From an uncultured Rhodospirillales bacterium (GTDB lineage Bacteria; Pseudomonadota; Alphaproteobacteria; ATCC43930; CGMCC-115725), in contig CAIKMD010000006.1 of NCBI GenBank assembly GCA_903828515.1, positions 558,001-622,000 on the forward strand: a stretch of 64,000 nucleotides of DNA. The letters run 5' to 3'. Shown one piece after another: positions 1 to 64,000 of this stretch. The translations under genes were made by a program, and so were the position numbers. Under the pieces are notes generated by a model. The model did not search any database, had not been told where the DNA came from, and saw nothing but the letters and a program-made list of their open reading frames with translations. How positions within the stretch are numbered: the first letter of the stretch is position 1; every line of letters begins with the position of its first letter.

Positions 1-560
1 TATTCGGGCGGCAAGGCATGTGCGCCGAGAAAACTGGTGCGCACGTCCACCGGCAATTCCGCGCCCAGCCGCCGCGCCACGCGCAGCATCTTCATTTCGG
101 CCTCGGTCGAAAGCCCATAACCCGATTTGATCTCGATGGTGGTGACGCCCTGGGCCATCGTTTCGCGTAAGCGAGAACGCGCCGACGCAAACAGGACATC
201 TTCGCTTGCGCCGCGGGTTGCGTTCACGGTCGACCGGATGCCCCCGCCGGCGCGCGCGATTTCCTCGTAACTGGCGCCTTCGAGCCGAAGCTCGAATTCA
301 TGCGCGCGCTCGCCGCCGAAGACGAGATGGGTGTGGCAGTCGATCAGGCCGGGTGTGATCCACGCGCCGCCGCAATCGGTGACAACGACGGCGCAGGCTT
401 CCGGCGCGGCAGGCAGGTCTTGGCGCGGACCGACGAAGGCGATGCGGTCGCCGCTCGTCGCAATGGCGCCATCCTCGATCGCGCCATAAGCGGCACCGTC
501 CGGCTCCATCGTCGCCAACCGTACATTCAGCCAAAGCCGGTCCCAACGCGGCGCCGTCAT
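1..560 (-). CDS. hutI: Imidazolonepropionase HutI (3' end outside window)
   Basis: HutI hydrolyses 4-imidazolone-5-propionate to N-formimino-L-glutamate, the third step of histidine breakdown, in the cytoplasm. About 186 N-terminal residues are visible of a usual ~400; the rest runs off the left edge. The metal-binding [19 protein letters not shown] segment, the GGGI-ST loop and the EIKSGYGL segment are all typical of this amidohydrolase. The ATG lies at 558-560 and overlaps the stop of hutF (ATGA), so the two are probably translationally coupled. It is the most distal visible gene of the leftward hut operon. Identity is secure; only completeness is unknown. Confidence 0.95.
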
Positions 561-1927
561 GCGGCGAGCAGCCGGTTGAGTACGGCGCGATAGCGCGTGG
601 CGGCATCTTCCTCGGCCTTGTGATGCCGGTCCTTTACCCGCCAGACGCCACCCACCATGACGTCGCGCACGATTTGGCGGTTGGGCCCGAAGATCGCGGC
701 ATCGAGCAGTGCGTCGCCATGGCGCGTACCGTCATCGGCCAAGACCACGAGATCGGCGCGATAGCCGGGCGCGAGTTGGCCGATGGGTTGGGCCAGCGCT
801 TGCGCGGTGCCGGCGAGCGCGCCGCGATAAAGACTGGCGCCGGTGGAAATGCCGACGCGGTCGGCCAGGATGTTCCGCTGACGCATAGTAAGGCGCTGCG
901 AATATTCCAGGAGGCGCAGTTCCTCGAACGGGTCGAGCGCGATGTGGCTGTCGGTGCCGATGCCCCAATGTCCGCGCGCGGCGAAATAGGACGCGGCCGG
1001 AAAGATGCCGTCGCCGAGATTGGCCTCGGTCGAGGGGCAAAGCCCGGCGACAGCACCGCTCTTAGCGAGGCGTTGCGTCTCGGTTTCGGTCTGATGAGTC
1101 GAATGAATGAAGCACCAGCGTTCATCGATATCGGCGTGATCGAGGAGCCACTCGATCGGCCGCGCGCCGGACCAGGCGACGCAGTCGGCGACCTCGCGCT
1201 CCTGTTCGGCGACGTGGATGTGGATCGGTGCGTTGGGCTTGCAATGTTTGATATGGGCGACGGCGCTCTCCAACTGTGCCGGCGTTACCGCGCGCAGCGA
1301 ATGCGGCGCGATCCCGAAGCGCAGCATCGGTGTCTCCGGATGGCGATCCATCACCGTATCGACGAGCGCGTTGAACCCGTCGATGTCGAAGAGGAACCGG
1401 CGTTGTCCCGGCACCGGCGGCGCGCCGCCGAAATTGCCGTGCGCGTAGAGCACCGGCAGGAGGGTGAGGCCGATCCCGGTCTTATCAGCGGCGGCGAGAA
1501 TGCGTTCGGCCGTGGCGGCCGGATCGTCATAAGGCCGGCCATCGGGTGCGTTGTGGAGATAATGAAACTCGCCGACGGCGGTATAGCCGGCCTTCAGCAT
1601 CTCGATATAAAGCTGCGTCGCGATGATTTCGATGTCGTCGGGCGTCAGGCGTTCGAGAAACCGATACATGAGCTGGCGCCAGCTCCAGAAATTATCGCCG
1701 TCGGGACCGCTATATTCGGCAAGCCCGGCCATGCCGCGCTGAAACGCATGCGAATGGAGATTGCCCATGCCGGGCAGAACCGGACCCGACAGGCGTTCCG
1801 CGCCGTTCTCTTCGGCGCCGGGCGTCACCGCGATCAGTAACCCGTCAGCGCCGATCTCGAAGCGCACATCGCGCCGCCAGCCTTCGGGCAGCAGAGCCTC
1901 CGCCGCGATGAGCGAGATCGGCTGCAT
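557..1927 (-). CDS. hutF: Formimidoylglutamate deiminase HutF
   Basis: 456 residues, normal length for HutF, an amidohydrolase that deiminates N-formimino-L-glutamate to N-formyl-L-glutamate and ammonia. Visible metal and catalytic motifs are [12 protein letters not shown] (near residue 55), the FHYLHN segment, HVAEQ, FIHSTH and GTDSH towards the C-terminus. With HutG (7571-8386) it makes the five-step route through formylglutamate instead of the formiminoglutamase or glutamate-formimidoyltransferase routes. It follows the desaturase-like gene by 3 bp and overlaps hutI by 4 bp, so it belongs to one leftward operon. Confidence 0.94.
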
Positions 1928-1930
1928 CGG

Positions 1931-2833
1931 CTAGAGCGTGGGATGGATCGGGGTGAAGACGGGCCGGAAGAAATAGGCGCGCGCGATCTGCCAATAGCCA
2001 CGGAAGACGAAGTGGTCATTGTGTTTCATCAGCTTCTCGCGGTTCTCGCGATAGAAGCGCGGCAACTCATACCACGGCATCACCGGTTTCAGGTGATGGG
2101 CGATATGGAGGTTGTTGTAGAGAAACAGCAGACTGAACACGACGTTGGATTCGACGCTGGCAACCCGTGCGCCGGGGCGTGGCGCGGCGCGATGCTCGAT
2201 GAAGGCGCGCAGCAGACCGAGGCTCATGCCGGGATAGGCGACCAGCAGAATATATTGCCACCACGGCATGCCGCAGACATGGCTGACGAACCAGAACAGG
2301 ATGCCGACGAGGACCGCGTGAACCCCCCAATGCGGTACGTTCTGGTAATCGTGGTTGCGGATACGGCCGATCTCGCGCTCGCTCAATTTCCACAGCCGGA
2401 TCATCGGACCGATCAGCAGCCGACCGGCCAGGGTCTGGTTGATCATCAGGATCGTGTGCTGAAACCCTCCCATCTTTGCCCAGGCGGCCTGCCGCACGTA
2501 ATAGGACTCGGTGTCCTCGCCGGGCACGGTGAGGAACGTATTGCGGTGATGGGTGCTGTGGCTCTTGCGGTACATCGGATAGGGAAACCACAGGCCGAGC
2601 GGCGGCATCGCGATGGCCCAGCGGAACCAGGCCGGCACGCCGCGAAATCCATGGATGGTTTCGTGCTGCAGCGAGAACTGCCAGGCGATGGCGTAGGCCC
2701 CGAGCGGGATCATCAGCCACCACGGGATATCGGCCTGATACCACATCAACAGGAACCAATAGCCATAGACGGCGACGGCGAGAATCCACGTCGGCATCTC
2801 GAGCCGCCAGAATGTGCGCGCAATCGCGTCCAT
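1931..2833 (-). CDS. Membrane histidine-box fatty acid desaturase-family protein
   Basis: About 300 residues with several hydrophobic segments and the three histidine clusters of the membrane-bound diiron desaturase/hydroxylase superfamily: QHETIH near residue 55, SHSTHH near residue 90, and NNLHIAHH near residue 240. Such proteins use O2 and electrons to desaturate or hydroxylate a bound substrate. The start is ATG at 2831-2833 or the adjacent ATG at 2834-2836; both sit at the end of the PhnD-like gene. Its place between hutF and a transporter, in a HutC-type operon, is unusual. The substrate may be a lipid, or a small amino-acid or imidazole compound as for some non-lipid members of the superfamily; the sequence does not decide. 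Confidence 0.8.
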   Translation of the reverse strand: MDAIARTFWRLEMPTWILAVAVYGYWFLLMWYQADIPWWLMIPLGAYAIAWQFSLQHETIHGFRGVPAWFRWAIAMPPLGLWFPYPMYRKSHSTHHRNTFLTVPGEDTESYYVRQAAWAKMGGFQHTILMINQTLAGRLLIGPMIRLWKLSEREIGRIRNHDYQNVPHWGVHAVLVGILFWFVSHVCGMPWWQYILLVAYPGMSLGLLRAFIEHRAAPRPGARVASVESNVVFSLLFLYNNLHIAHHLKPVMPWYELPRFYRENREKLMKHNDHFVFRGYWQIARAYFFRPVFTPIHPTL

Positions 2834-3672
2834 CATTCCTCCTTTGCACCGGCCGGTTCGGCCTGAAGCGCGGCAAAGACCGGATGCGCCGATCGGCAAA
2901 ACCGGTGATGCCGCCAGAACTCGGTCGTCGCGCCGAAATCGCGCCGAAGCGCATCATAGCCCGCGACGTCCGGTCGCTCGAACCGCAATAAAAGCAGGTC
3001 GGCGAGGATCGGCGCGAGGTCCTTGTTGATATGCGCGCTGAGCAAGGCAGCGACAATAGGCTCGTTTGCCTGGTCCGATGCGACCAGGGGCGGGATCGCG
3101 GTCCTTTTCGTACTGGCGATGGTGCGAACCCGCGCGGCCAAGTCCGGTGCGTAACGCCGCATGAGCGCGAGCGCATAAGAATCGAGTGGTGCGACCTCGG
3201 CACGACCCTCGGCGACGGCCAGCACGGCGCCGACCGGCGTAATCGCCGGCGCGACGACCTCGTCATAAAGCGGCTCGTCACGGGCCATGCCCATCAGAAA
3301 GTGCAGCGGCGCGGCGAAACCGGATTGCGATTCCGTCGTGGTGAAGGCGATGCGTTTGCCGAGCGTATCCTCGATGCGTCGGAACGGACTGTCGGCGGCG
3401 ACGACGAGATCGGTCCAATAAGTGGCCTTGCCGTGTTCCGGTACCGGTGCGGCGACGAGAGCGGGCCTCGGCTCGGCAAGGCTGAAGGGCAGGCCGCACA
3501 TGAAGACGGCCGCCTTGTCGGAACGCTGCCAGAGATCGGCGATTGGTTTCGGCGGCGGATGATCGACGATATCGAGGGCTGCGCCCGATTTGCGCGCAAC
3601 GCCCTCGAAAAGCTGCTTCCATAATGCGGCAACGGCTGGCGTCACCGCATACATGCGCGCATTGGCGATCAT
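2833..3672 (-). CDS. PhnD-like periplasmic-binding-fold protein without signal peptide
   Basis: 279 residues resembling the PhnD/phosphonate-binding fold (PBP type 2): a DLVVAADSPFRRIEDTLGKR segment followed by VGAVLAVAEGRAEVAPLDSY, the usual 'gap and hinge' order of this family. The N-terminus, MIANARMYAVTPAVAALW, starts directly in the domain, and I see no secretion signal. ATG at 3670-3672 overlaps the stop of the permease gene (ATGA). It may be a cytoplasmic ligand-binding accessory or an enzyme of PhnD fold rather than a transporter component; the operon already has a normal secreted binding protein (5225-6325). Confidence 0.7.
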   Translation of the reverse strand: MIANARMYAVTPAVAALWKQLFEGVARKSGAALDIVDHPPPKPIADLWQRSDKAAVFMCGLPFSLAEPRPALVAAPVPEHGKATYWTDLVVAADSPFRRIEDTLGKRIAFTTTESQSGFAAPLHFLMGMARDEPLYDEVVAPAITPVGAVLAVAEGRAEVAPLDSYALALMRRYAPDLAARVRTIASTKRTAIPPLVASDQANEPIVAALLSAHINKDLAPILADLLLLRFERPDVAGYDALRRDFGATTEFWRHHRFCRSAHPVFAALQAEPAGAKEE

Positions 3673-4451
3673 GTCACGATCGTCGTCGTGGTCTGATGAT
3701 CCCAGAAGGCGATGCGGCGGCGCAGCCACATGATGAGCTGCGTGCTGATCACGCCGATCGCCGCCAGCACGATCACGCAGGCAAAGATCATCGCGACGTT
3801 GAAATCGACGGTCGAGGCTTCGATGACGTGGCCGAGCCCACGGCGCGAGGCGACCAGTTCGGCGACCACCGCGCCCAGCAGCGCCAGCACGATGCTGATT
3901 TCGAGCCCGGCGAAGATCGTCGAGAGGGCCGACGGCCATTTGACGCTGAACAGGATCTGCATCCGGCTCGCGCCGAAGGCGCGATAGAGATCGATCAGGT
4001 TCGGATTGCACGACCGGAATCCGACAACCGCGTTGACGAAGCAGGGAAAAAAGCAGATCAGCGCGACCATCACGACCTTCGATTGCAGTTCGAAGCCGAA
4101 CCACACGATGATCAGCGGCGCGAGTGCAACCTTCGGCACCGACTGGAAGGCGACGACCAAGGGATAGATCGCGCGGTTGAGCAATTGAAATTCGCTGACC
4201 AGCGTGGCGAGGACGAGCGCCATGCTGCAGCCGGCGACGTAGCCGAGAACGAGGGCTGACGTCGTCGCCCAGATGTCGGGCCACAGCACGCCGCCGATCA
4301 AGCCCTGTTTCAGCGAGAGAAGAACCGCCCACGGCGTCGGCACGAGGTAATTCGGCACCTTGAAGTAGATGATCGAATAATGCCAGGCGGCGATGAAGAG
4401 CGCGGTCACGCCGAGCGGCAGCAGGATGTTGCGCAGCGCATTCTCACGCAT
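3669..4451 (-). CDS. ABC transporter permease, SsuC/TauC (NitT/TauT) family
   Basis: 260 residues, about six hydrophobic segments, with the BPD_transp_1 cytoplasmic EAA-type loop (IDLYRAFGASRMQILFSVKW) near residue 165. It forms the membrane channel of an importer with the ATPase at 4444-5250, which it overlaps by 8 bp, and the binding protein at 5225-6325. Members move sulfonates, nitrate, riboflavin or pyrimidine-like ligands. The operon setting suggests histidine, urocanate or a related imidazole compound, which is inference. Confidence 0.9.
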   Translation of the reverse strand: MRENALRNILLPLGVTALFIAAWHYSIIYFKVPNYLVPTPWAVLLSLKQGLIGGVLWPDIWATTSALVLGYVAGCSMALVLATLVSEFQLLNRAIYPLVVAFQSVPKVALAPLIIVWFGFELQSKVVMVALICFFPCFVNAVVGFRSCNPNLIDLYRAFGASRMQILFSVKWPSALSTIFAGLEISIVLALLGAVVAELVASRRGLGHVIEASTVDFNVAMIFACVIVLAAIGVISTQLIMWLRRRIAFWDHQTTTTIVT

Positions 4452-5250
4452 GGGCTGGATCCTTGACCGTGAAGAGCCGGCGCAACCGGTCGCAGATCGC
4501 GACGAATTCGGGCGCCGCCATGCTTTCGAGTCCGCGCGGCCGGGCGAGGCCGACGTTTTCGATGTGAATCACCCGGCCGGGGCGCGACGACAGGACGACG
4601 ATGCGATCGGCCATGAAGGCCGCTTCCGGGATCGAATGGGTGATGAAGACGACGGATTTACCCGTCCGCTCCCAGATCGCCTGAAGTTCGAGGATCATCT
4701 GCTCGCGCGTCAGCGCATCGAGTGCGGCGAAGGGCTCGTCCATCAACAGCAATTTGGGTTCGTGAATGAGCCCGCGCGCGATGGCGACGCGCTGCTGCAT
4801 GCCGCCCGACAATTCATGCGGGTAGTGCTGGGCGAATTGGTCGAGCCCGACCATCTCGATGAGCTCGTCGGCCTTCTTGCGATAGGCCGGCGAATAGATA
4901 CCCAGCACGCGAACGGGCATCAGCACGTTGTCGCGCACGTTCTTCCACGGCAGCAGGGTCGGCTGCTGAAACACGATGCCGACATCCTGGCGCGGCTTGT
5001 CGATGATGGTGCCGCCGAGAAAGGCCTGGCCGGCGCTCGGCTGCAACAACCCCGAGAGGATTTTCAGCAGCGTCGATTTTCCGCACCCCGAGGGTCCGAG
5101 TACGGCGACGAATTCGCCGTTCTCGACGTCGATGCTCAGAGGTCCGAGAGCAGGGAGCGGACCACGACTGGTGCTATAGGTAAGGGCGATCTCACGCAGC
5201 GAGAGAGTCGCGCCGGACGGGGTCTTAGTGGGCGGGTATGGCGTAGGCAT
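4444..5250 (-). CDS. ABC transporter ATP-binding protein, SsuB/TauB family
   Basis: About 268 residues. Walker A is GPSGCGKST, the Q-loop lies in VFQQPTLLPW, the signature is ELSGGMQQRVAIAR, Walker B is LLLMDEPFAALD and the switch His is in VVFITHSIPEA. Overlaps in the chain binding protein-ATPase-permease indicate one transcript. I chose ATG at 5248-5250 (MPTPYPP), overlapping the end of the binding-protein gene; an upstream ATG at 5263-5265 is possible but lies deeper in that gene. Confidence 0.92.
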   Translation of the reverse strand: MPTPYPPTKTPSGATLSLREIALTYSTSRGPLPALGPLSIDVENGEFVAVLGPSGCGKSTLLKILSGLLQPSAGQAFLGGTIIDKPRQDVGIVFQQPTLLPWKNVRDNVLMPVRVLGIYSPAYRKKADELIEMVGLDQFAQHYPHELSGGMQQRVAIARGLIHEPKLLLMDEPFAALDALTREQMILELQAIWERTGKSVVFITHSIPEAAFMADRIVVLSSRPGRVIHIENVGLARPRGLESMAAPEFVAICDRLRRLFTVKDPAHA

Positions 5251-6325
5251 TGGCCCGCTGAACAACCTTTGCTGTATCGAAGCGATTATAGGCCTCGACG
5301 AACTGATTGGTGTAAAGCGAGTTGAGCTTGATCTCGGAATCGCCGAGCTGCCCGCCCAGGCGCAGCGAATCGATCACGGTCTGCCAATCCTTGTCTTTAT
5401 AGGCACCGTAATGGTGTGCCTCGCCGGGATCGAAACTGTTCATGTTCTTGACCCGGATGGCGATCAGCGACCGCTCGCCGGCGATGGCTTTGTCGTCGAC
5501 CGTCGCGGGTTTCAACTCGGGAAACATCTTCCAATAGGCGAAGAGGCAGCCGGTCAGATTGGCTTCGCACGCGACAGTGCCTTCCGTCGCCGCGCGCCCG
5601 AAGCGTTCGATCAGATCGGGATGCTCGCGGATCATCGTATTGGTGACGGGAAAGCCGTGACTTGATACACCGCGAAATTGCGGCGGGAATTGCAGGATGC
5701 GGATCTTGGTGCCCTGCAATTCAAGCTGTGCGTCCTGCACGTCGAAGAGATTGAGCGCATCGATCTTGCCGGTGCGCAGCGCCTCGAAAGCGGGCACCCC
5801 GCCGCCGACGGCGATGAAGCTCACGTCGTTCGGGTCGACACTCTGCTGTTTCAGAATCGCCCGCGTCATCGGCACGTTGGCGAAGGTGAGCGCGCCGACG
5901 CCGATATTCTTGCCCTTCAAATCCTTGACCGATTTGATGGGGCTATCGGCGAGGACCGAGATTTCCCAAATCGAATTCCGCACCGCGTTATAGACATAGC
6001 GAATGTCGAAGTCGGGCTTGCCGGGCTGGCGCGAGATGACGAGGAGATCGGGGGAGGCGTAGGACGAGAAGATCGTGCCGGCGAGCAATTGCGGGATGAT
6101 GACGCCCGAGCCCTGCAGCGTGATGACCTCGAAATCGATGCCTTCGTCCTTGAAGAACCCGAGATCCTGCGCGAAGGCAAACGGCGCGATGCCCTGCGTG
6201 ATGACGCCCGGCCAGGCATAGGTGATCTTGTCGGCGGCGAGCGCGGGTTTCGTCGGCACCCAGGCGGTGGCGAGCGCGATGGCGAGGAGGAGTCCGCGCA
6301 CGAAGGACGGAAGTTGCTTTTCCAT
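5225..6325 (-). CDS. ABC substrate-binding protein, NMT1/THI5-like (NitT/TauT)
   Basis: 366 residues. The signal peptide is clear (FVRGLLLAIALATAWVPTK, then ALAADK), followed by the NMT1-like pattern AFAQDLGFFKDEGIDFEVI and DLKGKNIGVGALTF. It delivers the ligand to the permease/ATPase downstream. ATG at 6323-6325 is preceded on the minus strand by AGAGGCAGAAG, a good ribosome site. It is the first gene of the leftward hut-linked operon, reading away from the HutC-like site. The ligand is not shown by the sequence; histidine-pathway compounds are favoured by context. Confidence 0.9.
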   Translation of the reverse strand: MEKQLPSFVRGLLLAIALATAWVPTKPALAADKITYAWPGVITQGIAPFAFAQDLGFFKDEGIDFEVITLQGSGVIIPQLLAGTIFSSYASPDLLVISRQPGKPDFDIRYVYNAVRNSIWEISVLADSPIKSVKDLKGKNIGVGALTFANVPMTRAILKQQSVDPNDVSFIAVGGGVPAFEALRTGKIDALNLFDVQDAQLELQGTKIRILQFPPQFRGVSSHGFPVTNTMIREHPDLIERFGRAATEGTVACEANLTGCLFAYWKMFPELKPATVDDKAIAGERSLIAIRVKNMNSFDPGEAHHYGAYKDKDWQTVIDSLRLGGQLGDSEIKLNSLYTNQFVEAYNRFDTAKVVQRANAYAIPAH

Positions 6326-6349
6326 CTTCTGCCTCTGGGCAAAATGCTT

Positions 6350-6377
6350 TTGACCTGTTCGTTCATTACGATATACA
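6350..6377 (+). promoter_or_regulatory. Candidate sigma-70 promoter of the rightward hut arm
   Basis: TTGACC at 6350-6355 and TATACA at 6372-6377, spacer 16 bp, point towards the Rieske-hutG-hutU genes. The -10 box overlaps the HutC-like operator, as expected for repression by steric block. On the other strand TTGCAA followed 17 bp later by TATCGT gives a weaker candidate for the leftward operon. Assigned by eye only. Confidence 0.45.
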
Positions 6378-6389
6378 TGTATGTACAAG
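6376..6389. promoter_or_regulatory. HutC-type operator between divergent hut operons
   Basis: CATGTATGTACAAG differs at one base from the palindrome CTTGTATGTACAAG and contains TGTA-N2-TACA (6378-6387), the core I recall for HutC, the GntR-family repressor that responds to urocanate. An overlapping perfect palindrome ATACATGTAT lies at 6373-6382. The site sits midway between the start codons at 6325 and 6411, so one repressor could control both arms. No hutC gene is in the window. Confidence 0.7.
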
Positions 6390-6410
6390 CTTGCAAGCGT
6401 GAGAGTCTCC

Positions 6411-7574
6411 ATGCGCAGCATCAAAGAACCCGCCGACATTCTCGATCCCCGGCATTATGCCGCGGTTCGCCGCCCGACCGATCTGGCCGAGCCGCTGCCG
6501 CCCTGGTGCTACACCTCACCGGCTTTCTTCGAGCGCGAACGCGAACAGATTTTCTTCAAATGCTGGAACTGCGTCGGCCCGATGAGCCGGGTGGCGGAAG
6601 CAGCCGGCAGCTACATCACTTTCACCTATGTCGACGTGCCGGTCGTCATCGTGCGCGGCAACGACCTCAAGCTGCGCGCTTTCGTCAATTCCTGTCGCCA
6701 TCGCGGGCAGGAAGTGGTGCAGGGTTCGGGGGAATGCAAATTCCTCAAATGTCCTTATCACGCCTGGGCTTATTCGCTCGAAGGCGAGCTGGTCGGCACG
6801 CCCTTGTTCGAGGGCCACGACCAGTTCGATAAGAACGAATACGGCCTCGTCGCGTTGAAGCTCGAATTCTGGGCCGGCGCGATGTGGATCAATTTCGACC
6901 CCGAGAGCGGCGATCTCCTCTCTTACTTGGGCGATCTGCCGGAACGCACCAAAGCGTGGCATGCCGAGGACATGGTCTGCGTGTCGCGGGTCGAGACGGT
7001 GATCAACGCCAACTGGAAGCAGTATTACGAGAATTTCAGCGACGTCTATCACGTCCCCTTCGTCCACACGAGTTCGCTGCCGTTCAAGGGCCATGCCAAG
7101 CGCGAATGGCATAACGAGAACTATATCGGCAATTACATCATGCATCGCGTCTGGTTTCCCGGGACGCGCAGCATCCCCGACGAGGCGAAACCGTTGCCCG
7201 AGATCGATCTCACGTCCGATCTCCAGGGCGCGTTCTATCCGTGGATCTATCCCAACGGGGGGATGAGCTTCACCAACGATTCGATGTGGCTGATCGAACT
7301 CTATCCCGATGGGCCGGAGCGCACGCTTCATGTGCGCTCGCTGATGGTGCCGAAGGCGTCGGCGGCTTTGCCCGATTTCGCCAGCATCATCGTGAATTAC
7401 GAGAACACCCTGGCGCTCATCACGTCGCAGGATGTCGTCGTTCTTGAATCGCAACAGCGTTCCGTCCATTCGCCGGTCTATTGCACCGGACGGTTCGCGC
7501 GCATGGATAAGCTCGTGCACGACAGCGAGTTGTGGATTCTCGATCGTGTTATCGGCAACGCTGACGGACAATGA
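6411..7574 (+). CDS. Rieske non-haem iron oxygenase alpha subunit in the hut operon
   Basis: 387 residues. The Rieske cluster ligands are C95-x-H97 and C114-x2-H117 (CRHRGQE and CPYHAW). The mononuclear iron site is D211-V-Y-H214 with H219, and the third ligand is probably D341 in SQDVVVLE. Oxygen is activated for hydroxylation or oxidative demethylation, with electrons from a reductase that is not encoded nearby. ATG 6411 follows GAGAGTC; an earlier in-frame ATG at 6381 lies inside the operator and is unlikely. Its stop overlaps the hutG start (ATGA). It differs from the seven related oxygenases further right. Coupling to hutG-hutU suggests a modified histidine or imidazole substrate (inference). 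Confidence 0.9.
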   Translation: MRSIKEPADILDPRHYAAVRRPTDLAEPLPPWCYTSPAFFEREREQIFFKCWNCVGPMSRVAEAAGSYITFTYVDVPVVIVRGNDLKLRAFVNSCRHRGQEVVQGSGECKFLKCPYHAWAYSLEGELVGTPLFEGHDQFDKNEYGLVALKLEFWAGAMWINFDPESGDLLSYLGDLPERTKAWHAEDMVCVSRVETVINANWKQYYENFSDVYHVPFVHTSSLPFKGHAKREWHNENYIGNYIMHRVWFPGTRSIPDEAKPLPEIDLTSDLQGAFYPWIYPNGGMSFTNDSMWLIELYPDGPERTLHVRSLMVPKASAALPDFASIIVNYENTLALITSQDVVVLESQQRSVHSPVYCTGRFARMDKLVHDSELWILDRVIGNADGQ

Positions 7575-8386
7575 GCGCCGATTTCCTGATCACCGAACGG
7601 CGCGGCGGACCGCTGCTGCTCAGCATGCCGCATGGCGGCACCACGATCCCCGACTGGCTGGCGCCGCGTCTCTCGGCCAATGGCACGGCGATCGACGACA
7701 CGGATTGGTGGATCGACAAGCTCTACGATTTCGCCGCATCCCTCGATGCGACGGTGCTGCGCACGACGCTGTCGCGCTACGTCATCGACGTCAATCGCGA
7801 CCCGTCGGGCGCCTCGCTCTATCCCGGCCAGGCGACGACCGAACTCTGTCCGGTCACGGATTTCGACGGCATACCTCTTTATAAGGACGGCGAAGCGCCG
7901 GGCGAGGCCGAGATCGCCGATCGCCGCGTCCGATATTTCGCGCCTTATCATGCGGCGCTCGAGGCCGAGTTGGCCCGGCTCAAATCCATCCATGGCTATG
8001 CGCTGCTGTTCGATTGCCATTCGATCCGCTCAGTGGTGCCGCGGCTTTTCGAGGGCAGGCTGCCGGTCTTCAACATCGGCACCAATAGCGGGGCTGCCTG
8101 CGACGACGGCATTGCCGCTGCCGTGGTGACGGCTTGTGCCGCGCATCCCGATTTCGATTACGCGCTGAACGGTCGGTTCAAGGGCGGCTGGATCACGCGG
8201 CGTTATGGCAAACCCGCCGACGGCGTTCACGCCGTGCAACTCGAACTGGCGCAGCTTGCCTATATGGAAGAGGCGCGTCCCTGGCGCTTCGACCCCATCA
8301 AAACCCAACGGCTCCAGCCGACCTTGCGCACCGCGCTGGCCGGCATGATCGATTGGGGAAAAACCCATTTCGGAGCGAAACGATGA
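7571..8386 (+). CDS. hutG: N-formylglutamate deformylase HutG
   Basis: 271 residues, normal size for the N-formylglutamate amidohydrolase family that releases formate and glutamate, the last step of the HutF route. Visible family segments are [16 protein letters not shown] at the N-terminus, [41 protein letters not shown] and [11 protein letters not shown] near the C-terminus; the His and Asp/Glu residues in these are the expected metal ligands. It overlaps the Rieske gene by 4 bp and hutU by 4 bp. Confidence 0.93.
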
Positions 8387-10056
8387 CGGGCACCCGTTTT
8401 TCCAATCAGCGGATCATCCGCGCGCCGCGCGGCGCCGAGATTTCGGCGAAGAGCTGGCTGACCGAAGCGCCTTTGCGCATGATCATGAATAATCTCGATG
8501 CCGAGGTGGCCGAGCGGCCGCAGGAATTGGTCGTCTATGGCGGCATCGGCCGCGCCGCGCGCGATTGGGAAAGCTATGACCGGATCGTGTCGTCGCTGCG
8601 CGCGCTGGGCGGTGACGAAACCCTGCTGGTGCAATCCGGCAAGCCTGTCGGCGTGTTTCGCACCCACAGCGATGCGCCGCGCGTCCTGATCGCCAATTCC
8701 AATCTCGTGCCGGCCTGGGCGAATTGGGATCATTTCAACGAACTCGACCGCAAGGGCCTGATGATGTTCGGCCAGATGACGGCCGGCTCGTGGATCTATA
8801 TCGGCAGCCAGGGCATCGTGCAGGGCACATACGAGACCTTCGTTGAAGTCGGTCGTCAGCATTACGGCGGCAGCCTCGCCGGCAAATGGATTTTGACGGC
8901 GGGGCTCGGCGGCATGGGCGGGGCGCAGCCTCTGGCCGCGACCATGGCCGGCGCGTCACTGCTCGCGATCGAATGTCAGCCGTCGCGTATCGAGATGCGG
9001 TTGAAGACGAAATATCTCGACGTGCAGGCGCATTCCCTCGACGAGGCGCTCGGCATGATCGAGCGGGCGGGGCGCGAGCGCAAACCGGTGTCGATCGGGC
9101 TCCTCGGCAATGCCGCCGAGATTTTTCCCGAACTCGTGCGGCGCGGCGTGCGCCCGGACGTCGTCACCGACCAGACCTCGGCGCATGATCCGATCAACGG
9201 CTATCTGCCCGCCGGCTGGACGCTGGAGCAATGGGAAAGCCGGCGCGCGGCGGACCCCAAATCGGTCGAGCGCGCGGCCAAGGAATCGATGGCCGTCCAG
9301 ATTCAGGCCATGCTCGCCTTTCACCGCAAGGGCATCCCGACACTCGATTACGGCAATAATCTGCGTCAGATGGCGCATGACGCTGGGGTCAAGGACGCCT
9401 TCGATTTCCCCGGCTTCGTGCCTGCTTACATCCGGCCGATGTTCTGCCGCGGGATCGGGCCGTTCCGGTGGGTCGCGCTGTCGGGCGATCCCGAGGACAT
9501 CTATCGCACCGACGCGAAGGTCAAGGAACTGATCCCCGACGACAAGTCGCTGCACAACTGGCTCGACATGGCGCGGTCGCGGATTTCTTTTCAGGGCCTG
9601 CCGGCGCGCATTTGCTGGCTGGGGTTGGGACAGCGCGACCGGATCGGCCTCGCCTTCAACGAGATGGTGGCCAAAGGCGAGTTGAAGGCGCCGATCGTCA
9701 TCGGACGCGATCATCTCGATTCGGGTTCGGTCGCCAGCCCCAACCGCGAGACCGAGGCGATGAAGGACGGCTCGGATGCGGTGTCGGATTGGCCGTTCCT
9801 CAATGCGCTGTTGAACTGCGCGAGCGGCGCGACCTGGGTGTCGCTGCATCACGGCGGCGGCGTCGGCATGGGCTATTCGCAACATGCCGGCATGGTCATC
9901 GTGTGCGACGGCACGCCCGAAGCATCGAAGCGCATCGCACGCGTCTTGTGGAACGATCCGGCCACCGGCGTCATGCGCCATGCCGACGCGGGATACGAGA
10001 GCGCGATCGACTGCGCCCGCGAGCATCATCTCAATCTGCCCAGCCTCGGCGCCTGA
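8383..10056 (+). CDS. hutU: Urocanate hydratase HutU
   Basis: 557 residues, full length for urocanase, the NAD+-dependent enzyme that converts urocanate to 4-imidazolone-5-propionate. The glycine-rich NAD site ([19 protein letters not shown]) is near residue 173 and the urocanase signature with its cysteine, [16 protein letters not shown], is near residue 405. ATG 8383 overlaps the hutG stop. hutI for the next step is on the opposite arm, so both arms are needed for the pathway. Confidence 0.97.
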
Positions 10057-10075
10057 ACCAGCAGCGAGATCTCCG

Positions 10076-11146
10076 ATGGACATACTCTGGAACATCAACA
10101 CGACCGACGGCCGCTATCCCTGGCTGCCCGATCACACCCGCAAGACCAATTTGCAATATTTCCAGCAATCAGCGATCGCGGTCGACCGGCTGGGCTTCAC
10201 CGGCGCGCTGATCGCGACGGCGGCGCACGACGTCTGGAACATGGGCGCGTCGATCATGCCGCTGACCCGGCAGATGAAGTTTCTGCTGGCGGTGCATCCC
10301 GGCCTGATCTCGCCGACGCTCTTTGCCAAGATGGCGGCGTCGTTCGATCAATTCAGCAACGGACGGTTGCTGGTCAATATCGTCAACGGCGACGACAAGC
10401 TGCAATTGGGCTACGGCCTTAACCTCGCCCATGACCAGCGTTATGAGATGACCGGCGAATATCTCGCGATCTGGCGGCGCGTGATCGCCGGCGAGAAGGT
10501 CGATTTCACCGGCAAATATTTCAAGGTGACCGGCGCGCAGATCTACACGACCTCGGTGCAGAAGCCGCATCCGCCGCTGTGGTTCGGCGGCTCGTCGCCG
10601 GCCGCGCTCGAAGCCTCGGCGAAGGACATCGATCTCTATCTGAGCTGGGGCGAACCGCCGCCGCAGGCCGGGGAGAAATTCGCCACGGTCAAAAGACTGG
10701 CCGAAGGTCATGGGCGCAAGCTGCGCTATGGCGTCCGGCTGTACTGCATCGTGCGCGAAACCGACGACAAGGCCTGGGCAGCCTGCGACGATCTGCTGGA
10801 AAAGATGGACGAGGCGACGATCGCGCGGGTTCAGGGCGTGACGAGCCAGAGCGATTCGGTCGGCCAGCAACGGATGACCGCGCTCTTGAAAGGCGCGCGC
10901 AAACCCAAACGCGCGCGCGATCTCGAAGTCTATCCCGACATGTGGAGCGGCATGGGGTTGGTACGCCCCGGTCCGGGCACCGCCATCGTCGGCAGTCCCA
11001 AAACCGTGGCCAATCGGATGATGGAATATGTCGGGCTCGGCGCCGACGCTTTCATCTTCTCAGCCTATCCGCTGCTCGAGGAGGCGCATCGCGTCGCCGA
11101 ATTGTTGTTTCCCGCGCTTCCTTTCAAACCAGGGGTACCTTTGTGA
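10076..11146 (+). CDS. SsuD-like FMNH2-dependent monooxygenase (LLM class)
   Basis: 356 residues of the bacterial luciferase-like family, closest in layout to alkanesulfonate monooxygenase SsuD (usually ~380): GFTGALIATAAHD, KFLLAVHPGLISPTLFAKM, LVNIVNGDD, and VGSPKTVANRMMEY at the end. Such enzymes use reduced FMN and O2 for oxidative C-S, C-N or ring cleavage. No flavin reductase gene is in the window. It starts 19 bp after hutU, so it is likely cotranscribed with the hut arm, which is an odd partner for a sulfonate enzyme. Confidence 0.87.
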   Translation: MDILWNINTTDGRYPWLPDHTRKTNLQYFQQSAIAVDRLGFTGALIATAAHDVWNMGASIMPLTRQMKFLLAVHPGLISPTLFAKMAASFDQFSNGRLLVNIVNGDDKLQLGYGLNLAHDQRYEMTGEYLAIWRRVIAGEKVDFTGKYFKVTGAQIYTTSVQKPHPPLWFGGSSPAALEASAKDIDLYLSWGEPPPQAGEKFATVKRLAEGHGRKLRYGVRLYCIVRETDDKAWAACDDLLEKMDEATIARVQGVTSQSDSVGQQRMTALLKGARKPKRARDLEVYPDMWSGMGLVRPGPGTAIVGSPKTVANRMMEYVGLGADAFIFSAYPLLEEAHRVAELLFPALPFKPGVPL

Positions 11147-12120
11147 TCGTCATGCGGCTCGGCCTTCTTCTTCTGCTCGGTGTGGTGTTCGCGATGCCGG
11201 CGCAGGCCGAGAAAGTCCGGGTCGCCATTCCGACCGCTTCGCCGGGGTCGGCGTTTTTCATTCTCGCCCTGCAAAAGGGCTATTACGCCGAGGAAGGTCT
11301 CGAGGTGGAATCCCAGGTCGCGGGCGGCGGCATTGCTGTGCCGGGCCTGATCTCCGGCGATCTCCAATTCAGCCTCTCCACCGGTGCGTCGATCAGCGCC
11401 ATCCTCAAAGGCGCGAAACTCAAGATCGTGATGATCACGCAGGATCGGCCCGGCGGCCAGGTCTGGGGCATCAATCCCGCGATCAGATCGCTGACCGATC
11501 TCAAGGGGATGCAGGTCGGCATCCAGTCGCGCGGCGATACCGGCGAAATTGCCATCCTGTCGCTGCTCAAGGCGAAAAACATGCCCAAGGACTATGTCGG
11601 CTTCACGCCGATGGGCACCGACGTCAATCGGCTGGCCGCGCTGAAATCGGGGGCGCTGCCGGCCGTCCAATTAAGCTGGTTCGGGATCGACGAGTTGAAA
11701 ACGGTGCCGAATGCGCATGACATCATCGATCTCTTCGCCGAGGTGCGTATGCCCTATGCCGGCCTGGTTACCGCGGATTCGGTGATCGCCAACCATTCCG
11801 ACATGCTGATGAAGATGATCCGGGGCAGCTTGAAGGGCGTGGCTTACGAGAAGGCGCATCACGACGAATCGGTTAAGATCATCTCGGATTACGGCAAGCT
11901 CACGCCCGAGCAGACCGTGTTCGATTTCGATCGCGTGCTGCAGAGCGCGATCCCGGACAATATCGGTAGTACCGAGATGCAGAATAACGAGATCGCGTTA
12001 CGCGCCGATCTGCTCGACATCCCGGCCGACAAAGTGCTGCCACCCGACGCGGTCTATGACTTCACGGCGCTGCGCCAAGCCAATCGCGATCTCAAGGATT
12101 GGCAGCCTCCCGCGCCGTGA
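11143..12120 (+). CDS. ABC substrate-binding protein, NitT/TauT type
   Basis: 325 residues from GTG 11143, which overlaps the previous stop (GTGA) and has AGGGG at 11131-11135 at a good distance. The in-frame ATG at 11152 is too far from that site. Signal peptide RLGLLLLLGVVFAMPAQA, then PTASPGSAFFILALQKGYY and DLKGMQVGIQSRGDTG, as in NMT1-type binding proteins. It ends the rightward hut transcript. It may use the permease and ATPase at 12629-14299 or those at 3669-5250. Confidence 0.87.
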   Translation: MIVMRLGLLLLLGVVFAMPAQAEKVRVAIPTASPGSAFFILALQKGYYAEEGLEVESQVAGGGIAVPGLISGDLQFSLSTGASISAILKGAKLKIVMITQDRPGGQVWGINPAIRSLTDLKGMQVGIQSRGDTGEIAILSLLKAKNMPKDYVGFTPMGTDVNRLAALKSGALPAVQLSWFGIDELKTVPNAHDIIDLFAEVRMPYAGLVTADSVIANHSDMLMKMIRGSLKGVAYEKAHHDESVKIISDYGKLTPEQTVFDFDRVLQSAIPDNIGSTEMQNNEIALRADLLDIPADKVLPPDAVYDFTALRQANRDLKDWQPPAP

Positions 12121-12628
12121 TCAGGCTCTCCTTTTTCGGACGCGCGATTCTGATTTAGCGCTCACCGGTTGTGGATCGCGCGGGAATTTACATTCCCGTT
12201 GCATAGAATCGACGGTTCGGTCTCCTTGATCGCGATGCCGGTCATTTAGGCATTTCTGATTTTTCCCGACACTTCATTCGTCATGTCGGCGGCCGGAGCA
12301 CCGTCGCACTGGCGCTATTTTGTCTATTCCGCACGAAAAATGCTCAACGCCGCACGCGCGAGCGGCAAAACAGGGGCGCGGGGTCGGCGAAGACTCGGGC
12401 TGCGCGGACAGGTTTTTATGCCGCCCCAACAAAGAACGCAGAGGTCCGACCATGGCACGTTTATTGCGGTGCAACATGGCGAGAGACCGGTGCCAAGCGT
12501 GAAGGGTCCATTGCGGGTTTTGAACGACCACTCAGTTTCAAACGCCACAGGTTGCAGGCCGGTCATTCGGCAACTGCCCATTCCACGCTTGCGCGATCGG
12601 CCCGCGAACTAAAGACGGAGAAGGAAGC
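12121..12628. other. 508-bp gap with two inverted repeats, no convincing gene
   Basis: The gap separates the hut arm from the next operon. Short open frames exist on both strands but have no ribosome site, no recognisable domain and arginine/proline-rich shadow composition. It holds a perfect 7-bp inverted repeat (12181-12198) and a 6-bp one, CCGACA/TGTCGG with a 12-nt loop (12266-12289). It probably contains the end of the hut transcript and the promoter of the operon starting at 12629. Confidence 0.5.
12181..12198. repeat. Perfect inverted repeat, possible terminator or operator
   Basis: CGGGAAT, loop TTAC, ATTCCCG: a 7-bp perfect stem 61 bp after the stop at 12120. It lacks a real T tract, so it is a poor intrinsic terminator; it could stall polymerase with Rho or bind a regulator of the downstream operon. 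Confidence 0.35.
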
Positions 12629-13486
12629 GTGTCGCTCCAACCCCTCAGCGTCACCCGATTCGTACCGTCGATTTTGTCGCGCAAATCGGCGGAAGACCGC
12701 GCCAGGGTCAGCCGGTGGTTTGAGGCTCATGCCGCGGACCGTGTGATCAAGTTCGCGTCGGTCCTGAGCCTTCTCGGGCTCTGGTATTTTGGCGCCGCGT
12801 TGTTGCCCGCCAGCGTCATGCCGGCCCCGCATATCGTCGCGCGCGTGCTCCTGCACGAGATCACGCTGCCGCGGATCTGGATCAACGTCGCCATCACCAT
12901 GACCCGCATCGTCTTCGCCTTCGGCCTCGCCATGTCGGTCGCTTTGGTGCTCGGCTTCGCGATGGGTCTGTCGAAAACGGCGGCACGATTTTTCGATGTC
13001 TGGGTGGTCTGCGGCCTGTCGCTGCCGAGCCTCGTCCTGATCCTGACCATATTCATGATCGTCGGGCTGAACGACCGCGCGGCGATCATTGCCGCGGCGA
13101 TTCCCGTGGTGCCGATTTTGACGATCAACATCTGGGAAGGAATCAAAAACGTCGATCAGAAGCTGATCGACATGGCCAAGGCCTATCATGCCGACCGGCG
13201 CCGGATCATCGGGTCCGTCATCGCGCCGCAGATCGCGCCGACGATGTTGGCTTCCGCGCGGTTCGGTCTCGGCTTGATCTGGAAAATGGTTTTGTTCGTC
13301 GAGCTGCTCGGCCGCAGCGACGGCATCGGTTATCAGATCGAATATTATTATCAGATGTTCAACATGAGCGAAGTTCTCGCTCACGCGTTGCTGTTTCTCC
13401 TGATCATGTTGTTCATCGAGATCATCCTGCTGGGCAAGCTCGAGCGGCGTCTGTTCCGTTGGCGCCCCATTCAACGGCGAATCTAG
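12629..13486 (+). CDS. ABC transporter permease, NitT/TauT family
   Basis: 285 residues from GTG 12629, preceded by GGAGAAGGAAG. About six hydrophobic segments and the EAA-type loop DMAKAYHADRRRIIGSVIAP near residue 180. A longer N-terminal cytoplasmic stretch (about 45 residues) than in SsuC precedes the first membrane segment. It pairs with the ATPase 15 bp downstream. Three binding proteins nearby (11143, 16816, 17899) could feed this one channel. Confidence 0.9.
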   Translation: MSLQPLSVTRFVPSILSRKSAEDRARVSRWFEAHAADRVIKFASVLSLLGLWYFGAALLPASVMPAPHIVARVLLHEITLPRIWINVAITMTRIVFAFGLAMSVALVLGFAMGLSKTAARFFDVWVVCGLSLPSLVLILTIFMIVGLNDRAAIIAAAIPVVPILTINIWEGIKNVDQKLIDMAKAYHADRRRIIGSVIAPQIAPTMLASARFGLGLIWKMVLFVELLGRSDGIGYQIEYYYQMFNMSEVLAHALLFLLIMLFIEIILLGKLERRLFRWRPIQRRI

Positions 13487-13501
13487 GGGGCGGCTCGAAT
13501 C

Positions 13502-14299
13502 ATGGCCAACGCAGCGTCGATCGAAATCAACCAGGTATCGAAGGTCTTTCCCGGCAAGGGGCAGAGCGCCGGCTGGCGGGCGCTCGACGATGCGACCTTC
13601 CGCGTCGATCCCGGCGAATTCGTCTGTATCCTCGGGCCGTCGGGCTGCGGCAAGTCGACCTTGCTCAACATTCTCAGCGGCCTCGACGATCAATTCGAGG
13701 GCACGGCGTCGATCCACGGCCGCCCGGTCGGCAAGCGCAATTACGACGCGGCCCGCATCGCCTATGTCTTCCAGGAACCGCGCCTGATGCCGTGGCGGAC
13801 GGTTCGCGCGAACATCGAATTCGCGCTGTCGGCGGCGAACGTGAGCTCCAGTCAGTGGAAAGAGCGGATCGACCGGGTTCTCGCCCTCGTCGAGCTGTCG
13901 GATTTCGGCGATTTCTATCCGCTTCAACTGTCGGGCGGCATGCAGCAGCGCGCATCGATCGCGCGCGCTTTCGCGATCGAACCCGAAGTCCTCCTGATGG
14001 ACGAACCGTTCAGCGCGCTCGACGAACTGACGGCGCGGCGCCTGCGCCAGCAACTCCTGACCATCTGGGGCACGTTTCGCTCGACCGTGTTGTTCGTCAC
14101 CCATAACGCTTTCGAGGCCACCTTCCTCAGCGACCGCATCCTGATGATGACCAAGGGGCCGGGCGGCAAGTTCTGCGACGAAATCGACCTGCGCGAACTG
14201 GCGCGCCCCCGTTCCTACGAAGACGTTCGGGTCTTCGAGACTAGCCGCACGGTGGTCGAACGTCTGGTCAGCCATATCGGGAGTCTCGACGAACATTGA
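13502..14299 (+). CDS. ABC transporter ATP-binding protein, SsuB/TauB family
   Basis: 265 residues. Walker A GPSGCGKST near residue 44, Q-loop in YVFQEPRLMPW, signature LSGGMQQRASIARAF, Walker B VLLMDEPFSALD and switch FVTHNAFEATF are all present. ATG 13502 follows a GGGGGCGG site. It energises the permease at 12629-13486 and is followed by two flavin monooxygenase genes in the same direction, which suggests uptake and oxidation of one ligand class. Confidence 0.93.
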   Translation: MANAASIEINQVSKVFPGKGQSAGWRALDDATFRVDPGEFVCILGPSGCGKSTLLNILSGLDDQFEGTASIHGRPVGKRNYDAARIAYVFQEPRLMPWRTVRANIEFALSAANVSSSQWKERIDRVLALVELSDFGDFYPLQLSGGMQQRASIARAFAIEPEVLLMDEPFSALDELTARRLRQQLLTIWGTFRSTVLFVTHNAFEATFLSDRILMMTKGPGGKFCDEIDLRELARPRSYEDVRVFETSRTVVERLVSHIGSLDEH

Positions 14300-14348
14300 T
14301 GAACCGCTCGAGAGCCGCTGTTCGTTACCGCCGTCCAGAGGGACCGTC

Positions 14349-15689
14349 ATGAAAACCAAGATGCATCTCGCCTTCGATCTGTCCTGGACCCATCTGCAGG
14401 GCCGCTGGTGCCAGCCCGGTTCGTGGACCGGTCGGACCTATCCCGATCTTGGCATCTTCCGCGAGATCGCGATGATCGCCGAGCGGGGCTGCATCGACAT
14501 GATGTTCTTCGGCGACGGCACGGGCGTTCCGAGCACCTGGCGCGGTTCGCCGGAAGAAGCGGTTCGCTGGGGGATCGGCTGGCCGCGGCAGGATATGAGC
14601 GGCTACATCGCGACCCTGGCGCAAGACGTGAAAAACGTCGGCTTCGGAATCACCTATTCCTCGACCTTCATGCATCCGTTCTATGTGTCGCGGTTGCTCA
14701 ATTCGCTCGATCACCTGTCGAACGGGCGCATTGCGTTCAACGTCGTTGCCTCGACAAGGCGGGCCGACGCCGCGAATTACGGCTTCGACGAACTCATGGA
14801 ACACGATCTGCGCTACGAGCGGATGGAAGAATTCATCCATGTCTGCAAGTCGCTCTGGGCCAGCGTCGCGCCGGATGCGTTCGTGTGGGATCGCGACACC
14901 GGCATCGTCATCGCCGATCCCAAGAAAGTTCAGGCGATCAACCATGTCGGCCAATTCTTCAAGGTGAAGGGGCCGCTTAGTTGCGTGCCGTCGCCGCAGG
15001 GCCGGCCCGTGCTGATCCAGGCCGGCGGTAGCGGGCGCGGCATCAAGGCCTCGGCCAATTTCGCCGATCACGTGTTCGGTTCCGGCAAGCCGATCAAGCA
15101 GAAGGTCAAGCATCGCCAGGAACTCGACGCCGAATTGATCGCGCAGGGACGCGATCCGTCGAAGGTGGGCATCTTGTGGGATGTCATCGTCGTCGTCGGC
15201 GAAACCGAAGGCGAGGCGAAGCGTCGTCGCGAATTGATGCTGACCGCGATTCCGTTCGAGGCGGCGGGTGCGTTCATTTCGCACGCCGCGGGCTACGACT
15301 TCTCGAAACTCCCGGCGCGCTTTACGCCCAAGGAGATCAACGAGCAGATCGCGGCGAGCAATGCGTCGCCGGTCGGCTTCGTGCATCAACTCGGGTTGAA
15401 GATCGGCGAGAACACCGAAATGACGCGCGAGGAATTCTTTGAATACGGGCTGCGCTCCGCCACCGGCTACGACCATACGTTCGCGGGAACCGCCGCGCAG
15501 GTCGCCGACCATTTCGAGGAAGAGTTCGAGGCCACGGGCAGCCGGGGCGGGTTCATGATCGCGCATCCGCAGGCGACGCCGCGCGAACTCCTCAACGTCG
15601 TCGATTTCCTGGTGCCCGAGTTGCAGCGTCGCGGGCGGTTCCGCAAGTCCTATGAGGGCAAGACGCTGATGGAAAATCTCGCCGGCTGA
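14349..15689 (+). CDS. NtaA/SnaA/DszA-type flavin-dependent monooxygenase
   Basis: 446 residues, the usual size of the NtaA/SnaA/DszA branch (nitrilotriacetate and dibenzothiophene-sulfone monooxygenases). Family features: FDLSWTHLQGRWCQPGSW at the start, a conserved GFGITYSSTFMHPFYVSRLL segment, GRIAFNVVAS, and the LIQAGGSGRGIKASANFADHVF phosphate-binding stretch. It needs reduced FMN from a separate reductase, not found here. RBS AGAGGGACCG precedes ATG 14349. The substrate is unknown; the adjoining importer probably supplies it. Confidence 0.88.
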   Translation: MKTKMHLAFDLSWTHLQGRWCQPGSWTGRTYPDLGIFREIAMIAERGCIDMMFFGDGTGVPSTWRGSPEEAVRWGIGWPRQDMSGYIATLAQDVKNVGFGITYSSTFMHPFYVSRLLNSLDHLSNGRIAFNVVASTRRADAANYGFDELMEHDLRYERMEEFIHVCKSLWASVAPDAFVWDRDTGIVIADPKKVQAINHVGQFFKVKGPLSCVPSPQGRPVLIQAGGSGRGIKASANFADHVFGSGKPIKQKVKHRQELDAELIAQGRDPSKVGILWDVIVVVGETEGEAKRRRELMLTAIPFEAAGAFISHAAGYDFSKLPARFTPKEINEQIAASNASPVGFVHQLGLKIGENTEMTREEFFEYGLRSATGYDHTFAGTAAQVADHFEEEFEATGSRGGFMIAHPQATPRELLNVVDFLVPELQRRGRFRKSYEGKTLMENLAG

Positions 15690-15709
15690 GCTGAGAGGAC
15701 GGGTCCCGC

Positions 15710-16804
15710 ATGCGCAAGGTCGAACTTGGCATCTTCATGCCGATTGCGAGCAATGGTTTCATTTTTTCCAAACGCGCGCCGCACTACATCCCGACATTCG
15801 AGTTGCATCGGCAAATCGCCGTCCTGGCCGAGGAAACCGGGCTCGATTATCTGTTCTGGATGGGGAAGTGGATGGGGTATGGCGGCCCGACCCGGCATTG
15901 GGAAGAGTCGCTCGAACCGATCACCCTATCGAGCGCGATCGCCGCGTCGACGAGCCGGCTGAAACTCTTCGCGACGATCAATCCGCTGCTCTTTCATCCG
16001 ACCGTCGCGGCGAAGATGGTGGCGACGATCGACGATGTCAGCGGCGGCCGCTTCGGGATCAACATCGTCACCGGCAACACGCTCGACGAATACTATCAGA
16101 TGGGCATCGTCCCCGAGGGCTATAACGAATACCGCTATCAATACGCCGAGGAGTGGACGACCGCGATCAAGGCGCTCTGGACGCAGGAGAAAGTAACTTT
16201 CAAGGGGCGGTTCTTCGATCTGACCGATTGCGTCTCGGCGCCGAAGCCGCAACAGAAACCCTATCCGGCGATCGTGAGCGCCGGCACGTCCGATGAAGGG
16301 TTGCGGTTCGGGGCGAAGCATTCGGATTATGCCTTCATGGGCCTGCGGGCCGAGGAAATCGCCAAGACACGGGGGTTTGCCGCCGAATACGGGCGCACCA
16401 TCAAGATTGCGACGAATCTGTTCCTGCTGCCGCGGCCGACCGATGCGGAGGCGGAGACCGAACTCGCGGCCCTGCGGACGGAGCTCGATCACGAGGCGCT
16501 CGAGAATCTCATTGCCTCGACGGAGCGCGACATGCGCGATGCCAAGCGGGCCGACTATTTGCGGGCGCCGCACATCATCGGTTTCGGCAACGGCATGCCG
16601 GTCGCGGGGTCGCCTGAGACCATTGCGCGCAAACTGGCGAAACTGATCATCGAGAACAACGTCGATGCGCTGCAATTCACCTTCCTCGATTTCATCAAGG
16701 ATCTCGGGGTTTTCCGGCGCAGCATCGCGCCGATCCTGAAAGATTTGCTCGCCCGCGAAAGCGTGTTCGTCAATCTCGGGGAAGAACGAGCGACGGCAGC
16801 TTGA
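15710..16804 (+). CDS. RutA-like flavin-dependent monooxygenase (LLM class)
   Basis: 364 residues. The N-terminus (LGIFMPIASNGFIFSKRAP, PTFELHR) and the middle (GGRFGINIVTGNTLDEYYQMG, AGTSDEGLRFGAKHSDYAF) follow pyrimidine monooxygenase RutA, which opens the uracil ring with a flavin peroxide. Other Rut enzymes (RutB, D, E, F, G) are absent, so uracil is not established. It lies 20 bp after the NtaA-type gene. A RidA protein, the RutC fold, is encoded 2 kb away on the other strand. An N-heterocycle or amide substrate is plausible. Confidence 0.85.
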   Translation: MRKVELGIFMPIASNGFIFSKRAPHYIPTFELHRQIAVLAEETGLDYLFWMGKWMGYGGPTRHWEESLEPITLSSAIAASTSRLKLFATINPLLFHPTVAAKMVATIDDVSGGRFGINIVTGNTLDEYYQMGIVPEGYNEYRYQYAEEWTTAIKALWTQEKVTFKGRFFDLTDCVSAPKPQQKPYPAIVSAGTSDEGLRFGAKHSDYAFMGLRAEEIAKTRGFAAEYGRTIKIATNLFLLPRPTDAEAETELAALRTELDHEALENLIASTERDMRDAKRADYLRAPHIIGFGNGMPVAGSPETIARKLAKLIIENNVDALQFTFLDFIKDLGVFRRSIAPILKDLLARESVFVNLGEERATAA

Positions 16805-16815
16805 ACGGGAGTGTC

Positions 16816-17841
16816 ATGCGTATGATCCGGCTTACCATCAGTTCCATTGCGCTCCTGGCCTTATTGAGCGCGGGTGCGGCGGTCGTGCAGGCCGACGAGG
16901 TTCTGGCCCAAGCAACGGGCGCGCCCGTCAAAGGCGACGGCGGCACGGTCCGGTTGATGATGAACGCGGCCGGGACGCAGTCCTTCCCGCCTTACGTGAT
17001 TCTGAAGGAAGGGCTCGACAAGAAATACGGCATCGTGCTGCAGACGATTCCGTCCGCGACGACGCAGACGACCACCACGGGATTTCAGTCGGGCGGCGCC
17101 GATATCGGCATGTTGGGTTGGAGCGACCTGTCCCGCATCAAGACCGGCGGGGTCAATGTCGTGGGGGTTGGGCCGTTCCTGGGTTGGGCGAATACGATCG
17201 TCGTGCCGATGGATTCCCCGATCAAGACGCTCGGTGATCTCAAAGGAAAAAAGGTCGGCGTCTACAACCGGAACGGCCTCGACTGGATCGTGATGCGCGC
17301 GCTCGCGCTGAGGGAATACAAGCTCGATCTCGAGAAGGACGTCGTCATTCAAGAGGGCGCGGTCAGCCTCTTGCGCGGACTGATGGAGCAGAATGCGCTC
17401 GATGCGTCGCAGATGTTCAACGATCTGACCGCGCCGCTGATCGTCAGCGGGAAGTTTCGCGTGATGGCCAGCATCAAGAGCCTCGTCGATCAACTGGGGA
17501 CCGCCGATACGCCGTTCCTCCTTTACACGGCCGACGCCGCCTATGCGAAGGCGCACCCGAACAACGTGAAAGCGTTTCTCGAGGCTTATCGCGATGCGGT
17601 CAAGATTCTCCAGACCGACGATACGCCGTGGTTCGAACGCGCCAAGGAATTGGGCATGACCGACGGTCCCGTCGTCATCGCCTTGCGCGACCTCTCTCGC
17701 TCGATGCTGATGAGCAACTTCACGCCGTCGACCGAGCCCAACATCCGGAAATTATGGGACATCCTGGTGGCCACGGCGGGTGTCGAAACGTTGGGGATGA
17801 GCAAGCTCGCCGACGATTTCATGACGCTCGACTATCAATAA
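16816..17841 (+). CDS. ABC substrate-binding protein, NitT/TauT type (tandem copy 1)
   Basis: 341 residues from ATG 16816 with GGGAG at 16807-16811; ATG 16822 is an alternative. Signal peptide LTISSIALLALLSAGAAVVQA. It then carries GDGGTVRLMMNAAGTQS, the GWSDLSRIKTGGV segment and KKVGVYNRNGLDW. The C-terminus ends FMTLDYQ, as does the next gene, and the two align along their whole length: a tandem duplication. Possible partner of the permease and ATPase at 12629-14299. Confidence 0.88.
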   Translation: MRMIRLTISSIALLALLSAGAAVVQADEVLAQATGAPVKGDGGTVRLMMNAAGTQSFPPYVILKEGLDKKYGIVLQTIPSATTQTTTTGFQSGGADIGMLGWSDLSRIKTGGVNVVGVGPFLGWANTIVVPMDSPIKTLGDLKGKKVGVYNRNGLDWIVMRALALREYKLDLEKDVVIQEGAVSLLRGLMEQNALDASQMFNDLTAPLIVSGKFRVMASIKSLVDQLGTADTPFLLYTADAAYAKAHPNNVKAFLEAYRDAVKILQTDDTPWFERAKELGMTDGPVVIALRDLSRSMLMSNFTPSTEPNIRKLWDILVATAGVETLGMSKLADDFMTLDYQ

Positions 17842-17898
17842 TCGTTGCGGGTCGCGATCGACGACAAAGCCGCTCAATGGATCGGAAATAGGTCATTC

Positions 17899-18909
17899 AT
17901 GAATCGATATCGTTTCTCGGCACCTCTTAAGATCGCGGGGTTTCTGGCGCTTTGGCTTTTTGCGGGCGCCCCGGCACAGGCGCAGGCTCCGGCGATCCAG
18001 GGCGACGGCGGCACCGTGCGACTTCTCGTCAACGCCGCCGGCACGCAATCCTATCCGGCTTTCGTGATCAAGAGGCTCGAACTCGACAAGAAACACGGCT
18101 TCGTGTTGCAAACCAAGCCTTCGGTGACGACGCAGACCACGACCGTCGCGTTCCAGTCAGGCGATGGCGATATCGGCATCATGGGCTGGAGCGACATCTC
18201 TCGCATCAAGGCGGGCGGCGTCAAAGTCGTCGGCGTGGCGCCGTTCCTCGGCTGGGCGACGACGATTGTCGTGCCCGCCGGTTCGCCACTTCACACCCTG
18301 GCCGATTTCAAGGGCAAGAAGATCGGCGTTTACGCCCGCAACGGGCTGGACTGGATTCTGATGCGCGCGGCCGCGCAGAAGCTCTATCACTTCGACCTCG
18401 AAAAAGAGGTCGTGATGCAGGAAGGCACGGTCAGCCTGCTGGCCGGGCTGATGGCGCAGAACCAGCTCGACGCCGCGACTTTGTTCAACGACCTGACCTG
18501 GCCGCTGGTCGTCACCGGCAAATTCCAGGTGATGACGCGCAGCACCGACATCATCGACCAGATGGGCGTGCCCGATACGCCGTTCATCATGTATACGGCC
18601 GATATGGGCTATGCCGCCGCGCATCCTCAGAACGTCAAGGCGTTCCTCGCCGCCTATCGCGATGCGGCACAGGCGCTGCGCACCGACGATAGTCTCTGGG
18701 TCGAGCGGGCCAAGGAACTCAACCTGACCGACGAGGCGACGGTGACGGCGCTGCGCAACGGCTCGCGGCCGATGCTGATGACGGCGTTCACGCCGACCAC
18801 CGAAGCGACCATCCGCAAGACTTGGGATATCCTGCTGGCGACGGCTGGCGCCGAAGCGCTCGGCATGAGCCAGCTCGTCGATGGGTTCATGACTCTCGAT
18901 TATCAGTAA
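17899..18909 (+). CDS. ABC substrate-binding protein, NitT/TauT type (tandem copy 2)
   Basis: 336 residues from ATG 17899, AGG site at 17890-17892. Signal peptide ending GAPAQAQA. It repeats the plan of its neighbour: GDGGTVRLLVNAAGTQS, GWSDISRIKAGGV, KKIGVYARNGLDW, and FMTLDYQ at the end. Substitutions between the copies lie also in the ligand-cleft region, which suggests two related ligands. It ends 10 bp before the end of the opposing RidA gene. Confidence 0.88.
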   Translation: MNRYRFSAPLKIAGFLALWLFAGAPAQAQAPAIQGDGGTVRLLVNAAGTQSYPAFVIKRLELDKKHGFVLQTKPSVTTQTTTVAFQSGDGDIGIMGWSDISRIKAGGVKVVGVAPFLGWATTIVVPAGSPLHTLADFKGKKIGVYARNGLDWILMRAAAQKLYHFDLEKEVVMQEGTVSLLAGLMAQNQLDAATLFNDLTWPLVVTGKFQVMTRSTDIIDQMGVPDTPFIMYTADMGYAAAHPQNVKAFLAAYRDAAQALRTDDSLWVERAKELNLTDEATVTALRNGSRPMLMTAFTPTTEATIRKTWDILLATAGAEALGMSQLVDGFMTLDYQ

Positions 18910-18918
18910 ACTGGTGTC

Positions 18919-19311
18919 CTAACGGCGGGCGAGGAAGTCGATTTCGACGCGCGCCCCGCGCGCCAGGCCGGTGACCCCGATGCAGGTGCGCGCCGGCCGG
19001 CGATCCGGCGGGAAGTATCCGGCGTAAATCTGATTCATGGCTTCGTAATCGTCCTGAAAATGGGTCAGGTAAATCCGCGCGCAAGCGACGTGTTCCAGGC
19101 CCAATCCCAGACCGGCGAGCACGATTTTCAGATTCTCCATGACCCGGATGGTTTGTTCGTGGATGCCCGGCGCGAGCGGAAGACTGTCATCCGCCGGGTC
19201 TGTCGGCATCTGTCCGGTGATGAAGCACCAGCCGTCAGCCTCGACGGCATGGCTGAACGGTGCGACCGGCGTGGGCCCGCCCGGAACCATGAAAAATTTG
19301 AGCGCGGTCAC
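18919..19311 (-). CDS. RidA/YjgF/RutC-family protein
   Basis: 130 residues. The family pattern is clear: PVAPFSHAVEADGWCFITGQ near residue 15, QTIRVMENLKIVLAGLGLGLEHV in the middle and RPARTCIGVTGLARGARVEIDFLA at the C-terminus with the conserved Arg that binds carboxylates. RidA proteins hydrolyse reactive enamine/imine intermediates. Start is GTG 19311 (ATG 19290 is an alternative without a ribosome site). It lies 11 bp after the quinone-reductase-like gene, probably in one leftward operon. Confidence 0.88.
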   Translation of the reverse strand: MTALKFFMVPGGPTPVAPFSHAVEADGWCFITGQMPTDPADDSLPLAPGIHEQTIRVMENLKIVLAGLGLGLEHVACARIYLTHFQDDYEAMNQIYAGYFPPDRRPARTCIGVTGLARGARVEIDFLARR

Positions 19312-19322
19312 GGGGAAACCGC

Positions 19323-20318
19323 TCAGGGCACCAGGACGAGCGATCCCGTCGTCCGCCGGCTTTCAAGCTCGCGATGTGCGCTCGCGACGTCAGCCAGCTT
19401 GTAGACCGGATGTTTTCCGAGTTCGAAGACACCCTGCTGGATCGCGGCGAGAACTTCCGACGCGCGATGGCGATACTCGGCGGTGTCGGCGTTGTAGGTG
19501 GAGCCGCTGAATTTGGTCAGATAGTGGCCTTCGTGCTGCAGCAGGACGGGGTCGACCGGTTCCATCATGCCCGATGCCTGGCCGAACGAAACCATCATCC
19601 CGTAGCGGCGAAGGCAATCGAACGATTTGAGAAAGACGTCGATCCCGACGCCGTCATAGACGACATCGACGCCGCGCCCGCCCGTGATGTCGCGTGTGCG
19701 GGCAACGAAGTCCTCTTTCGACGTGACGATCACATGGGCGCAGCCTTGCGATCGCGCAGCCTCGACCTTGGCCTCGCTGCTTACCGTACCGATGACCGTG
19801 GCGCCTAGATGTTTCGCCCAGCGCGAGAGGATCGTACCGACGCCGCCGGCGGCAGCGTGGAGCAGCACGGTATCGCCCGCTTTGACGACATAGCACGAGC
19901 GGATCAGGCCGTGGACGGTGATACCGCGATAGAGCAGGGCGGCCGCGTCGACATCGCTGACCGCGGCTGGCACCTTGAAGACCCGATCGGCGGGATAGAG
20001 CCGCGCCTCGGCATAGGCGCCGATCGTTACCGATGCGGATGCGTAGGCGACACGGTCGCCGACGACGAATTCGGTGACATCGGGACCGACGGCTTCGATG
20101 ATCCCGACGCCTTCGAGGCCGGGTGTGAAGGGCATCGGCAGTTTGGCCATTGCATGCGGCGGTGCGGTCCCGCGCCGGTAATGGACGTCGGCGAAATTGA
20201 CGCCGATCGCGGCCTGTCTCATCCGAACTTCGCCCGGACCCGGCGGGCCGGGGTCGAGGTCGACGAGCCTCATGACCTCGGGGCCGCCGATCTCGTTTAC
20301 GACGATCGTCTTCGTCAT
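19323..20318 (-). CDS. NADPH:quinone oxidoreductase-like MDR protein
   Basis: 331 residues. Zinc-free medium-chain dehydrogenase/reductase: GVNFADVHYRRG near residue 45, nucleotide site AAAGGVGTILSRWAKHLGA near residue 150, and DVVYDGVGIDVFLKSF. These enzymes reduce quinones or enones with NADPH. ATG 20318 follows GAGGATCAATCG on the minus strand. It lies between the methyltransferase and RidA genes in one direction, as if the three act on one product. Confidence 0.88.
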   Translation of the reverse strand: MTKTIVVNEIGGPEVMRLVDLDPGPPGPGEVRMRQAAIGVNFADVHYRRGTAPPHAMAKLPMPFTPGLEGVGIIEAVGPDVTEFVVGDRVAYASASVTIGAYAEARLYPADRVFKVPAAVSDVDAAALLYRGITVHGLIRSCYVVKAGDTVLLHAAAGGVGTILSRWAKHLGATVIGTVSSEAKVEAARSQGCAHVIVTSKEDFVARTRDITGGRGVDVVYDGVGIDVFLKSFDCLRRYGMMVSFGQASGMMEPVDPVLLQHEGHYLTKFSGSTYNADTAEYRHRASEVLAAIQQGVFELGKHPVYKLADVASAHRELESRRTTGSLVLVP

Positions 20319-20338
20319 CGATTGATCCTCGATACGTT

Positions 20339-21367
20339 TTATGCGCCGGCGGTGGCCAGGACCAGGGTCTGGGCGGTGTTCGGCACGGGCAGTATCTCGA
20401 TGTCGCCGAAGCCGGCTTCGCGACACATCACGCGCAGATCGCGAACCGTGTGGGCGTCGCCTTCCGGCGTGCCGGTCAGCATGGTCAGGGCGAAGAGAGC
20501 CTGGAAGGGCGGCGACACCCGATCCTCGTTCGGCACGTATTCGAGGATGGCAAGGCGGCCGCCGGCGACGAGCGCGCCGCGCACGCGCCGCAAAAAGTCG
20601 ATACAGGTCGGTATGCCGAAGTGATGAAGGAAATTCGGTACCAGCACGAGATCGTAATCGTGCCCGAAATCGATCGTGAACGCATCGCCCGGACGCGTGA
20701 CGTAGCGCGCGTCGATCCCGGCTTGCGTCGCGTTCTTGCGCGCGAGTTCGAGGACGGGCGCCCAATCCACCGCGACAATCCCGGCATGGGGATTGCGGCG
20801 CGCGACCTCGATGCCATAAAGGCCGTGTCCGGCGGCGATATCGAGAACGTGGCGGGGCGCGATGCCGGCGGCGACCAGCATGTCGGCCATTTGACGGGCG
20901 ATGGGCGCCACGAGCGGCACCATGCCGACCGCGAAATCCACCCAGATCGGATTGTCGGGCGCCACATTGGCGAGGTCGCCGGGGCCGCCCCGCCGGACCC
21001 ATCCGGCGGGATCGTCGAGGAAGCGCTGAAACTTTTCGGCCGACGCCGCGAACTTCGCCAAGCCGCCGAGATAATCCGCCGAGCGTTTATCGAGATAGAC
21101 CGCGCTGTCGGGCGTCAGGCGATAGGATTGACCATGCTTGGTCAAAAAGCCGAGAACGGTCAGCGAATCGGCCAGGACGCGCATGCCGCGCGGCGAAGCT
21201 TCGCATCGCGCCGTCAGCGCTTCGACCGTATCGACGCCCTCGGCGATCGCCGTGAAGACGTCGAGATCGATCGCCGCCCGCAGGACGGCGGTTTTTTCGA
21301 ACGCGCTGAGGGTTGCGGTGATGAGGGCCGGCGATGCCGAGGCGGGTTGGGTCACAATCGTTATCAT
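20339..21367 (-). CDS. SAM-dependent O-methyltransferase (COMT/hydroxyneurosporene type)
   Basis: 342 residues. An N-terminal winged-helix dimerisation domain (residues ~15-110) precedes a Rossmann methyltransferase domain with motif I VLDIAAGHGLYGIEVA near residue 170, then VPNFLHHFG and GGRLAILEYVP. It resembles acetylserotonin, caffeate and hydroxyneurosporene methyltransferases, so it probably methylates a hydroxyl group. It heads the leftward trio. A 7-bp inverted repeat lies directly upstream of its start. Confidence 0.85.
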   Translation of the reverse strand: MITIVTQPASASPALITATLSAFEKTAVLRAAIDLDVFTAIAEGVDTVEALTARCEASPRGMRVLADSLTVLGFLTKHGQSYRLTPDSAVYLDKRSADYLGGLAKFAASAEKFQRFLDDPAGWVRRGGPGDLANVAPDNPIWVDFAVGMVPLVAPIARQMADMLVAAGIAPRHVLDIAAGHGLYGIEVARRNPHAGIVAVDWAPVLELARKNATQAGIDARYVTRPGDAFTIDFGHDYDLVLVPNFLHHFGIPTCIDFLRRVRGALVAGGRLAILEYVPNEDRVSPPFQALFALTMLTGTPEGDAHTVRDLRVMCREAGFGDIEILPVPNTAQTLVLATAGA

Positions 21368-21373
21368 CCTGTT

Positions 21374-21392
21374 CCAAGCTGTCCGAGCTTGG
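21374..21392. promoter_or_regulatory. Inverted repeat in front of the methyltransferase gene
   Basis: CCAAGCT-GTCCG-AGCTTGG, a perfect 7-bp inverted repeat with a 5-nt centre, 7 bp upstream of the methyltransferase start and overlapping its ribosome site region. It could be an operator or a 5'-UTR hairpin limiting translation. The 228-bp divergent gap 21368-21595 shows nothing else I can name. Confidence 0.35.
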
Positions 21393-21595
21393 GGGGTGCG
21401 CTGCCGACCGTCTTGATCGGACAGGCATAAAAAGTTGGGCCGCGCCGGGGGGCGGTTTTTCGGCCATATTTGATGCGCCGAGAGGCAAGACCGGCCAACC
21501 GCCGGCTCCCTAGCCTTGCGCGGGCGGCTTGAAAGCTATCGAGCCGCGTTGGCTGCTTTTGAAATCGTGATGCGATCAACAAGAGGGTTCCCGGC

Positions 21596-22780
21596 ATGAA
21601 ACGCCCATCGCTGGACGACGCATTCTTCGCGAGCCTCGATTCATCGGTCCTCGACGTGAACGACGCGGAGATGCTGCCGCCGGCCTGTTACGTGTCGGAT
21701 GAATTTTACGAGTTCGAGAAAAAAGCGATCTTCGATCGGGAGTGGCTGTGCGTCGGCCGCGAGAGCTGGGCGAAGAATCCCGGCGACTATTTCACGACGA
21801 TGCATATCGGCGAGCCGATCGTGGTCACGCGCGGCCAGGACGGCGTGCTCCGCGCCTTATCGAATGTCTGTCAGCATCGCGCCATGCTGGTCGCCGAAGG
21901 TCACGGCACGGCGCGCTCGTTGCTCTGCCAATATCATCATTGGGCTTACGGCCTCGACGGCAAGCTGATCGGCGCGCCCGCCATGGAGCAGGCGCGCGGC
22001 TTCGACAAAAATTGTGTCCGGCTGCCCGAGTTCAAGCTCGAGACGTGGCTCGGCTTCGTCTTCGTCAATTTCGACAACGATGCCCCGCCGCTCAAACCGC
22101 GGCTCACCGTCATTACCGAAGCTCTGAAAAATTATCACCTCGAAACCGCCGAAGGAATCCAGCCCGACGAATGGACCAAATTCGATTGGAACTGGAAGGT
22201 GATGATGGAGAACAACAACGACGGCTACCACGCCAATAAGCTGCATGCCGGACCGCTGCACGACGTGGTGCCGAGTCACCTTGCCACGTTTCCCGATCTT
22301 CCCGACGATACCGCCGCCTATTTCCGCTACAACGGCGCGAAGCACGAAGATGCCGGCTTCAATCCGACCCATCGCGCCTTGCTGCCGGTGTTTCCGGAAC
22401 TGACCCGCGCGGAAAGGAACACCTTCATTTTCGGCAATTTGCCGCCGACCCTGTCGCTGGTGGTGATGCCGGAGATGATCACCTTCATCATTCTTCATGC
22501 GATATCGGCCAGCGAAATGGCGCAGACGCGCGGCTGGCTGGTGGCGCCGGGCGTGATGCAGCAGTCCTTGTTTGCCGAAAAACTGGGGATCATCCAGCAA
22601 TCGGTCCGCGGGATCGTGGCCCAGGACCTTCACGTCGACAGTCAGATTTCAATCGGACTGCGCTCGCGTTTCGCGACGCGCGGCCGTTACTCCTGGCAGG
22701 AGCGCTCGCAGCGCGAACTCAACAATTGGCTGGTCCAGCGCTACCAGCGGACGTGGCGCGATATGCGGACGACAATGTAG
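21596..22780 (+). CDS. Rieske oxygenase alpha subunit (family copy 1)
   Basis: 394 residues. Rieske ligands C92-x-H94 and C111-x2-H114; iron site D209-G-Y-H212 with H217; third ligand likely D344 in VAQDLHVD. The C-terminal GRYSWQE and NNWLVQRY segments are shared by the seven related copies in 21.6-41.8 kb. No beta subunit follows, so an alpha-only oligomer is expected. It is the first and most separate copy. CQYHHW replaces the CPYHHW or CAYHHW of its relatives. RBS AAGAGGG. It converges on the extradiol dioxygenase gene (26 bp between the ends). Confidence 0.92.
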   Translation: MKRPSLDDAFFASLDSSVLDVNDAEMLPPACYVSDEFYEFEKKAIFDREWLCVGRESWAKNPGDYFTTMHIGEPIVVTRGQDGVLRALSNVCQHRAMLVAEGHGTARSLLCQYHHWAYGLDGKLIGAPAMEQARGFDKNCVRLPEFKLETWLGFVFVNFDNDAPPLKPRLTVITEALKNYHLETAEGIQPDEWTKFDWNWKVMMENNNDGYHANKLHAGPLHDVVPSHLATFPDLPDDTAAYFRYNGAKHEDAGFNPTHRALLPVFPELTRAERNTFIFGNLPPTLSLVVMPEMITFIILHAISASEMAQTRGWLVAPGVMQQSLFAEKLGIIQQSVRGIVAQDLHVDSQISIGLRSRFATRGRYSWQERSQRELNNWLVQRYQRTWRDMRTTM

Positions 22781-22806
22781 GGCGCACCGAGACAGTCAGG
22801 CGGCGC

Positions 22807-23595
22807 TCACTGCGCCTTTCCGAACACGACGCTCAGCATGCTCATCGCGCCTTCGGATACGCCGTCGATCGGGATCGTCGCCTCGTCGGTGCCGGCCGCG
22901 CCGGCGACATAGAGAAGCGGATAAAAATGATCGGGAGTCGGCGCCGACAAGGTCGCGGCCTCGCCCAATGCTTCGTATTCCACCAGCGCGCCGAACCGGT
23001 GCGCCAAAAGATTTTCGCGAACGTAATCGTTGAAGCGGATCGCCCATTCATAGGCGAAATCCGAATTCCGCTGGCGCAGCATGAGGTTGTGGACGACGTT
23101 TCCGCTTCCCAGAATCAGGACGCCTTCGTCGCGCAAGGGCCGCAGCCGCTTGCCGATCTCGAAATGGAAGGCGGGTGGCCTCGTCATGTCGATGCTCAAC
23201 TGCACGACCGGAATGTCGGCGTCGGGAAAGGCTTTCGAGAGCACCGACCAGGTTCCGTGATCGAGGCCCCACGAATCATCCGCGACGATCGGCAGCGGCT
23301 GAAGCAGCTCGGCGACGCGACGGGCGAGTTCGGGATCGCCCGGCGCCGGATAGCGAATGTCATACATCGCTTTGGGGAATCCGCCGAAATCGTGAATGGT
23401 CGGCGGTGCCGCCATCGCGGTGATCCCGGTTCCGCGCGTGCACCAATGCGCCGAAATCGCCAGAATCGCCCGCGGTTTGGGCAGTTCGTCGCCGACCCGC
23501 CGCCATCCTTGGGTCCACTCGTTGTCGGCCAGCACATTCAATGGCGTGCCGTGCCCCATGAAGACGCACGGTATGCGATCTAACTTCGAACCCAT
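22807..23595 (-). CDS. DODA-type (LigB-superfamily) extradiol dioxygenase
   Basis: 262 residues, usual length for the 4,5-DOPA-dioxygenase-type class III ring-cleaving family (YgiD/DODA). Metal-site histidines lie in FMGHGTPLN, ISAHWCTRG, IHDFGGFPKAMYD, and GNVVHNL. It would open a catechol-type ring with O2. ATG 23593-23595 has AGGAG at a good distance; the longer reading from 23631 lacks a site. It may cleave products of the neighbouring Rieske oxygenases (inference). Confidence 0.9.
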   Translation of the reverse strand: MGSKLDRIPCVFMGHGTPLNVLADNEWTQGWRRVGDELPKPRAILAISAHWCTRGTGITAMAAPPTIHDFGGFPKAMYDIRYPAPGDPELARRVAELLQPLPIVADDSWGLDHGTWSVLSKAFPDADIPVVQLSIDMTRPPAFHFEIGKRLRPLRDEGVLILGSGNVVHNLMLRQRNSDFAYEWAIRFNDYVRENLLAHRFGALVEYEALGEAATLSAPTPDHFYPLLYVAGAAGTDEATIPIDGVSEGAMSMLSVVFGKAQ

Positions 23596-23755
23596 GAAGC
23601 CGGCTCCTGACCGGAAAAAACCAAGTCTCAACCGTGTACCCGAGGCCGCCGGTCGATTCTTGACTGACCATGCCTGAAAATTTGCCAGCCTTGGCTAGTG
23701 GATGCGCATGGTCGGCTCGCTCCGAGGATACATTTGCATGCCGTCGCCAGCGGTT

Positions 23756-23785
23756 GAGCCGGGACTCGGCACTGGCTCATTTTTT
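23756..23785 (+). terminator. Possible hairpin plus T-run in the AraC-fusion leader
   Basis: GAGCC (23756-23760) pairs with GGCTC (23774-23778), with an inner GCCG/CGGC alternative, then A and six T (23780-23785). It reads towards the gene at 23840 but no gene ends upstream on this strand. If real it would be a leader attenuator. The stem is short, so confidence is low. The rest of the 244-bp gap 23596-23839 should contain both divergent promoters; TTGACT at 23659 is a weak -35 candidate. Confidence 0.25.
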
Positions 23786-23839
23786 GCACTGCACCATGAG
23801 TAGAACAAAGCCATCGACGGCCTAGCTGGAGAGGCTCTC

Positions 23840-26254
23840 ATGCTGTTGAACCGGTCCTATTTTACGACCGAGGAATACCCCGGAAATCGGCGCGCGGACG
23901 CCTGGAAAGACGTACTCGCGTCGCTGTCCCTGCGCCTCAAGGGGCTGGACGAAGAAGACGGGTTTCACGGCAGCGCGCGCACGACCGTCTCGCCGCTGGG
24001 CATTTCGTTCGCGCGGCTGGTGTCCTGCCCGCAAATTATCTGCAACGGCGCCGACAAAAGCGAGGACGGGATTTGGCTCGCCTTGCATCAACGCGGCAAG
24101 GCCTTCATCGAGACGGGCGACGGCCGGACCGAGATCGCGGCCGGCGATTTCACCTATGGGCCGCTGCGCGCGCCTTTCGCGATGTCGTTCGTCACCGATT
24201 TCCAGGCCTTCTTCGTCAAGATTCCGCGGCGCGTTCTCGACGCGCGGCTGGTGACGGGCTTCGCGCAGCGTGTCGGGTATCTCTCCGGCGCTACCGGGAT
24301 CGGGCATGTTTTCGGCGCCATGCTGGGCTCGGTTTCCGATTCTATCGACGAGTTGAGCGGCGACCGGCTTCGTCCGGTCGAACTGGCGCTCACCGAATTT
24401 CTCGCCGCGTGTCTCGCCGACGAGGCGCCGGTCGGCATGTTGCGCGGCGCCACCGGCACGCAGATGAATATCCTCAATCGCATCTGTCAGTTGATCGAGG
24501 TGCATCTTGGCGAGCACGATTTCAGCCGCGAGGTCGTGGTCCGCGAGGAACGCATCTCCGCGCGCTATGTCCAGAAACTGTTCGAGAACGCCGGCGAGAC
24601 CTTCGGCCATTACCTGCGCCTGCGCCGGCTCGAACGCTGCCGGTCCGAACTGATCAATCCGCTCTACGCGCGGCTCTCCATCACCGAGATCTGCTATCGC
24701 TGGGGCTTCAACGATTCGGCGCATTTCAGCCGCGCCTTCCGCGAGCAATACGGGACCTCGCCGCGCGCCTATCGCAAGCTGGCGGGAACCGGTCCTGCCG
24801 CGGGCGGCTACGCTCAGACCGGCCGTGGCTGGCCGGAAGGCGCGTTCAAGGAATTGCGCCGTCTCGCGTCCAAACCGGTCGATGAACCGACGCTGCCCAA
24901 GCGCGCCGCGCCGGGCCGCAACGCCGCCCAAGGCAACACGGTGCCTGCCGCCGTTGCCAAGAAATTGGCGTTCCCCGAATTGGTGGCGCCCAAACATCAC
25001 TATCTGCCGGCCAACGACAAGACGGTGCATTGGGGTTATTTCAGCAAAAACATGGCCCCGACCCTGACCGTCAATTCCGGCGAGATGGTCACGATCGAGA
25101 CGCTGACCCATCACGCGAATGACGATTTCGAACGCATGGTGTCCGGCGATCCGGGCGCCGAAAGCGTCTTTCAGTGGAGCCGCGACCGCAAGAACATCAA
25201 TCGGCGTGGCGCCGGTCCGGTCGATGCGTCCGTCTATGGGCGCGGCGCGGGCGAAGGTTTCGGAGTCCATCTCTGCACCGGTCCGATCGCGGTCAACGGC
25301 GCCGAACCGGGCGACGTCGTCGAATTGCGCATCCTCACCGTAAGGCCGCGCCTGAGCACCAATCCGACCTATGCCGGCCGCGCTTTCGGCAGCAACGCGG
25401 CCGCCTGGTGGGGATTTCACTACAAGGAACTCCTAACCGAGCCGAAGCCGCGCGAAGTCGTGACGATCTACGAGATCGATTGGCACAACGGCCATTACGC
25501 GAAGGCGGCCTATAATTTCCGCTGGACGCCGCAGCGCGATCCGTCGGGCGTGATGCATCCGACGATCGACTATCCGGGCGTGCCCGTCGATCATTCGACG
25601 ATCGTCGAGAACCACGACATCCTCAAAGGGGTGAAGATTCCCCTGCGGCCGCATTTCGGTGTCCTTGGGCTCGCGCCGAAGGAAGCCGACATGGTCGATT
25701 CGATTCCGCCGTCCTATTTCGGTGGCAATCTCGACAACTGGCGCGCGGGGCAGGGCTCGACGATCTATCTGCCGGTTTCGGTGCCGGGCGGTCTCCTGTC
25801 CGTTGGCGATCCGCATGCGTCGCAAGGCGATTCGGAATTGTGCGGCACCGCGATCGAATGCTCGCTGACCGGAACATTCCAGATCGTGCTCCACAAGAAG
25901 GGCGATCTGGCCGGCAAGCCGATCGCCGATCTCAACTATCCGCTGCTCGAGACGCCCAAGGAATGGGTCATCCACGGGTTCAGCTTCGCCAATTACCTGG
26001 CCGAACTGGGCGATACCGCGCAGAGCGAAATCTACAAGCGCTCGTCGCTCGATCCGGCGATGCGCGACGCGTTCTGGAAAATGCGGCGCTTCCTGATGAC
26101 CACCAAAGGGCTTTCCGAGGACGAGGCCATTTCGCTGATCTCGGTCGCCGCCGATTTTGGCGTGACCCAGGTTGTCGATGGAAACTGGTGCATCCACGCG
26201 CTGCTGCGCAAGGAACTGTTCGAGGACGGGCGGCGGGACGATCTGCCGCGTTGA
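23840..26254 (+). CDS. AraC-type regulator fused to acetamidase/formamidase
   Basis: 804 residues in one frame. Residues ~20-200 match the AraC-binding-like sensor domain (WLALHQRGKAFIETGDGR). Residues ~212-315 form a full two-HTH AraC domain, ending FNDSAHFSRAFREQYGTSPR. A linker (~316-384) leads into an FmdA/AmdA-family amidase (~385-804) with KTVHWGYF, LTHHANDDF, GGNLDNWRAGQGSTIYLPV (~627) and GDPHASQGDSELCGTAIE. No frameshift or internal stop separates the parts. Amidases of this family hydrolyse formamide, acetamide and similar amides. A protein that binds DNA and handles the amide could sense its own substrate (inference). The free paralogue follows at 26411. Confidence 0.9.
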   Translation: MLLNRSYFTTEEYPGNRRADAWKDVLASLSLRLKGLDEEDGFHGSARTTVSPLGISFARLVSCPQIICNGADKSEDGIWLALHQRGKAFIETGDGRTEIAAGDFTYGPLRAPFAMSFVTDFQAFFVKIPRRVLDARLVTGFAQRVGYLSGATGIGHVFGAMLGSVSDSIDELSGDRLRPVELALTEFLAACLADEAPVGMLRGATGTQMNILNRICQLIEVHLGEHDFSREVVVREERISARYVQKLFENAGETFGHYLRLRRLERCRSELINPLYARLSITEICYRWGFNDSAHFSRAFREQYGTSPRAYRKLAGTGPAAGGYAQTGRGWPEGAFKELRRLASKPVDEPTLPKRAAPGRNAAQGNTVPAAVAKKLAFPELVAPKHHYLPANDKTVHWGYFSKNMAPTLTVNSGEMVTIETLTHHANDDFERMVSGDPGAESVFQWSRDRKNINRRGAGPVDASVYGRGAGEGFGVHLCTGPIAVNGAEPGDVVELRILTVRPRLSTNPTYAGRAFGSNAAAWWGFHYKELLTEPKPREVVTIYEIDWHNGHYAKAAYNFRWTPQRDPSGVMHPTIDYPGVPVDHSTIVENHDILKGVKIPLRPHFGVLGLAPKEADMVDSIPPSYFGGNLDNWRAGQGSTIYLPVSVPGGLLSVGDPHASQGDSELCGTAIECSLTGTFQIVLHKKGDLAGKPIADLNYPLLETPKEWVIHGFSFANYLAELGDTAQSEIYKRSSLDPAMRDAFWKMRRFLMTTKGLSEDEAISLISVAADFGVTQVVDGNWCIHALLRKELFEDGRRDDLPR

Positions 26255-26263
26255 TCTTGGGTT

Positions 26264-26280
26264 TCGTCCTCATCGGACGA
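26264..26280 (+). terminator. Weak hairpin after the AraC-amidase fusion
   Basis: TCGTCC-TCATC-GGACGA, a 6-bp stem 9 bp after the stop at 26254, followed by an A/T-rich stretch (GACAATTAAATG) but no T-run. It may mark the transcript end, or be chance. Confidence 0.25.
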
Positions 26281-26410
26281 GACAATTAAATGTACCCCAC
26301 CGGTCAAGACCACCGATCCCCCCGAACCTAGCGTATCGAGGGCAAGACAGAGGCGGAAAGACAGCCTCGTTTTGCCGGCGCGACCCCTCTTTCAAGAGAG
26401 AGCACTCGAT

Positions 26411-27442
26411 ATGCTTCATGTTCTGCCGGCGAGAAAAGAAACCGTTCACTGGGGTTATTTCGATGCCGGCCTCGCACCGGTCCTGCAGGTAAAAAGCGGC
26501 GATCTCGTTCGGATGGAGGCGGTTACCCATCACGCCGGCGACGCGCCCGATCTCCTGATGGATGAGGGCATCCGCCAGCTCTATCGCGACGTTCCTGAAT
26601 CCGATCGGTTTCCCGGCGTGCACATCATGACCGGCCCGATTTACGTCGAAGGCGCGCGCCCCGGCGACATGCTCGAGATCCGTTATCTCGAGATGACACC
26701 GCGGCTGCTCTACGGCTCGAATCTCGCGGCCAATTGGGGCTATCTCTATAAAGAGTTCGGCGAGAAAGAACGGGTGACGATCTATTCGATCGACGCCAAC
26801 AGCAATCAGGCCGAAGCCGTGTTCGCCTACAACTACCCCGGCAAATACATGACGCCCGGGAAAATTACCGATACCAAAACCTGCGATTGCCAGCCGGCGC
26901 TCGTCGGATTCCGGGTGCCGGTGCGGCCGCATCTCGGTACCGCCGGCGTGGCGCCCGACGTGAAGGGACGCATCAGCACGATTCCGCCTGGCATTCATGG
27001 CGGCAATATCGACAATTGGCGCATCGGTGCCGGCGCCACGATGTACTACCCGGTCGCGGTCGATGGTGGGCTGTTCTCGGTCGGCGACCCGCATATCTCG
27101 CAAGGCGACGGCGAGATCAGCGGCACGGCGATCGAAGCCTCGCTCGACGTTTTGCTGCAGATCAATCTTCGCCGCGACTTTCACTTTCCGTCGCCGCTGC
27201 TCGAGACGCCGAACGAGTGGATCGTTCATGGCTTCGACGAGGATCTCAACGTGGCGATGCGCTCGGCCTCGCTCGAAATGCTGAAGCTCCTGACCGACAT
27301 TCAGCACACGTCGCGCGACGATGCCTATTCGCTGATGAGCGTCGCGGCCGATTTCGCCGTGACCCAGGTGGTCGATGGGCGACAGGGCGTTCATGTGCGT
27401 ATCCCGCGCTCGGTGTTCCCGCCGCGCAAACGGTTAAGCTGA
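26411..27442 (+). CDS. Acetamidase/formamidase family amidohydrolase
   Basis: 343 residues covering one FmdA domain: ETVHWGYFDAGLAP at the start, AVTHHAGDAPD, VPVRPHLGTAGVAPD, GGNIDNWRIGAGATMYYPV (from residue ~197) and VGDPHISQGDGEISGTAIE with the metal-site His, Asp and Glu. It releases ammonia from a small amide; which amide is unknown. ATG 26411 follows AAGAGAGAGC. It aligns with the C-terminal half of the fusion upstream but is shorter, lacking an insert of about 40 residues after the THH motif. The binding-protein gene follows immediately. Confidence 0.9.
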   Translation: MLHVLPARKETVHWGYFDAGLAPVLQVKSGDLVRMEAVTHHAGDAPDLLMDEGIRQLYRDVPESDRFPGVHIMTGPIYVEGARPGDMLEIRYLEMTPRLLYGSNLAANWGYLYKEFGEKERVTIYSIDANSNQAEAVFAYNYPGKYMTPGKITDTKTCDCQPALVGFRVPVRPHLGTAGVAPDVKGRISTIPPGIHGGNIDNWRIGAGATMYYPVAVDGGLFSVGDPHISQGDGEISGTAIEASLDVLLQINLRRDFHFPSPLLETPNEWIVHGFDEDLNVAMRSASLEMLKLLTDIQHTSRDDAYSLMSVAADFAVTQVVDGRQGVHVRIPRSVFPPRKRLS

Positions 27443-27445
27443 GCT

Positions 27446-28324
27446 TTGTTCGTGCGACGTTGGGCCCAGGCTTCTCGCTGGTTTCATGGTCTTGGACTTC
27501 TGATCCTGTGCCTCGGCCTGGCCGGATGGCCGGACCGCGCGGCGGCGGCCGAACCCAAATGCGAACCGGCGAAGATCGGCACGAAATATCCAAGCCTCGC
27601 CGGGAAGACTTTTCGGTCCGCGATCGATCCGGCGGGCAAGCCCTACGCCTATCGCGTCCCGGATGACCTGACGAAAATCACCGGTCTCGATGCCGAATTC
27701 GCACGCGCGGTATTTTCCTGCATCGGCGCGCCGGTGGAGTTCGTCGTCGGCACGTTGTCGGGCATCGTGCCCGCGATGGCCGCCGGTCAGATCGATCTGA
27801 CCTTCAGCCATTTCATCTATACGCCGGAGCGCGCTCAACAAGTCGACTTCGTGCTGTTCTACAAAGTCAGCGCGGTCATCGTGGTTCAGAAGGGGAATCC
27901 GAAGAACATTCGTTCCCTCAACGATCTTTGCGGTCTGCGCGGCGCCACGCAATTGGGGAGTACCGAAGTCGACACGCTGCAGCGGACGACGGATGCCTGC
28001 GTCGCGGCGCATAAGGGCGAGATCGTCGTCTCCTACGCGCCCAATCGCCCATCGGGGCTCCAGCAACTGCAGACCGACCGAATCGATGCATTGCTCGGCA
28101 TCGGCACGGCGGTGACCTACGCCAGCGATCTCTTCGATATCGCGGGGACCTACGTCAACGGCGGCCTCGCCGGCGTCGGCACGCGCAAGGGGGACAAAGA
28201 ACTTCAGCAGGCGATCTTTGATGCCGTGACGGTTCTGCAGGCGAACGGCGAGGAGAAGAAGCTCTACGAGACGTTCGAAGTCGATCATGCCTATGCCGCG
28301 CCGCCGAAGATCGTGGCGCAATGA
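27446..28324 (+). CDS. Amino-acid-type (family 3) ABC substrate-binding protein, copy A
   Basis: About 290 residues. Start uncertain: TTG 27446 or GTG 27452, both with weak sites. Signal peptide FHGLGLLILCLGLAGWPD, ending near AAAAEP. The mature start has CEPAKIGTKYPSLAGKT, a signature shared with copies at 30817, 33803 and 38448. The family-3 pattern continues with GLDAEFARAVFSCIGAP, YTPERAQQVDFVLFY and GSTEVDTLQ. It should pair with the permease-ATPase fusion at 31951. It precedes two Rieske genes. Confidence 0.87.
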   Translation: MFVRRWAQASRWFHGLGLLILCLGLAGWPDRAAAAEPKCEPAKIGTKYPSLAGKTFRSAIDPAGKPYAYRVPDDLTKITGLDAEFARAVFSCIGAPVEFVVGTLSGIVPAMAAGQIDLTFSHFIYTPERAQQVDFVLFYKVSAVIVVQKGNPKNIRSLNDLCGLRGATQLGSTEVDTLQRTTDACVAAHKGEIVVSYAPNRPSGLQQLQTDRIDALLGIGTAVTYASDLFDIAGTYVNGGLAGVGTRKGDKELQQAIFDAVTVLQANGEEKKLYETFEVDHAYAAPPKIVAQ

Positions 28325-28373
28325 TTTGAGACGACCATAGGGCCGGGCAGCGCGCGCCAATGGGGAGGGTGAT

Positions 28374-29579
28374 ATGAAGGGTTCGTGTCTGACCTACGAA
28401 TTTTTTGCCAGCCTCGACAGCTCGGCCTGCGATGTGAACGCGGCGGAGACCCTGCCGCCCGCCTGCTACATGGACCCGACATTCTACGAATTTGAAAAAG
28501 AAGCGATCTTCTATCGCGAGTGGCTGTGCGTCGGCCGAGAAGCATGGGCGAAAGAGCCGGGCGATTTCTTCACGGCCACGCAGGTCGGTGAACCGATCAT
28601 CGTCGTCCGCAACCGTGACGGCATGTTGAAAGCCCTGTCGTCGGTGTGTCAGCACCGCGCGGCGTTGGTCGTGGAAGGTCACGGCAACGCAAGATCGTTT
28701 CGCTGCCCTTACCATCATTGGACCTATTCGCTGGACGGAAATCTGGTCGCGGCGCCGGAAATGGATCGGGCGTGTAATTTCGACAAGGCGCAGGTCCGGT
28801 TGCCCGAAATCAAGCTGGAGGTCTGGCTCGGCTTCGTCTTCATCAACTTCGATCCCGATGCGGCGCCGCTGGCGCCGCGCCTGTCGGCGGTGACCGCGAT
28901 TCTCCAGAACTACGATCTTTCCGGCGCCGATGAGCGGCGTCAGCCGGTGGATCTCCGCAAGGAGATGTGGAACTGGAAGATTCGCTACGAGAACGCCAAC
29001 GACAATTATCACGCGCCGCGTCTGCATGCGGGCCCGGTGACCGATTGCTTCACCACCGACCTGCCCGATTTTCCCGATCTGCCGGCCGATACGGCGGGCT
29101 ATTACCGGACCAACCGCACCACGCATCCCGATTTCAGCCTGAACGTCACGACGAAAGCGGCCTTGCCGATTTTCCCCAAGCTGACCGCCGAGGAGCGTCA
29201 TCGCGTCGTCTTTCTTTGCGTGCCGCCGACGCTGACGATGAATTGCTGCTGCGACGTGGTGAATTTCACCATGTTCTATGTCGAAGGGGTCGCTGAAATG
29301 TCGTCGCGTCGCGGCTTCGCCGTGGCGCCGGGCGCGATGGCGCAGCCCTTGTTCGAAGAGGTGTGGAAGACGCTCGTCGGCAAGGGCCGGGCGGAAGTCC
29401 AGGACCAGGACCGCTATGTCGACAAGCTCGTGCAGACGGGGCTCGGCTCGAAATTCGCCATTCGCGGCCGCTACTCGTGGCAGGAGAAATCGCAGAACGA
29501 ACTCAGTTCGTGGCTGGTGCGGCGATACCAGGAATTTTGGAAGCGGCAATCGCAGCCGCAAGGCGCTTTGACATCATGA
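28374..29579 (+). CDS. Rieske oxygenase alpha subunit (family copy 2)
   Basis: 401 residues. Rieske ligands begin at C92 (CQHRAAL, then CPYHHWTYSLDG); the iron site is D210-N-Y-H213 with APRLH, where N replaces the G found in most relatives, and A-P replaces A-N before the second His. The last ligand is likely the D in QDQDRYVDKLVQ. The active-site differences suggest a distinct substrate. RBS GGGGAGGG. It is followed by another copy after 7 bp. Confidence 0.92.
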   Translation: MKGSCLTYEFFASLDSSACDVNAAETLPPACYMDPTFYEFEKEAIFYREWLCVGREAWAKEPGDFFTATQVGEPIIVVRNRDGMLKALSSVCQHRAALVVEGHGNARSFRCPYHHWTYSLDGNLVAAPEMDRACNFDKAQVRLPEIKLEVWLGFVFINFDPDAAPLAPRLSAVTAILQNYDLSGADERRQPVDLRKEMWNWKIRYENANDNYHAPRLHAGPVTDCFTTDLPDFPDLPADTAGYYRTNRTTHPDFSLNVTTKAALPIFPKLTAEERHRVVFLCVPPTLTMNCCCDVVNFTMFYVEGVAEMSSRRGFAVAPGAMAQPLFEEVWKTLVGKGRAEVQDQDRYVDKLVQTGLGSKFAIRGRYSWQEKSQNELSSWLVRRYQEFWKRQSQPQGALTS

Positions 29580-29586
29580 TGAACTT

Positions 29587-30783
29587 ATGACGCACGCCGT
29601 GTTGGACGACGCCTTCATCGACAGCCTCGCGATTTCGGTCTGCGACATCAATCGCGCCGTCGCCCTGCCGCCGTCCTGTTACACCGATCGCGAATTCTTC
29701 GAGTTCGAAAAGGAAGCGATTTTCAATCGCGAATGGCTGTGCGTCGGCCGGGAATCCTGGGTCAAGGAACCGGGCGATTATTTCACGACGTCGCATGTCG
29801 GCGAGCCGATCATCGTCGCGCGCACCCGCGAGGGCGAACTCAAGGCGATGTCGGCCGTATGCCAGCACCGCGCCGCTTTGGTCGCGGAAGGCCACGGTAG
29901 CGTGCGGTCTTTCATGTGCCCCTATCATCACTGGACCTACGCGCTCGACGGGCGCCTGGTGTCGGCGCCCGATATGGAGCGGGCCGAGGAATTCGATTGC
30001 GCGGCGATCCGCCTGCCCGAGATCAGGCTCGAGACCTGGCTCGGGTTCATCTTCATCAATTTCGATCTGGATGCGGCGCCGCTCGGTCCGCGGCTGACCG
30101 GGTTGACCGACGCCCTCGCGAATTACGATCTGGCCAATGCCGACGGGGCGAGCCGTGGCGAAGCCCTTGGCGCGGGCTGGGGACAGAAATACGCGTGGAA
30201 CTGGAAGGTCCATTTCGAAAACAGCAACGACTCCTATCACGCGAACAAGCTCCACAAGGGCTTCAACGAGATCATGCCGACCGCGCTGGCGAGTTTTCCC
30301 GAGATGCCGGAAGGAAGCGCCGGGTACTACCGCGACGGTCCGACGCTCGAGAAGGACGCGGGGTTCAATCCGACGGATCGCGCGATCCTGCCGATTTTCC
30401 CGAAGTTGACCGACAAGGAACGCGGACGCGTGATCTTCGCGAACATTCCGCCGAGCTTCACCCTGTTCGCGCGGGTCGATCTCGTCGTCTTCAACATCAT
30501 TCACGTCCAAGGCCCCGAGGAAATCGCCACCGGCAGCGGTTGGCTGGTCGCGCCCGGCGTCTCGAAGCAGCCGCGCTTTCAGGAGCGCAAACAGATGACG
30601 AGCAGTGCCAATCCCGAGGTCCAGCGCCAGGACCGGCATGTCGATGCGCTCGTGCAGACGGGGTTGCGGTCGCGCTATGCGACGCGCGGACGATATTCCT
30701 GGCAGGAGGGCGCCCAGGCGATCTTCAACAATTGGCTGGTCGATCGGTATCGCGCGTCCTGGGGCAAGCGCAAGCCGGGCTGA
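29587..30783 (+). CDS. Rieske oxygenase alpha subunit (family copy 3)
   Basis: 398 residues. Ligands C92 (CQHRAAL) and CPYHHW; iron site D215-S-Y-H218 with ANKLH. It carries a short insert (ASRGEALGAGWGQKYAWNW) before the iron site where its relatives have a shorter charged stretch. C-terminal RQDRHVDALVQ and GRYSWQE are conserved. It starts 7 bp after copy 2 with only a weak ribosome site, so translation is likely coupled. The tandem arrangement could give two specificities or a mixed oligomer. Confidence 0.92.
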   Translation: MTHAVLDDAFIDSLAISVCDINRAVALPPSCYTDREFFEFEKEAIFNREWLCVGRESWVKEPGDYFTTSHVGEPIIVARTREGELKAMSAVCQHRAALVAEGHGSVRSFMCPYHHWTYALDGRLVSAPDMERAEEFDCAAIRLPEIRLETWLGFIFINFDLDAAPLGPRLTGLTDALANYDLANADGASRGEALGAGWGQKYAWNWKVHFENSNDSYHANKLHKGFNEIMPTALASFPEMPEGSAGYYRDGPTLEKDAGFNPTDRAILPIFPKLTDKERGRVIFANIPPSFTLFARVDLVVFNIIHVQGPEEIATGSGWLVAPGVSKQPRFQERKQMTSSANPEVQRQDRHVDALVQTGLRSRYATRGRYSWQEGAQAIFNNWLVDRYRASWGKRKPG

Positions 30784-30816
30784 CATCGTCCCCCGCGTTG
30801 ACGAGGAGAAATTCGG

Positions 30817-31680
30817 ATGGGTCGCTCATCACGCCTGGCCGTTCTGCTGACGGCCTTGTTGTTTCCCGCCGCCATCGTTTTATCGCTGTCTCCGGCGTTC
30901 GCCGCCGATCCGACCTGCGAACCGGGCAAACTGGCGACGAAATATCCGAGTCTTGCCGGAAAGACGATCAAGTTGAGCATTACCGGCGACGGCAAGCCGC
31001 TCAGCTATCGCGATCCGAACAATCTCGACAATGTCATCGGTTTCTCGCCCGATCAGGCCCGTGCCGCCTTCGCCTGTATCGGCGCGCCTTACACGCTGAC
31101 CGTCGTGCCGTTCTCGGGGGCGCTCGCCGCGCTGATCGCGGGGCAGGTCGATGTCTTCTGGGGAACGCTCTTCTATTCGCCCGAGCGCGCGAAGGCAGTC
31201 GATCTCGTGACCTACATGGTGGGCGCGTCGGGCGGCGTCGTGCCCAAGGGCAATCCTAAAAACATCGGCGGGCTCGGTGATCTCTGCGGCCTGCGCGCGG
31301 TGGCGCCTGTCGGCGGGATGGAGGTGATCAAGCTCAACGACACCAATCAGGCCTGCCTTGCCGCGCACAAGCCCGGGGTCGAAGTGATGACGGCCACCGA
31401 TCGGCCTTCCGCCCTCCGCCTCTTCGAGAACGATCGGGCGGATCTCTATCTCGGTATCGGCTTGAAGCAGGCTTACGATCCGGCGCTTTACACCTTCGCC
31501 TTCGCCTATGTGAACGACCTCAAGACCGGCGTCGGCGTCCACAAGGGCGACAAGGATCTGGACCAGGCGATCTACGATGCCTTCGCGGTCATGCACAAGG
31601 ACGGGACCGACAAGGCCCTGTTGACCAAATACGAGATCGATCCCGGTTTGAGCGTGCCGCCGGAAATCATCGTGCAGTGA
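30817..31680 (+). CDS. Family 3 ABC substrate-binding protein, copy B
   Basis: 287 residues. Signal peptide SSRLAVLLTALLFPAAIVL with cleavage near AFAAD. The mature start carries CEPGKLATKYPSLAGKT, as in the other three copies, then FSPDQARAAFACIGAP and YSPERAKAVDLVTYM. RBS ACGAGGAGAA. It is the copy nearest to the permease-ATPase fusion (270 bp downstream). The gap 31681-31950 holds a GGGCCG/CGGCCC hairpin (31780-31795) with no T-run and no gene I can support. Confidence 0.9.
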   Translation: MGRSSRLAVLLTALLFPAAIVLSLSPAFAADPTCEPGKLATKYPSLAGKTIKLSITGDGKPLSYRDPNNLDNVIGFSPDQARAAFACIGAPYTLTVVPFSGALAALIAGQVDVFWGTLFYSPERAKAVDLVTYMVGASGGVVPKGNPKNIGGLGDLCGLRAVAPVGGMEVIKLNDTNQACLAAHKPGVEVMTATDRPSALRLFENDRADLYLGIGLKQAYDPALYTFAFAYVNDLKTGVGVHKGDKDLDQAIYDAFAVMHKDGTDKALLTKYEIDPGLSVPPEIIVQ

Positions 31681-31950
31681 CGCCGGCGACGATCGGCGAT
31701 CGCAACCAATGAGGGCGGCCCCTCCACCCGACTCGTCTCGAAAAACCTCGATATTGGAATGGGTTGGCCGCATCGCAGCGGGCCGGCTGCGGCCCGTGCG
31801 CCTGGGGCAAAATCTTGTGCGTGAGGGTCCAAGTACGCCGTCGGCGGCGACGATAGTCTCAAATCTGCCAAAAAAAGAATCACGCGCCTTCTGGGAACAA
31901 GGGAACCGACGGGAAGGCGGCAGCGATAACCGGCAGCCAACGAGGACGTA

Positions 31951-33663
31951 ATGCACGTCTCGATCTTCCACCGACCCGCCTATTTCGCCGTGATCGCGAC
32001 CCTGAGCGTATTGTCGGTGTTCGGTATCCGCATCGCCTATGCCGCTGACGCCGACTTGTCTCGGCTCGAGGCGACCGGGGTTTGGCTCCAAAACGTCGGC
32101 CACTACGCGACGATGCCGTTCCTGTTGCGCGGCGCCTACCTCGCCATCGAAATCTCCGTGCTCGCCCTGTCGGGCGGATTGATGCTGGGTCTTCTCCTCG
32201 CCGTGATGCGCCTCTCGCGGCTGAAGGCGGCAAGGGGTTTCGCCTGGGGTTATGTGTGGTTCGTGCGCGGCACGCCGCTGCTGCTGCAACTGGTTTTTCT
32301 CTACGACGCCCTGCCGGCCATCGGTATCAAGCTCGACAGCTTCACGACGGCCGTGCTGGGCTTCGCGCTCAACGAGGCCGCGTTCAGCGCGGAGTTCATT
32401 CGCGGCGGATTGCTCTCGGTCAATCGCAACCAGACCGTGGCGGCGGCGTCGCTCGGCATGTCGCCGTTTTTATCGTTGCGGCGGATCATCCTTCCACAAG
32501 CGATGCGCGCGATTCTGCCGGCGGTCGCCAACAGCGCCGTCAGCATGATCAAGGGGACCTCGGTCGCCTCGGTGATCTTCGTCAATGAACTCACGTTCCG
32601 CAGCGAACAGATCGTCGCGCAGAACTTTCAGTTCTTCACGGTGCTGACCGCGGCGGGCCTGATCTATCTCGCGATGACGACGGTGGTGGGATCGGCGCAG
32701 GCGGCGCTGGAGCGGCACTACAGCCTGGATCGCGATGCCAGTTCGCAAAAGCCGTCGGTCTTTGCGCGGCTGCGCAATCTCTTTCCGCGTCGCGCCGCCG
32801 CGCCGGTTTGCACCGAACCCGTCGGTCCGCTGCCGGCCGTGAATAACTGGCTCGAGGATTTCGGCGCTGCTTTTCCGCCTCTGGTCAACGACAAGGATAC
32901 GCGCTGTCTCGTCTGCACCAATGTCCAGAAGTCCTATGGCGACAAGGAAATCCTGCGCGGCCTCGATCTGACGGTCGAGCGCGGCGAAGTCGTCGTCATC
33001 ATCGGCCCGAGCGGTTCGGGGAAAAGCACGCTGCTGCGGCTGATCAATCATCTCGAACACCTCGACTGGGGCGAGATCAAGGTCGACGGCGCCTATGTCG
33101 GTTACGAAAAAATCGGCAACGGGTTGAAGCCGCAGCGCGATCTCGCCAAGGCGCGGGCGGCGGCGCGCATCGGCATGGTGTTCCAGCATTTCAATCTCTT
33201 CGATCACCTGACCGCGCTGGAAAACGTGATCGAGACGCCCGTGCACGTCTATGGCGAGAATCCGGAAAAGGCGCGCGCCCGCGGCATGCGTCTGCTCGAC
33301 AGCGTCGGGCTCTCCAACCACGCCAATCTTCTGCCCCACCGGCTCTCGGGCGGCCAACAGCAACGCGTGGCGATCGCGCGCGCGCTGGCGATCTCGCCGC
33401 GCCTGATGCTGTTCGATGAGCCGACCTCGGCGCTCGATCCCGAACTCGTCGACGAAGTCCTCGGGACGATCCGTAGCCTCGCCCTGGGCGGGATGACGAT
33501 GGTCGTGGTGACCCACGAAATCCGCTTTGCCCGCGAAGTGGCCGATCGCATCGTCTTCATCGACGAGGGCGAAATCGTCGAACAGGGCACGCCGGAAAAG
33601 GTTCTGGGCAGCCCCGAACACGATCGGACGCGGCGCTTTCTGCGCATCGTCGAGCACGCCTGA
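31951..33663 (+). CDS. Fused amino-acid-type ABC permease-ATPase
   Basis: 570 residues. Residues ~1-270 are a HisM/GlnP-type permease (RGTPLLLQLVFLYDALP and AAASLGMSPFLSLRRIILPQ, the EAA loop). Residues ~328-570 are a GlnQ/HisP-type ATPase with Walker A GPSGSGKST (~351), Q-loop MVFQHFNLFDHLTALEN, signature RLSGGQQQRVAIAR, Walker B LMLFDEPTSALD and switch VVVTHEIRFA. The two are usually separate genes. As the only channel in the Rieske region, it probably serves all four family-3 binding proteins (27446, 30817, 33803, 38448). Confidence 0.93.
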   Translation: MHVSIFHRPAYFAVIATLSVLSVFGIRIAYAADADLSRLEATGVWLQNVGHYATMPFLLRGAYLAIEISVLALSGGLMLGLLLAVMRLSRLKAARGFAWGYVWFVRGTPLLLQLVFLYDALPAIGIKLDSFTTAVLGFALNEAAFSAEFIRGGLLSVNRNQTVAAASLGMSPFLSLRRIILPQAMRAILPAVANSAVSMIKGTSVASVIFVNELTFRSEQIVAQNFQFFTVLTAAGLIYLAMTTVVGSAQAALERHYSLDRDASSQKPSVFARLRNLFPRRAAAPVCTEPVGPLPAVNNWLEDFGAAFPPLVNDKDTRCLVCTNVQKSYGDKEILRGLDLTVERGEVVVIIGPSGSGKSTLLRLINHLEHLDWGEIKVDGAYVGYEKIGNGLKPQRDLAKARAAARIGMVFQHFNLFDHLTALENVIETPVHVYGENPEKARARGMRLLDSVGLSNHANLLPHRLSGGQQQRVAIARALAISPRLMLFDEPTSALDPELVDEVLGTIRSLALGGMTMVVVTHEIRFAREVADRIVFIDEGEIVEQGTPEKVLGSPEHDRTRRFLRIVEHA

Positions 33664-33802
33664 ATCCGATGAATACCGGCCGGTTTTCCGGACAAATCAT
33701 TATGCGGATGCGATCAAGTCCGTGGCGTGGCCGCGACCTAGTATTTCAGGCGTCGTCACGCTCGCGGGCGGTGACGCGCGAACCAGATGGAAAGGCCCTG
33801 AC

Positions 33803-34657
33803 ATGAACTTGCGTCTCCTGGCGTCGATCGGCGCTTGTGCGGTGGTTTTGGGTATTCTGGTATCGGGGAGCCCGGCATTGGCGCAGGCCGCGAAATGCGA
33901 GCCGCAGAAAGTCGCCACGAAGTATCCCGGCCTCGCCGGAAAAACCCTCAAGGTCGGGGTGAGCGCGGCGGACAAGCCGACCTCGTTTCGCGACGAGAAC
34001 GACCCCAACAAGATCACCGGGTTCGATCCCGAATTCGCCAAGGCGGTCTTTGCCTGTATCGGCGTCCCCTTCGAATTTTCGGTCGGTGGATGGTCGGGGC
34101 TGATGCCGGCTTTGGTCGCCGGCCAGACCGATGTCATGTGGGATGGGCTCTATTACACGCCGGAGCGGGCAAAATCGGTCGATTACGTGCTCTACACGTC
34201 GGCCGGTTCGGCCATCGTCGTCCCGAAAGGCAATCCGAAAAAGATTCATTCGCTCGATGATCTCTGCGGCCTGAAATCGGTCTCCCAGATCGGCAGCACC
34301 GAAATCGCGACCATGCAGAAGACGAGTGACGCCTGCGTCGCGGCGCATAAACCCGAGGTGACGATCGTCGCCTCGCAGGACCGGCCGAGCGGCATTCTTC
34401 AACTGACGACCGGCCGTGTCGACGCGTATCTCGGTATCGCGATCGCGGCGTATGATCCGGCGCTCACCGAGATCGCCTATACCTACAGCACCGGGATCAA
34501 GATCGGCGTCGGTGTCGGCAAGGGCAACAAGGTGCTCGAAGAGGCGATCTACGACTCGATCAAGATTCTGCAGGCCGACGGCACCGCCAAGAAATTCTAC
34601 GGGATGTTCAATCTCGATCCGGCGTTGGACGTTCCGGCGCAAATCGCCCTGCAATAA
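33803..34657 (+). CDS. Family 3 ABC substrate-binding protein, copy C
   Basis: 284 residues. ATG 33803 follows AAAGG. Signal peptide LLASIGACAVVLGILVSGSP, then AQAAKCEPQKVATKYPGLAGKT. The family pattern follows: GFDPEFAKAVFACIGVP, YTPERAKSVDYVLYT and GSTEIATMQKTSDACVAAHK. Part of the repeating unit 'binding protein then Rieske oxygenase'; copy 4 of the oxygenase starts 25 bp downstream. Confidence 0.9.
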   Translation: MNLRLLASIGACAVVLGILVSGSPALAQAAKCEPQKVATKYPGLAGKTLKVGVSAADKPTSFRDENDPNKITGFDPEFAKAVFACIGVPFEFSVGGWSGLMPALVAGQTDVMWDGLYYTPERAKSVDYVLYTSAGSAIVVPKGNPKKIHSLDDLCGLKSVSQIGSTEIATMQKTSDACVAAHKPEVTIVASQDRPSGILQLTTGRVDAYLGIAIAAYDPALTEIAYTYSTGIKIGVGVGKGNKVLEEAIYDSIKILQADGTAKKFYGMFNLDPALDVPAQIALQ

Positions 34658-34682
34658 AGCGATACGTAAAACGGAGACAGAC

Positions 34683-35879
34683 ATGGACGGCGGATTTCTG
34701 AGTGACGCGTTTTTCTCGAGCCTCGACAGCTCGGTCCGCGAGGTGAACGCGGCGGAGACGCTGCCGCCGGTTTGCTACACCGATCCGGATTTCTTCAAAT
34801 TCGAAAAGGACGCGATTTTCTATCGCGAATGGCTGTGCGTCGGCCGTGAGGCCTGGGTCAAAAATCCCGGCGATTATTTCACGGCATCGCAGATCGGCGA
34901 GCCCTTGATCATTGCCCGCAATCGCGAGGGTGAACTCAAGGCGATGTCCGCGGTGTGTCAGCATCGCGCGATGCTCGTCGCGGACGGCATGGGCAATGCG
35001 CGATCCTTCCGGTGCCCTTACCACCACTGGACCTATTCGCTGGACGGCAACCTGGTCGCCGCGCCCGAGATGGATCGCGCCTGCAATTTCGACAAGGCGG
35101 ATTTCCGGCTTCCCGAGGTGAAACTCGAAACCTGGCTCGGGTTCATCTTCATCAATTTCGATCCCGATGCGGCACCGTTGGCGCCGCGACTCAGCGCGGT
35201 GACGGCGGTATTGAAGAATTACAATATTGCCGACAACGACGAACTCGATCGGCCCGCCAGCGAGCCGCGCAAGGAGTTGTGGAACTGGAAGGTCCGGTAC
35301 GAGAACGCCAATGACGGCTATCACGCCAACCGGCTTCACGGGGGGGCGGTGCATGATTGCGTGCCGAGCGCCTTGGCGACCTTCCCCGAACTGCCGGCCG
35401 ATACGGCGGGATATTTTCGCTACAACGGCACCACGACCCAGGATTTCGGCTTCAACCCGACATTGAAGGCGGTCCTGCCGATTTTCCCCGGTCTCACGAT
35501 GGAAGACCGCAACCGGTATCTCTTTCTCTGCATCCCGCCGACCCTGACGATGAATTGCGGCAGCGACCTGATCAGTTTCAGCATGTTCAACATCGAGGGG
35601 CCGGACGAAATGACCTCGCGGCGCGGCTGGCAGGTGGCGCCGGGCGCTTTGAAACAGCCGCTGTTCGCCGAACGGCTCAGTACGATCATGAGTACCTTTG
35701 CGGCGATCGTCGAGCAGGACCGCGACGTCGACAAGGCTGTCCAGATCGGCCTTCATTCGAAATTCGCCACGCGCGGCCGCTACTCGTGGCAGGAACAGTC
35801 GCAGCGCGAACTCAATAATTGGATCGTGAGCCGCTATCAGGCCGAATGGGCACGGCGCCGCGCGAAGAACGCCGCGTAA
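34683..35879 (+). CDS. Rieske oxygenase alpha subunit (family copy 4)
   Basis: 398 residues. C92 starts the Rieske motif (CQHRAML, CPYHHWTYSLDG). The iron site is NANDGYHANRLH and the C-terminal ligand is likely the D of VEQDRDVDKAVQ. It closely resembles copy 2 around EMDRACNFDKA and PDAAPLAPRLSAVTA, so these two look like the most recent pair by eye. ATG 34683, with GGAG nine bases upstream. It converges on copy 5 with 9 bp between the stops. Confidence 0.92.
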   Translation: MDGGFLSDAFFSSLDSSVREVNAAETLPPVCYTDPDFFKFEKDAIFYREWLCVGREAWVKNPGDYFTASQIGEPLIIARNREGELKAMSAVCQHRAMLVADGMGNARSFRCPYHHWTYSLDGNLVAAPEMDRACNFDKADFRLPEVKLETWLGFIFINFDPDAAPLAPRLSAVTAVLKNYNIADNDELDRPASEPRKELWNWKVRYENANDGYHANRLHGGAVHDCVPSALATFPELPADTAGYFRYNGTTTQDFGFNPTLKAVLPIFPGLTMEDRNRYLFLCIPPTLTMNCGSDLISFSMFNIEGPDEMTSRRGWQVAPGALKQPLFAERLSTIMSTFAAIVEQDRDVDKAVQIGLHSKFATRGRYSWQEQSQRELNNWIVSRYQAEWARRRAKNAA

Positions 35880-35888
35880 CCGACAGGA

Positions 35889-37082
35889 CTATTCTGCCGC
35901 CTGCGCTTCGATATCGCCCGAGGCCGCCCAATAGCGCGGCACCAGCCAGTTGTTGAAATCGCGTTGGGCCTGTTCCTGCCAGGAATAGCGTCCGCGTATC
36001 GCGAATTTCGAGCGCAATCCGATCTGGACCATCTTGTCGACGTAACGGTCCTGCGCGACGATCGGCGCCGAACTCGCGGACGCCGTGCTCAACTTCTCTT
36101 TGAACAACGGGTCCTTGCTGGCGTTCGGCGCAACCAGCCACCCGCGCCGGGCCGACATTTCTTCCGGCCCGTCGGCATGGAAGATGTTGAACGTGACGAG
36201 GTCGCACCGCGCGAACATCGTCAGCGTCGGCGGCACGCAGAGGAACAGGCAGCGGCTGCGATCTTCCATCGTCAGCTTCGGGAAGATCGGCATCAGCGCC
36301 TTGAGCGTCGGATTGGTGCTGTAATCAACGTGTGTGGTCGCGTTGTACCGGAAATAGGTTGCCGTATCGGCGGGCAGGTCGGGGAAACTCGACAACTCGC
36401 TCGGGCAGCAATCGTGTTGTGGCCCGGCATGGAGCCGGTTCGCGTGATAGCCGTCGTTGCTGTTCTCGATCCTGACCTTCCAGTTCCACGGCTCCTTGTT
36501 GAGCTCGGGAACGACCGAACTCTCGTCGGCCGATCCCAGATCGAAATGTTCGAGGACAGCGGTCGCGGCCGCAAGTCGCGGGGTCAGCGGCGCGGCTTCC
36601 TGGTCGAAATTGACGAAGATAAATCCAAGCCAGGTTTCCACTTTGAGTTCGGGCAGGCTGATCTTGTTCATGTCGAAGTCGCAGGCGCGGTCCATTTCCG
36701 GCGCGCTCACCAATTTCCCATCGAGCGAATAGGTCCAATGGTGATAGGCGCAACGGAACGACCGCGTGTTGCCGTGACCGTCCGCGACCAGCATCGCGCG
36801 ATGCTGACAGACCGATGACATCGCCTTCAAAATGCCGTCGCGGTTGCGAACGATCACGATCGGCTCGCCGACATGCGTCGTGGTGAAATAATCGCCCGGC
36901 GATTTCGCCCAGGCTTCGCGCCCGACGCACAGCCACTCTTTGTAAAAGATCGCCTTCTTCTCGAACGCGTAAAAATCCGGATCCGTATAGCAGGCCGGCG
37001 GCAGCGTCTCAGCCGCGTTCACGTCGCGGATCGACGTCTCCAGGCCTTTGAGGAATGAAGGCGAAAGGATGTTCGGGGACAT
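35889..37082 (-). CDS. Rieske oxygenase alpha subunit (family copy 5, reversed)
   Basis: 397 residues. It is the only copy on the minus strand. Motifs: CQHRAML with CAYHHWTYSLDG, iron site NSNDGYHANRLH, and VAQDRYVDKMVQ. ATG 37080-37082 follows GAAGGAG. It is divergent from the quinone-reductase-like gene at 37259 (176-bp gap with no feature I can name). CAYHHW links it with copies 6 and 7. Confidence 0.92.
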   Translation of the reverse strand: MSPNILSPSFLKGLETSIRDVNAAETLPPACYTDPDFYAFEKKAIFYKEWLCVGREAWAKSPGDYFTTTHVGEPIVIVRNRDGILKAMSSVCQHRAMLVADGHGNTRSFRCAYHHWTYSLDGKLVSAPEMDRACDFDMNKISLPELKVETWLGFIFVNFDQEAAPLTPRLAAATAVLEHFDLGSADESSVVPELNKEPWNWKVRIENSNDGYHANRLHAGPQHDCCPSELSSFPDLPADTATYFRYNATTHVDYSTNPTLKALMPIFPKLTMEDRSRCLFLCVPPTLTMFARCDLVTFNIFHADGPEEMSARRGWLVAPNASKDPLFKEKLSTASASSAPIVAQDRYVDKMVQIGLRSKFAIRGRYSWQEQAQRDFNNWLVPRYWAASGDIEAQAAE

Positions 37083-37258
37083 GGAGGCGCTCCTTCGAAT
37101 CGTCGAATCCACGCGCACCCGAAACCTTAGTCGCCGCGTCGGCCGGTGGACTTGCCCCGCCGCGCACAACGAATTGCCCCGTCGTATCGATCTGCCCCCG
37201 TCGCCGATCGCGCCGTTATATCGTCGCGCTTTCGAGTGTCGCTCAGCGGAGGATTTCG

Positions 37259-38281
37259 ATGCGGACCATGAAAGCCATACAAATTCATCGTTTCGGCGCC
37301 GAGGACGTCATGCAACTCGATACCGACGTTCCGGTTCCCGAGGTCGGTCCGCGTGAAATCCTGATCAAGTGCGCGGCAAGCGGGATCAACCACTCGGACC
37401 TGTTCATTCGCGAGAACGGCAATATCCATATCGGGCCGGGCGACTTGCCGCTGATCTTGGGGCGCGAGATGGCGGGGGTCGTCGCCGAAATCGGCGAAGC
37501 CGTGACGGAATTCAAGCCCGGCCAACGTGTCGTGGCCATGCCGGCACCACAAACCCGGGCGACCGGTCTGCCGGGCGGCAAGGAATACACCGGCTGCTAC
37601 GCGGAATACGTGTTGGCGCGCCCGCAGGATATGCGGGTCGTGCCCGACGGCGTCGATATGGTGACCGCTGCCGCCACGGCGTGGTCGTGGCTGACGGCGT
37701 GGTACGTGCTCGAGGCCGCGAAGATCAAAGCCGGCGATCGCGCACTGATTCACGCGGGCGGCAGCGCGCTCGGCACGGCGGCCATTCAGTTGGCCAAGCA
37801 TGTTGGCGCCATGGTGATGACGACGGCGGGCAGCGCCGAGAAATGCGCGCGCGTCAAGGAACTGGGCGCCGATGTCGCGGTGAATTATCACGAAGCCGAC
37901 TTCGTCGATGCCGTGCCCGGCTTCACCGATGGGCGCGGTCTCGATGTGATCGTCGATGTGATCGCCGGCGAAGTCTTGGTCAAAAGCCTCACGCAACTGG
38001 CGCCGGGCGGGCGGCTCATCGCCTTGGGCAGCCTCAGCGGCGGGTCGCGCGAACTGCCGCCGGAGCTTCCCGGCGGCCGCACGGCGCGCCGGTTCTCGAT
38101 CACCTCGCATCTGATGGAATACACGCGTTCGATGGAAAAACTGGACGAATTTTTCGCCCTCATCGAATCGGGGAAATTCAAGGTCATCGTCGACAAGGTG
38201 TTTCCGCTCGCCGAGGCGGCGGCGGCCCATCGCTATATCGAGGAACGGCGGAATTTCGGGAAAATCGTCCTCACGGTTTGA
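37259..38281 (+). CDS. NADPH:quinone oxidoreductase-like MDR protein
   Basis: 340 residues from ATG 37259 (GGAGG seven bases upstream). GINHSDLFIRENG lacks the catalytic-zinc Cys; the nucleotide site is IHAGGSALGTAAIQLAKHVGA near residue 165. It reduces quinones or alpha,beta-unsaturated carbonyls. It is a different paralogue from 19323-20318. Setting among Rieske genes suggests reduction of an oxidised ring product (inference). Confidence 0.87.
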   Translation: MRTMKAIQIHRFGAEDVMQLDTDVPVPEVGPREILIKCAASGINHSDLFIRENGNIHIGPGDLPLILGREMAGVVAEIGEAVTEFKPGQRVVAMPAPQTRATGLPGGKEYTGCYAEYVLARPQDMRVVPDGVDMVTAAATAWSWLTAWYVLEAAKIKAGDRALIHAGGSALGTAAIQLAKHVGAMVMTTAGSAEKCARVKELGADVAVNYHEADFVDAVPGFTDGRGLDVIVDVIAGEVLVKSLTQLAPGGRLIALGSLSGGSRELPPELPGGRTARRFSITSHLMEYTRSMEKLDEFFALIESGKFKVIVDKVFPLAEAAAAHRYIEERRNFGKIVLTV

Positions 38282-38447
38282 CCGTTTTGCCTCATTCGTG
38301 GGGGTGCTCCGGCGGGGCGGAAAATCGGCAACTTATTGTTCGCCACGCGGCAAGCGGCCGGCCGGGGTTCCATTACGATTTCAACATGCAAAACCGGCCG
38401 GGAAAGCTTGCCCGGCACGGTTTTCTCAGATCGGAAGCGGGTGTCGG

Positions 38448-39305
38448 ATGCGACGTGGTGATTGGTTGAAATACGCTCTATCCGTCGTTGTGCTCTGCGC
38501 CGCGCTGGGCGCCTGGGAAAACCCGGCCCACGCGGCCGCCGCCTGCGAGCCGACGAAGCTGGTGCAGAAATATCCCGGACTTGCCGGCAAGACCCTCACC
38601 GTGGCGATGCCGGCCGATTCCAAGCCGGTCGCCTACCGCGATCCGAACAACCTCGACAACCTGATCGGGTTTGCGGCGGATTATGCGCGCGGCGTTTTCC
38701 TCTGCCTCGGCGCGCCCTACAAAATCATGGTGGCGCCCCTGTCGGGTGGCCTCGCCGCGGCCAGCTCGGGACAGGCCGACATGGTCTGGTCGACGATCTA
38801 TTACACGCCGGAACGCGCCAAAGCGCTCGATTTCGTGCTCTATCAGAAAGCGGCCTCGGGCGGCGTCGTCCCGAAGGACAACCCCAAACACATCAGTTCG
38901 TTCGAGGATCTCTGCGGGCACAGCGCGGTGGCCCAGATCGGCAGCCTCGAGGCATTGAAGCTCGACGAGGCGACCAAGGCCTGCCTTGGCAAAGGCAAGA
39001 CGGCCATCGACATCATGACCGCGCCGGACCGGGCGAGCGGCATGCGCCTTCTCGATAGCGGCCGCGTCGATCTCTATCTCGGCATCGGGATCAAGGGCGC
39101 CTATCCGGACAATATGACCCTGTCGTTCATCTACACATCCGACATCCGGGCGGGAATCGGCTTGACCAAGGGTTCGACGGAACTGGAACGCGCGGTGGTC
39201 GATGCCGTGACCGTGCTCCAAGCCAACGGGTTTGAGCGCAAGCTCTACGAGACCTACGAGATCGATCCGTCCCTTACCTTCCCGCCGACCATCGTCACGC
39301 AGTGA
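38448..39305 (+). CDS. Family 3 ABC substrate-binding protein, copy D
   Basis: 285 residues. Signal peptide YALSVVVLCAALGAWEN, then AAACEPTKLVQKYPGLAGKT. It continues with GFAADYARGVFLCLGAP and YTPERAKALDFVLYQ. Two tandem Rieske genes and an FAD hydroxylase follow, so 38448-43407 reads as one operon. The 166-bp gap 38282-38447 shows no clear element. Confidence 0.9.
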   Translation: MRRGDWLKYALSVVVLCAALGAWENPAHAAAACEPTKLVQKYPGLAGKTLTVAMPADSKPVAYRDPNNLDNLIGFAADYARGVFLCLGAPYKIMVAPLSGGLAAASSGQADMVWSTIYYTPERAKALDFVLYQKAASGGVVPKDNPKHISSFEDLCGHSAVAQIGSLEALKLDEATKACLGKGKTAIDIMTAPDRASGMRLLDSGRVDLYLGIGIKGAYPDNMTLSFIYTSDIRAGIGLTKGSTELERAVVDAVTVLQANGFERKLYETYEIDPSLTFPPTIVTQ

Positions 39306-39342
39306 TCACGCGAATTAACGCGAGCATCGAGGAGAGCCACAC

Positions 39343-40533
39343 ATGCCCAGATCGGTTCTGAACGACGCGTTCTTCAAAAGCTTCGACAGCTCGGTGCTCG
39401 ACATCAGTCGCGCCGACACGCTGCCGCCCGAATGTTACAACGATCCCGAATTCTTCGAATTCGAGAAGGATGCGATCTTCTATCGCGACTGGTTGTGCGT
39501 CGGTCGCGTCGGTTGGCTCAAGGAATCGGGCGACTATTTCACCACGACCAATGTCGGCGAGCCGATCGTTGTCCTGAAAAATCCGGCCGGCGAGATCAAA
39601 GCCTTTTCGCCGGTCTGCCGTCATCGCGCCGCGCTTGTCGCCGAGGGCAGCGGCAACGCGCGCAGCTTCCGTTGCGCCTATCATCATTGGACTTACGGGC
39701 TCGACGGCCGGCTGCTCGGCGCGCCGGCCATGGAGAAGACCTGCGATTGGGATCCGAAGCAGATTCGTCTGCCCGAATTCAAGGTCGAAATCTGGCTCGG
39801 TTTCATCTTCGTGAACTTCGACCAGAATGCCGCGCCGCTCGCGCCGCGCTTGCAGGCCCTGACCAACGCCCTGGCCAATTACGACATCGAGAATGCCGAG
39901 GAGCGGCGCGGAGTCGAGCCGCGCAAGGAGCCGTGGAACTGGAAGGTTCGCTACGAGAACTCCAATGACGGCTATCACGCCAACCGGCTGCATGGCGGCC
40001 CGGTGCACGATATCTGCCCGAGCGATCTCGCCTCGTTCCCCGAGTTGCCGGCCGATACGGCGGGGTATTTCCGCTACAACCAGAACACCCATGCCGATGC
40101 GAGCTTCAATCCGACGCTGAAGGCGCTCCTGCCGATCTTCCCGAAGCTCACGTCGGAGGAACGCCATCGCATGATGTTCCTCTGCGTGCCACCGACGCTC
40201 ACGATGTTCGCGCGCGTCGACATGGTCGCCTACAGCATCTTCTCGATCGACGGGCCGACGGAGATGACCGCCATCCAGGGATGGCTGGCGGCGCCAGGCG
40301 CGAGCAAGGACCCGCTCTATGACCTGAAGATCAGCACCAACATCAACACGTCAGTGCCGATCTTCGCCCAGGATCGCGCGATCGACATCAGCGTGCAAAA
40401 AGGACTGCAGTCCCGCTTTGCCGGTCGCGGCCGCTATTCCTGGCAGGAGGGTGGACAGATCGAACTCAACAAATGGCTGGTGAACCGTTATCGACGCGCC
40501 TGGAACGACCGTAAGGCCCTTGCGGCGGAATGA
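39343..40533 (+). CDS. Rieske oxygenase alpha subunit (family copy 6)
   Basis: 396 residues. CRHRAAL replaces the CQHR seen in copies 1-5, followed by CAYHHWTYGLDG. The iron site is NSNDGYHANRLH and the last ligand is likely in FAQDRAIDISVQ. ATG 39343 with GAGGAGAG. It shares the YGLDGxLLGAPAMxKTCD stretch with copy 7, marking 6 and 7 as a sub-pair. Confidence 0.92.
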   Translation: MPRSVLNDAFFKSFDSSVLDISRADTLPPECYNDPEFFEFEKDAIFYRDWLCVGRVGWLKESGDYFTTTNVGEPIVVLKNPAGEIKAFSPVCRHRAALVAEGSGNARSFRCAYHHWTYGLDGRLLGAPAMEKTCDWDPKQIRLPEFKVEIWLGFIFVNFDQNAAPLAPRLQALTNALANYDIENAEERRGVEPRKEPWNWKVRYENSNDGYHANRLHGGPVHDICPSDLASFPELPADTAGYFRYNQNTHADASFNPTLKALLPIFPKLTSEERHRMMFLCVPPTLTMFARVDMVAYSIFSIDGPTEMTAIQGWLAAPGASKDPLYDLKISTNINTSVPIFAQDRAIDISVQKGLQSRFAGRGRYSWQEGGQIELNKWLVNRYRRAWNDRKALAAE

Positions 40534-40556
40534 GCGGAGGCGGTTCGTAAGGCGCG

Positions 40557-41771
40557 ATGAAACAGCCCATTCTCGACGACGCGTTTTTTGCCGGCCTCAG
40601 CACGTCCGCTCTCGATGTGTCGATGGCGGAGACCCTGCCGCCGATCTGCTACACGAGTCCGGAGTTTTACGCTTTCGAGAAAGACGCGATCTTCTATCGC
40701 GAATGGCTGTGCGTCGGGCGCGCGGCTTGGCTGAAAGAGCCGGGCGACTATTTCACCACGACCCATGTCGATGAGCACATTCTGGTGGTGAAGAACCGCG
40801 AGGGCGTCATCAAGGCGTTCTCGCCGGTTTGCCGGCACCGCGCGGCGCTCGTCGCCGAAGGGCAGGGGAACGCCAAATCGTTCCGCTGCGCCTACCACCA
40901 TTGGACCTACGGCCTCGACGGCAATCTTCTCGGCGCGCCGGCGATGGACAAGACCTGCGATTTCGACAAGAGCGGCGAGGGCCTGCCTGAGTTCAAAGTC
41001 GAATTGTGGCTCGGCTTCATCTTCATCAATTTCGATCCCGATGCGGCGCCGCTCGCGCCGCGGCTCGAAGCGGTGCGCGAGGCGCTCGATCGTTACGATA
41101 TTCCGCTGGCCGACGAACGCGAGCGTCCGTCGGAGCTTCGCAAGGAGCCGTGGAACTGGAAGGTCCGCTTCGAGAACAGCAATGACGGCTATCATGCCAA
41201 CCGGCTGCATGCCGGACCGGTGCATGATTGCTGCCCGAGTTCGCTGGCCATCTTCCCCGAACTGCCGGCCGATACTGCCGGCTACTTCCGCTACAACGGC
41301 ACCACCCACATCGATTGCAGCTTCAATCCGACGCTGAAGGCGGTTCTGCCGATCTTTCCGCGCCTGACGATGGAAGATCGCGGCCGGTTCCTGTTTCTTT
41401 GCATTCCGCCGTCGCTTACCATCGGCGCGCGATGCGATATGGTCACCTACAACATCTTTCACGTCGACGGGCTCGAGCAGATGTCGTCGCAGCGCGGCTG
41501 GCTGGTCGCGCCGGGTGCGAAGAAAGATCCGCTGTTCGAACACAAACTCAGCATGAATGTCGGCGTCTCGGGCGAGATCAACGCGCAGGACCGCTATATC
41601 GACAAGCTCGTCCAGGTCGGCCTGAAATCCCGCTTCGCCGGTCGCGGGCGATATTCCTGGCAGGAAACGTCGCAACGCGAACTGAACGCGTGGCTGGTTC
41701 AGCGCTATCAGGACGGCTGGGCGCGCCAGCACGCCCGCAATCATGACGGAAAAGCCGGCCGCGACGCCTAA
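40557..41771 (+). CDS. Rieske oxygenase alpha subunit (family copy 7)
   Basis: 404 residues. CRHRAAL and CAYHHWTYGLDG form the Rieske site; NSNDGYHANRLH the iron site; NAQDRYIDKLVQ the final ligand. RBS AAGG. Its last 29 bp overlap the start of the FAD hydroxylase gene in another frame, which suggests coupled translation and consecutive reactions. Confidence 0.92.
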   Translation: MKQPILDDAFFAGLSTSALDVSMAETLPPICYTSPEFYAFEKDAIFYREWLCVGRAAWLKEPGDYFTTTHVDEHILVVKNREGVIKAFSPVCRHRAALVAEGQGNAKSFRCAYHHWTYGLDGNLLGAPAMDKTCDFDKSGEGLPEFKVELWLGFIFINFDPDAAPLAPRLEAVREALDRYDIPLADERERPSELRKEPWNWKVRFENSNDGYHANRLHAGPVHDCCPSSLAIFPELPADTAGYFRYNGTTHIDCSFNPTLKAVLPIFPRLTMEDRGRFLFLCIPPSLTIGARCDMVTYNIFHVDGLEQMSSQRGWLVAPGAKKDPLFEHKLSMNVGVSGEINAQDRYIDKLVQVGLKSRFAGRGRYSWQETSQRELNAWLVQRYQDGWARQHARNHDGKAGRDA

Positions 41772-43407
41772 CGCGGCGCCGGTCATCATTGTCGGCGGCG
41801 GTCCCGTCGGCATGAACGTCGCCATGAATCTGGATCAGTTAGGCGTCCGCTCGATCCTCATCAACGATGATCGCGATGCGCGGAATTTCCCCAAAGGCGG
41901 CACCCAGAATTGCCGCACGATGGAACATTATCGTCGCCACGGCCTTGCCCGCGACATCCGCAAACTCGGCCTGCCGTTCGATTATCCAACCACGGTCGGC
42001 TATTTCACCCGGGTTACCGATTGGGAACTGGCCCGGATCCGAATGCCGTCCGAGGCCGAGAAAGCCGCGATCGTCGAGGACGCGCCGCCGACGATGCAGA
42101 CGCCCGAGCCGATCCTGCGCTGCAACCAGATGTATGTCGAAACCCTGGTGCTGAAGCATCTCGAAACGCGCCCCAATGTCGATCTGCGCTTCGGCTGGAC
42201 CTGCGTCGATTTCACCGATCGCGGTGACAGCGTCAGCGTCGAGATCGAGGAAATCGCATCGGGCCGCCGCGAGAAACTGACGGGCGCCTATCTGGTCGGG
42301 TGCGACGGCGGCCAAAGCTTCATCCGGCGCGGTCTCGCGGTCCGCTATGGCGGAGCCCCGCCGCTCTCGCTCGCCTATTACGGCGGACCGATGGTCAATT
42401 CCTATCTCCGCGTGCCGAACTTCTATTCGGTCGTGAACCGCGATCGCTTCTGGCATTACTGGACGGTCAATGCAGCGGTGCGCACGAATCTCGTCGCTCT
42501 CGACGGCGGCGACAAATTCGTGCTCTCGAGCAAGCTGCGCTCCGCCGAGGACAAGCCCGACCCCAACGAAATCGCGCGGCAGTTCCGCGCCGCCTTCGGC
42601 GCCGAACTCGATTTCGAGTTCCTCGGGCACGCGCCCTGGGTCGCCGGTTACGCCTTCGTCGCCGAACGTTTCGCCACGGGACGGGTGTTTCTCGCCGGGG
42701 ATGCCGTGCATTTGTTTTCGCCGGCGGGCGGTTTCGGCATGAACACGGGCGTCGACGACGCGGCCAATCTGGGCTGGAAGCTCGCCGCGCTGGTGCAGGG
42801 CTGGGGCGGTCCGCGCCTCGGCGCGTCCTACGAGATGGAGCGCAAACCCGTCGCCACCCGCAATACGCTGGCGGGACAAAATCTCGCCCGCAACATCGGC
42901 AACGTGCCGGTTGGGGATGCAATCGAAGACGATTCGCCCGAAGGATATGCGGCACGCGCCGTCGCCGGCAAAGTCCTTGAGAAATTCGGCGAGGAATTCG
43001 CTTCGATCGGGGTGCAGCTCGGCGCACGCTACGATGATTCACCGATCGTGATATCCGACGGCACCGCGCCGCCGTCCGACGATCCCACGGTCTATGTGCC
43101 GAGCGGCTGTCCGGGCGGCCGCGCGCCGCATTGCCGCCTGACCGACCGCAGTTCGCTCTTCGATCGGCTTGGTCCGGGCTTCACGCTCCTGAAGCTCGGG
43201 CATCATCGGGTCGATACCCGGACGATCGAGTATGCCGCCCGCGAACGGCGGATCCCGCTGACGGTGCTTGCCGTCCCCGAGGATTATGCCCGCGATCTCT
43301 ACCAGGCCGATCTCGCCCTGATCCGCCCGGACCAGCACGTCGCCTGGCGCGGAAACCGGTTGCCCGAGGATTGCGCGGCGCTGATGGCCCGCGTGACCGG
43401 GTGGTGA
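41743..43407 (+). CDS. FAD-dependent aromatic hydroxylase (MhpA/TfdB/UbiH-type)
   Basis: 554 residues. The FAD site VIIVGGGPVGMNVAMNLDQL is near residue 14, the DG motif in VGCDGGQSFIRRGL near residue 185, and the GD motif RVFLAGDAVHLFSPAGGFG near residue 320. A C-terminal thioredoxin-like region, usual for phenol/3-hydroxyphenylpropionate hydroxylases, fits the last ~150 residues (SSLFDRLGPGFTLLKLG). It adds a hydroxyl to an aromatic ring with NAD(P)H. It begins inside Rieske copy 7. It may prepare a catechol for the extradiol enzymes (inference). Confidence 0.9.
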   Translation: MTEKPAATPNAAPVIIVGGGPVGMNVAMNLDQLGVRSILINDDRDARNFPKGGTQNCRTMEHYRRHGLARDIRKLGLPFDYPTTVGYFTRVTDWELARIRMPSEAEKAAIVEDAPPTMQTPEPILRCNQMYVETLVLKHLETRPNVDLRFGWTCVDFTDRGDSVSVEIEEIASGRREKLTGAYLVGCDGGQSFIRRGLAVRYGGAPPLSLAYYGGPMVNSYLRVPNFYSVVNRDRFWHYWTVNAAVRTNLVALDGGDKFVLSSKLRSAEDKPDPNEIARQFRAAFGAELDFEFLGHAPWVAGYAFVAERFATGRVFLAGDAVHLFSPAGGFGMNTGVDDAANLGWKLAALVQGWGGPRLGASYEMERKPVATRNTLAGQNLARNIGNVPVGDAIEDDSPEGYAARAVAGKVLEKFGEEFASIGVQLGARYDDSPIVISDGTAPPSDDPTVYVPSGCPGGRAPHCRLTDRSSLFDRLGPGFTLLKLGHHRVDTRTIEYAARERRIPLTVLAVPEDYARDLYQADLALIRPDQHVAWRGNRLPEDCAALMARVTGW

Positions 43408-43491
43408 TCGGGAGACAGTTGCGCCGACCCGCCCCGCGAAGCCATGATGGACCCTTGGCCGCAGATTCAAACGGGGCCGTAAGGGGGCATG

Positions 43492-43824
43492 ATGGACATT
43501 ACCGAGCTGCAAGAGAAACAGGCGACGATTCTGCAACTGTCGGGGCGGCTTGATGCCAATACCGCCGCCACGACCGATACGACCATCGCGGCGGTCATCG
43601 GCCGAAGCCCGGTCGTGATCCTCGATCTCACCGCGCTCGATTACGTCAGCAGCGCGGGGCTCCGGGTTCTCCTGAAAGCCGCCAAGCAGGCCCAGACCGC
43701 CAAGCAGAAACTGCTCCTCGCCGGGCTCCAACCTGCGGTCAAGCAGGTCTTCGAGATCAGCGGCTTCAGCACTCTGTTCCCGATTTTCGCGAGCCGCGGC
43801 GACGCCCTCGCCAGCGCGTCGTAA
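43492..43824 (+). CDS. STAS-domain anti-sigma-factor antagonist (RsbV/SpoIIAA-like)
   Basis: 110 residues, a single STAS domain. VVILDLTALDYVSSAGLRVL carries the Ser that partner kinases phosphorylate; S replaces the usual D before it. ATG 43492 fits the AAGGGGG site better than the ATG three bases earlier. It precedes the GPP34 gene by 5 bp, so the two should be cotranslated. The RsbW-like kinase at 49805 and phosphatase at 50233 are the natural partners. Confidence 0.88.
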   Translation: MDITELQEKQATILQLSGRLDANTAATTDTTIAAVIGRSPVVILDLTALDYVSSAGLRVLLKAAKQAQTAKQKLLLAGLQPAVKQVFEISGFSTLFPIFASRGDALASAS

Positions 43825-43829
43825 CCGCC

Positions 43830-44471
43830 ATGCTGACCTTTGCCGAGGAACTTCTGCTTCTGTCGCATGACGAGAAGAGCGGCACGTTCAACCGCTTGCC
43901 CGACCTCCTTCTCAATACCGCGCTCGCCGGCGCCGTGCTTATGGATCTGGCTTTGATGAACCGGATCGATAACGATCTCAAGACGCTGGTGATCCATGAT
44001 CGCGCGCCGACCGGCGAGAAGCTGCTCGACGACGCGCTCGCCGCGCTTTCCCCCGAGACCGCGCCGACGACGGTGCAGGCGCTCGATGTCTTGCGCAAAA
44101 ATGGTTCCACGATCGAACGGGCCGCGCTCGCGCGACTGGTTGAGCGCGGCATTCTGCGCGAGGAGGGTGGCCGGATTCTCTGGGTCTTCGAGACGCGGCG
44201 CTATCCGCTGATCGACGGTAAGGAACTGCTCGAGGTCAAACGCCGCATCGCCGCGTTGTTGCTGAGCGACGAAATTCCCGAATCGCGCGACGTTGTCATC
44301 ATCGCGCTGGCCCAGGCCTGCGGATTGTTGACCCGCGTGTTCTCCGAAGCCGAGGTGGCGCGCGCGAAGCCGCGTATCGAGCAGATCGCCAAGCTCGATC
44401 TCATCGGCCAGGAAGTCCGTTCGAGCATGCAGGAACTCAATAACGCGATCGTCAGCATGCTGCCGATGTAG
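43830..44471 (+). CDS. GPP34 (GOLPH3/Vps74-like) domain protein
   Basis: 213 residues, a single GPP34 domain. LTFAEELLLLSHDEKSGTF, LAGAVLMDLALMNRID, the PTGEKLLDDALAAL stretch, LARLVERGILREEGG and ALAQACGLLTRVF follow the family throughout. In eukaryotes GOLPH3/Vps74 bind PI4P and sort Golgi enzymes; bacterial members are common in actinomycetes and mostly of unknown role. Here the gene lies 5 bp after a STAS antagonist gene, so it may be an output or partner of partner switching at the membrane (inference). A second GPP34 domain is fused to a transporter at 51426-53318. Confidence 0.87.
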   Translation: MLTFAEELLLLSHDEKSGTFNRLPDLLLNTALAGAVLMDLALMNRIDNDLKTLVIHDRAPTGEKLLDDALAALSPETAPTTVQALDVLRKNGSTIERAALARLVERGILREEGGRILWVFETRRYPLIDGKELLEVKRRIAALLLSDEIPESRDVVIIALAQACGLLTRVFSEAEVARAKPRIEQIAKLDLIGQEVRSSMQELNNAIVSMLPM

Positions 44472-44474
44472 GCG

Positions 44475-44491
44475 GACGATCGGCCGTCTTT
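44475..44491. terminator. Short hairpin between converging genes
   Basis: GACG-ATCGGC-CGTC followed by TTT, between the GPP34 stop (44471) and the end of the phosphate transporter gene (44490). The stem is only 4 bp, so this is a weak candidate for a shared terminator. Confidence 0.3.
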
Positions 44492-46142
44492 AAAGCGCCG
44501 ACGGGACAGGCTGGGCGATCAGGTCGACGGTGACCGTTTCAACCTGCGGTGCCAGAAGACCGCTATAGCGGCGGAGCATCCAGACGATCAGCTCGAACAG
44601 GCTGGTGATCGAATAGAGATGCCGGTGGTCGGCCGCGCCCAAGCCTTGGTCGGCATCCATCGCGCTGCGGCGCATGCTGTCGACGACGCTGTCGCGATCA
44701 GCGGTAAGCTGGCGCATCAGGGCGATATCGACGGGATCGAGGGTGCGTACCGCATCCGCCGCCGTCAGCAGCAAGGCACCGAGACCTTCGCACAAATTTC
44801 CGGCCAGCGTCGTCAGCGCCGCTGACTCGAAAGGCTGCGACAGTTGATCGGCCAGGGCCGCGACCGATTCATGAGTCGACAGCAACAGGCTATTACGGGC
44901 CAAGCGGTCGGTCGCGCCTTCGAGCACGCTGCGATCCGCGCCGGTATCGCCGAGATCGCCGAGAAATTCGCCGACATAGCGTCCGAGTCCTTGCGCGACC
45001 GTGAGGATCGCGGGTCGATCGAGGCTGCGCGCCTCGTCTTCGAGCCATTCATTGACCCCGAAATAGAGCGGCAGCAGCGCGAAAATCCGAGCCTGTTCGC
45101 GATCGACGAGGGTCAGTGCGATTTCGGGCGAATCGATCGCCTGGTCGTAGAGATAACGCGGCCGGGCGAGGCCTTCCTGCGCGAGGGGTGGCGCCAGCCG
45201 GTCGAGAAGGGGCTGCAGCCGCGTGCCGATCGCGACTTGCGTCAACACGGCGGCGACCTGACAGGCGAGATAGGCGAGCGCGATCTGCTGTGCGGTGTTT
45301 TGGGTGAGAGCCTTGATCCCGGCGGCGATCAACGGTGTGCCGGTATAATGCTCGATGAAATAAAGCGGGATCAGGATGCCGACGCCCAGCGTCTTGATGA
45401 TCACCTGAAAAACGGCGAGCTGGCGCGATGAGCCGCGAATTTTCGCGGTGGTGAGATAGGTGCTGAAACCCGAGCCGATGCTGGCGCCGAACGTGGTCAA
45501 CATCGCCTGCTCGAAGGTCAGAAGCTGAGTCGTGGCGAGCGCGATGGCGAGGACCGAGACCGTCGCCGCCGATTGCGCGATCATGGCGAGTAGCGCGCCG
45601 ACTAGGAGCGCGGCGATCTGCCACTGCGCGGTTTCGCGGAAGAATTCGCGCAGCCACGTGAAATCGCGAAATTCCTCGGCGCCGCGCCGCATGAGTTCGA
45701 GCCCGAGGAGCAACAGGCCGAGGGCCAGAATCGCCGAGATGACCGGCCGCCACCGCGCCGAGCGATCGAGATTGAGATAGAAGCAAAATCCGGTCACGCC
45801 GACCAAGGCATAAACCAGCAGATGCATGTCGACGGCGGCGAGTACGACCAGCGCCGAGGTTCCGATATTGGCCCAGGCGAGGATCGGCATCCCCTGTGGC
45901 AGGGTCATCAAATCGGCCGCGGCGAGGCTCATCAGGATGATGGTGATCGCGTTGGCACTTTGCGTGAGCGCGCCCGACACGATGCCGACCAGCGCGCTGC
46001 GCGCGTAGCTGCCGGTCGACCGCGCGACCCACTGGCGCAGATTGCGGCCGGCGAGTTGCCCCATGTTGGTGCCCAGCCCTTTGACCCCGATGAAGAAGAG
46101 GCCGAGGCCGGCAAGCATCGAGATCAGAGCGTCGAGGATCAC
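44490..46142 (-). CDS. Na+/phosphate cotransporter (NptA/PNaS family) with PhoU-like tail
   Basis: 550 residues. The N-terminal half (~1-310) has eight or more hydrophobic segments and the two inverted Na_Pi_cotrans repeats, with ALTQSANAITIILMSLA near residue 60 and MIAQSAATVSVLAIALATT near residue 190. The C-terminal ~200 residues are helical and PhoU-like. It would import phosphate with sodium, or export it as proposed for YjbB. A Pho box lies 55 bp upstream (46197-46214), so it is probably induced by PhoB under phosphate limitation. Confidence 0.92.
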   Translation of the reverse strand: MILDALISMLAGLGLFFIGVKGLGTNMGQLAGRNLRQWVARSTGSYARSALVGIVSGALTQSANAITIILMSLAAADLMTLPQGMPILAWANIGTSALVVLAAVDMHLLVYALVGVTGFCFYLNLDRSARWRPVISAILALGLLLLGLELMRRGAEEFRDFTWLREFFRETAQWQIAALLVGALLAMIAQSAATVSVLAIALATTQLLTFEQAMLTTFGASIGSGFSTYLTTAKIRGSSRQLAVFQVIIKTLGVGILIPLYFIEHYTGTPLIAAGIKALTQNTAQQIALAYLACQVAAVLTQVAIGTRLQPLLDRLAPPLAQEGLARPRYLYDQAIDSPEIALTLVDREQARIFALLPLYFGVNEWLEDEARSLDRPAILTVAQGLGRYVGEFLGDLGDTGADRSVLEGATDRLARNSLLLSTHESVAALADQLSQPFESAALTTLAGNLCEGLGALLLTAADAVRTLDPVDIALMRQLTADRDSVVDSMRRSAMDADQGLGAADHRHLYSITSLFELIVWMLRRYSGLLAPQVETVTVDLIAQPVPSAL

Positions 46143-46196
46143 AGGCGGAGTCCATCACCGAAGCGTGCGCAAGGGATGGGAGCGTATTGAAGTTAA

Positions 46197-46214
46197 TTGA
46201 CAGTTTTGTGACAG
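46197..46214 (-). promoter_or_regulatory. Pho box (PhoB-binding site)
   Basis: On the minus strand: CTGTCAC-AAAA-CTGTCAA, two 7-bp direct repeats 11 bp apart, close to the CTGTCAT consensus. It reads towards the Na+/Pi cotransporter gene, 55 bp from its start codon, at a place where a PhoB site can replace the -35 box. The 133-bp gap 46143-46275 also has an imperfect hairpin at 46242-46265 after the upstream STAS gene. Confidence 0.75.
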
Positions 46215-46275
46215 AGGCCGGCCAGCAATCGGCACAGCAGCGCTTCACCGCATCGTCGGCGAAGCGGACCGATGA

Positions 46276-46617
46276 TTAGGTCGGCGAAACCGCGGCGATA
46301 GCCGCCGCGCGTTCGGTGCAGATCGGCATCACACCGTCGATGCGCGCGGTGCGCAGGACGGCATCGACGTCGGATGTCGGCGCCAGCAGCGCCATCTTGC
46401 CGCCCTTGGCGGCGACGGTGCGGCCGGCGATCAGCAGCAGCCGCATCCCCATCGAGGCGATGAAGCTGACGTCCGACAAATCGACGATCAGGGCCTTGCG
46501 GGCACCCGCCGTGGCATTGAACTTCAGATCGATTTTGCCGGCACCCTCGACATCCAACCGGCCGTGCAGGGTCGTCAGTGTGACTCCACCCGCCAGGTCT
46601 TCAATAGCCATCTCCAT
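46276..46617 (-). CDS. STAS-domain protein (second antagonist-like)
   Basis: 113 residues, a single STAS domain: GGVTLTTLHGRLDVEGAGKI at the start and LIVDLSDVSFIASMGMRLLL with the Ser expected to be phosphorylated (A replaces the usual D before it). ATG 46615-46617 follows GGAGACGACGTG. It lies 29 bp after the receiver gene in the operon hybrid kinase-receiver-STAS. It may be a second input to the RsbW-like kinase or a member of a separate switch. Confidence 0.88.
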   Translation of the reverse strand: MEMAIEDLAGGVTLTTLHGRLDVEGAGKIDLKFNATAGARKALIVDLSDVSFIASMGMRLLLIAGRTVAAKGGKMALLAPTSDVDAVLRTARIDGVMPICTERAAAIAAVSPT

Positions 46618-46646
46618 CACGTCGTCTCCATGCTGCGAATAAAAAC

Positions 46647-47015
46647 TCAGCCGCGCTGCAATAATGCTTCGATTTTGCCCAGCAGGCGCGGAAAATCCAC
46701 CGGCTTCGTATCGTAATCGTCGCAACCGGCGGCGAGCGCCTTGTCGCGGTCGCCGACCATCGCATGCGCGGTCAGCGCGATGACCGGAATCTTGCCGGTG
46801 CCGCCGCCGGCCTTGACCTGGCGCGTCGCTTCCCAGCCATCGATGATCGGCAGATCCATGTCCATCAGGATGAGGTCGGGGATTTCGCTGGTCGCGAGTG
46901 CCACGCCTTCCTGGCCATCGACCGCCATCACCACCTCATAGCCCTTGCGCGCGAGGCGTCGCGACAGCATGTCGCGATTGATCTCGTTGTCTTCGACCAG
47001 CAGAATTTTCGTCAT
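46647..47015 (-). CDS. Single-domain response regulator (DivK/CheY-like)
   Basis: 122 residues, only a receiver domain. Acid pocket in ILLVEDNEINRDML, phosphoacceptor D in LILMDMDLPIIDGWEATR, conserved T/A in VIALTAHAM and K in YDTKPVDFPRLL. No output domain, so it acts by protein contact, as a phosphate shuttle or sink. It lies 22 bp after the hybrid kinase gene, its likely phosphodonor. Confidence 0.92.
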   Translation of the reverse strand: MTKILLVEDNEINRDMLSRRLARKGYEVVMAVDGQEGVALATSEIPDLILMDMDLPIIDGWEATRQVKAGGGTGKIPVIALTAHAMVGDRDKALAAGCDDYDTKPVDFPRLLGKIEALLQRG

Positions 47016-47037
47016 CGTTTCGCCTGCTTATTCCCGA

Positions 47038-49671
47038 TTAATCCGACGCCGCCTGACGCGTGGGCGCGCGCGGCCGCAGCACGTCGCGAATCGCCGAGCG
47101 GAGATCGACGCCGGTAGTCGCGCCCTTGGCGATCACCTTCTTGGTCAGGCTTTGCAGCAGGTCGAGATCGTCGGCGGCCAGATCCATCGCGGTGACCACC
47201 AGCACCGGAATGTTGATCCAGCGTTCGTCGGCGCGCACCCGCTCGAGAAATTCGAATCCATCCATCACCGGCATCATGAGATCGAGCAGCACCACGGCCG
47301 GGGCGGGATTGGCGGCGAGCCAGGCCAATCCTTCTTCGCCGTTTCCAGCCTCGGCGACGCCGACGCCCATCCGTTCGAGCATGATGCGGGCCATGCGGCG
47401 CATCTCGGGATCGTCGTCGACGACGAGAACCGGCGCTTCGGCACGCGGCTGATGATGCTGACGCAAGGTGGCGCTGAGCCGGCCCCAATCGATCGGCTTG
47501 GTGAGGAATCCCGACGCGCCGAGCGACAAGGCGATGGCGCGGTCGTTCAGCATGGTCACGATCGTGATGGGGATGTCGGCGAGTTGAGGATCGGCCTTGA
47601 AGGCAGTCAACACCGACCAGCCGTCCATCTGCGGCATCATGACGTCGAGGGTGATCGCATCGGGACGGGTGGCGCGCGCGACGGTCAGCGCCTCGGGACC
47701 GCTGCGGGCATGCAAGACGCGATAGCCTTCGCGGCCAAGCATCGCGCTCACCGTCTCGTGGACCGCCTCGTCGTCGTCGACGACCAGAACGGTGAATTCG
47801 CCTTCCGCATCGCCCGATTCTGCCGGTCGGGGCGCGGCGGTCTCGACCTCCACGGCGGCGGCGTCGCGCAACGGCAAGGTGAGGGTGAAGACCGAGCCCT
47901 TGCCGAACTCGCTGGTCACCGTCACGTCGCCGCCGAGAAGGCGCGCGAAATGACGGGTGATGACGAGGCCGAGGCCGGTGCCGCCGAATTTCCGCGTGGT
48001 CGAGCTGTCGGCCTGGGCGAAGGCTTGGAACAGCCGCCCGAGATGCTCTTCCGTCATGCCGATGCCGGTGTCGGTGACGCGGAACGCGATCATCTCGCGG
48101 TCGCCATCCGGCGCCAGCGCGACCGTGAGGTCGACGATGCCTTCCTTGGTGAACTTGCTGGCGTTGCTCAGGAGGTTGAGCAGGCTCTGCTTGAGCTTGG
48201 TCACGTCGGAATCGATCTTGCCGATCTCGGCCGGGCAATCGATCCGCAATTGGTTGCCGTTCTTGGCGGCGAGCGGTTCGATGATCGCGCGCACCTCGCT
48301 GATCATCGCGGTCACGCTGACCGGCTCGATGAACGTGGTCATCCGGCCGGCTTCGATCTTGGACAGGTCGAGAATGTCGTTGATCAGATTCAGCAGATGC
48401 TTGCCGGCATTCTCGATCTTGCCGAGATCGGGGAGGTAACCGTCCTGGCCGTCGTCGGTCGCCTCTTCTTGCAGCATCTGGCTGTAGCCGATGATCGCGT
48501 TGAGCGGCGTCCGCAACTCGTGACTCATATTGGCGAGGAAGTCCGATTTGGTCCGGTTGGCCGCCTCGGCCGCCTGTACCGCATTGGTCAGTTCCTGCTC
48601 GGCTTTCTTGCGCACGGTGATGTCGGTGAAGATCGCGATGAAGCCGCCCGACGGGATCGGGTTTCGCGTGATCTCGATCACGGTGCCATCGGGCCGCGTG
48701 CGGTCATAGGTGATCTTGCGCCCGAGCGTGGCGATGCGCTTCTGCACCTCGGCTTCGATGTCGGTGTCGCCGAACTCGCCGCGCGCGCCGACATAGCGCA
48801 GATATTCGATAAAGGTGTGTTCGCGGTCGAAGAACTCGTCGGGCAGGTCGAGAAGCGTGCGCATCCGGCTGTTCCAGGTGACGAGCCGGTAGTCGCCGTC
48901 GTACATGGCGACACCCTGGTCCATGTTTTCGAGCGTCGCTCGCAATTCGATCTCGGCGTTCTTGCGCTCGGTGATGTCGGTATAGATGGCAATGAAGCCG
49001 CCCCCTGGGATCGGATTGCGGTAGACCTCGATCCAGCTGCCATCGGGCCGGGTCCGCTCGAAGGAATGCTTGGTGGTGAGCCGGGCCAGACGCTCGGCGA
49101 TCGCGTCGTCGAGATTGACGTCACCGAACTCGCCCCGCTCGCCGACATAGCGCAGGTAATCGACGAAAGTGTGGCCGGTGTCGAAAAACGAGTCGGGAAG
49201 GTCGAGCAACTCGCGAAACTGCCGGTTCCAGGTGACCAGTTCGTAGGCGGCGTCGTACATGGCGACGCCCTGCTCCATGTTTTCGAGCGTCGCGCGTAGC
49301 TCGGTCTCGCGGCGCGACAGGGCCTCCACCTGAGCGCTGATCAATTTCTCGTGGTGCTCACGTCCGCGCGCGATAGTGCGCGCCAGGCTGCCGATCTCGT
49401 CGGGGAGGTTGACCGGCATGGTGCCGTTGCCTTGGGGATTCCGGATCGCTTCGCGAACCTGGAGGATCGGCGCGACGATCCGGCGGCTGGTGGCGAAAGC
49501 CGTCGCCAGCATGGCGAGGGCAGCGAGCACGAGCGCGGTTACCGTCGTCGTCACGATCCCGCCGCCGATAACCCATTCGACCGCCAGGATCGCGGCTTGC
49601 GCGATGATGACGCTCATGAAGGCGATCAGCGCAAATCGCCGTGCCAGGGGGCTTTTCCAGGGAGACAGCAT
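47038..49671 (-). CDS. Hybrid sensor histidine kinase: 2 TM, 2 PAS_7, HisKA-HATPase, 2 receivers
   Basis: 877 residues. Two membrane segments lie at ~12-30 and ~38-60, with only a few residues between them outside the membrane, so sensing is probably cytoplasmic. Two PAS_7 repeats (~125-240, ~245-360) each begin ELRATLENM and contain a LVTWN stretch. The kinase core has DFLANMSHELRTPLNAIIGY (phospho-His near 390) and DTGIGMTEEHLGRLFQAF. Receiver 1 has DVMMPQMDGW and TKPIDW; receiver 2 has DLMMPVMDGF but K-G replaces the usual K-P. It heads the operon with the receiver and STAS genes. Confidence 0.94.
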   Translation of the reverse strand: MLSPWKSPLARRFALIAFMSVIIAQAAILAVEWVIGGGIVTTTVTALVLAALAMLATAFATSRRIVAPILQVREAIRNPQGNGTMPVNLPDEIGSLARTIARGREHHEKLISAQVEALSRRETELRATLENMEQGVAMYDAAYELVTWNRQFRELLDLPDSFFDTGHTFVDYLRYVGERGEFGDVNLDDAIAERLARLTTKHSFERTRPDGSWIEVYRNPIPGGGFIAIYTDITERKNAEIELRATLENMDQGVAMYDGDYRLVTWNSRMRTLLDLPDEFFDREHTFIEYLRYVGARGEFGDTDIEAEVQKRIATLGRKITYDRTRPDGTVIEITRNPIPSGGFIAIFTDITVRKKAEQELTNAVQAAEAANRTKSDFLANMSHELRTPLNAIIGYSQMLQEEATDDGQDGYLPDLGKIENAGKHLLNLINDILDLSKIEAGRMTTFIEPVSVTAMISEVRAIIEPLAAKNGNQLRIDCPAEIGKIDSDVTKLKQSLLNLLSNASKFTKEGIVDLTVALAPDGDREMIAFRVTDTGIGMTEEHLGRLFQAFAQADSSTTRKFGGTGLGLVITRHFARLLGGDVTVTSEFGKGSVFTLTLPLRDAAAVEVETAAPRPAESGDAEGEFTVLVVDDDEAVHETVSAMLGREGYRVLHARSGPEALTVARATRPDAITLDVMMPQMDGWSVLTAFKADPQLADIPITIVTMLNDRAIALSLGASGFLTKPIDWGRLSATLRQHHQPRAEAPVLVVDDDPEMRRMARIMLERMGVGVAEAGNGEEGLAWLAANPAPAVVLLDLMMPVMDGFEFLERVRADERWINIPVLVVTAMDLAADDLDLLQSLTKKVIAKGATTGVDLRSAIRDVLRPRAPTRQAASD

Positions 49672-49804
49672 GTGCTTGACCTCGTTCGTGAATTAGTACG
49701 CGCCGCTGCCGGGCTTGGCAAGAAACCATCGGTTCGCCGCGCTCGACCCTATGGTGAAAACATGGTACCCACACGGTCTCGCGACGGCGACAGGATCGAA
49801 CGGT

Positions 49805-50236
49805 ATGGGTGACGACCGGCTGTTACTCCGCATCGCCAACGACGTGGCCGAACTTTCCCGGGTTGCGGAAACCGTCGATGTGTATTGCGACGAGACGGGC
49901 ATACCGACCGATGTCGCCTTCAAGATCAACGTCGTGCTCGAAGAATTGCTGATGAACACCATCTCCTATGGCTTCACGGACGGAAAGCCGCACGAGATCG
50001 CGGTGACGATCGACCGGCATGACGAAACGGTGACAATCGAGATCGACGATGACGGCGTGGCGTTCGATCCTCTGCAGGCGCCGCCGCCCGATCTCGACGC
50101 CCCGATCGAAGAGCGGCAGATCGGCGGTCTCGGCATTCATTTCGTCAAGACGATGATGGACACCGTCGAGTACCGCCGCGCGGATGGCCGCAATCACATG
50201 ACCCTGACCAAGCGGATCGTGCCGGACGCGGATTAG
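49805..50236 (+). CDS. RsbW/SpoIIAB-like anti-sigma serine kinase
   Basis: 143 residues, a single HATPase_c_2 domain. N-box INVVLEELLMNTISYGF, G1 IDDDGVAFDP and G2 GGLGIHFVKTMMD are visible. Such proteins hold a sigma factor or other target and phosphorylate a STAS antagonist. ATG 49805 has AGGA ten bases upstream; an earlier in-frame ATG at 49751 is possible. It is divergent from the hybrid kinase (133-bp gap) and overlaps tail to tail with the PP2C gene by 4 bp. No sigma factor is in the window, so the target may be a non-sigma protein. Confidence 0.88.
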   Translation: MGDDRLLLRIANDVAELSRVAETVDVYCDETGIPTDVAFKINVVLEELLMNTISYGFTDGKPHEIAVTIDRHDETVTIEIDDDGVAFDPLQAPPPDLDAPIEERQIGGLGIHFVKTMMDTVEYRRADGRNHMTLTKRIVPDAD

Positions 50237-51426
50237 GCCAGGCGACGGATCGCGAGGCTGGTGATGTCGTCGGCCTGCGCGCAGCCTTGGGCAAAGCCGG
50301 TCACGGCTTCCATCACGGCGGCAATCACGCGATCGAGCGGTCCTGACGCCAATCCCAGCAGCGCGGCTTCGAGGCGCTCCTTGCCGAACAGCGCATCCGC
50401 GACATCCATCGCCTCGGTGATCCCGTCGGTGAAAAGATAGAGCGCTTCGCCCGGCGCCAAGGTCATTTCCGCGGTCTCATAAGCCCAGGTGGGCATGATC
50501 CCCAGCGCCATGCCTTGCGGCGCTTCGACGGCGGCGACGCCGGTGGCGCCGAGACGATAAGGCGGATCGTGCCCGGCGTTGCAAAATGCGACGATTCCGG
50601 TTTTCGGATCGATGATGCCGAAGATCAGGGTTACGAACATCATCGTGTCGTTGTTTTCGCACAGCTCCTGATTGACGCGGGCGACGATGGCCGCGGGGCT
50701 CGCCACGCCGCCACCCTCCGCCTGCATCAGCCCGCTCACCACACGGAGAAGATTCTTGGCTCGCGCCATGTGCATCGCGGCGGGCGCGCCCTTGCCCGAG
50801 ACGTCGCCGATGGCGAAGGCGAGGCGGCCGTCAATTGTCGGGAAGAAATCATAAAGATCGCCGCCGACCTCGCGGGCCGGTTCCATCGCGGCAAAAATCT
50901 CGATCGGCTGTTCCGGCGTGGCTTGCGGGAAATCGATCGGAACCATGCTCATCTGCAGTTTGCGCGCAGCATCGAGTTCCTGTTCGAGACGCGTCAGATG
51001 CGCCCGCAGGGTGTCGCGCAGGGCCTTCTGTTCGAGGCTGGCACCGACCCGCGCGCGCAACAGCGTGGCGTTGAAAGGCTTTGGCAGATAATCCACAGCA
51101 CCGAGCTGGATGCAGCGGACGACACTGTCGATCTCGTCGAGCGCCGAGATCACGATGACCGGCAAATCGAGCAGGCGTCCGTCCGCGCGCAGGCGTTCGA
51201 GCACTTGGTATCCATCGCATTTCGGCATCATCACGTCGAGGAGGACGAGATCGAAGTTCCCGGCGCCGATCATCGCCAGCGCTTCCTCGCCATCGGCTGC
51301 AAGGGCGATATCGATGTAACCCTCGCGACGCAGGCGCCGGGTCAGGAGGTCGCGATTGTCCTCGACATCATCGACGACGAGGATGCGCGCGTTGGGCGAC
51401 GCAGCTTGCGCACGTTCCGTTGCCAT
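50233..51426 (-). CDS. Receiver-PP2C phosphatase (RsbU/SpoIIE-like)
   Basis: 397 residues. An N-terminal receiver (~13-130) with LVVDDVEDNRDLL, DVMMPKCDGYQVL and LPKPFN; a short coiled linker (~135-165); then a SpoIIE/PP2C domain with REVGGDLYDFF, FAIGDVSGKGAPAAM, ELYLFTDG-type LYLFTDGITEAMD and QADDITSLAI, keeping the metal-binding Asp residues. Phosphorylation of the receiver should switch the phosphatase, which would dephosphorylate the STAS proteins. Its start codon overlaps the stop of the GPP34-MFS gene (TGATG), so the two are coupled. Confidence 0.93.
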   Translation of the reverse strand: MATERAQAASPNARILVVDDVEDNRDLLTRRLRREGYIDIALAADGEEALAMIGAGNFDLVLLDVMMPKCDGYQVLERLRADGRLLDLPVIVISALDEIDSVVRCIQLGAVDYLPKPFNATLLRARVGASLEQKALRDTLRAHLTRLEQELDAARKLQMSMVPIDFPQATPEQPIEIFAAMEPAREVGGDLYDFFPTIDGRLAFAIGDVSGKGAPAAMHMARAKNLLRVVSGLMQAEGGGVASPAAIVARVNQELCENNDTMMFVTLIFGIIDPKTGIVAFCNAGHDPPYRLGATGVAAVEAPQGMALGIMPTWAYETAEMTLAPGEALYLFTDGITEAMDVADALFGKERLEAALLGLASGPLDRVIAAVMEAVTGFAQGCAQADDITSLAIRRLA

Positions 51427-53318
51427 CAGGCCGGCTTCCTCGCATCGGGTTCATCGGGAACGGCCTGGATGGTCAGGATAACCAGGAACGAAACAACGCC
51501 CGAGATGGCGAGATAAATCGCGGGCGCCAGATTATAGCCGGTCGCGCCGATCAGATAGACGGCGACCAGCGGCACCGTGCCGCCAAAAATCGCCATCGCC
51601 AGATTCTGGCCGACGGATAAGGCGGTGCAGCGAACGCGTTTCGGCAGCGCCTCGACCATGAACGCGGGAATCGCACCGCCCACGCCGGCCTGCAGAACCG
51701 CCATGCCGATCTGTCCAGCGATGATGGCCGCGATCGAACCGTGACTGACCAACAGGAATAGCGGCCAGGCAAAGATCGCGGTGCCGAGCGAGGAGATCAG
51801 CAGAACCGCTTTTCTTCCGATGCGGTCGGCAATCATGCCGCCCACCGGCAGCAGGACGACCAAAATCGCCAGGGCGAGGCCGTTCAACAGAAGAGCCGTC
51901 GATGGCGGTATCTGCGCGTACTGCACGAGCCACGAGGAAAGATAGACGAAGCAAAGGTAAAAGCCGGTGCCCTGGACCAGCGCGGTCCCGACGATCTGGA
52001 GGATCGTGAGCCATTGGGTCTTGAAGGCAAGGACGATCGGCGATTGGCGTGATTCCTCGATGGCGACGATCGTGTTGTCGGGCGGCAGGCCGCGGCGGAT
52101 CACCAGGACCACGATCCCGATCAGCAATCCGGTCAAGAACGCGGCGCGCCAGCCCCAGGCGGCTGCGTCCTCGGCTGAGATCGACGCGGTGAGGACGCCG
52201 CCGACGACCGAGCCGAGCAGCAAGCCGCCGATCGCGCCGAAGGGGGCGAAGCTGCCGACGATGCCGCGCCGGCTGCGTTGCGCTTCCTCGACCATGAGGA
52301 CGATCGACGTGGTGAATTCGCCGCCGACGGCGAGGCCCTGAAAGAGTCGCAAGATGATGAGCAGGATCGGTGCGGCAACCCCGATCTGCGCATAGGTTGG
52401 CATCAATCCCATCGCCAAAGTCGGTATCGCCATCAAGATCACCGAGGTGACCAGCGCGATCTTGCGGCCATATCGATCGCCGACGTAACCGAAGAGCAGC
52501 GCCCCGCCGGGCCGCCCGATGAAGCCGACGGCGAAAACCCCGAACGACGCAAGCAGCGACAGCGCCGGATCATGCGCCGGGAAAAATTGCCGGCCGATCG
52601 TCGCGGCGAAGAATCCGTAGATGCCGAAATCGTACCATTCCATCACGTTACCGGCGAGGCCGGCGATCACGGTGCGCCGTTCGGCGGCCTTGATTTCGGC
52701 ATTCATGACCTGCGCGGTGTGTGCGATCTCGGCGCCGATCAGATCCATGCGCGACAATTGGCGGATGCGCGGTCCGGCTTCGATCAGGGTCGCGGGCGAC
52801 AGGATGCGCTCGAAGATCGAACACGCATCGGCCAGCGCGATCAGCGCGATGTCCTCGGGATCGGGAATGTCCTGGTTGAAGAGCAGCGCGAGCACGCGGC
52901 GCTTCGCTTCGAGACGCTCGGTCTCGCGTTCGAGCGGGTATTTACGGCCGTTGAGTACCCAGAGAAAGACGCGATCGGTCTCGCGCAGAATGCCGCGCTC
53001 GCAAAGTTTTTGCAGCGCCTCGTCGCGCAGGTGCATCGCCTGCGGCATCAGCCGCGCGATCCAGGTCCTGGCGTCGCGGTGCTGCTTCTCGGCGGCGATG
53101 TCGCCGAGGACCCGGTTCAGCATGTCGGAATCGGTCGGGGTGGTATCGACCGCCCACAGGCTGGTGAGATCGGAGTCGATCTTGCCCCGGATCGCGAGAT
53201 CCATCAGCGCGGCGCCGGCGATCCCACAACTCAGCGAGGTTTCGGGAATATTGCCGAATTCGCCCCCGGAATCCTCGAGCGCCAGCAACAAAAACTCTTC
53301 GATCAGGCTGATCGTCAT
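51426..53318 (-). CDS. GPP34 domain fused to MHS-family MFS transporter
   Basis: 630 residues in one frame. Residues ~1-210 are a GPP34 domain: LIEEFLLLALEDSGGEF, GIAGAALMDLAIRGKID, LQKLCERGILRETDRVF, LALLFNQDIPDPEDIALIAL. Residues ~215-630 are a 12-TM metabolite:H+ symporter-type MFS protein with GNVMEWYDFGIYGFFAATIG and GYVGDRYGRK, as in ProP/ShiA/KgtP relatives. ATG 53316-53318 follows GGGGGA. The ligand is unknown; an osmolyte or organic acid is usual for the family. The GPP34 part would face the cytoplasm. It is coupled with the receiver-PP2C gene. Divergent from 53508. Confidence 0.92.
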   Translation of the reverse strand: MTISLIEEFLLLALEDSGGEFGNIPETSLSCGIAGAALMDLAIRGKIDSDLTSLWAVDTTPTDSDMLNRVLGDIAAEKQHRDARTWIARLMPQAMHLRDEALQKLCERGILRETDRVFLWVLNGRKYPLERETERLEAKRRVLALLFNQDIPDPEDIALIALADACSIFERILSPATLIEAGPRIRQLSRMDLIGAEIAHTAQVMNAEIKAAERRTVIAGLAGNVMEWYDFGIYGFFAATIGRQFFPAHDPALSLLASFGVFAVGFIGRPGGALLFGYVGDRYGRKIALVTSVILMAIPTLAMGLMPTYAQIGVAAPILLIILRLFQGLAVGGEFTTSIVLMVEEAQRSRRGIVGSFAPFGAIGGLLLGSVVGGVLTASISAEDAAAWGWRAAFLTGLLIGIVVLVIRRGLPPDNTIVAIEESRQSPIVLAFKTQWLTILQIVGTALVQGTGFYLCFVYLSSWLVQYAQIPPSTALLLNGLALAILVVLLPVGGMIADRIGRKAVLLISSLGTAIFAWPLFLLVSHGSIAAIIAGQIGMAVLQAGVGGAIPAFMVEALPKRVRCTALSVGQNLAMAIFGGTVPLVAVYLIGATGYNLAPAIYLAISGVVSFLVILTIQAVPDEPDARKPA

Positions 53319-53507
53319 GACGTCCCCCAAGAAGCCTGCCTGCCCACCGGGTGGATACGTTATGGCATCGAGATTGCCGCGTCGAGGCATGGAAAGGCGG
53401 CGGGACGCACGTTCTTAAGGGTACTGTTTGCTTGATGTTGGCCCGGTTCTTTGCCACTCTGAATGACCGGATCGGGCGACGGGCCGGCCAAGCGAGGAAC
53501 CGCCAAG

Positions 53508-54704
53508 ATGTTGACGCCAGACGACAATCGCCTGTTGACGCAGGTGGGGCCGGGCACGCCGGGTGGCGAGCTCTTGCGCCGCTATTGGATGCCGGTCTGT
53601 CCGGTGGCCGAGCTGACGCCCGAAAAGCCCAAAAAGCGCGTCCACATGCTCGGCGAGGACCTCGTGCTCTTCCGCGACGGAAAAGGCCAGATCGGTCTTC
53701 TGCCCGAAAACTGCGCGCATCGGCATGTCTCGCTCTATTTCGGCTTCGTCGAGGAAGACGGTATCCGTTGCCCCTATCACGGGTGGAAATACGCCGCGTC
53801 GGGCGAATGCATCGAGCAGCCCTTCGAACCGAAGAACAGTCCGCTTAAATCCGAAGCCTGCCTGCGCTCTTATCCGGTGCAGCAGCTTGCCGGCATTCTC
53901 TTCGCCTATCTCGGCCCGCTGCCGGCGCCGCTGCTGCCGCGGTGGGAAACCGTCGCCAGCAAGTTGGGCACGCGCAAGATCACCGTACTGCCCAAACACA
54001 ATTGCAATTGGCTGCAGGCGCAGGAGAACTCGGTCGATCCCGTTCATACCTTCTATCTGCACGCGCACATGCTGATGGAGCAGCGCAAGAACGACGACCA
54101 GTTCAAATCCTCGGTCGCGTATTTCCATCGGCCGATCGAGGGCATCGACTTCGAACTGTGCCGCGAGGCGACCTGGACGGGCATCCGCAAGATTCGCGAA
54201 TATGGCGGCGCCAAGCCGGAACGCGAAGTCGGCCATCCGGCGATCTTCCCGAACATCCTGATCGCGCCGCAGGAGAAGGGCGCGCTGGTCACGCATTGGC
54301 GCGTGCCGATGGACGACGAGCACACTTATATAATGTGGCTCGAATTCTCGCCCACGGTGGATGGCTCGACCGTCGAGCAGGCCGATAGCGATATTCCGGT
54401 GAACTACCTACCGCATCCGCTGGGTGCCGACGGCGAATACGATCTCACCGATTTCCCGCAGCAGGATCTGATGGCGTGGGAGACGCAGGGCAAGCTCTTC
54501 AATCGCAGTCGCGAACTGCTCGGCACAAGCGATCGCGGCATCGTCATGTGGCGCAATCTCTTGCGGCAACAGATTCGCGCGGTGCAGGAAGGCAAAGAGC
54601 CGGACGGCGTCATTCGCGATCCGGCGCAGAATGGTCAGATCGATCTGAGCATCGAGAAGCATCGTCAGGCTCGCTTCGAACGCGAAATGGCCACGGCGAA
54701 ATAA
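53508..54704 (+). CDS. Phthalate 4,5-dioxygenase-like Rieske oxygenase
   Basis: 398 residues of the phthalate-dioxygenase/O-demethylase branch, distinct from the seven copies above. The start MLTPDDNRLLTQVGPGTPGG and LLRRYWMPV are typical. Rieske ligands: CAHR and CPYHGWKY; iron site NSVDPVHTFYLH. ATG 53508 has GAGGA ten bases upstream. No reductase gene is next to it. With the Gfo/Idh, aldolase-fold and LigB genes it fits a pathway that dihydroxylates an aromatic acid. It is the first gene of the rightward operon to 59505. Confidence 0.9.
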   Translation: MLTPDDNRLLTQVGPGTPGGELLRRYWMPVCPVAELTPEKPKKRVHMLGEDLVLFRDGKGQIGLLPENCAHRHVSLYFGFVEEDGIRCPYHGWKYAASGECIEQPFEPKNSPLKSEACLRSYPVQQLAGILFAYLGPLPAPLLPRWETVASKLGTRKITVLPKHNCNWLQAQENSVDPVHTFYLHAHMLMEQRKNDDQFKSSVAYFHRPIEGIDFELCREATWTGIRKIREYGGAKPEREVGHPAIFPNILIAPQEKGALVTHWRVPMDDEHTYIMWLEFSPTVDGSTVEQADSDIPVNYLPHPLGADGEYDLTDFPQQDLMAWETQGKLFNRSRELLGTSDRGIVMWRNLLRQQIRAVQEGKEPDGVIRDPAQNGQIDLSIEKHRQARFEREMATAK

Positions 54705-54823
54705 GACCGCGCTGTCGCACAATCCGGCCGGTCGAGCCGGTTCGACAGCGCGGCGAACGACCGAGAGAATCAAAGTGGGCGGCAGAACGCGTCGACGCCG
54801 ATCGCGAAGAGGGGGAAGAGACG

Positions 54824-55918
54824 ATGCGAAAGACCAGCCTGTGGCTTGCGGCATGTGTGGTGGCGATGGCCGCCGCGATCGTGCCGGCCCGCGCGGACGA
54901 GACTTGGGATTCGCTGGTCAAGGCGGCGAACGCCGAAGGCGAGGTCGATGTCCATGGCGGCCCCGGCAAGATCTATGAGCAGGTTCTGACCGAGGGTTTC
55001 CGCAAGGCTTATCCCGGCATCAAGCTCAATTTCGTCGGCACCAGCGGCCGCGACGTGATCCTTCAGATCATGCGCGAGCGCGAAGCGGGCGTCTTCAAAT
55101 GGGACATCTATGTCGGCGGCACACCGTCGATCCTGCAGACCCTGAAGCCGGCCGGGGCCTTCGTGCCGCTGCGCCCGGCGCTGGTCCTGCCCGAAGTGCT
55201 CGACGACAAGGCGTGGCGCGGCGGGTTCAACGCCGGCTGGATGGACGCCGAAAAGCAATTCACTTTTGCCTTCGACTACACGTTCAGCCCGCTGGTCATG
55301 GTCAATTGGGATTTCGTCTCGCATGACGATCTGAAGACCTTCGCCGATCTGCTGAAGCCGCAATTCGCCGAGAAGCTGATCTGGGACGATCCGCGTCTGC
55401 CGGGGCAGGGGCTGTTGGTCGGCCAGGTGATGCTGATCAATTTCGGCGCCGACTACCTGACGCAACTCTTCGGCAAGCAGAAGATCGCATACACCGCCAA
55501 TCGCCGCCAGGAAGCGGAATGGGTGGTGCGCGGGCGCTATCCGATCGGCATCGGCGCTGCCGCCGAGGAAGTAAACCAGTTCCAGATGCAAGGCGTCGGC
55601 AAGAACGTCGAGGCGTTTCGCGGCGACGTGAAAATCTTCAGCGGCGATACCGGCTTCGGCACCGTGTCGATGATGGACCGGGCGCCGCATCCCAACGCGG
55701 CGAAGGTCTACGTCAATTGGCTGTTGTCGAAAGCCGGCCAATCCGATTGGGGCAAGACGGTCCGCAACAGCCGGCGCGTCGATGTGACGCCGGGCAATCC
55801 CAGCGAAGTTCCGTCCGACGCGATCCCTTACAAGAACCTGCAGGCCGAGGATCAAATTCCGATCCGGACCGAGGTCGGCGATCTCGCCACCAAGACCATT
55901 CCGCCTTCCGGGCAATAG
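54824..55918 (+). CDS. ABC substrate-binding protein, iron/polyamine (FbpA/PotD) type
   Basis: 364 residues. Signal peptide SLWLAACVVAMAAAIVPARA, then DETWDSLVKAANAEGEVDVHG. EGFRKAYPGIKLNFVGTSGR and the lobe-2 segment VYVNWLLSKAGQSDWGKTVRN follow the SBP_bac_6/8 pattern. RBS AGGGGGAAGAG. It feeds the ATPase and fused permease at 56696-59505. With an aromatic-acid operon, an aromatic carboxylate ligand is more likely than iron (inference). Confidence 0.88.
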   Translation: MRKTSLWLAACVVAMAAAIVPARADETWDSLVKAANAEGEVDVHGGPGKIYEQVLTEGFRKAYPGIKLNFVGTSGRDVILQIMREREAGVFKWDIYVGGTPSILQTLKPAGAFVPLRPALVLPEVLDDKAWRGGFNAGWMDAEKQFTFAFDYTFSPLVMVNWDFVSHDDLKTFADLLKPQFAEKLIWDDPRLPGQGLLVGQVMLINFGADYLTQLFGKQKIAYTANRRQEAEWVVRGRYPIGIGAAAEEVNQFQMQGVGKNVEAFRGDVKIFSGDTGFGTVSMMDRAPHPNAAKVYVNWLLSKAGQSDWGKTVRNSRRVDVTPGNPSEVPSDAIPYKNLQAEDQIPIRTEVGDLATKTIPPSGQ

Positions 55919-55926
55919 GAGCTGAC

Positions 55927-56688
55927 ATGAGCGATCTCGCCGAACTATCCGAGCGCGTCGCACAAGCCTGCCGCGTGCTTGGCCGTCTCGACCTGACCGA
56001 AGCCGCCACCGGCCATGTCAGCGCGCGCATCCCCGGCACCGACCACATCCTGATCCGCGCGCGCGGGCCCGAGGAATTGGGCGTGCGCTACACGACGGCC
56101 GATCAGGTGGTCGAAGTCGGCATGGACGGCAAGCTCGTGCGCACCAGCGCGGCCGGGCTCGAAGTGCCGATCGAGGTGTTCATTCACACCGCGATCTATC
56201 GCCGCCGGCCCGAGATCAATTCGGTCGTGCATGTTCATCCGCCGACCGTGGTGCTGTTCACGATCTGCAATAAGCCCCTGCTGCCGCTTTACGGCGCTTT
56301 CGATCCGTCGAGCGCGCAAATGGCGATCAATGACATCCCGACTTTTCCGCGCAGCATTCTCGTGAGTTCGCCCGAGCTTGGTGATGAACTGGCGACGATC
56401 ATGGGCAAGTCGCGCATCTGCATGATGCGCGGGCATGGCATCACCACCGCGTCGTCCAGCATCGAGGAGGCGTCGCTCGACGCCATTCATCTCAACACGC
56501 TGGCAACGATGAATTATCGCGCGCACATGCTCGGCACGCCGATTCCGATTCCGCCGGAAGAACAGGACGCGCTGCGCAAGATGGAAGCGCGCGCGAGCGG
56601 CGCGGCGGCAGCCGCTGCTCGCAGCGACCGGCCCAGCGGCCGCGCGGCCGCCTTGTGGCGCTATTACTGCGCGCTCACCGCGGACTAG
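55927..56688 (+). CDS. Class II aldolase/adducin-fold protein, possible decarboxylase
   Basis: 253 residues. Zinc site in NSVVHVHPPTVV (residues ~98-109) and MMRGHGITTASSSIEEA; TGHVSARIPGTD near the N-terminus. The fold includes fuculose-phosphate aldolase and the 3,4-dihydroxyphthalate decarboxylase. The setting between a phthalate-dioxygenase-like gene and an importer favours decarboxylation of a dihydroxylated aromatic acid. It starts 8 bp after the binding-protein gene. The last ~35 residues are Ala/Arg-rich. Confidence 0.87.
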   Translation: MSDLAELSERVAQACRVLGRLDLTEAATGHVSARIPGTDHILIRARGPEELGVRYTTADQVVEVGMDGKLVRTSAAGLEVPIEVFIHTAIYRRRPEINSVVHVHPPTVVLFTICNKPLLPLYGAFDPSSAQMAINDIPTFPRSILVSSPELGDELATIMGKSRICMMRGHGITTASSSIEEASLDAIHLNTLATMNYRAHMLGTPIPIPPEEQDALRKMEARASGAAAAAARSDRPSGRAAALWRYYCALTAD

Positions 56689-56695
56689 GTTTTCC

Positions 56696-57787
56696 TTGAA
56701 TCCGTCTTTCGTCACGCTTGAGGGTCTCGGCAAATCCTACGGCAAATATGCCGCCGTGGCGGATGTCTCGCTCGCCGTCGCCAAGGGCGAGGCGCTGACC
56801 CTGCTGGGGCCGTCGGGCTGCGGCAAGACGACGACCTTGCGCATGATCGCGGGCCTTGAAACGCCGGACGAAGGCACCATCGCCATCGCCGGAAAGACCG
56901 TCTTCGCCGCGCGCGACCGCATCAACCTGCCGCCGGAACAACGCCAGATCGGGATGGTGTTTCAATCCTATGCGATCTGGCCGCATCTGACCGCCGCCGA
57001 AAACGTCGCGTTCCCCCTGCAGGTGCGGCGCATGGCCAAGGCCGAGATTCAGGATCGTGTGCGCAAGGCCTTGGCGATGGTGGGGCTGGCCGGCTTCGAG
57101 GACCGGCCGGCGACGCAGTTGAGCGGCGGGCAACAGCAGCGCGTCGCGCTGGCCCGCGCGCTGGTTTACGAGCCGGCGCTGCTGCTGCTCGATGAACCGC
57201 TGAGCAATCTCGACGTCAAACTGCGTGAACAGATGCGGCTGGAACTGAAACTGCTGCAGAACCGCCTGCAACTGACGGTCATCAACGTGACCCACGACCA
57301 GACCGAGGCGCTGAGTCTCTCCGACCGCATCGCCATTCTCAATCATGGCCGGATCGAACAACTCGGCACGCCGCGTGAACTTTACGAACAGCCGGTGACG
57401 CCGTTCGTGCGCGATTTTCTGGGCAAGTCGGTGACCCTGCCGGCGCGCATCCGCGCGGTTGGCGGCGATCGGGTGACGGTCGAACTCGCGGCGTCGCCGG
57501 AATCGGTGCTCGATTGCGCGCGGCCGGCGGGCGGCACATGCAATGTCGGCGATCTTGTTGATATGTCAGTGCGGCGCGAAGCGCTGCATTTGAAACACGA
57601 CACGGATCAGCCGGGCCGCACGCTCAAAGGCGTGATCGGCACCGTGCTCTATCAGGGCGAGCGCAGCGAGTGCGAAGTGCTGATTGGCGGTCAGCCGATT
57701 CTGGTTTATTTGCCGGCCGATGCCGGACTTGCGGCCGGTCAGGTGATCGAATTGGCCGCCGACGCGCTGCGGCTCTGGCCGCGATGA
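56696..57787 (+). CDS. ABC transporter ATP-binding protein, PotA/FbpC type
   Basis: 363 residues from TTG 56696; no ATG or GTG start fits the conserved N-terminus. Walker A GPSGCGKTT, Q-loop MVFQSYAIWPHLTAAEN, signature LSGGQQQRVALARAL, Walker B LLLLDEPLSNLD and switch VTHDQTEAL. The C-terminal ~120 residues are a TOBE-type regulatory domain. Its stop overlaps the permease start (ATGA). Confidence 0.93.
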   Translation: MNPSFVTLEGLGKSYGKYAAVADVSLAVAKGEALTLLGPSGCGKTTTLRMIAGLETPDEGTIAIAGKTVFAARDRINLPPEQRQIGMVFQSYAIWPHLTAAENVAFPLQVRRMAKAEIQDRVRKALAMVGLAGFEDRPATQLSGGQQQRVALARALVYEPALLLLDEPLSNLDVKLREQMRLELKLLQNRLQLTVINVTHDQTEALSLSDRIAILNHGRIEQLGTPRELYEQPVTPFVRDFLGKSVTLPARIRAVGGDRVTVELAASPESVLDCARPAGGTCNVGDLVDMSVRREALHLKHDTDQPGRTLKGVIGTVLYQGERSECEVLIGGQPILVYLPADAGLAAGQVIELAADALRLWPR

Positions 57788-59505
57788 GCGTTCTCGCGCC
57801 GCCGGGCCTGTTGCGGCGGCAAATTCCGTCGCACGGGCTCGTCTTCATCGCGCTGCTCGCAATCGTCGGATTGTTCGTTCTCTATCCGGTCCTGATCATT
57901 CTGGTGAACAGCGTCACACTCGGGCCGAACGGACAATCGCAAGGGTTCACCCTGCGTTCCTGGCAGATCGCGGTCTCCGATCCGGCGATGCTCGCGGCCA
58001 TTCGCAACACGCTCAAGGTGGTGGCCGCGAATGAATCGATCTCGCTGCCGGTCGCGGTTGCCATCGCCTGGCTGCTCGCGCGCACCGATCTGCCGGCGCG
58101 AGCGACGCTCGAATTCATGTTCTGGGTGACGTTTTTCCTGCCCTCGCTTTCGGTAACGTTGGGCTGGGTCGTCCTACTCGATGCGCAATCGGGCGTCGTC
58201 AATCAGCTTGCGCATCACTTCCTGCCATCGCTTCCCCAGCCGCTCTTCAACATCCATTCCTTCTGGGGTGTCGTCTGGGCGCATCTCAGCACTGGCGCGA
58301 TATCGGTGAAGGTGATCCTGCTCACGCCGGCCTTGCGCAATCTCGATGCCTCGTTCGAAGAGGCCGCGCGGATTTGCGGCGCCGCGCGCTGGCGCACGCT
58401 CACCCGGATCGTGGTGCCGGTCGCGGCGCCGGCGATTCTCACCGTGATGGTGCTCTCGATCATCCGCGCGATGCAGACTTTCGAGATCGAGATGGCGCTT
58501 GGGCCGCCGTTCAATTTCTGGGTCTTCGGCACGATGATCTATCGCCTCGCCGCGCGCGTGCCGCCCGATCTCGGGCCCGCGACGGCGCTGGCGGCGCTCG
58601 CCTTTCTCGCGCTGACGCCGCTGATCATCCTGCATCGCTATCTCATCACGCGAAAGGATTACGCGACAGTCGGTGGAAAACTGCGCGTGGCGCCGACGCC
58701 GCTTGGACGCTGGCGCTTTCCGATCTTCGGCCTCGTCTGCCTGTTCGTCTTTCTCGTCACCGTTCTGCCGGTGGTTTTCGTGATCCTGTCGTCATTCATG
58801 AAGCTGTTCGGGTTTTTCGACATTCCCGATCCCTGGACTCTCGACAACTGGCGCAACGTGCTGCGCGACGACTTCTTCCTGCGCGCCTTTGCCCACACGT
58901 TCGAGATTGCCGGGGTCGCGGCGGTCGGCTCGATGCTGCTGAGCGGGCTGACGGCGCATTTCATCGTGCGCTCGCGCTATTGGGGGCGGGGGATTTTGGA
59001 TTTCGTTTCGTGGCTGCCGTTTGCCATACCGGGCATCCTGTTCAGCGTCGGCATGCTCTATGTCGTGCTCAGCAATCCGGTGTTCCGCATCTTCTACGGC
59101 AGCCTGCCGCTGATGATGCTGACCATCGTGATCGCGAACATGACGCTCGGCATCCAGATATTGAAAGCGGCGATCATCCAGATCGGCGGCGAACTGGAAC
59201 AGGCGGCGCGCACGACCGGCGCGTCGTGGTGGTACGCGTTTCGCAAGGTGATCCTGCCGATTCTGATGCCGACGCTCATTCTGGTCGGCATGATCACCTT
59301 CATCGGCGCCACGCGCGAGATCGCCAGCGTCGCGTTACTCGCGACGAACGAGACCAAGACGCTGTCGTTGCTGCAGCTCGACTACATCACCGATGGACGG
59401 TTCGAGGCGGCGGCGGTGATCTCGGCCCTCGTCGTCATGCTGACCGTCGGTATCGCATTCGTCGCGCGGTTCCTCGGCCTGCGCGCCGGCATCCGCGCGT
59501 CTTAA
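57784..59505 (+). CDS. Fused two-domain ABC permease (FbpB/ThiP type)
   Basis: 573 residues, about twelve hydrophobic segments in two BPD_transp_1 halves. EAA loops: FEEAARICGAARWRTLTRI near residue 195 and LEQAARTTGASWWYAFRKV near residue 475. One chain supplies the whole channel for the binding protein at 54824 and ATPase at 56696. Its end overlaps the end of the Gfo/Idh gene on the other strand by 4 bp. Confidence 0.93.
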   Translation: MSVLAPPGLLRRQIPSHGLVFIALLAIVGLFVLYPVLIILVNSVTLGPNGQSQGFTLRSWQIAVSDPAMLAAIRNTLKVVAANESISLPVAVAIAWLLARTDLPARATLEFMFWVTFFLPSLSVTLGWVVLLDAQSGVVNQLAHHFLPSLPQPLFNIHSFWGVVWAHLSTGAISVKVILLTPALRNLDASFEEAARICGAARWRTLTRIVVPVAAPAILTVMVLSIIRAMQTFEIEMALGPPFNFWVFGTMIYRLAARVPPDLGPATALAALAFLALTPLIILHRYLITRKDYATVGGKLRVAPTPLGRWRFPIFGLVCLFVFLVTVLPVVFVILSSFMKLFGFFDIPDPWTLDNWRNVLRDDFFLRAFAHTFEIAGVAAVGSMLLSGLTAHFIVRSRYWGRGILDFVSWLPFAIPGILFSVGMLYVVLSNPVFRIFYGSLPLMMLTIVIANMTLGIQILKAAIIQIGGELEQAARTTGASWWYAFRKVILPILMPTLILVGMITFIGATREIASVALLATNETKTLSLLQLDYITDGRFEAAAVISALVVMLTVGIAFVARFLGLRAGIRAS

Positions 59506-60674
59506 GGTCCGGGCACCTGCCGTTCGAGCGGCACGTCGCATTTTCGTTCTGCTGAATCGATGATGGCGCGGCATACTTCGAGCGTCGCCGCGCCCCAGCG
59601 CCCATCGGGAAAGACCGCCCGATTTTCGGCGAGCGCGTCGCGCAGTTCGATCAACTCCGCCGCCCGTTCGGGATTGGGCGGCACGGCGACTTCCTCGCAC
59701 CCGGTGTCGTCATAGACGTAAAGCCCATCCGGCGATTGGCGGATCGCGCCGCGCTCGCAACTCACGATGGTCAGGCCGAAGAACGGCATGCGTTTGGGCG
59801 CTTTCGCCGGCGCATCGCTCTCGGGAAAGGCCGGGTTGGCGAATTTGTCCTCGACCGTCGTCGTCCCGGCTCGGCGCGGCCGTTTGGCGGCGGCGCGCGG
59901 ATCGGGCTTTTGATCGCCATAGACGCTGATGCCCCAGGTCAATTCCGTCACGTCGAAATGCCCGTAACCGGTAAATCCGATGCTGGCGACCGCGCCGTCG
60001 GCAAATTCCAGCAGTGTCGTGAAATTTCCCTCGGTCGCGAAATTCTTGTCCCACTTGCCGGTCGATGCACGCACGCTGCGGACCATCCCGCCGCCGAGAT
60101 AGCGCACGATATCCACGAGATGCGGCGCCTGCCGAAAGACCACGCCGCCGCCGCGCGCCGTATCGACCTCGGCGGGCAGTCGCGGCCGCTGCATCCAGTC
60201 GTTGAACATGAGGGAATTGATCTGCACGACGTTGCCCAGCCGCCCGCTGGCAATGATGCGGCGCATCGCCTGGACCGGCGTGTCGAAGATCTTCGAATGC
60301 GCGGCGAGAAGCCTGACGCGCGAATGCTCGGCCGCGTCGATCATGCGGTCGCATTCGGCGAGCGTGACCGCGATCGGCTTCTCGCAGAGCACGTGCTTGC
60401 CGTTTTCCGCGGCGATGATGCTGTGTTCGGCATGGAGATAATTGGGCGTGGCGATCCACACCGCGTCGATGTCGCTCGAACGGCACATCGCCTCGACGCT
60501 GTCGAACGCGGGCAGACCACGGCGCTTGGTGAAAGCGTCGCGCGCATCGGGCCGAAGATCGGCGGCGGCGGCGAGCGAGACGCCCGCGACGCCGGAAAAC
60601 GCGCGCAGCACCTGCCCCGAGACCGCGCCGAGCCCGGCAATGCCGACACGCAATGTGCTCGTCGCTTCGGGCAT
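59502..60674 (-). CDS. Gfo/Idh/MocA oxidoreductase, phthalate dihydrodiol dehydrogenase-like
   Basis: 390 residues. Rossmann NAD(P) site VGIAGLGAVSGQVLRAF, the CEKPIAVTLAECD motif near residue 95, and a catalytic-region stretch TARGGGVVFRQAPHLVDIV near residue 170. FNDWMQRPRLP before it and YLGGGMVRSVRA after it recall phthalate 4,5-dihydrodiol dehydrogenase (Pht4/OphB) as I remember it. It would rearomatise the product of the dioxygenase at 53508. Starts 5 bp after the binding-protein gene in a leftward operon with LigB. Confidence 0.88.
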   Translation of the reverse strand: MPEATSTLRVGIAGLGAVSGQVLRAFSGVAGVSLAAAADLRPDARDAFTKRRGLPAFDSVEAMCRSSDIDAVWIATPNYLHAEHSIIAAENGKHVLCEKPIAVTLAECDRMIDAAEHSRVRLLAAHSKIFDTPVQAMRRIIASGRLGNVVQINSLMFNDWMQRPRLPAEVDTARGGGVVFRQAPHLVDIVRYLGGGMVRSVRASTGKWDKNFATEGNFTTLLEFADGAVASIGFTGYGHFDVTELTWGISVYGDQKPDPRAAAKRPRRAGTTTVEDKFANPAFPESDAPAKAPKRMPFFGLTIVSCERGAIRQSPDGLYVYDDTGCEEVAVPPNPERAAELIELRDALAENRAVFPDGRWGAATLEVCRAIIDSAERKCDVPLERQVPGP

Positions 60675-60679
60675 GGTCG

Positions 60680-61639
60680 CTATTTGAAGATGTTGGGCGT
60701 GACGTCGATATTGGTTTTGAGGATACCGTTGTCCTGCATCAGCGCGGCGACCTTGTCGACGCCGGCGGCGTCGATGTCCATGGGCTGTTTATTCAACGCC
60801 ATTTTGGCTAATAGCTTCTCGTCGGTCTTGGTGTAGCCCGCCACGAGCTGCAGATAGGCGGGGTCGCCGATATTGGCGTTGACCCATTCCGCACCCTTGT
60901 AGAAACCGCGAACCCAGCGACGGAGCAGGTCGGCTTTCGTGGCGGCGGTCTCGGCGGTTACGACCCACAGCGAGCTGGGATAGCCGGGCATCACCTTCGA
61001 TTGCGCCCAATCGAGCAGTTCGAAATCCGGATTGCCGAGCGCGATGGCGAGAAACGGGTCGACCAGCACGGCGGCATCGACCTGCCCGCCCTTCACGGCA
61101 TCCATCATCGCGGGCAGCGGCACTTCGCGAAAATTGACCTTGGCCGGATCGCCGCCGGTTTTCTTGATCCAGGCCTGCGCGATCAGCCATTGGATATCGA
61201 AACGTGTGTTGATGCCGATGCTTTTGCCCTCGAGATCCTTGCCGGTCTTGAGGCCGCCGCCTTTGCGCTGGATGATCGCGGCGGGATCGGGCGGCGCCTT
61301 CGGGATGCGGGTTCCCTCGGCGAGGATGCGCAGATCGATGCCGCGTTCGAGCGCGGTGAGGATCGCCGTCGTGTTGGAATAGAGAATGTCGAACCCGCCG
61401 CTGACCAGGGCCGGTACGCCGATCGTGCCACCCTGAATCATTTGTGTCGCGACGGAAATCCCCTCCGTGGCGAAATAGCCCATTTTGTCGGCGACGATAT
61501 GGGGTGCGACGACGAAGATCGGAATGATGCCGACCCGCACCACCGGAAGATCGGCGGCGAAGGCGCCCTTGACCTGCCACGCGGCAAGCGCGCCGCCGGC
61601 TGCGGCCATCGCCTGTCGTCTCGTGATCGCTTGTGTCAT
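60680..61639 (-). CDS. ABC substrate-binding protein, NitT/TauT type, orphan
   Basis: 319 residues. The N-terminus ITRRQAMAAAGGALAAW looks like a Tat signal (twin Arg plus a mild hydrophobic stretch). Then IPIFVVAPHIVADKMGYFA and DLEGKSIGINTRFDIQW as in the SsuA/NMT1 family. No matching permease or ATPase lies in this operon; the importer at 56696-59505 is of another family. The partner may be elsewhere, for example 12629-14299. Confidence 0.88.
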   Translation of the reverse strand: MTQAITRRQAMAAAGGALAAWQVKGAFAADLPVVRVGIIPIFVVAPHIVADKMGYFATEGISVATQMIQGGTIGVPALVSGGFDILYSNTTAILTALERGIDLRILAEGTRIPKAPPDPAAIIQRKGGGLKTGKDLEGKSIGINTRFDIQWLIAQAWIKKTGGDPAKVNFREVPLPAMMDAVKGGQVDAAVLVDPFLAIALGNPDFELLDWAQSKVMPGYPSSLWVVTAETAATKADLLRRWVRGFYKGAEWVNANIGDPAYLQLVAGYTKTDEKLLAKMALNKQPMDIDAAGVDKVAALMQDNGILKTNIDVTPNIFK

Positions 61640-61666
61640 TCGGCTATTTCCCTGTCTCGATATGAT

Positions 61667-62644
61667 TCAAAGCTTCAGCAGCCGCTCGGCATTGCCGTGC
61701 GCGATTTTTTCGCGATCGCCATCGCTCAGGCTGATCTTGTTCCAGAAATCCATGCCGACCTTGTTCGCTTCATAGGGCCAGTCGACCGCCCAGAGAATCC
61801 GGTCGGCGCCCATGGCAAGCAGGGTGCAGACAAAGGCGGGCTCGTACCAGTTGCCGCTGGTTGCGACATAGAGATGATCGCGGATGTATTCGAGCGGCGT
61901 CTTCTTGAGGCCGCGACGCTTGGCCATGTGGTGAGTGTGCTCGTTGAGGCGATGCATCGCGAAGGGCAGGCCCTCGCCGAGATGGCCCATGACGAATTGG
62001 AGCTTCGGATAGGCATCGAAAACGCCGGCGAAGAGGATGCGCAGGAAATGAACGCTGGTGTCGACGCCGAAACCCCAGCCGGGACGGGCGAGAATGTCCT
62101 CGAAGCCTTCGTAATAGGCTTTCATCACGCCCGGCGGCGGCAGCGCCGGATGAAGGAAAATCGGCACGCCGAGCTTTTCCGCGCGCGCGAAGATCGGCCA
62201 GAACGATTTGTCGTCGAGGAAACGCCCATTCGCGTGGCCGTGGACCATCGCGCCGACGAAGCCACAATCCTTGACGCAACGCTCGAGCTCGTCGGCGGCC
62301 GCCTCGGGGGCGGCAACCGGCAGCGCGGCAAAACCGGCAAAGCGTTTCGGATGCGCCTTCATGGCGGCGGCGAGCTGGTCGTTCAGGCGTCGCGCCATCG
62401 CGATGGCTTCGTCGTCGGTGAAACCGTGTGCTACCGGCGCGTTGAAGGACAGAACCTGGACGTCGATCCCGTTCGCATCCATCTGCCTGATACGGGATTC
62501 GCCGAGATCGTCGATCTCCTTGCCGATCTCATGGCCGAGTTCCGCGCTGCGCGCGATCATGTAGGGGCTGCGCGCTTCGTTGGCGCCAAGCTTCTCGCGA
62601 TAGAGCGGGTTCGAATAATGTTCTTCGATCGCGATCATCCGCAT
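61667..62644 (-). CDS. ACMSD-family amidohydrolase, resorcylate/dihydroxybenzoate decarboxylase-like
   Basis: 325 residues. MIAIEEHYSNP at the start replaces the usual HxH with E-x-H, as in gamma-resorcylate decarboxylase. Family order continues: QMDANGIDVQVLSFNAPVA, RCVKDCGFVGAMVHGHANG, IFLHPALPPPG, FVMGHLGEGLPFAMHRLN (zinc His) and ADRILWAVDWPYEAN (catalytic Asp). It would remove CO2 from a hydroxybenzoate. ATG 62642-62644 follows GAGGGAG. Located between LigB and the orphan binding protein. Confidence 0.88.
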   Translation of the reverse strand: MRMIAIEEHYSNPLYREKLGANEARSPYMIARSAELGHEIGKEIDDLGESRIRQMDANGIDVQVLSFNAPVAHGFTDDEAIAMARRLNDQLAAAMKAHPKRFAGFAALPVAAPEAAADELERCVKDCGFVGAMVHGHANGRFLDDKSFWPIFARAEKLGVPIFLHPALPPPGVMKAYYEGFEDILARPGWGFGVDTSVHFLRILFAGVFDAYPKLQFVMGHLGEGLPFAMHRLNEHTHHMAKRRGLKKTPLEYIRDHLYVATSGNWYEPAFVCTLLAMGADRILWAVDWPYEANKVGMDFWNKISLSDGDREKIAHGNAERLLKL

Positions 62645-62693
62645 GGCGGCGACTCCCTCAAGCAAGCGATCCGGATCGATCCGATGTCCGGGT

Positions 62694-63626
62694 TCAGCCC
62701 GGCTCGTTCCAATAGGCGAATCCGAGTCCGGTGACGGCGTGACGGGCGGGGATGTAATCCACCACATTGCCCTTGATCCCGTCGTAAGCACCGGCAACCG
62801 CGATCCAGTTGCGGATTTCGCCGGTGCCGCCGCGCAAGGCGGCCGAATCCGTCATGAACATCGAGCGCAATTGGGTTCCTTCGCCGCGCGCGATGCGGTC
62901 GAGCACCCAGCGGTCGAGCGGTTCGTCGACCCAGCCGGCGCGGGGTCCGCGCGGATCGTGCGACAAGCCGCCCGATCCATAGATCGCGATGCGCTCGGGC
63001 CGGATGGCGAAAATATCGCGCAAGGCCTGGCCCAGCGCATAGCAGCGCGCCGCGCTCGGCAGGGGCGGGTGATAGGCGTTGGTGAAAATCGGCACCATCG
63101 GGATGCCGGTTTCGACCAGGCGCATGACGCGGCCGATCCGGGTGAATGCATGACCCAGTCCAAGCTCGGGCCGGGCCAGCGGGACAAGCTTCTCGATGAA
63201 GCTGAAATCGAAACCGCGCGCGACCAGACCTTCGAGGGCGACCTTCGCCATCGTGGCATGGCAGGCGAGCTTGATCCGGTTATCCGCCGGCTTCTCGCCG
63301 GCAAAGGCGATGCTGTAGGTTCCTTCGGCTTCGGCGCCGATGAAAATCGCAAAGCCGGGGATGAGCGCGCCCGAGAACAATTCGTTCTGATCGTCGCCGA
63401 TGACGAAGACGACATCGGGCTTGGCCGCCTCGAGTTGTGCCTGCAGGGTCGCGAAACCCTGCTTCACCCGCTCGACATAGGTTTCGATGACGGTCGGCGT
63501 TTCGAGCGCGAGTTCGCTCGGCTGCGGGACATCGCGCACGAGGGCCTGATGAACGGCAGGCCACTTGTCCGCCGCGACGAACATCGAGGGTGCATGCGAC
63601 GAGGCAAGTCCGAGAACGAGGGGCAC
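62694..63626 (-). CDS. LigB-type (class III) extradiol ring-cleavage dioxygenase
   Basis: 310 residues. LGLASSHAPSMF at the start and FVIGDDQNELF, FTNAYHPPLPSA and YGSGGLSHDPRG give the iron His/Glu pattern of protocatechuate 4,5-dioxygenase beta (LigB) and its relatives. No separate alpha (LigA-like) subunit is adjacent. Start is GTG 63626 with AGAGAG upstream; it lies 12 bp after the BNR-like gene. It probably opens the ring made by the oxygenase/dehydrogenase/decarboxylase steps of this module. Confidence 0.9.
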   Translation of the reverse strand: MPLVLGLASSHAPSMFVAADKWPAVHQALVRDVPQPSELALETPTVIETYVERVKQGFATLQAQLEAAKPDVVFVIGDDQNELFSGALIPGFAIFIGAEAEGTYSIAFAGEKPADNRIKLACHATMAKVALEGLVARGFDFSFIEKLVPLARPELGLGHAFTRIGRVMRLVETGIPMVPIFTNAYHPPLPSAARCYALGQALRDIFAIRPERIAIYGSGGLSHDPRGPRAGWVDEPLDRWVLDRIARGEGTQLRSMFMTDSAALRGGTGEIRNWIAVAGAYDGIKGNVVDYIPARHAVTGLGFAYWNEPG

Positions 63627-63638
63627 CGGGCGCTCTCT

Positions 63639-64000
63639 TCAGGCCCGTTGCAGGGCGCGATAGTGATTGCCCTTGGTGACCGGCGCCAGCTTGCCGGCGA
63701 TCTGCGTCCAGGATTCGGCTTCGTCGGTGCTGGCAAACACGTCGCCGTCGGTGGTGCCGGCGAACAGGGTGAACCCGCCCGGATAGGAAGCCATGCTCAT
63801 CGCCTCGACGGCGACGCGCTCCATTTCGAGCAGGCCCTTGCCGGCCTTGGTCCAGGTCTTGGCCCGGTCGGTGGTCTTGGCGATCGCCGATTCCGCGCGA
63901 TGGGATTTCTGCCATTCGCCGGGATTGGCGCCGGCGCCGGCCATGAACATTGTGTTGCCGTCGTGCGGCGAAACGATGAGATGGTCGGGGTATCCGATGT
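63639..64000 (-). CDS. BNR-repeat (sialidase/YCF48-like) protein, 5' end outside window
   Basis: About 120 C-terminal residues are visible. Repeating stretches AKTTDRAKTWTKAG and GDVFASTDEAESWTQIAG are BNR/Asp-box repeats of beta-propeller proteins; FMAGAGANPGEWQ and GFTLFAGTTDG lie between. The frame is open to the window edge, so the start is not visible. Many such proteins are annotated as glycosyl hydrolases or photosystem-assembly-like proteins; no function is shown here. First visible gene of the leftward LigB operon. Confidence 0.78.
   Translation of the reverse strand, partial: IGYPDHLIVSPHDGNTMFMAGAGANPGEWQKSHRAESAIAKTTDRAKTWTKAGKGLLEMERVAVEAMSMASYPGGFTLFAGTTDGDVFASTDEAESWTQIAGKLAPVTKGNHYRALQRA

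Follow-up and report, generated by a model that had tools for sequence, protein, structure and literature searches.

A conserved one-chain fusion of an AraC-type regulator and an acetamidase/formamidase domain, with a candidate operator in its gene clusters

The window analysed here, a stretch of 64,000 nucleotides from an uncultured Rhodospirillales bacterium, contains a gene in which an AraC-type transcription regulator continues in the same reading frame into an acetamidase/formamidase (FmdA) domain. Around it lie a second, separate amidase gene, genes for Rieske oxygenases, a LigB/DODA-type extradiol dioxygenase, solute-binding proteins and an ABC transporter, together with candidate operator sites (Table 1).

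Table 1. Features of the fusion locus, in positions of the window
Feature	Position	Strand	Basis or remark
O-methyltransferase-like gene	20339..21367	-	Candidate site in front
Candidate operator, ahead of methyltransferase gene	21407..21440	-	
Candidate operator, ahead of Rieske 21596	21461..21494	+	2 mismatches to pattern
Rieske oxygenase alpha subunit	21596..22780	+	Profile/neighbourhood comparison
LigB/DODA-type extradiol dioxygenase	22807..23631	-	Profile/neighbourhood comparison
Candidate operator, between DODA and fusion, points to DODA	23654..23687	-	2 mismatches
AraC-FmdA fusion gene	23840..26254	+	804 aa; ATG at 23840, stop ends 26254, 0 internal stops; ORF, Pfam, other loci, model
Cupin-like sensor region, N-terminal	23861..24454	+	About aa 8-205; Pfam AraC_binding_2 at 74-190
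DNA-binding region, double HTH	24455..24793	+	About aa 206-318; Pfam
Linker	24794..24988	+	aa 319-383; pLDDT <50 at 317-382
RGWP (window's RGxP copy) in linker	24824-24835	+	aa 329-332
Acetamidase/formamidase domain	24989..26251	+	aa 384-804; Pfam, 3b9t sequence and fold match
Candidate operator, ahead of separate amidase	26280..26313	+	2 mismatches
Separate amidase, distant partner clade	26372..27442	+	356 aa as called; Pfam, tree
Family 3 solute-binding protein	27446..28324	+	
Family 3 solute-binding protein	30817..31680	+	
Candidate operator, ahead of ABC permease/ATPase	31805..31838	+	Window's best; one of the matrix's training sites
ABC permease/ATPase in one chain	31951..33663	+	
Candidate operator, no close gene	33690..33723	+	Next Rieske ORF starts far downstream, 34416
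Candidate operator, at called start of Rieske ORF 35892-37169 (-)	37146..37179	-	About 60 bp before paralogue-estimated start
Candidate operator, inside called start of ORF 38298-39302 (solute-binding protein)	38326..38359	+	About 80 bp before paralogue-estimated start

The sequence-only reading had described a full AraC-family regulator running without a break into a full amidase, and this description is borne out by a single 804-residue frame in which every Pfam domain scores above its cut-off. AraC_binding_2, the N-terminal effector domain of AraC type, matches at 30.8 bits (cut-off 27) and is followed by the two helix-turn-helix (HTH) motifs of the AraC/XylS family, with HTH_18 at 74.7 bits over residues 235-313 (cut-off 33.6) and HTH_AraC at 43.2 bits over residues 278-313 (cut-off 26.6). 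The C-terminal half is matched by FmdA_AmdA at 99.5 bits (cut-off 27) and, in a sequence search, by the solved structure 3b9t at 655 bits over residues 385-795; Foldseek gives 65% identity to the same structure at a TM-score of 0.90-0.91 by target length. For the AraC half, a fold match to CuxR and a looser match to ToxT structures were obtained. GC content by codon position averages 0.63, 0.47 and 0.80 over the ORF, which is the pattern of a coding frame. An AlphaFold2 model based on an alignment of 80 fusions (mean pLDDT 78.9, pTM 0.56) has strands and helices in the N-terminal effector domain, with mostly high pLDDT across the sensor region, and predicts that the two halves are each folded; their relative placement is left unfixed by the model, owing to the pTM value and the low pLDDT of the linker. 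Judged by frame and profiles, the AraC regulator and the complete amidase are a true one-chain protein.

Both halves have known relatives. FeaR and other AraC_binding_2-type regulators likewise have a cupin-like N-terminus and two HTH motifs, and CuxR (5nla) is the nearest full-length solved structure to the AraC half by both sequence and fold. The fusion differs from the FeaR type in nearly 490 additional residues, comprising the linker and a whole amidase, and its score against the FeaR equivalog NF007243 (114.6 bits over residues 22-313) lies below the curated cut-off of 199. Similarly, the formamidase FmdA equivalog NF045496 gives 54.3 bits, below its curated cut-off of 500. The amidase half shares with FmdA_AmdA (PF03069) and with 3b9t of Methylobacillus flagellatus the fold and the core residues, the identity to 3b9t extending over about 410 residues. 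However, 3b9t carries the name 'twin-arginine pathway signal protein' and is without a regulator part, whereas in the fusion the amidase is joined to a DNA-binding protein, at the start of which no export signal was seen by eye.

Rather than being a one-off, the architecture was found in 95 one-frame fusion loci, the window included, from three proteobacterial classes (79 named loci: Beta 36, Alpha 30, Gamma 6, unassigned 7), and on comparison of their sequences the fusions are a conserved family. This figure counts loci and not independent events, since L043 and L067 encode identical proteins, a single MAG contributes two loci on separate contigs and the 95 fusions fall into 72 clusters at 90% identity. 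In plasmids, a tblastn search found 15 of 72,556 records with one place covering at least 80% of the query, and the fusion-bearing plasmids belong to Paraburkholderia, Caballeronia, Variovorax, Novosphingobium, Rhizobium, Neorhizobium and Sinorhizobium, as well as to a Hyphomicrobiales bacterium. By match span, and with the window's own genome counted each time, full-length fusions occur in 2 of 61 relatives (G000, G007), 8 of 398 genomes of the phylum and 4 of 385 genomes of the class, so that the fusion is widespread yet uncommon; the sole other genome of the window's genus showed no full-length fusion by the same measure. When named genomes were searched with an alignment of 14 fusions, a one-frame fusion was found in 79 of the best 80 of 525 relatives, a ratio that mirrors the query and the ranking and not prevalence; the remaining one ends at a contig edge. 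One fusion-bearing MAG is titled Actinobacteria; its fusion groups among those of Novosphingobium and the MAG is probably misbinned.

In both amidase-domain trees the fusions cluster together as a single group that requires 1 change. One tree has 187 rows including 87 fusions (support 92; 8 of the 95 fusions absent); the other has 44 rows including 26 fusions (support 91), all 95 fusions having been entered before the rows were thinned by identity and seven far amidases left out. Weak rows were kept out of both trees, as were amidase sequences truncated at a contig end (L006, L007, L079, L095, L117, that of L024 and a second frame of L046). As neither support value is starred, a single evolutionary origin of the fusion is likely, not proven. 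The tree neighbours of the fusions are stand-alone amidases, the nearest being L005 and L045, and many of these neighbours have long extra N-termini in their stop-to-stop frames.

The separate amidase had been noted before as a paralogue following the fusion, and the two genes are the only PF03069 matches in the genome. In the tree it falls into a different clade from the fused domain, which rules it out as a recent copy, and a recent duplication of the adjoining amidase was rejected. A separate amidase is present in 62 of 65 well-flanked loci (the exceptions are L049, L081 and L118), which would make the fusion look redundant as a mere enzyme. The partner belongs to either a close or a distant clade while the fused domain always forms one group, which likewise argues against mere enzyme duplication.

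The same 65 loci contain a permease/ATPase in 28 cases, a Rieske oxygenase in 27, a solute-binding protein in 26 and a DODA in 25, and the window has all four. Two neighbourhoods can be recognized. Neighbourhood A, mostly of Burkholderiales and rhizobia, consists of a solute-binding protein, a one-chain permease/ATPase, an amidase and often RidA, while neighbourhood B, found in Sphingomonadales, Parvibaculum, Hyphomonas, Paraglaciecola and Aliiglaciecola, consists of a Rieske oxygenase, a LigB/DODA dioxygenase and a distant-clade amidase. The window combines both, with DODA and Rieske genes to the left of the fusion and the amidase, solute-binding proteins, further Rieske genes and the permease/ATPase to its right. 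Some loci (Cupriavidus, Pandoraea, Aquabacterium) have little beyond the amidase, by the reference set used. Nitrile hydratase, dihydropyrimidinase and RidA occur as neighbours in single loci; the substrate is not settled by these, nor by the recurrent Rieske and LigB genes.

A candidate operator was sought as spaced word pairs in 250-bp upstream stretches, with stretches inside genes as controls. The best pair, GTGC-N9-CAAG, was found upstream in 46 of 95 loci and in 0 of 95 controls. The aligned sites read about CAA-N4-TTGTGCGC-N7-ACAAG, with the starts of the two CAA boxes 22 bp apart, and the resulting pattern, CAA-N4-TTGTGC-N9-CAAG, is a two-part direct repeat located ahead of transporter, amidase, LigB-dioxygenase and Rieske genes. 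Linked in this manner to target promoters, it would be a putative binding site for a protein of the AraC/XylS family.

For cross-testing, the loci were assigned by hand to set A (solute-binding-protein or Burkholderiales type) or set B (the rest), and the matrix of each set was applied to the other at the 99% shuffle threshold. In this comparison, which is not wholly blind as the motif came from pooled loci, the sets were hand-assigned and close relatives were counted apart, the set-A matrix recognized 33 of 122 set-B promoters (27%; column-permuted matrices 1.4%), namely 13 of 28 for DODA, 10 of 27 for Rieske, 8 of 30 for amidase and 2 of 37 for the fusion. The set-B matrix recognized 40 of 191 in set A (21%; permuted matrices 2.6%), with 25 of 35 for the solute-binding protein, all 25 in forward orientation, 10 of 49 for amidase, 3 of 20 for RidA, 2 of 47 for the fusion and 0 of 40 for the permease/ATPase, the site being rare ahead of these last two. 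When each locus of 10 kb or more was scanned with the other-set matrix, its single best site was found ahead of a target gene and on the right strand (from 60 bp inside to 300 bp before the target start) in 49 of 76 loci, against a chance area of about 2.5%. In the other 27 the best site is not ahead of a target gene, and several of these may be sites ahead of gene classes outside the target list; some loci score about nil.

In the window, the eight best sites of the pooled matrix, which has one window site in its training, all lie within 21.4-38.4 kb. Five of them precede a cluster gene by 20-115 bp, measured to its called start, and are oriented toward it, and two more fit likewise if the two over-long ORFs whose called starts they touch begin like their paralogues. 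Both set matrices place the window's best site ahead of a target gene. With up to 2 mismatches, the pattern matches 9 times in the window against 1.34 expected, and 0 of 100 shuffles had as many; the ninth match, at 12409, is outside the cluster. The whole genome (4.8 Mb) has 6 exact matches, 4 of them in the window. The fifth falls within the 5' end, as called, of a paralogous solute-binding-protein ORF and would precede the gene if a later ATG is the start. The sixth is located between divergent genes, 83 bp upstream of one of them, in a neighbourhood with weakly Rieske-like genes. When up to 2 mismatches are allowed, the genome as a whole has 88 matches and the reversed control 87, so that no excess is seen. 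The exact pattern failed to mark genomes with a fusion, as none of ten others has such a site next to its fusion. Away from the fusion, 6 exact matches were found in 5 of 30 genomes searched; the four exact matches in the fusion-bearing genomes G094, G472 and G255 are of this kind.

Among the 41 largest families of neighbour ORFs, the ones recurring in 4 or more loci of each set consisted of amidases and of shadow frames belonging to the amidase or the fusion, and no other regulator common to both sets was found. As the fusion is the only regulator found to be common to both, we infer that it binds the candidate operator and activates the genes behind it. A regulator encoded elsewhere in the genome may act instead.

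The core was defined as the residues with a constancy of 85% or more in each of the five amidase groups compared. H477, D492, D632, D657, H659, D664, E666, E673 and E704 are kept in 95/95 fusions and N519 in 88/95, which gives no support to a degenerate pseudo-enzyme; with its core intact, the fused amidase may simply be an enzyme. The fusions differ from 3b9t and FmdA_AmdA at Y644, which is L in all 95; the 33 close and 45 distant partners have Y without exception, as do 80% of 15 other close relatives, and L is usual in the seven far relatives. Little or no variation is seen at four further positions in the three stand-alone groups (33, 15 and 45 members), and among the 95 fusions H424 is Q in 60, D547 is not D in 45, D780 is N in 36 and T776 is S in 24; the window's copy retains all four residues. 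The suggestion of the sequence-only reading that the fused domain had turned from catalyst to sensor is only partly upheld: the core is conserved, and changes are seen at Y644 in all fusions and at H424, D547, D780 and T776 in some of them. Fused amidases show lower mean identity than close partners (74% against 83%, lower in 351 of 402 pairs) and distant partners (72% against 74%, lower in 604 of 779 pairs), a faster evolution that does not decide between catalyst and sensor because both fused and partner amidases are strongly conserved.

Mean pairwise identity along the chain of the 95 fusions is 32% for the N-terminal sensor, the least conserved of the folded parts, 55% for the HTH region, 19% for the linker and 69% for the amidase, which is the best conserved part. 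Our main reading, to which we give a probability of roughly 0.5, is that the fusion would be an AraC/XylS activator of its own cluster, in which the fused amidase pocket would sense the substrate or product and the separate amidase would carry out bulk catalysis. The pocket is favoured as sensor, at about even odds against the other arrangements together, because the amidase is best conserved and has an intact core, a separate amidase is available for turnover and, among the folded parts, the original sensor varies most. In the mechanism proposed, a cytosolic one-component AraC/XylS-type activator gained a complete C-terminal amidase domain, probably once. It would bind the two-part direct-repeat site ahead of neighbouring genes and switch on solute uptake, the separate amidase, the LigB-type ring-cleaving dioxygenase and the Rieske oxygenases. 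The signal would be an amide or its product held in the fused pocket, and the linker with its fixed RGxP would relay the state of the amidase domain to the regulator half. It is plausible that the protein has a sensing or trigger-enzyme role. The broader proposition, in which a working amidase instead of the AraC cupin reads the substrate or product and is coupled through the RGxP linker, switching an AraC module that binds tandem repeats, which would make the protein an undescribed and widespread class of one-component regulator and a built-in trigger enzyme for amide or aromatic-amide catabolism, is more tentative and falls somewhat short of even odds.

The N-terminal region may nevertheless be the real sensor. 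On this rests the best surviving alternative, itself rather unlikely, that the protein is bifunctional, with the cupin sensing an inducer that an active fused amidase makes or destroys beside the regulator, limiting the signal. It draws on the fully retained amidase core, the AraC_binding_2 match above cut-off in the window and the mostly high pLDDT of the sensor, a region that can be aligned across nearly its full length in the fusions. The low conservation of the sensor stands against it. A comparison with unfused AraC relatives points both ways: sensor identity in the fusions is lower at HTH identities of 50-60% (29.5% against 38.3%, 7 unfused pairs) and 60-70% (34.7% against 53.5%, 5 unfused pairs). 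At 40-50% the fusions have the higher value (25.1% against 14.7%, 27 unfused pairs), and at 30-40% the two are level; in one further bin the fused value is lower against a single unfused pair.

The linker varies from 40 to 93 residues, is poorly conserved and is predicted with low confidence, as might be expected if the two functions shared a chain for co-expression only, without coupling. This improbable arrangement is at odds with the RGxP motif, present in 95/95 fusions inside an otherwise variable linker, and with the near-constant presence of a separate amidase in the locus. A close unfused AraC half, furthermore, was not found in 299 genomes at E <=1e-25 (best unfused 114.9 bits, lowest fused 142), and the 14 unfused AraC relatives end at most 28 residues past the HTH match.

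The chain might also be cut in the cell or restarted within the linker to give two proteins, with RGxP as a possible processing site. A short conserved motif in a low-confidence linker would suit this, yet one open frame is retained throughout the clade, and we consider it very unlikely. An internal start, raised earlier as a source of two proteins, was rejected in the form of a conserved ATG, since an in-frame ATG occurs in the linker of 17/95 fusions and follows a Shine-Dalgarno-like stretch in 1/95. The window's linker has no in-frame ATG; of its six GTG/TTG codons, two follow such a stretch, and to this extent the proposal stands, on a crude test that is weak either way, such a stretch being found in just 22/95 ahead of the start assumed for the complete fusion. 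A frameshift or other sequencing or assembly artefact joining two genes is ruled out for practical purposes by the same open frame in 94 other fusion loci, including plasmid records labelled complete, and by the coding pattern of codon-position GC.

Enzyme folds are known as parts of regulators. In MocR/GabR, a GntR-type HTH is joined to an aminotransferase-like domain, so that the effector part is a whole enzyme fold; the fusion differs in its HTH family and enzyme fold, and in that the enzyme was added to a complete regulator keeping its own sensor. Trigger enzymes such as PutA, and Ada with its AraC-type HTH and methyltransferase, combine an enzyme and DNA binding in one chain, as does the fusion, which is known from sequence and in which coupling is only inferred; we know of no amidase among trigger enzymes. 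By analogy, the fusion would work like these enzyme-derived regulators without belonging to them. To the AraC family it would contribute a conserved module derived from an enzyme, for which the predicted operator and regulon, together with defined residues, give a handle for experiments. It is also a candidate regulator of proteobacterial gene clusters with Rieske, LigB and amide-related genes. Stand-alone sisters, fused copies keeping H424, D547, T776 and D780 (as in the window) and fused copies changed there all exist, and would make it possible to study the conversion of a metabolic enzyme into a sensor that controls transcription.

In the open-licence papers that were searched, no description of an AraC-amidase architecture was found, in agreement with the sequence-only reading, which knew of no described regulator of this make-up. 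Five annotated records of the fusion are named 'acetamidase/formamidase family protein' in four cases and 'AraC family transcriptional regulator' in one, and each label hides the other half, as it names the amidase or the regulator alone.

The window carries eight Rieske oxygenase alpha-subunit genes within its single 64 kb, a striking local expansion, and several of these genes are separated by family 3 solute-binding proteins. A good operator-like site (33690-33723) lies without a clear gene start shortly downstream, the first Rieske ORF after it starting at 34416. Elsewhere in the same genome, the stretches L132 and L131 hold exact operator-like sites, one where a solute-binding-protein paralogue starts, the other in an intergenic stretch between divergent genes, with weakly Rieske-like genes close by; these sites may represent outlying members of the regulon.

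Features with their coordinates
Feature	Location	Coordinates
Rieske oxygenase alpha-subunit gene	window	6381-7571
Rieske oxygenase alpha-subunit gene	window	21596-22780
Rieske oxygenase alpha-subunit gene	window	28374-29579
Rieske oxygenase alpha-subunit gene	window	29587-30783
Rieske oxygenase alpha-subunit gene	window	34416-35876
Rieske oxygenase alpha-subunit gene	window	35892-37169
Rieske oxygenase alpha-subunit gene	window	39343-40530
Rieske oxygenase alpha-subunit gene	window	40557-41768
Unfused AraC regulator beside separate amidase	L094	12281-13357
Unfused AraC regulator beside separate amidase	L114	12314-13414
L132	own genome, outside window	C6:979000-988000
L131	own genome, outside window	C2:21000-31000

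In L094 and L114, both of them fusion-bearing loci, the separate amidase is adjoined by an unfused AraC regulator. The contig of another locus, L095, derives from a metagenome-assembled genome titled Actinobacteria and is probably misbinned, since its fusion groups with those of Novosphingobium in the tree.

The window also contains two luciferase-like monooxygenase genes (14349-16801), next to which lie solute-binding proteins of the NMT1/THI5 type together with an ABC transporter, and encodes a protein with a GPP34 (Golgi phosphoprotein 3-like) domain (43830-44468).
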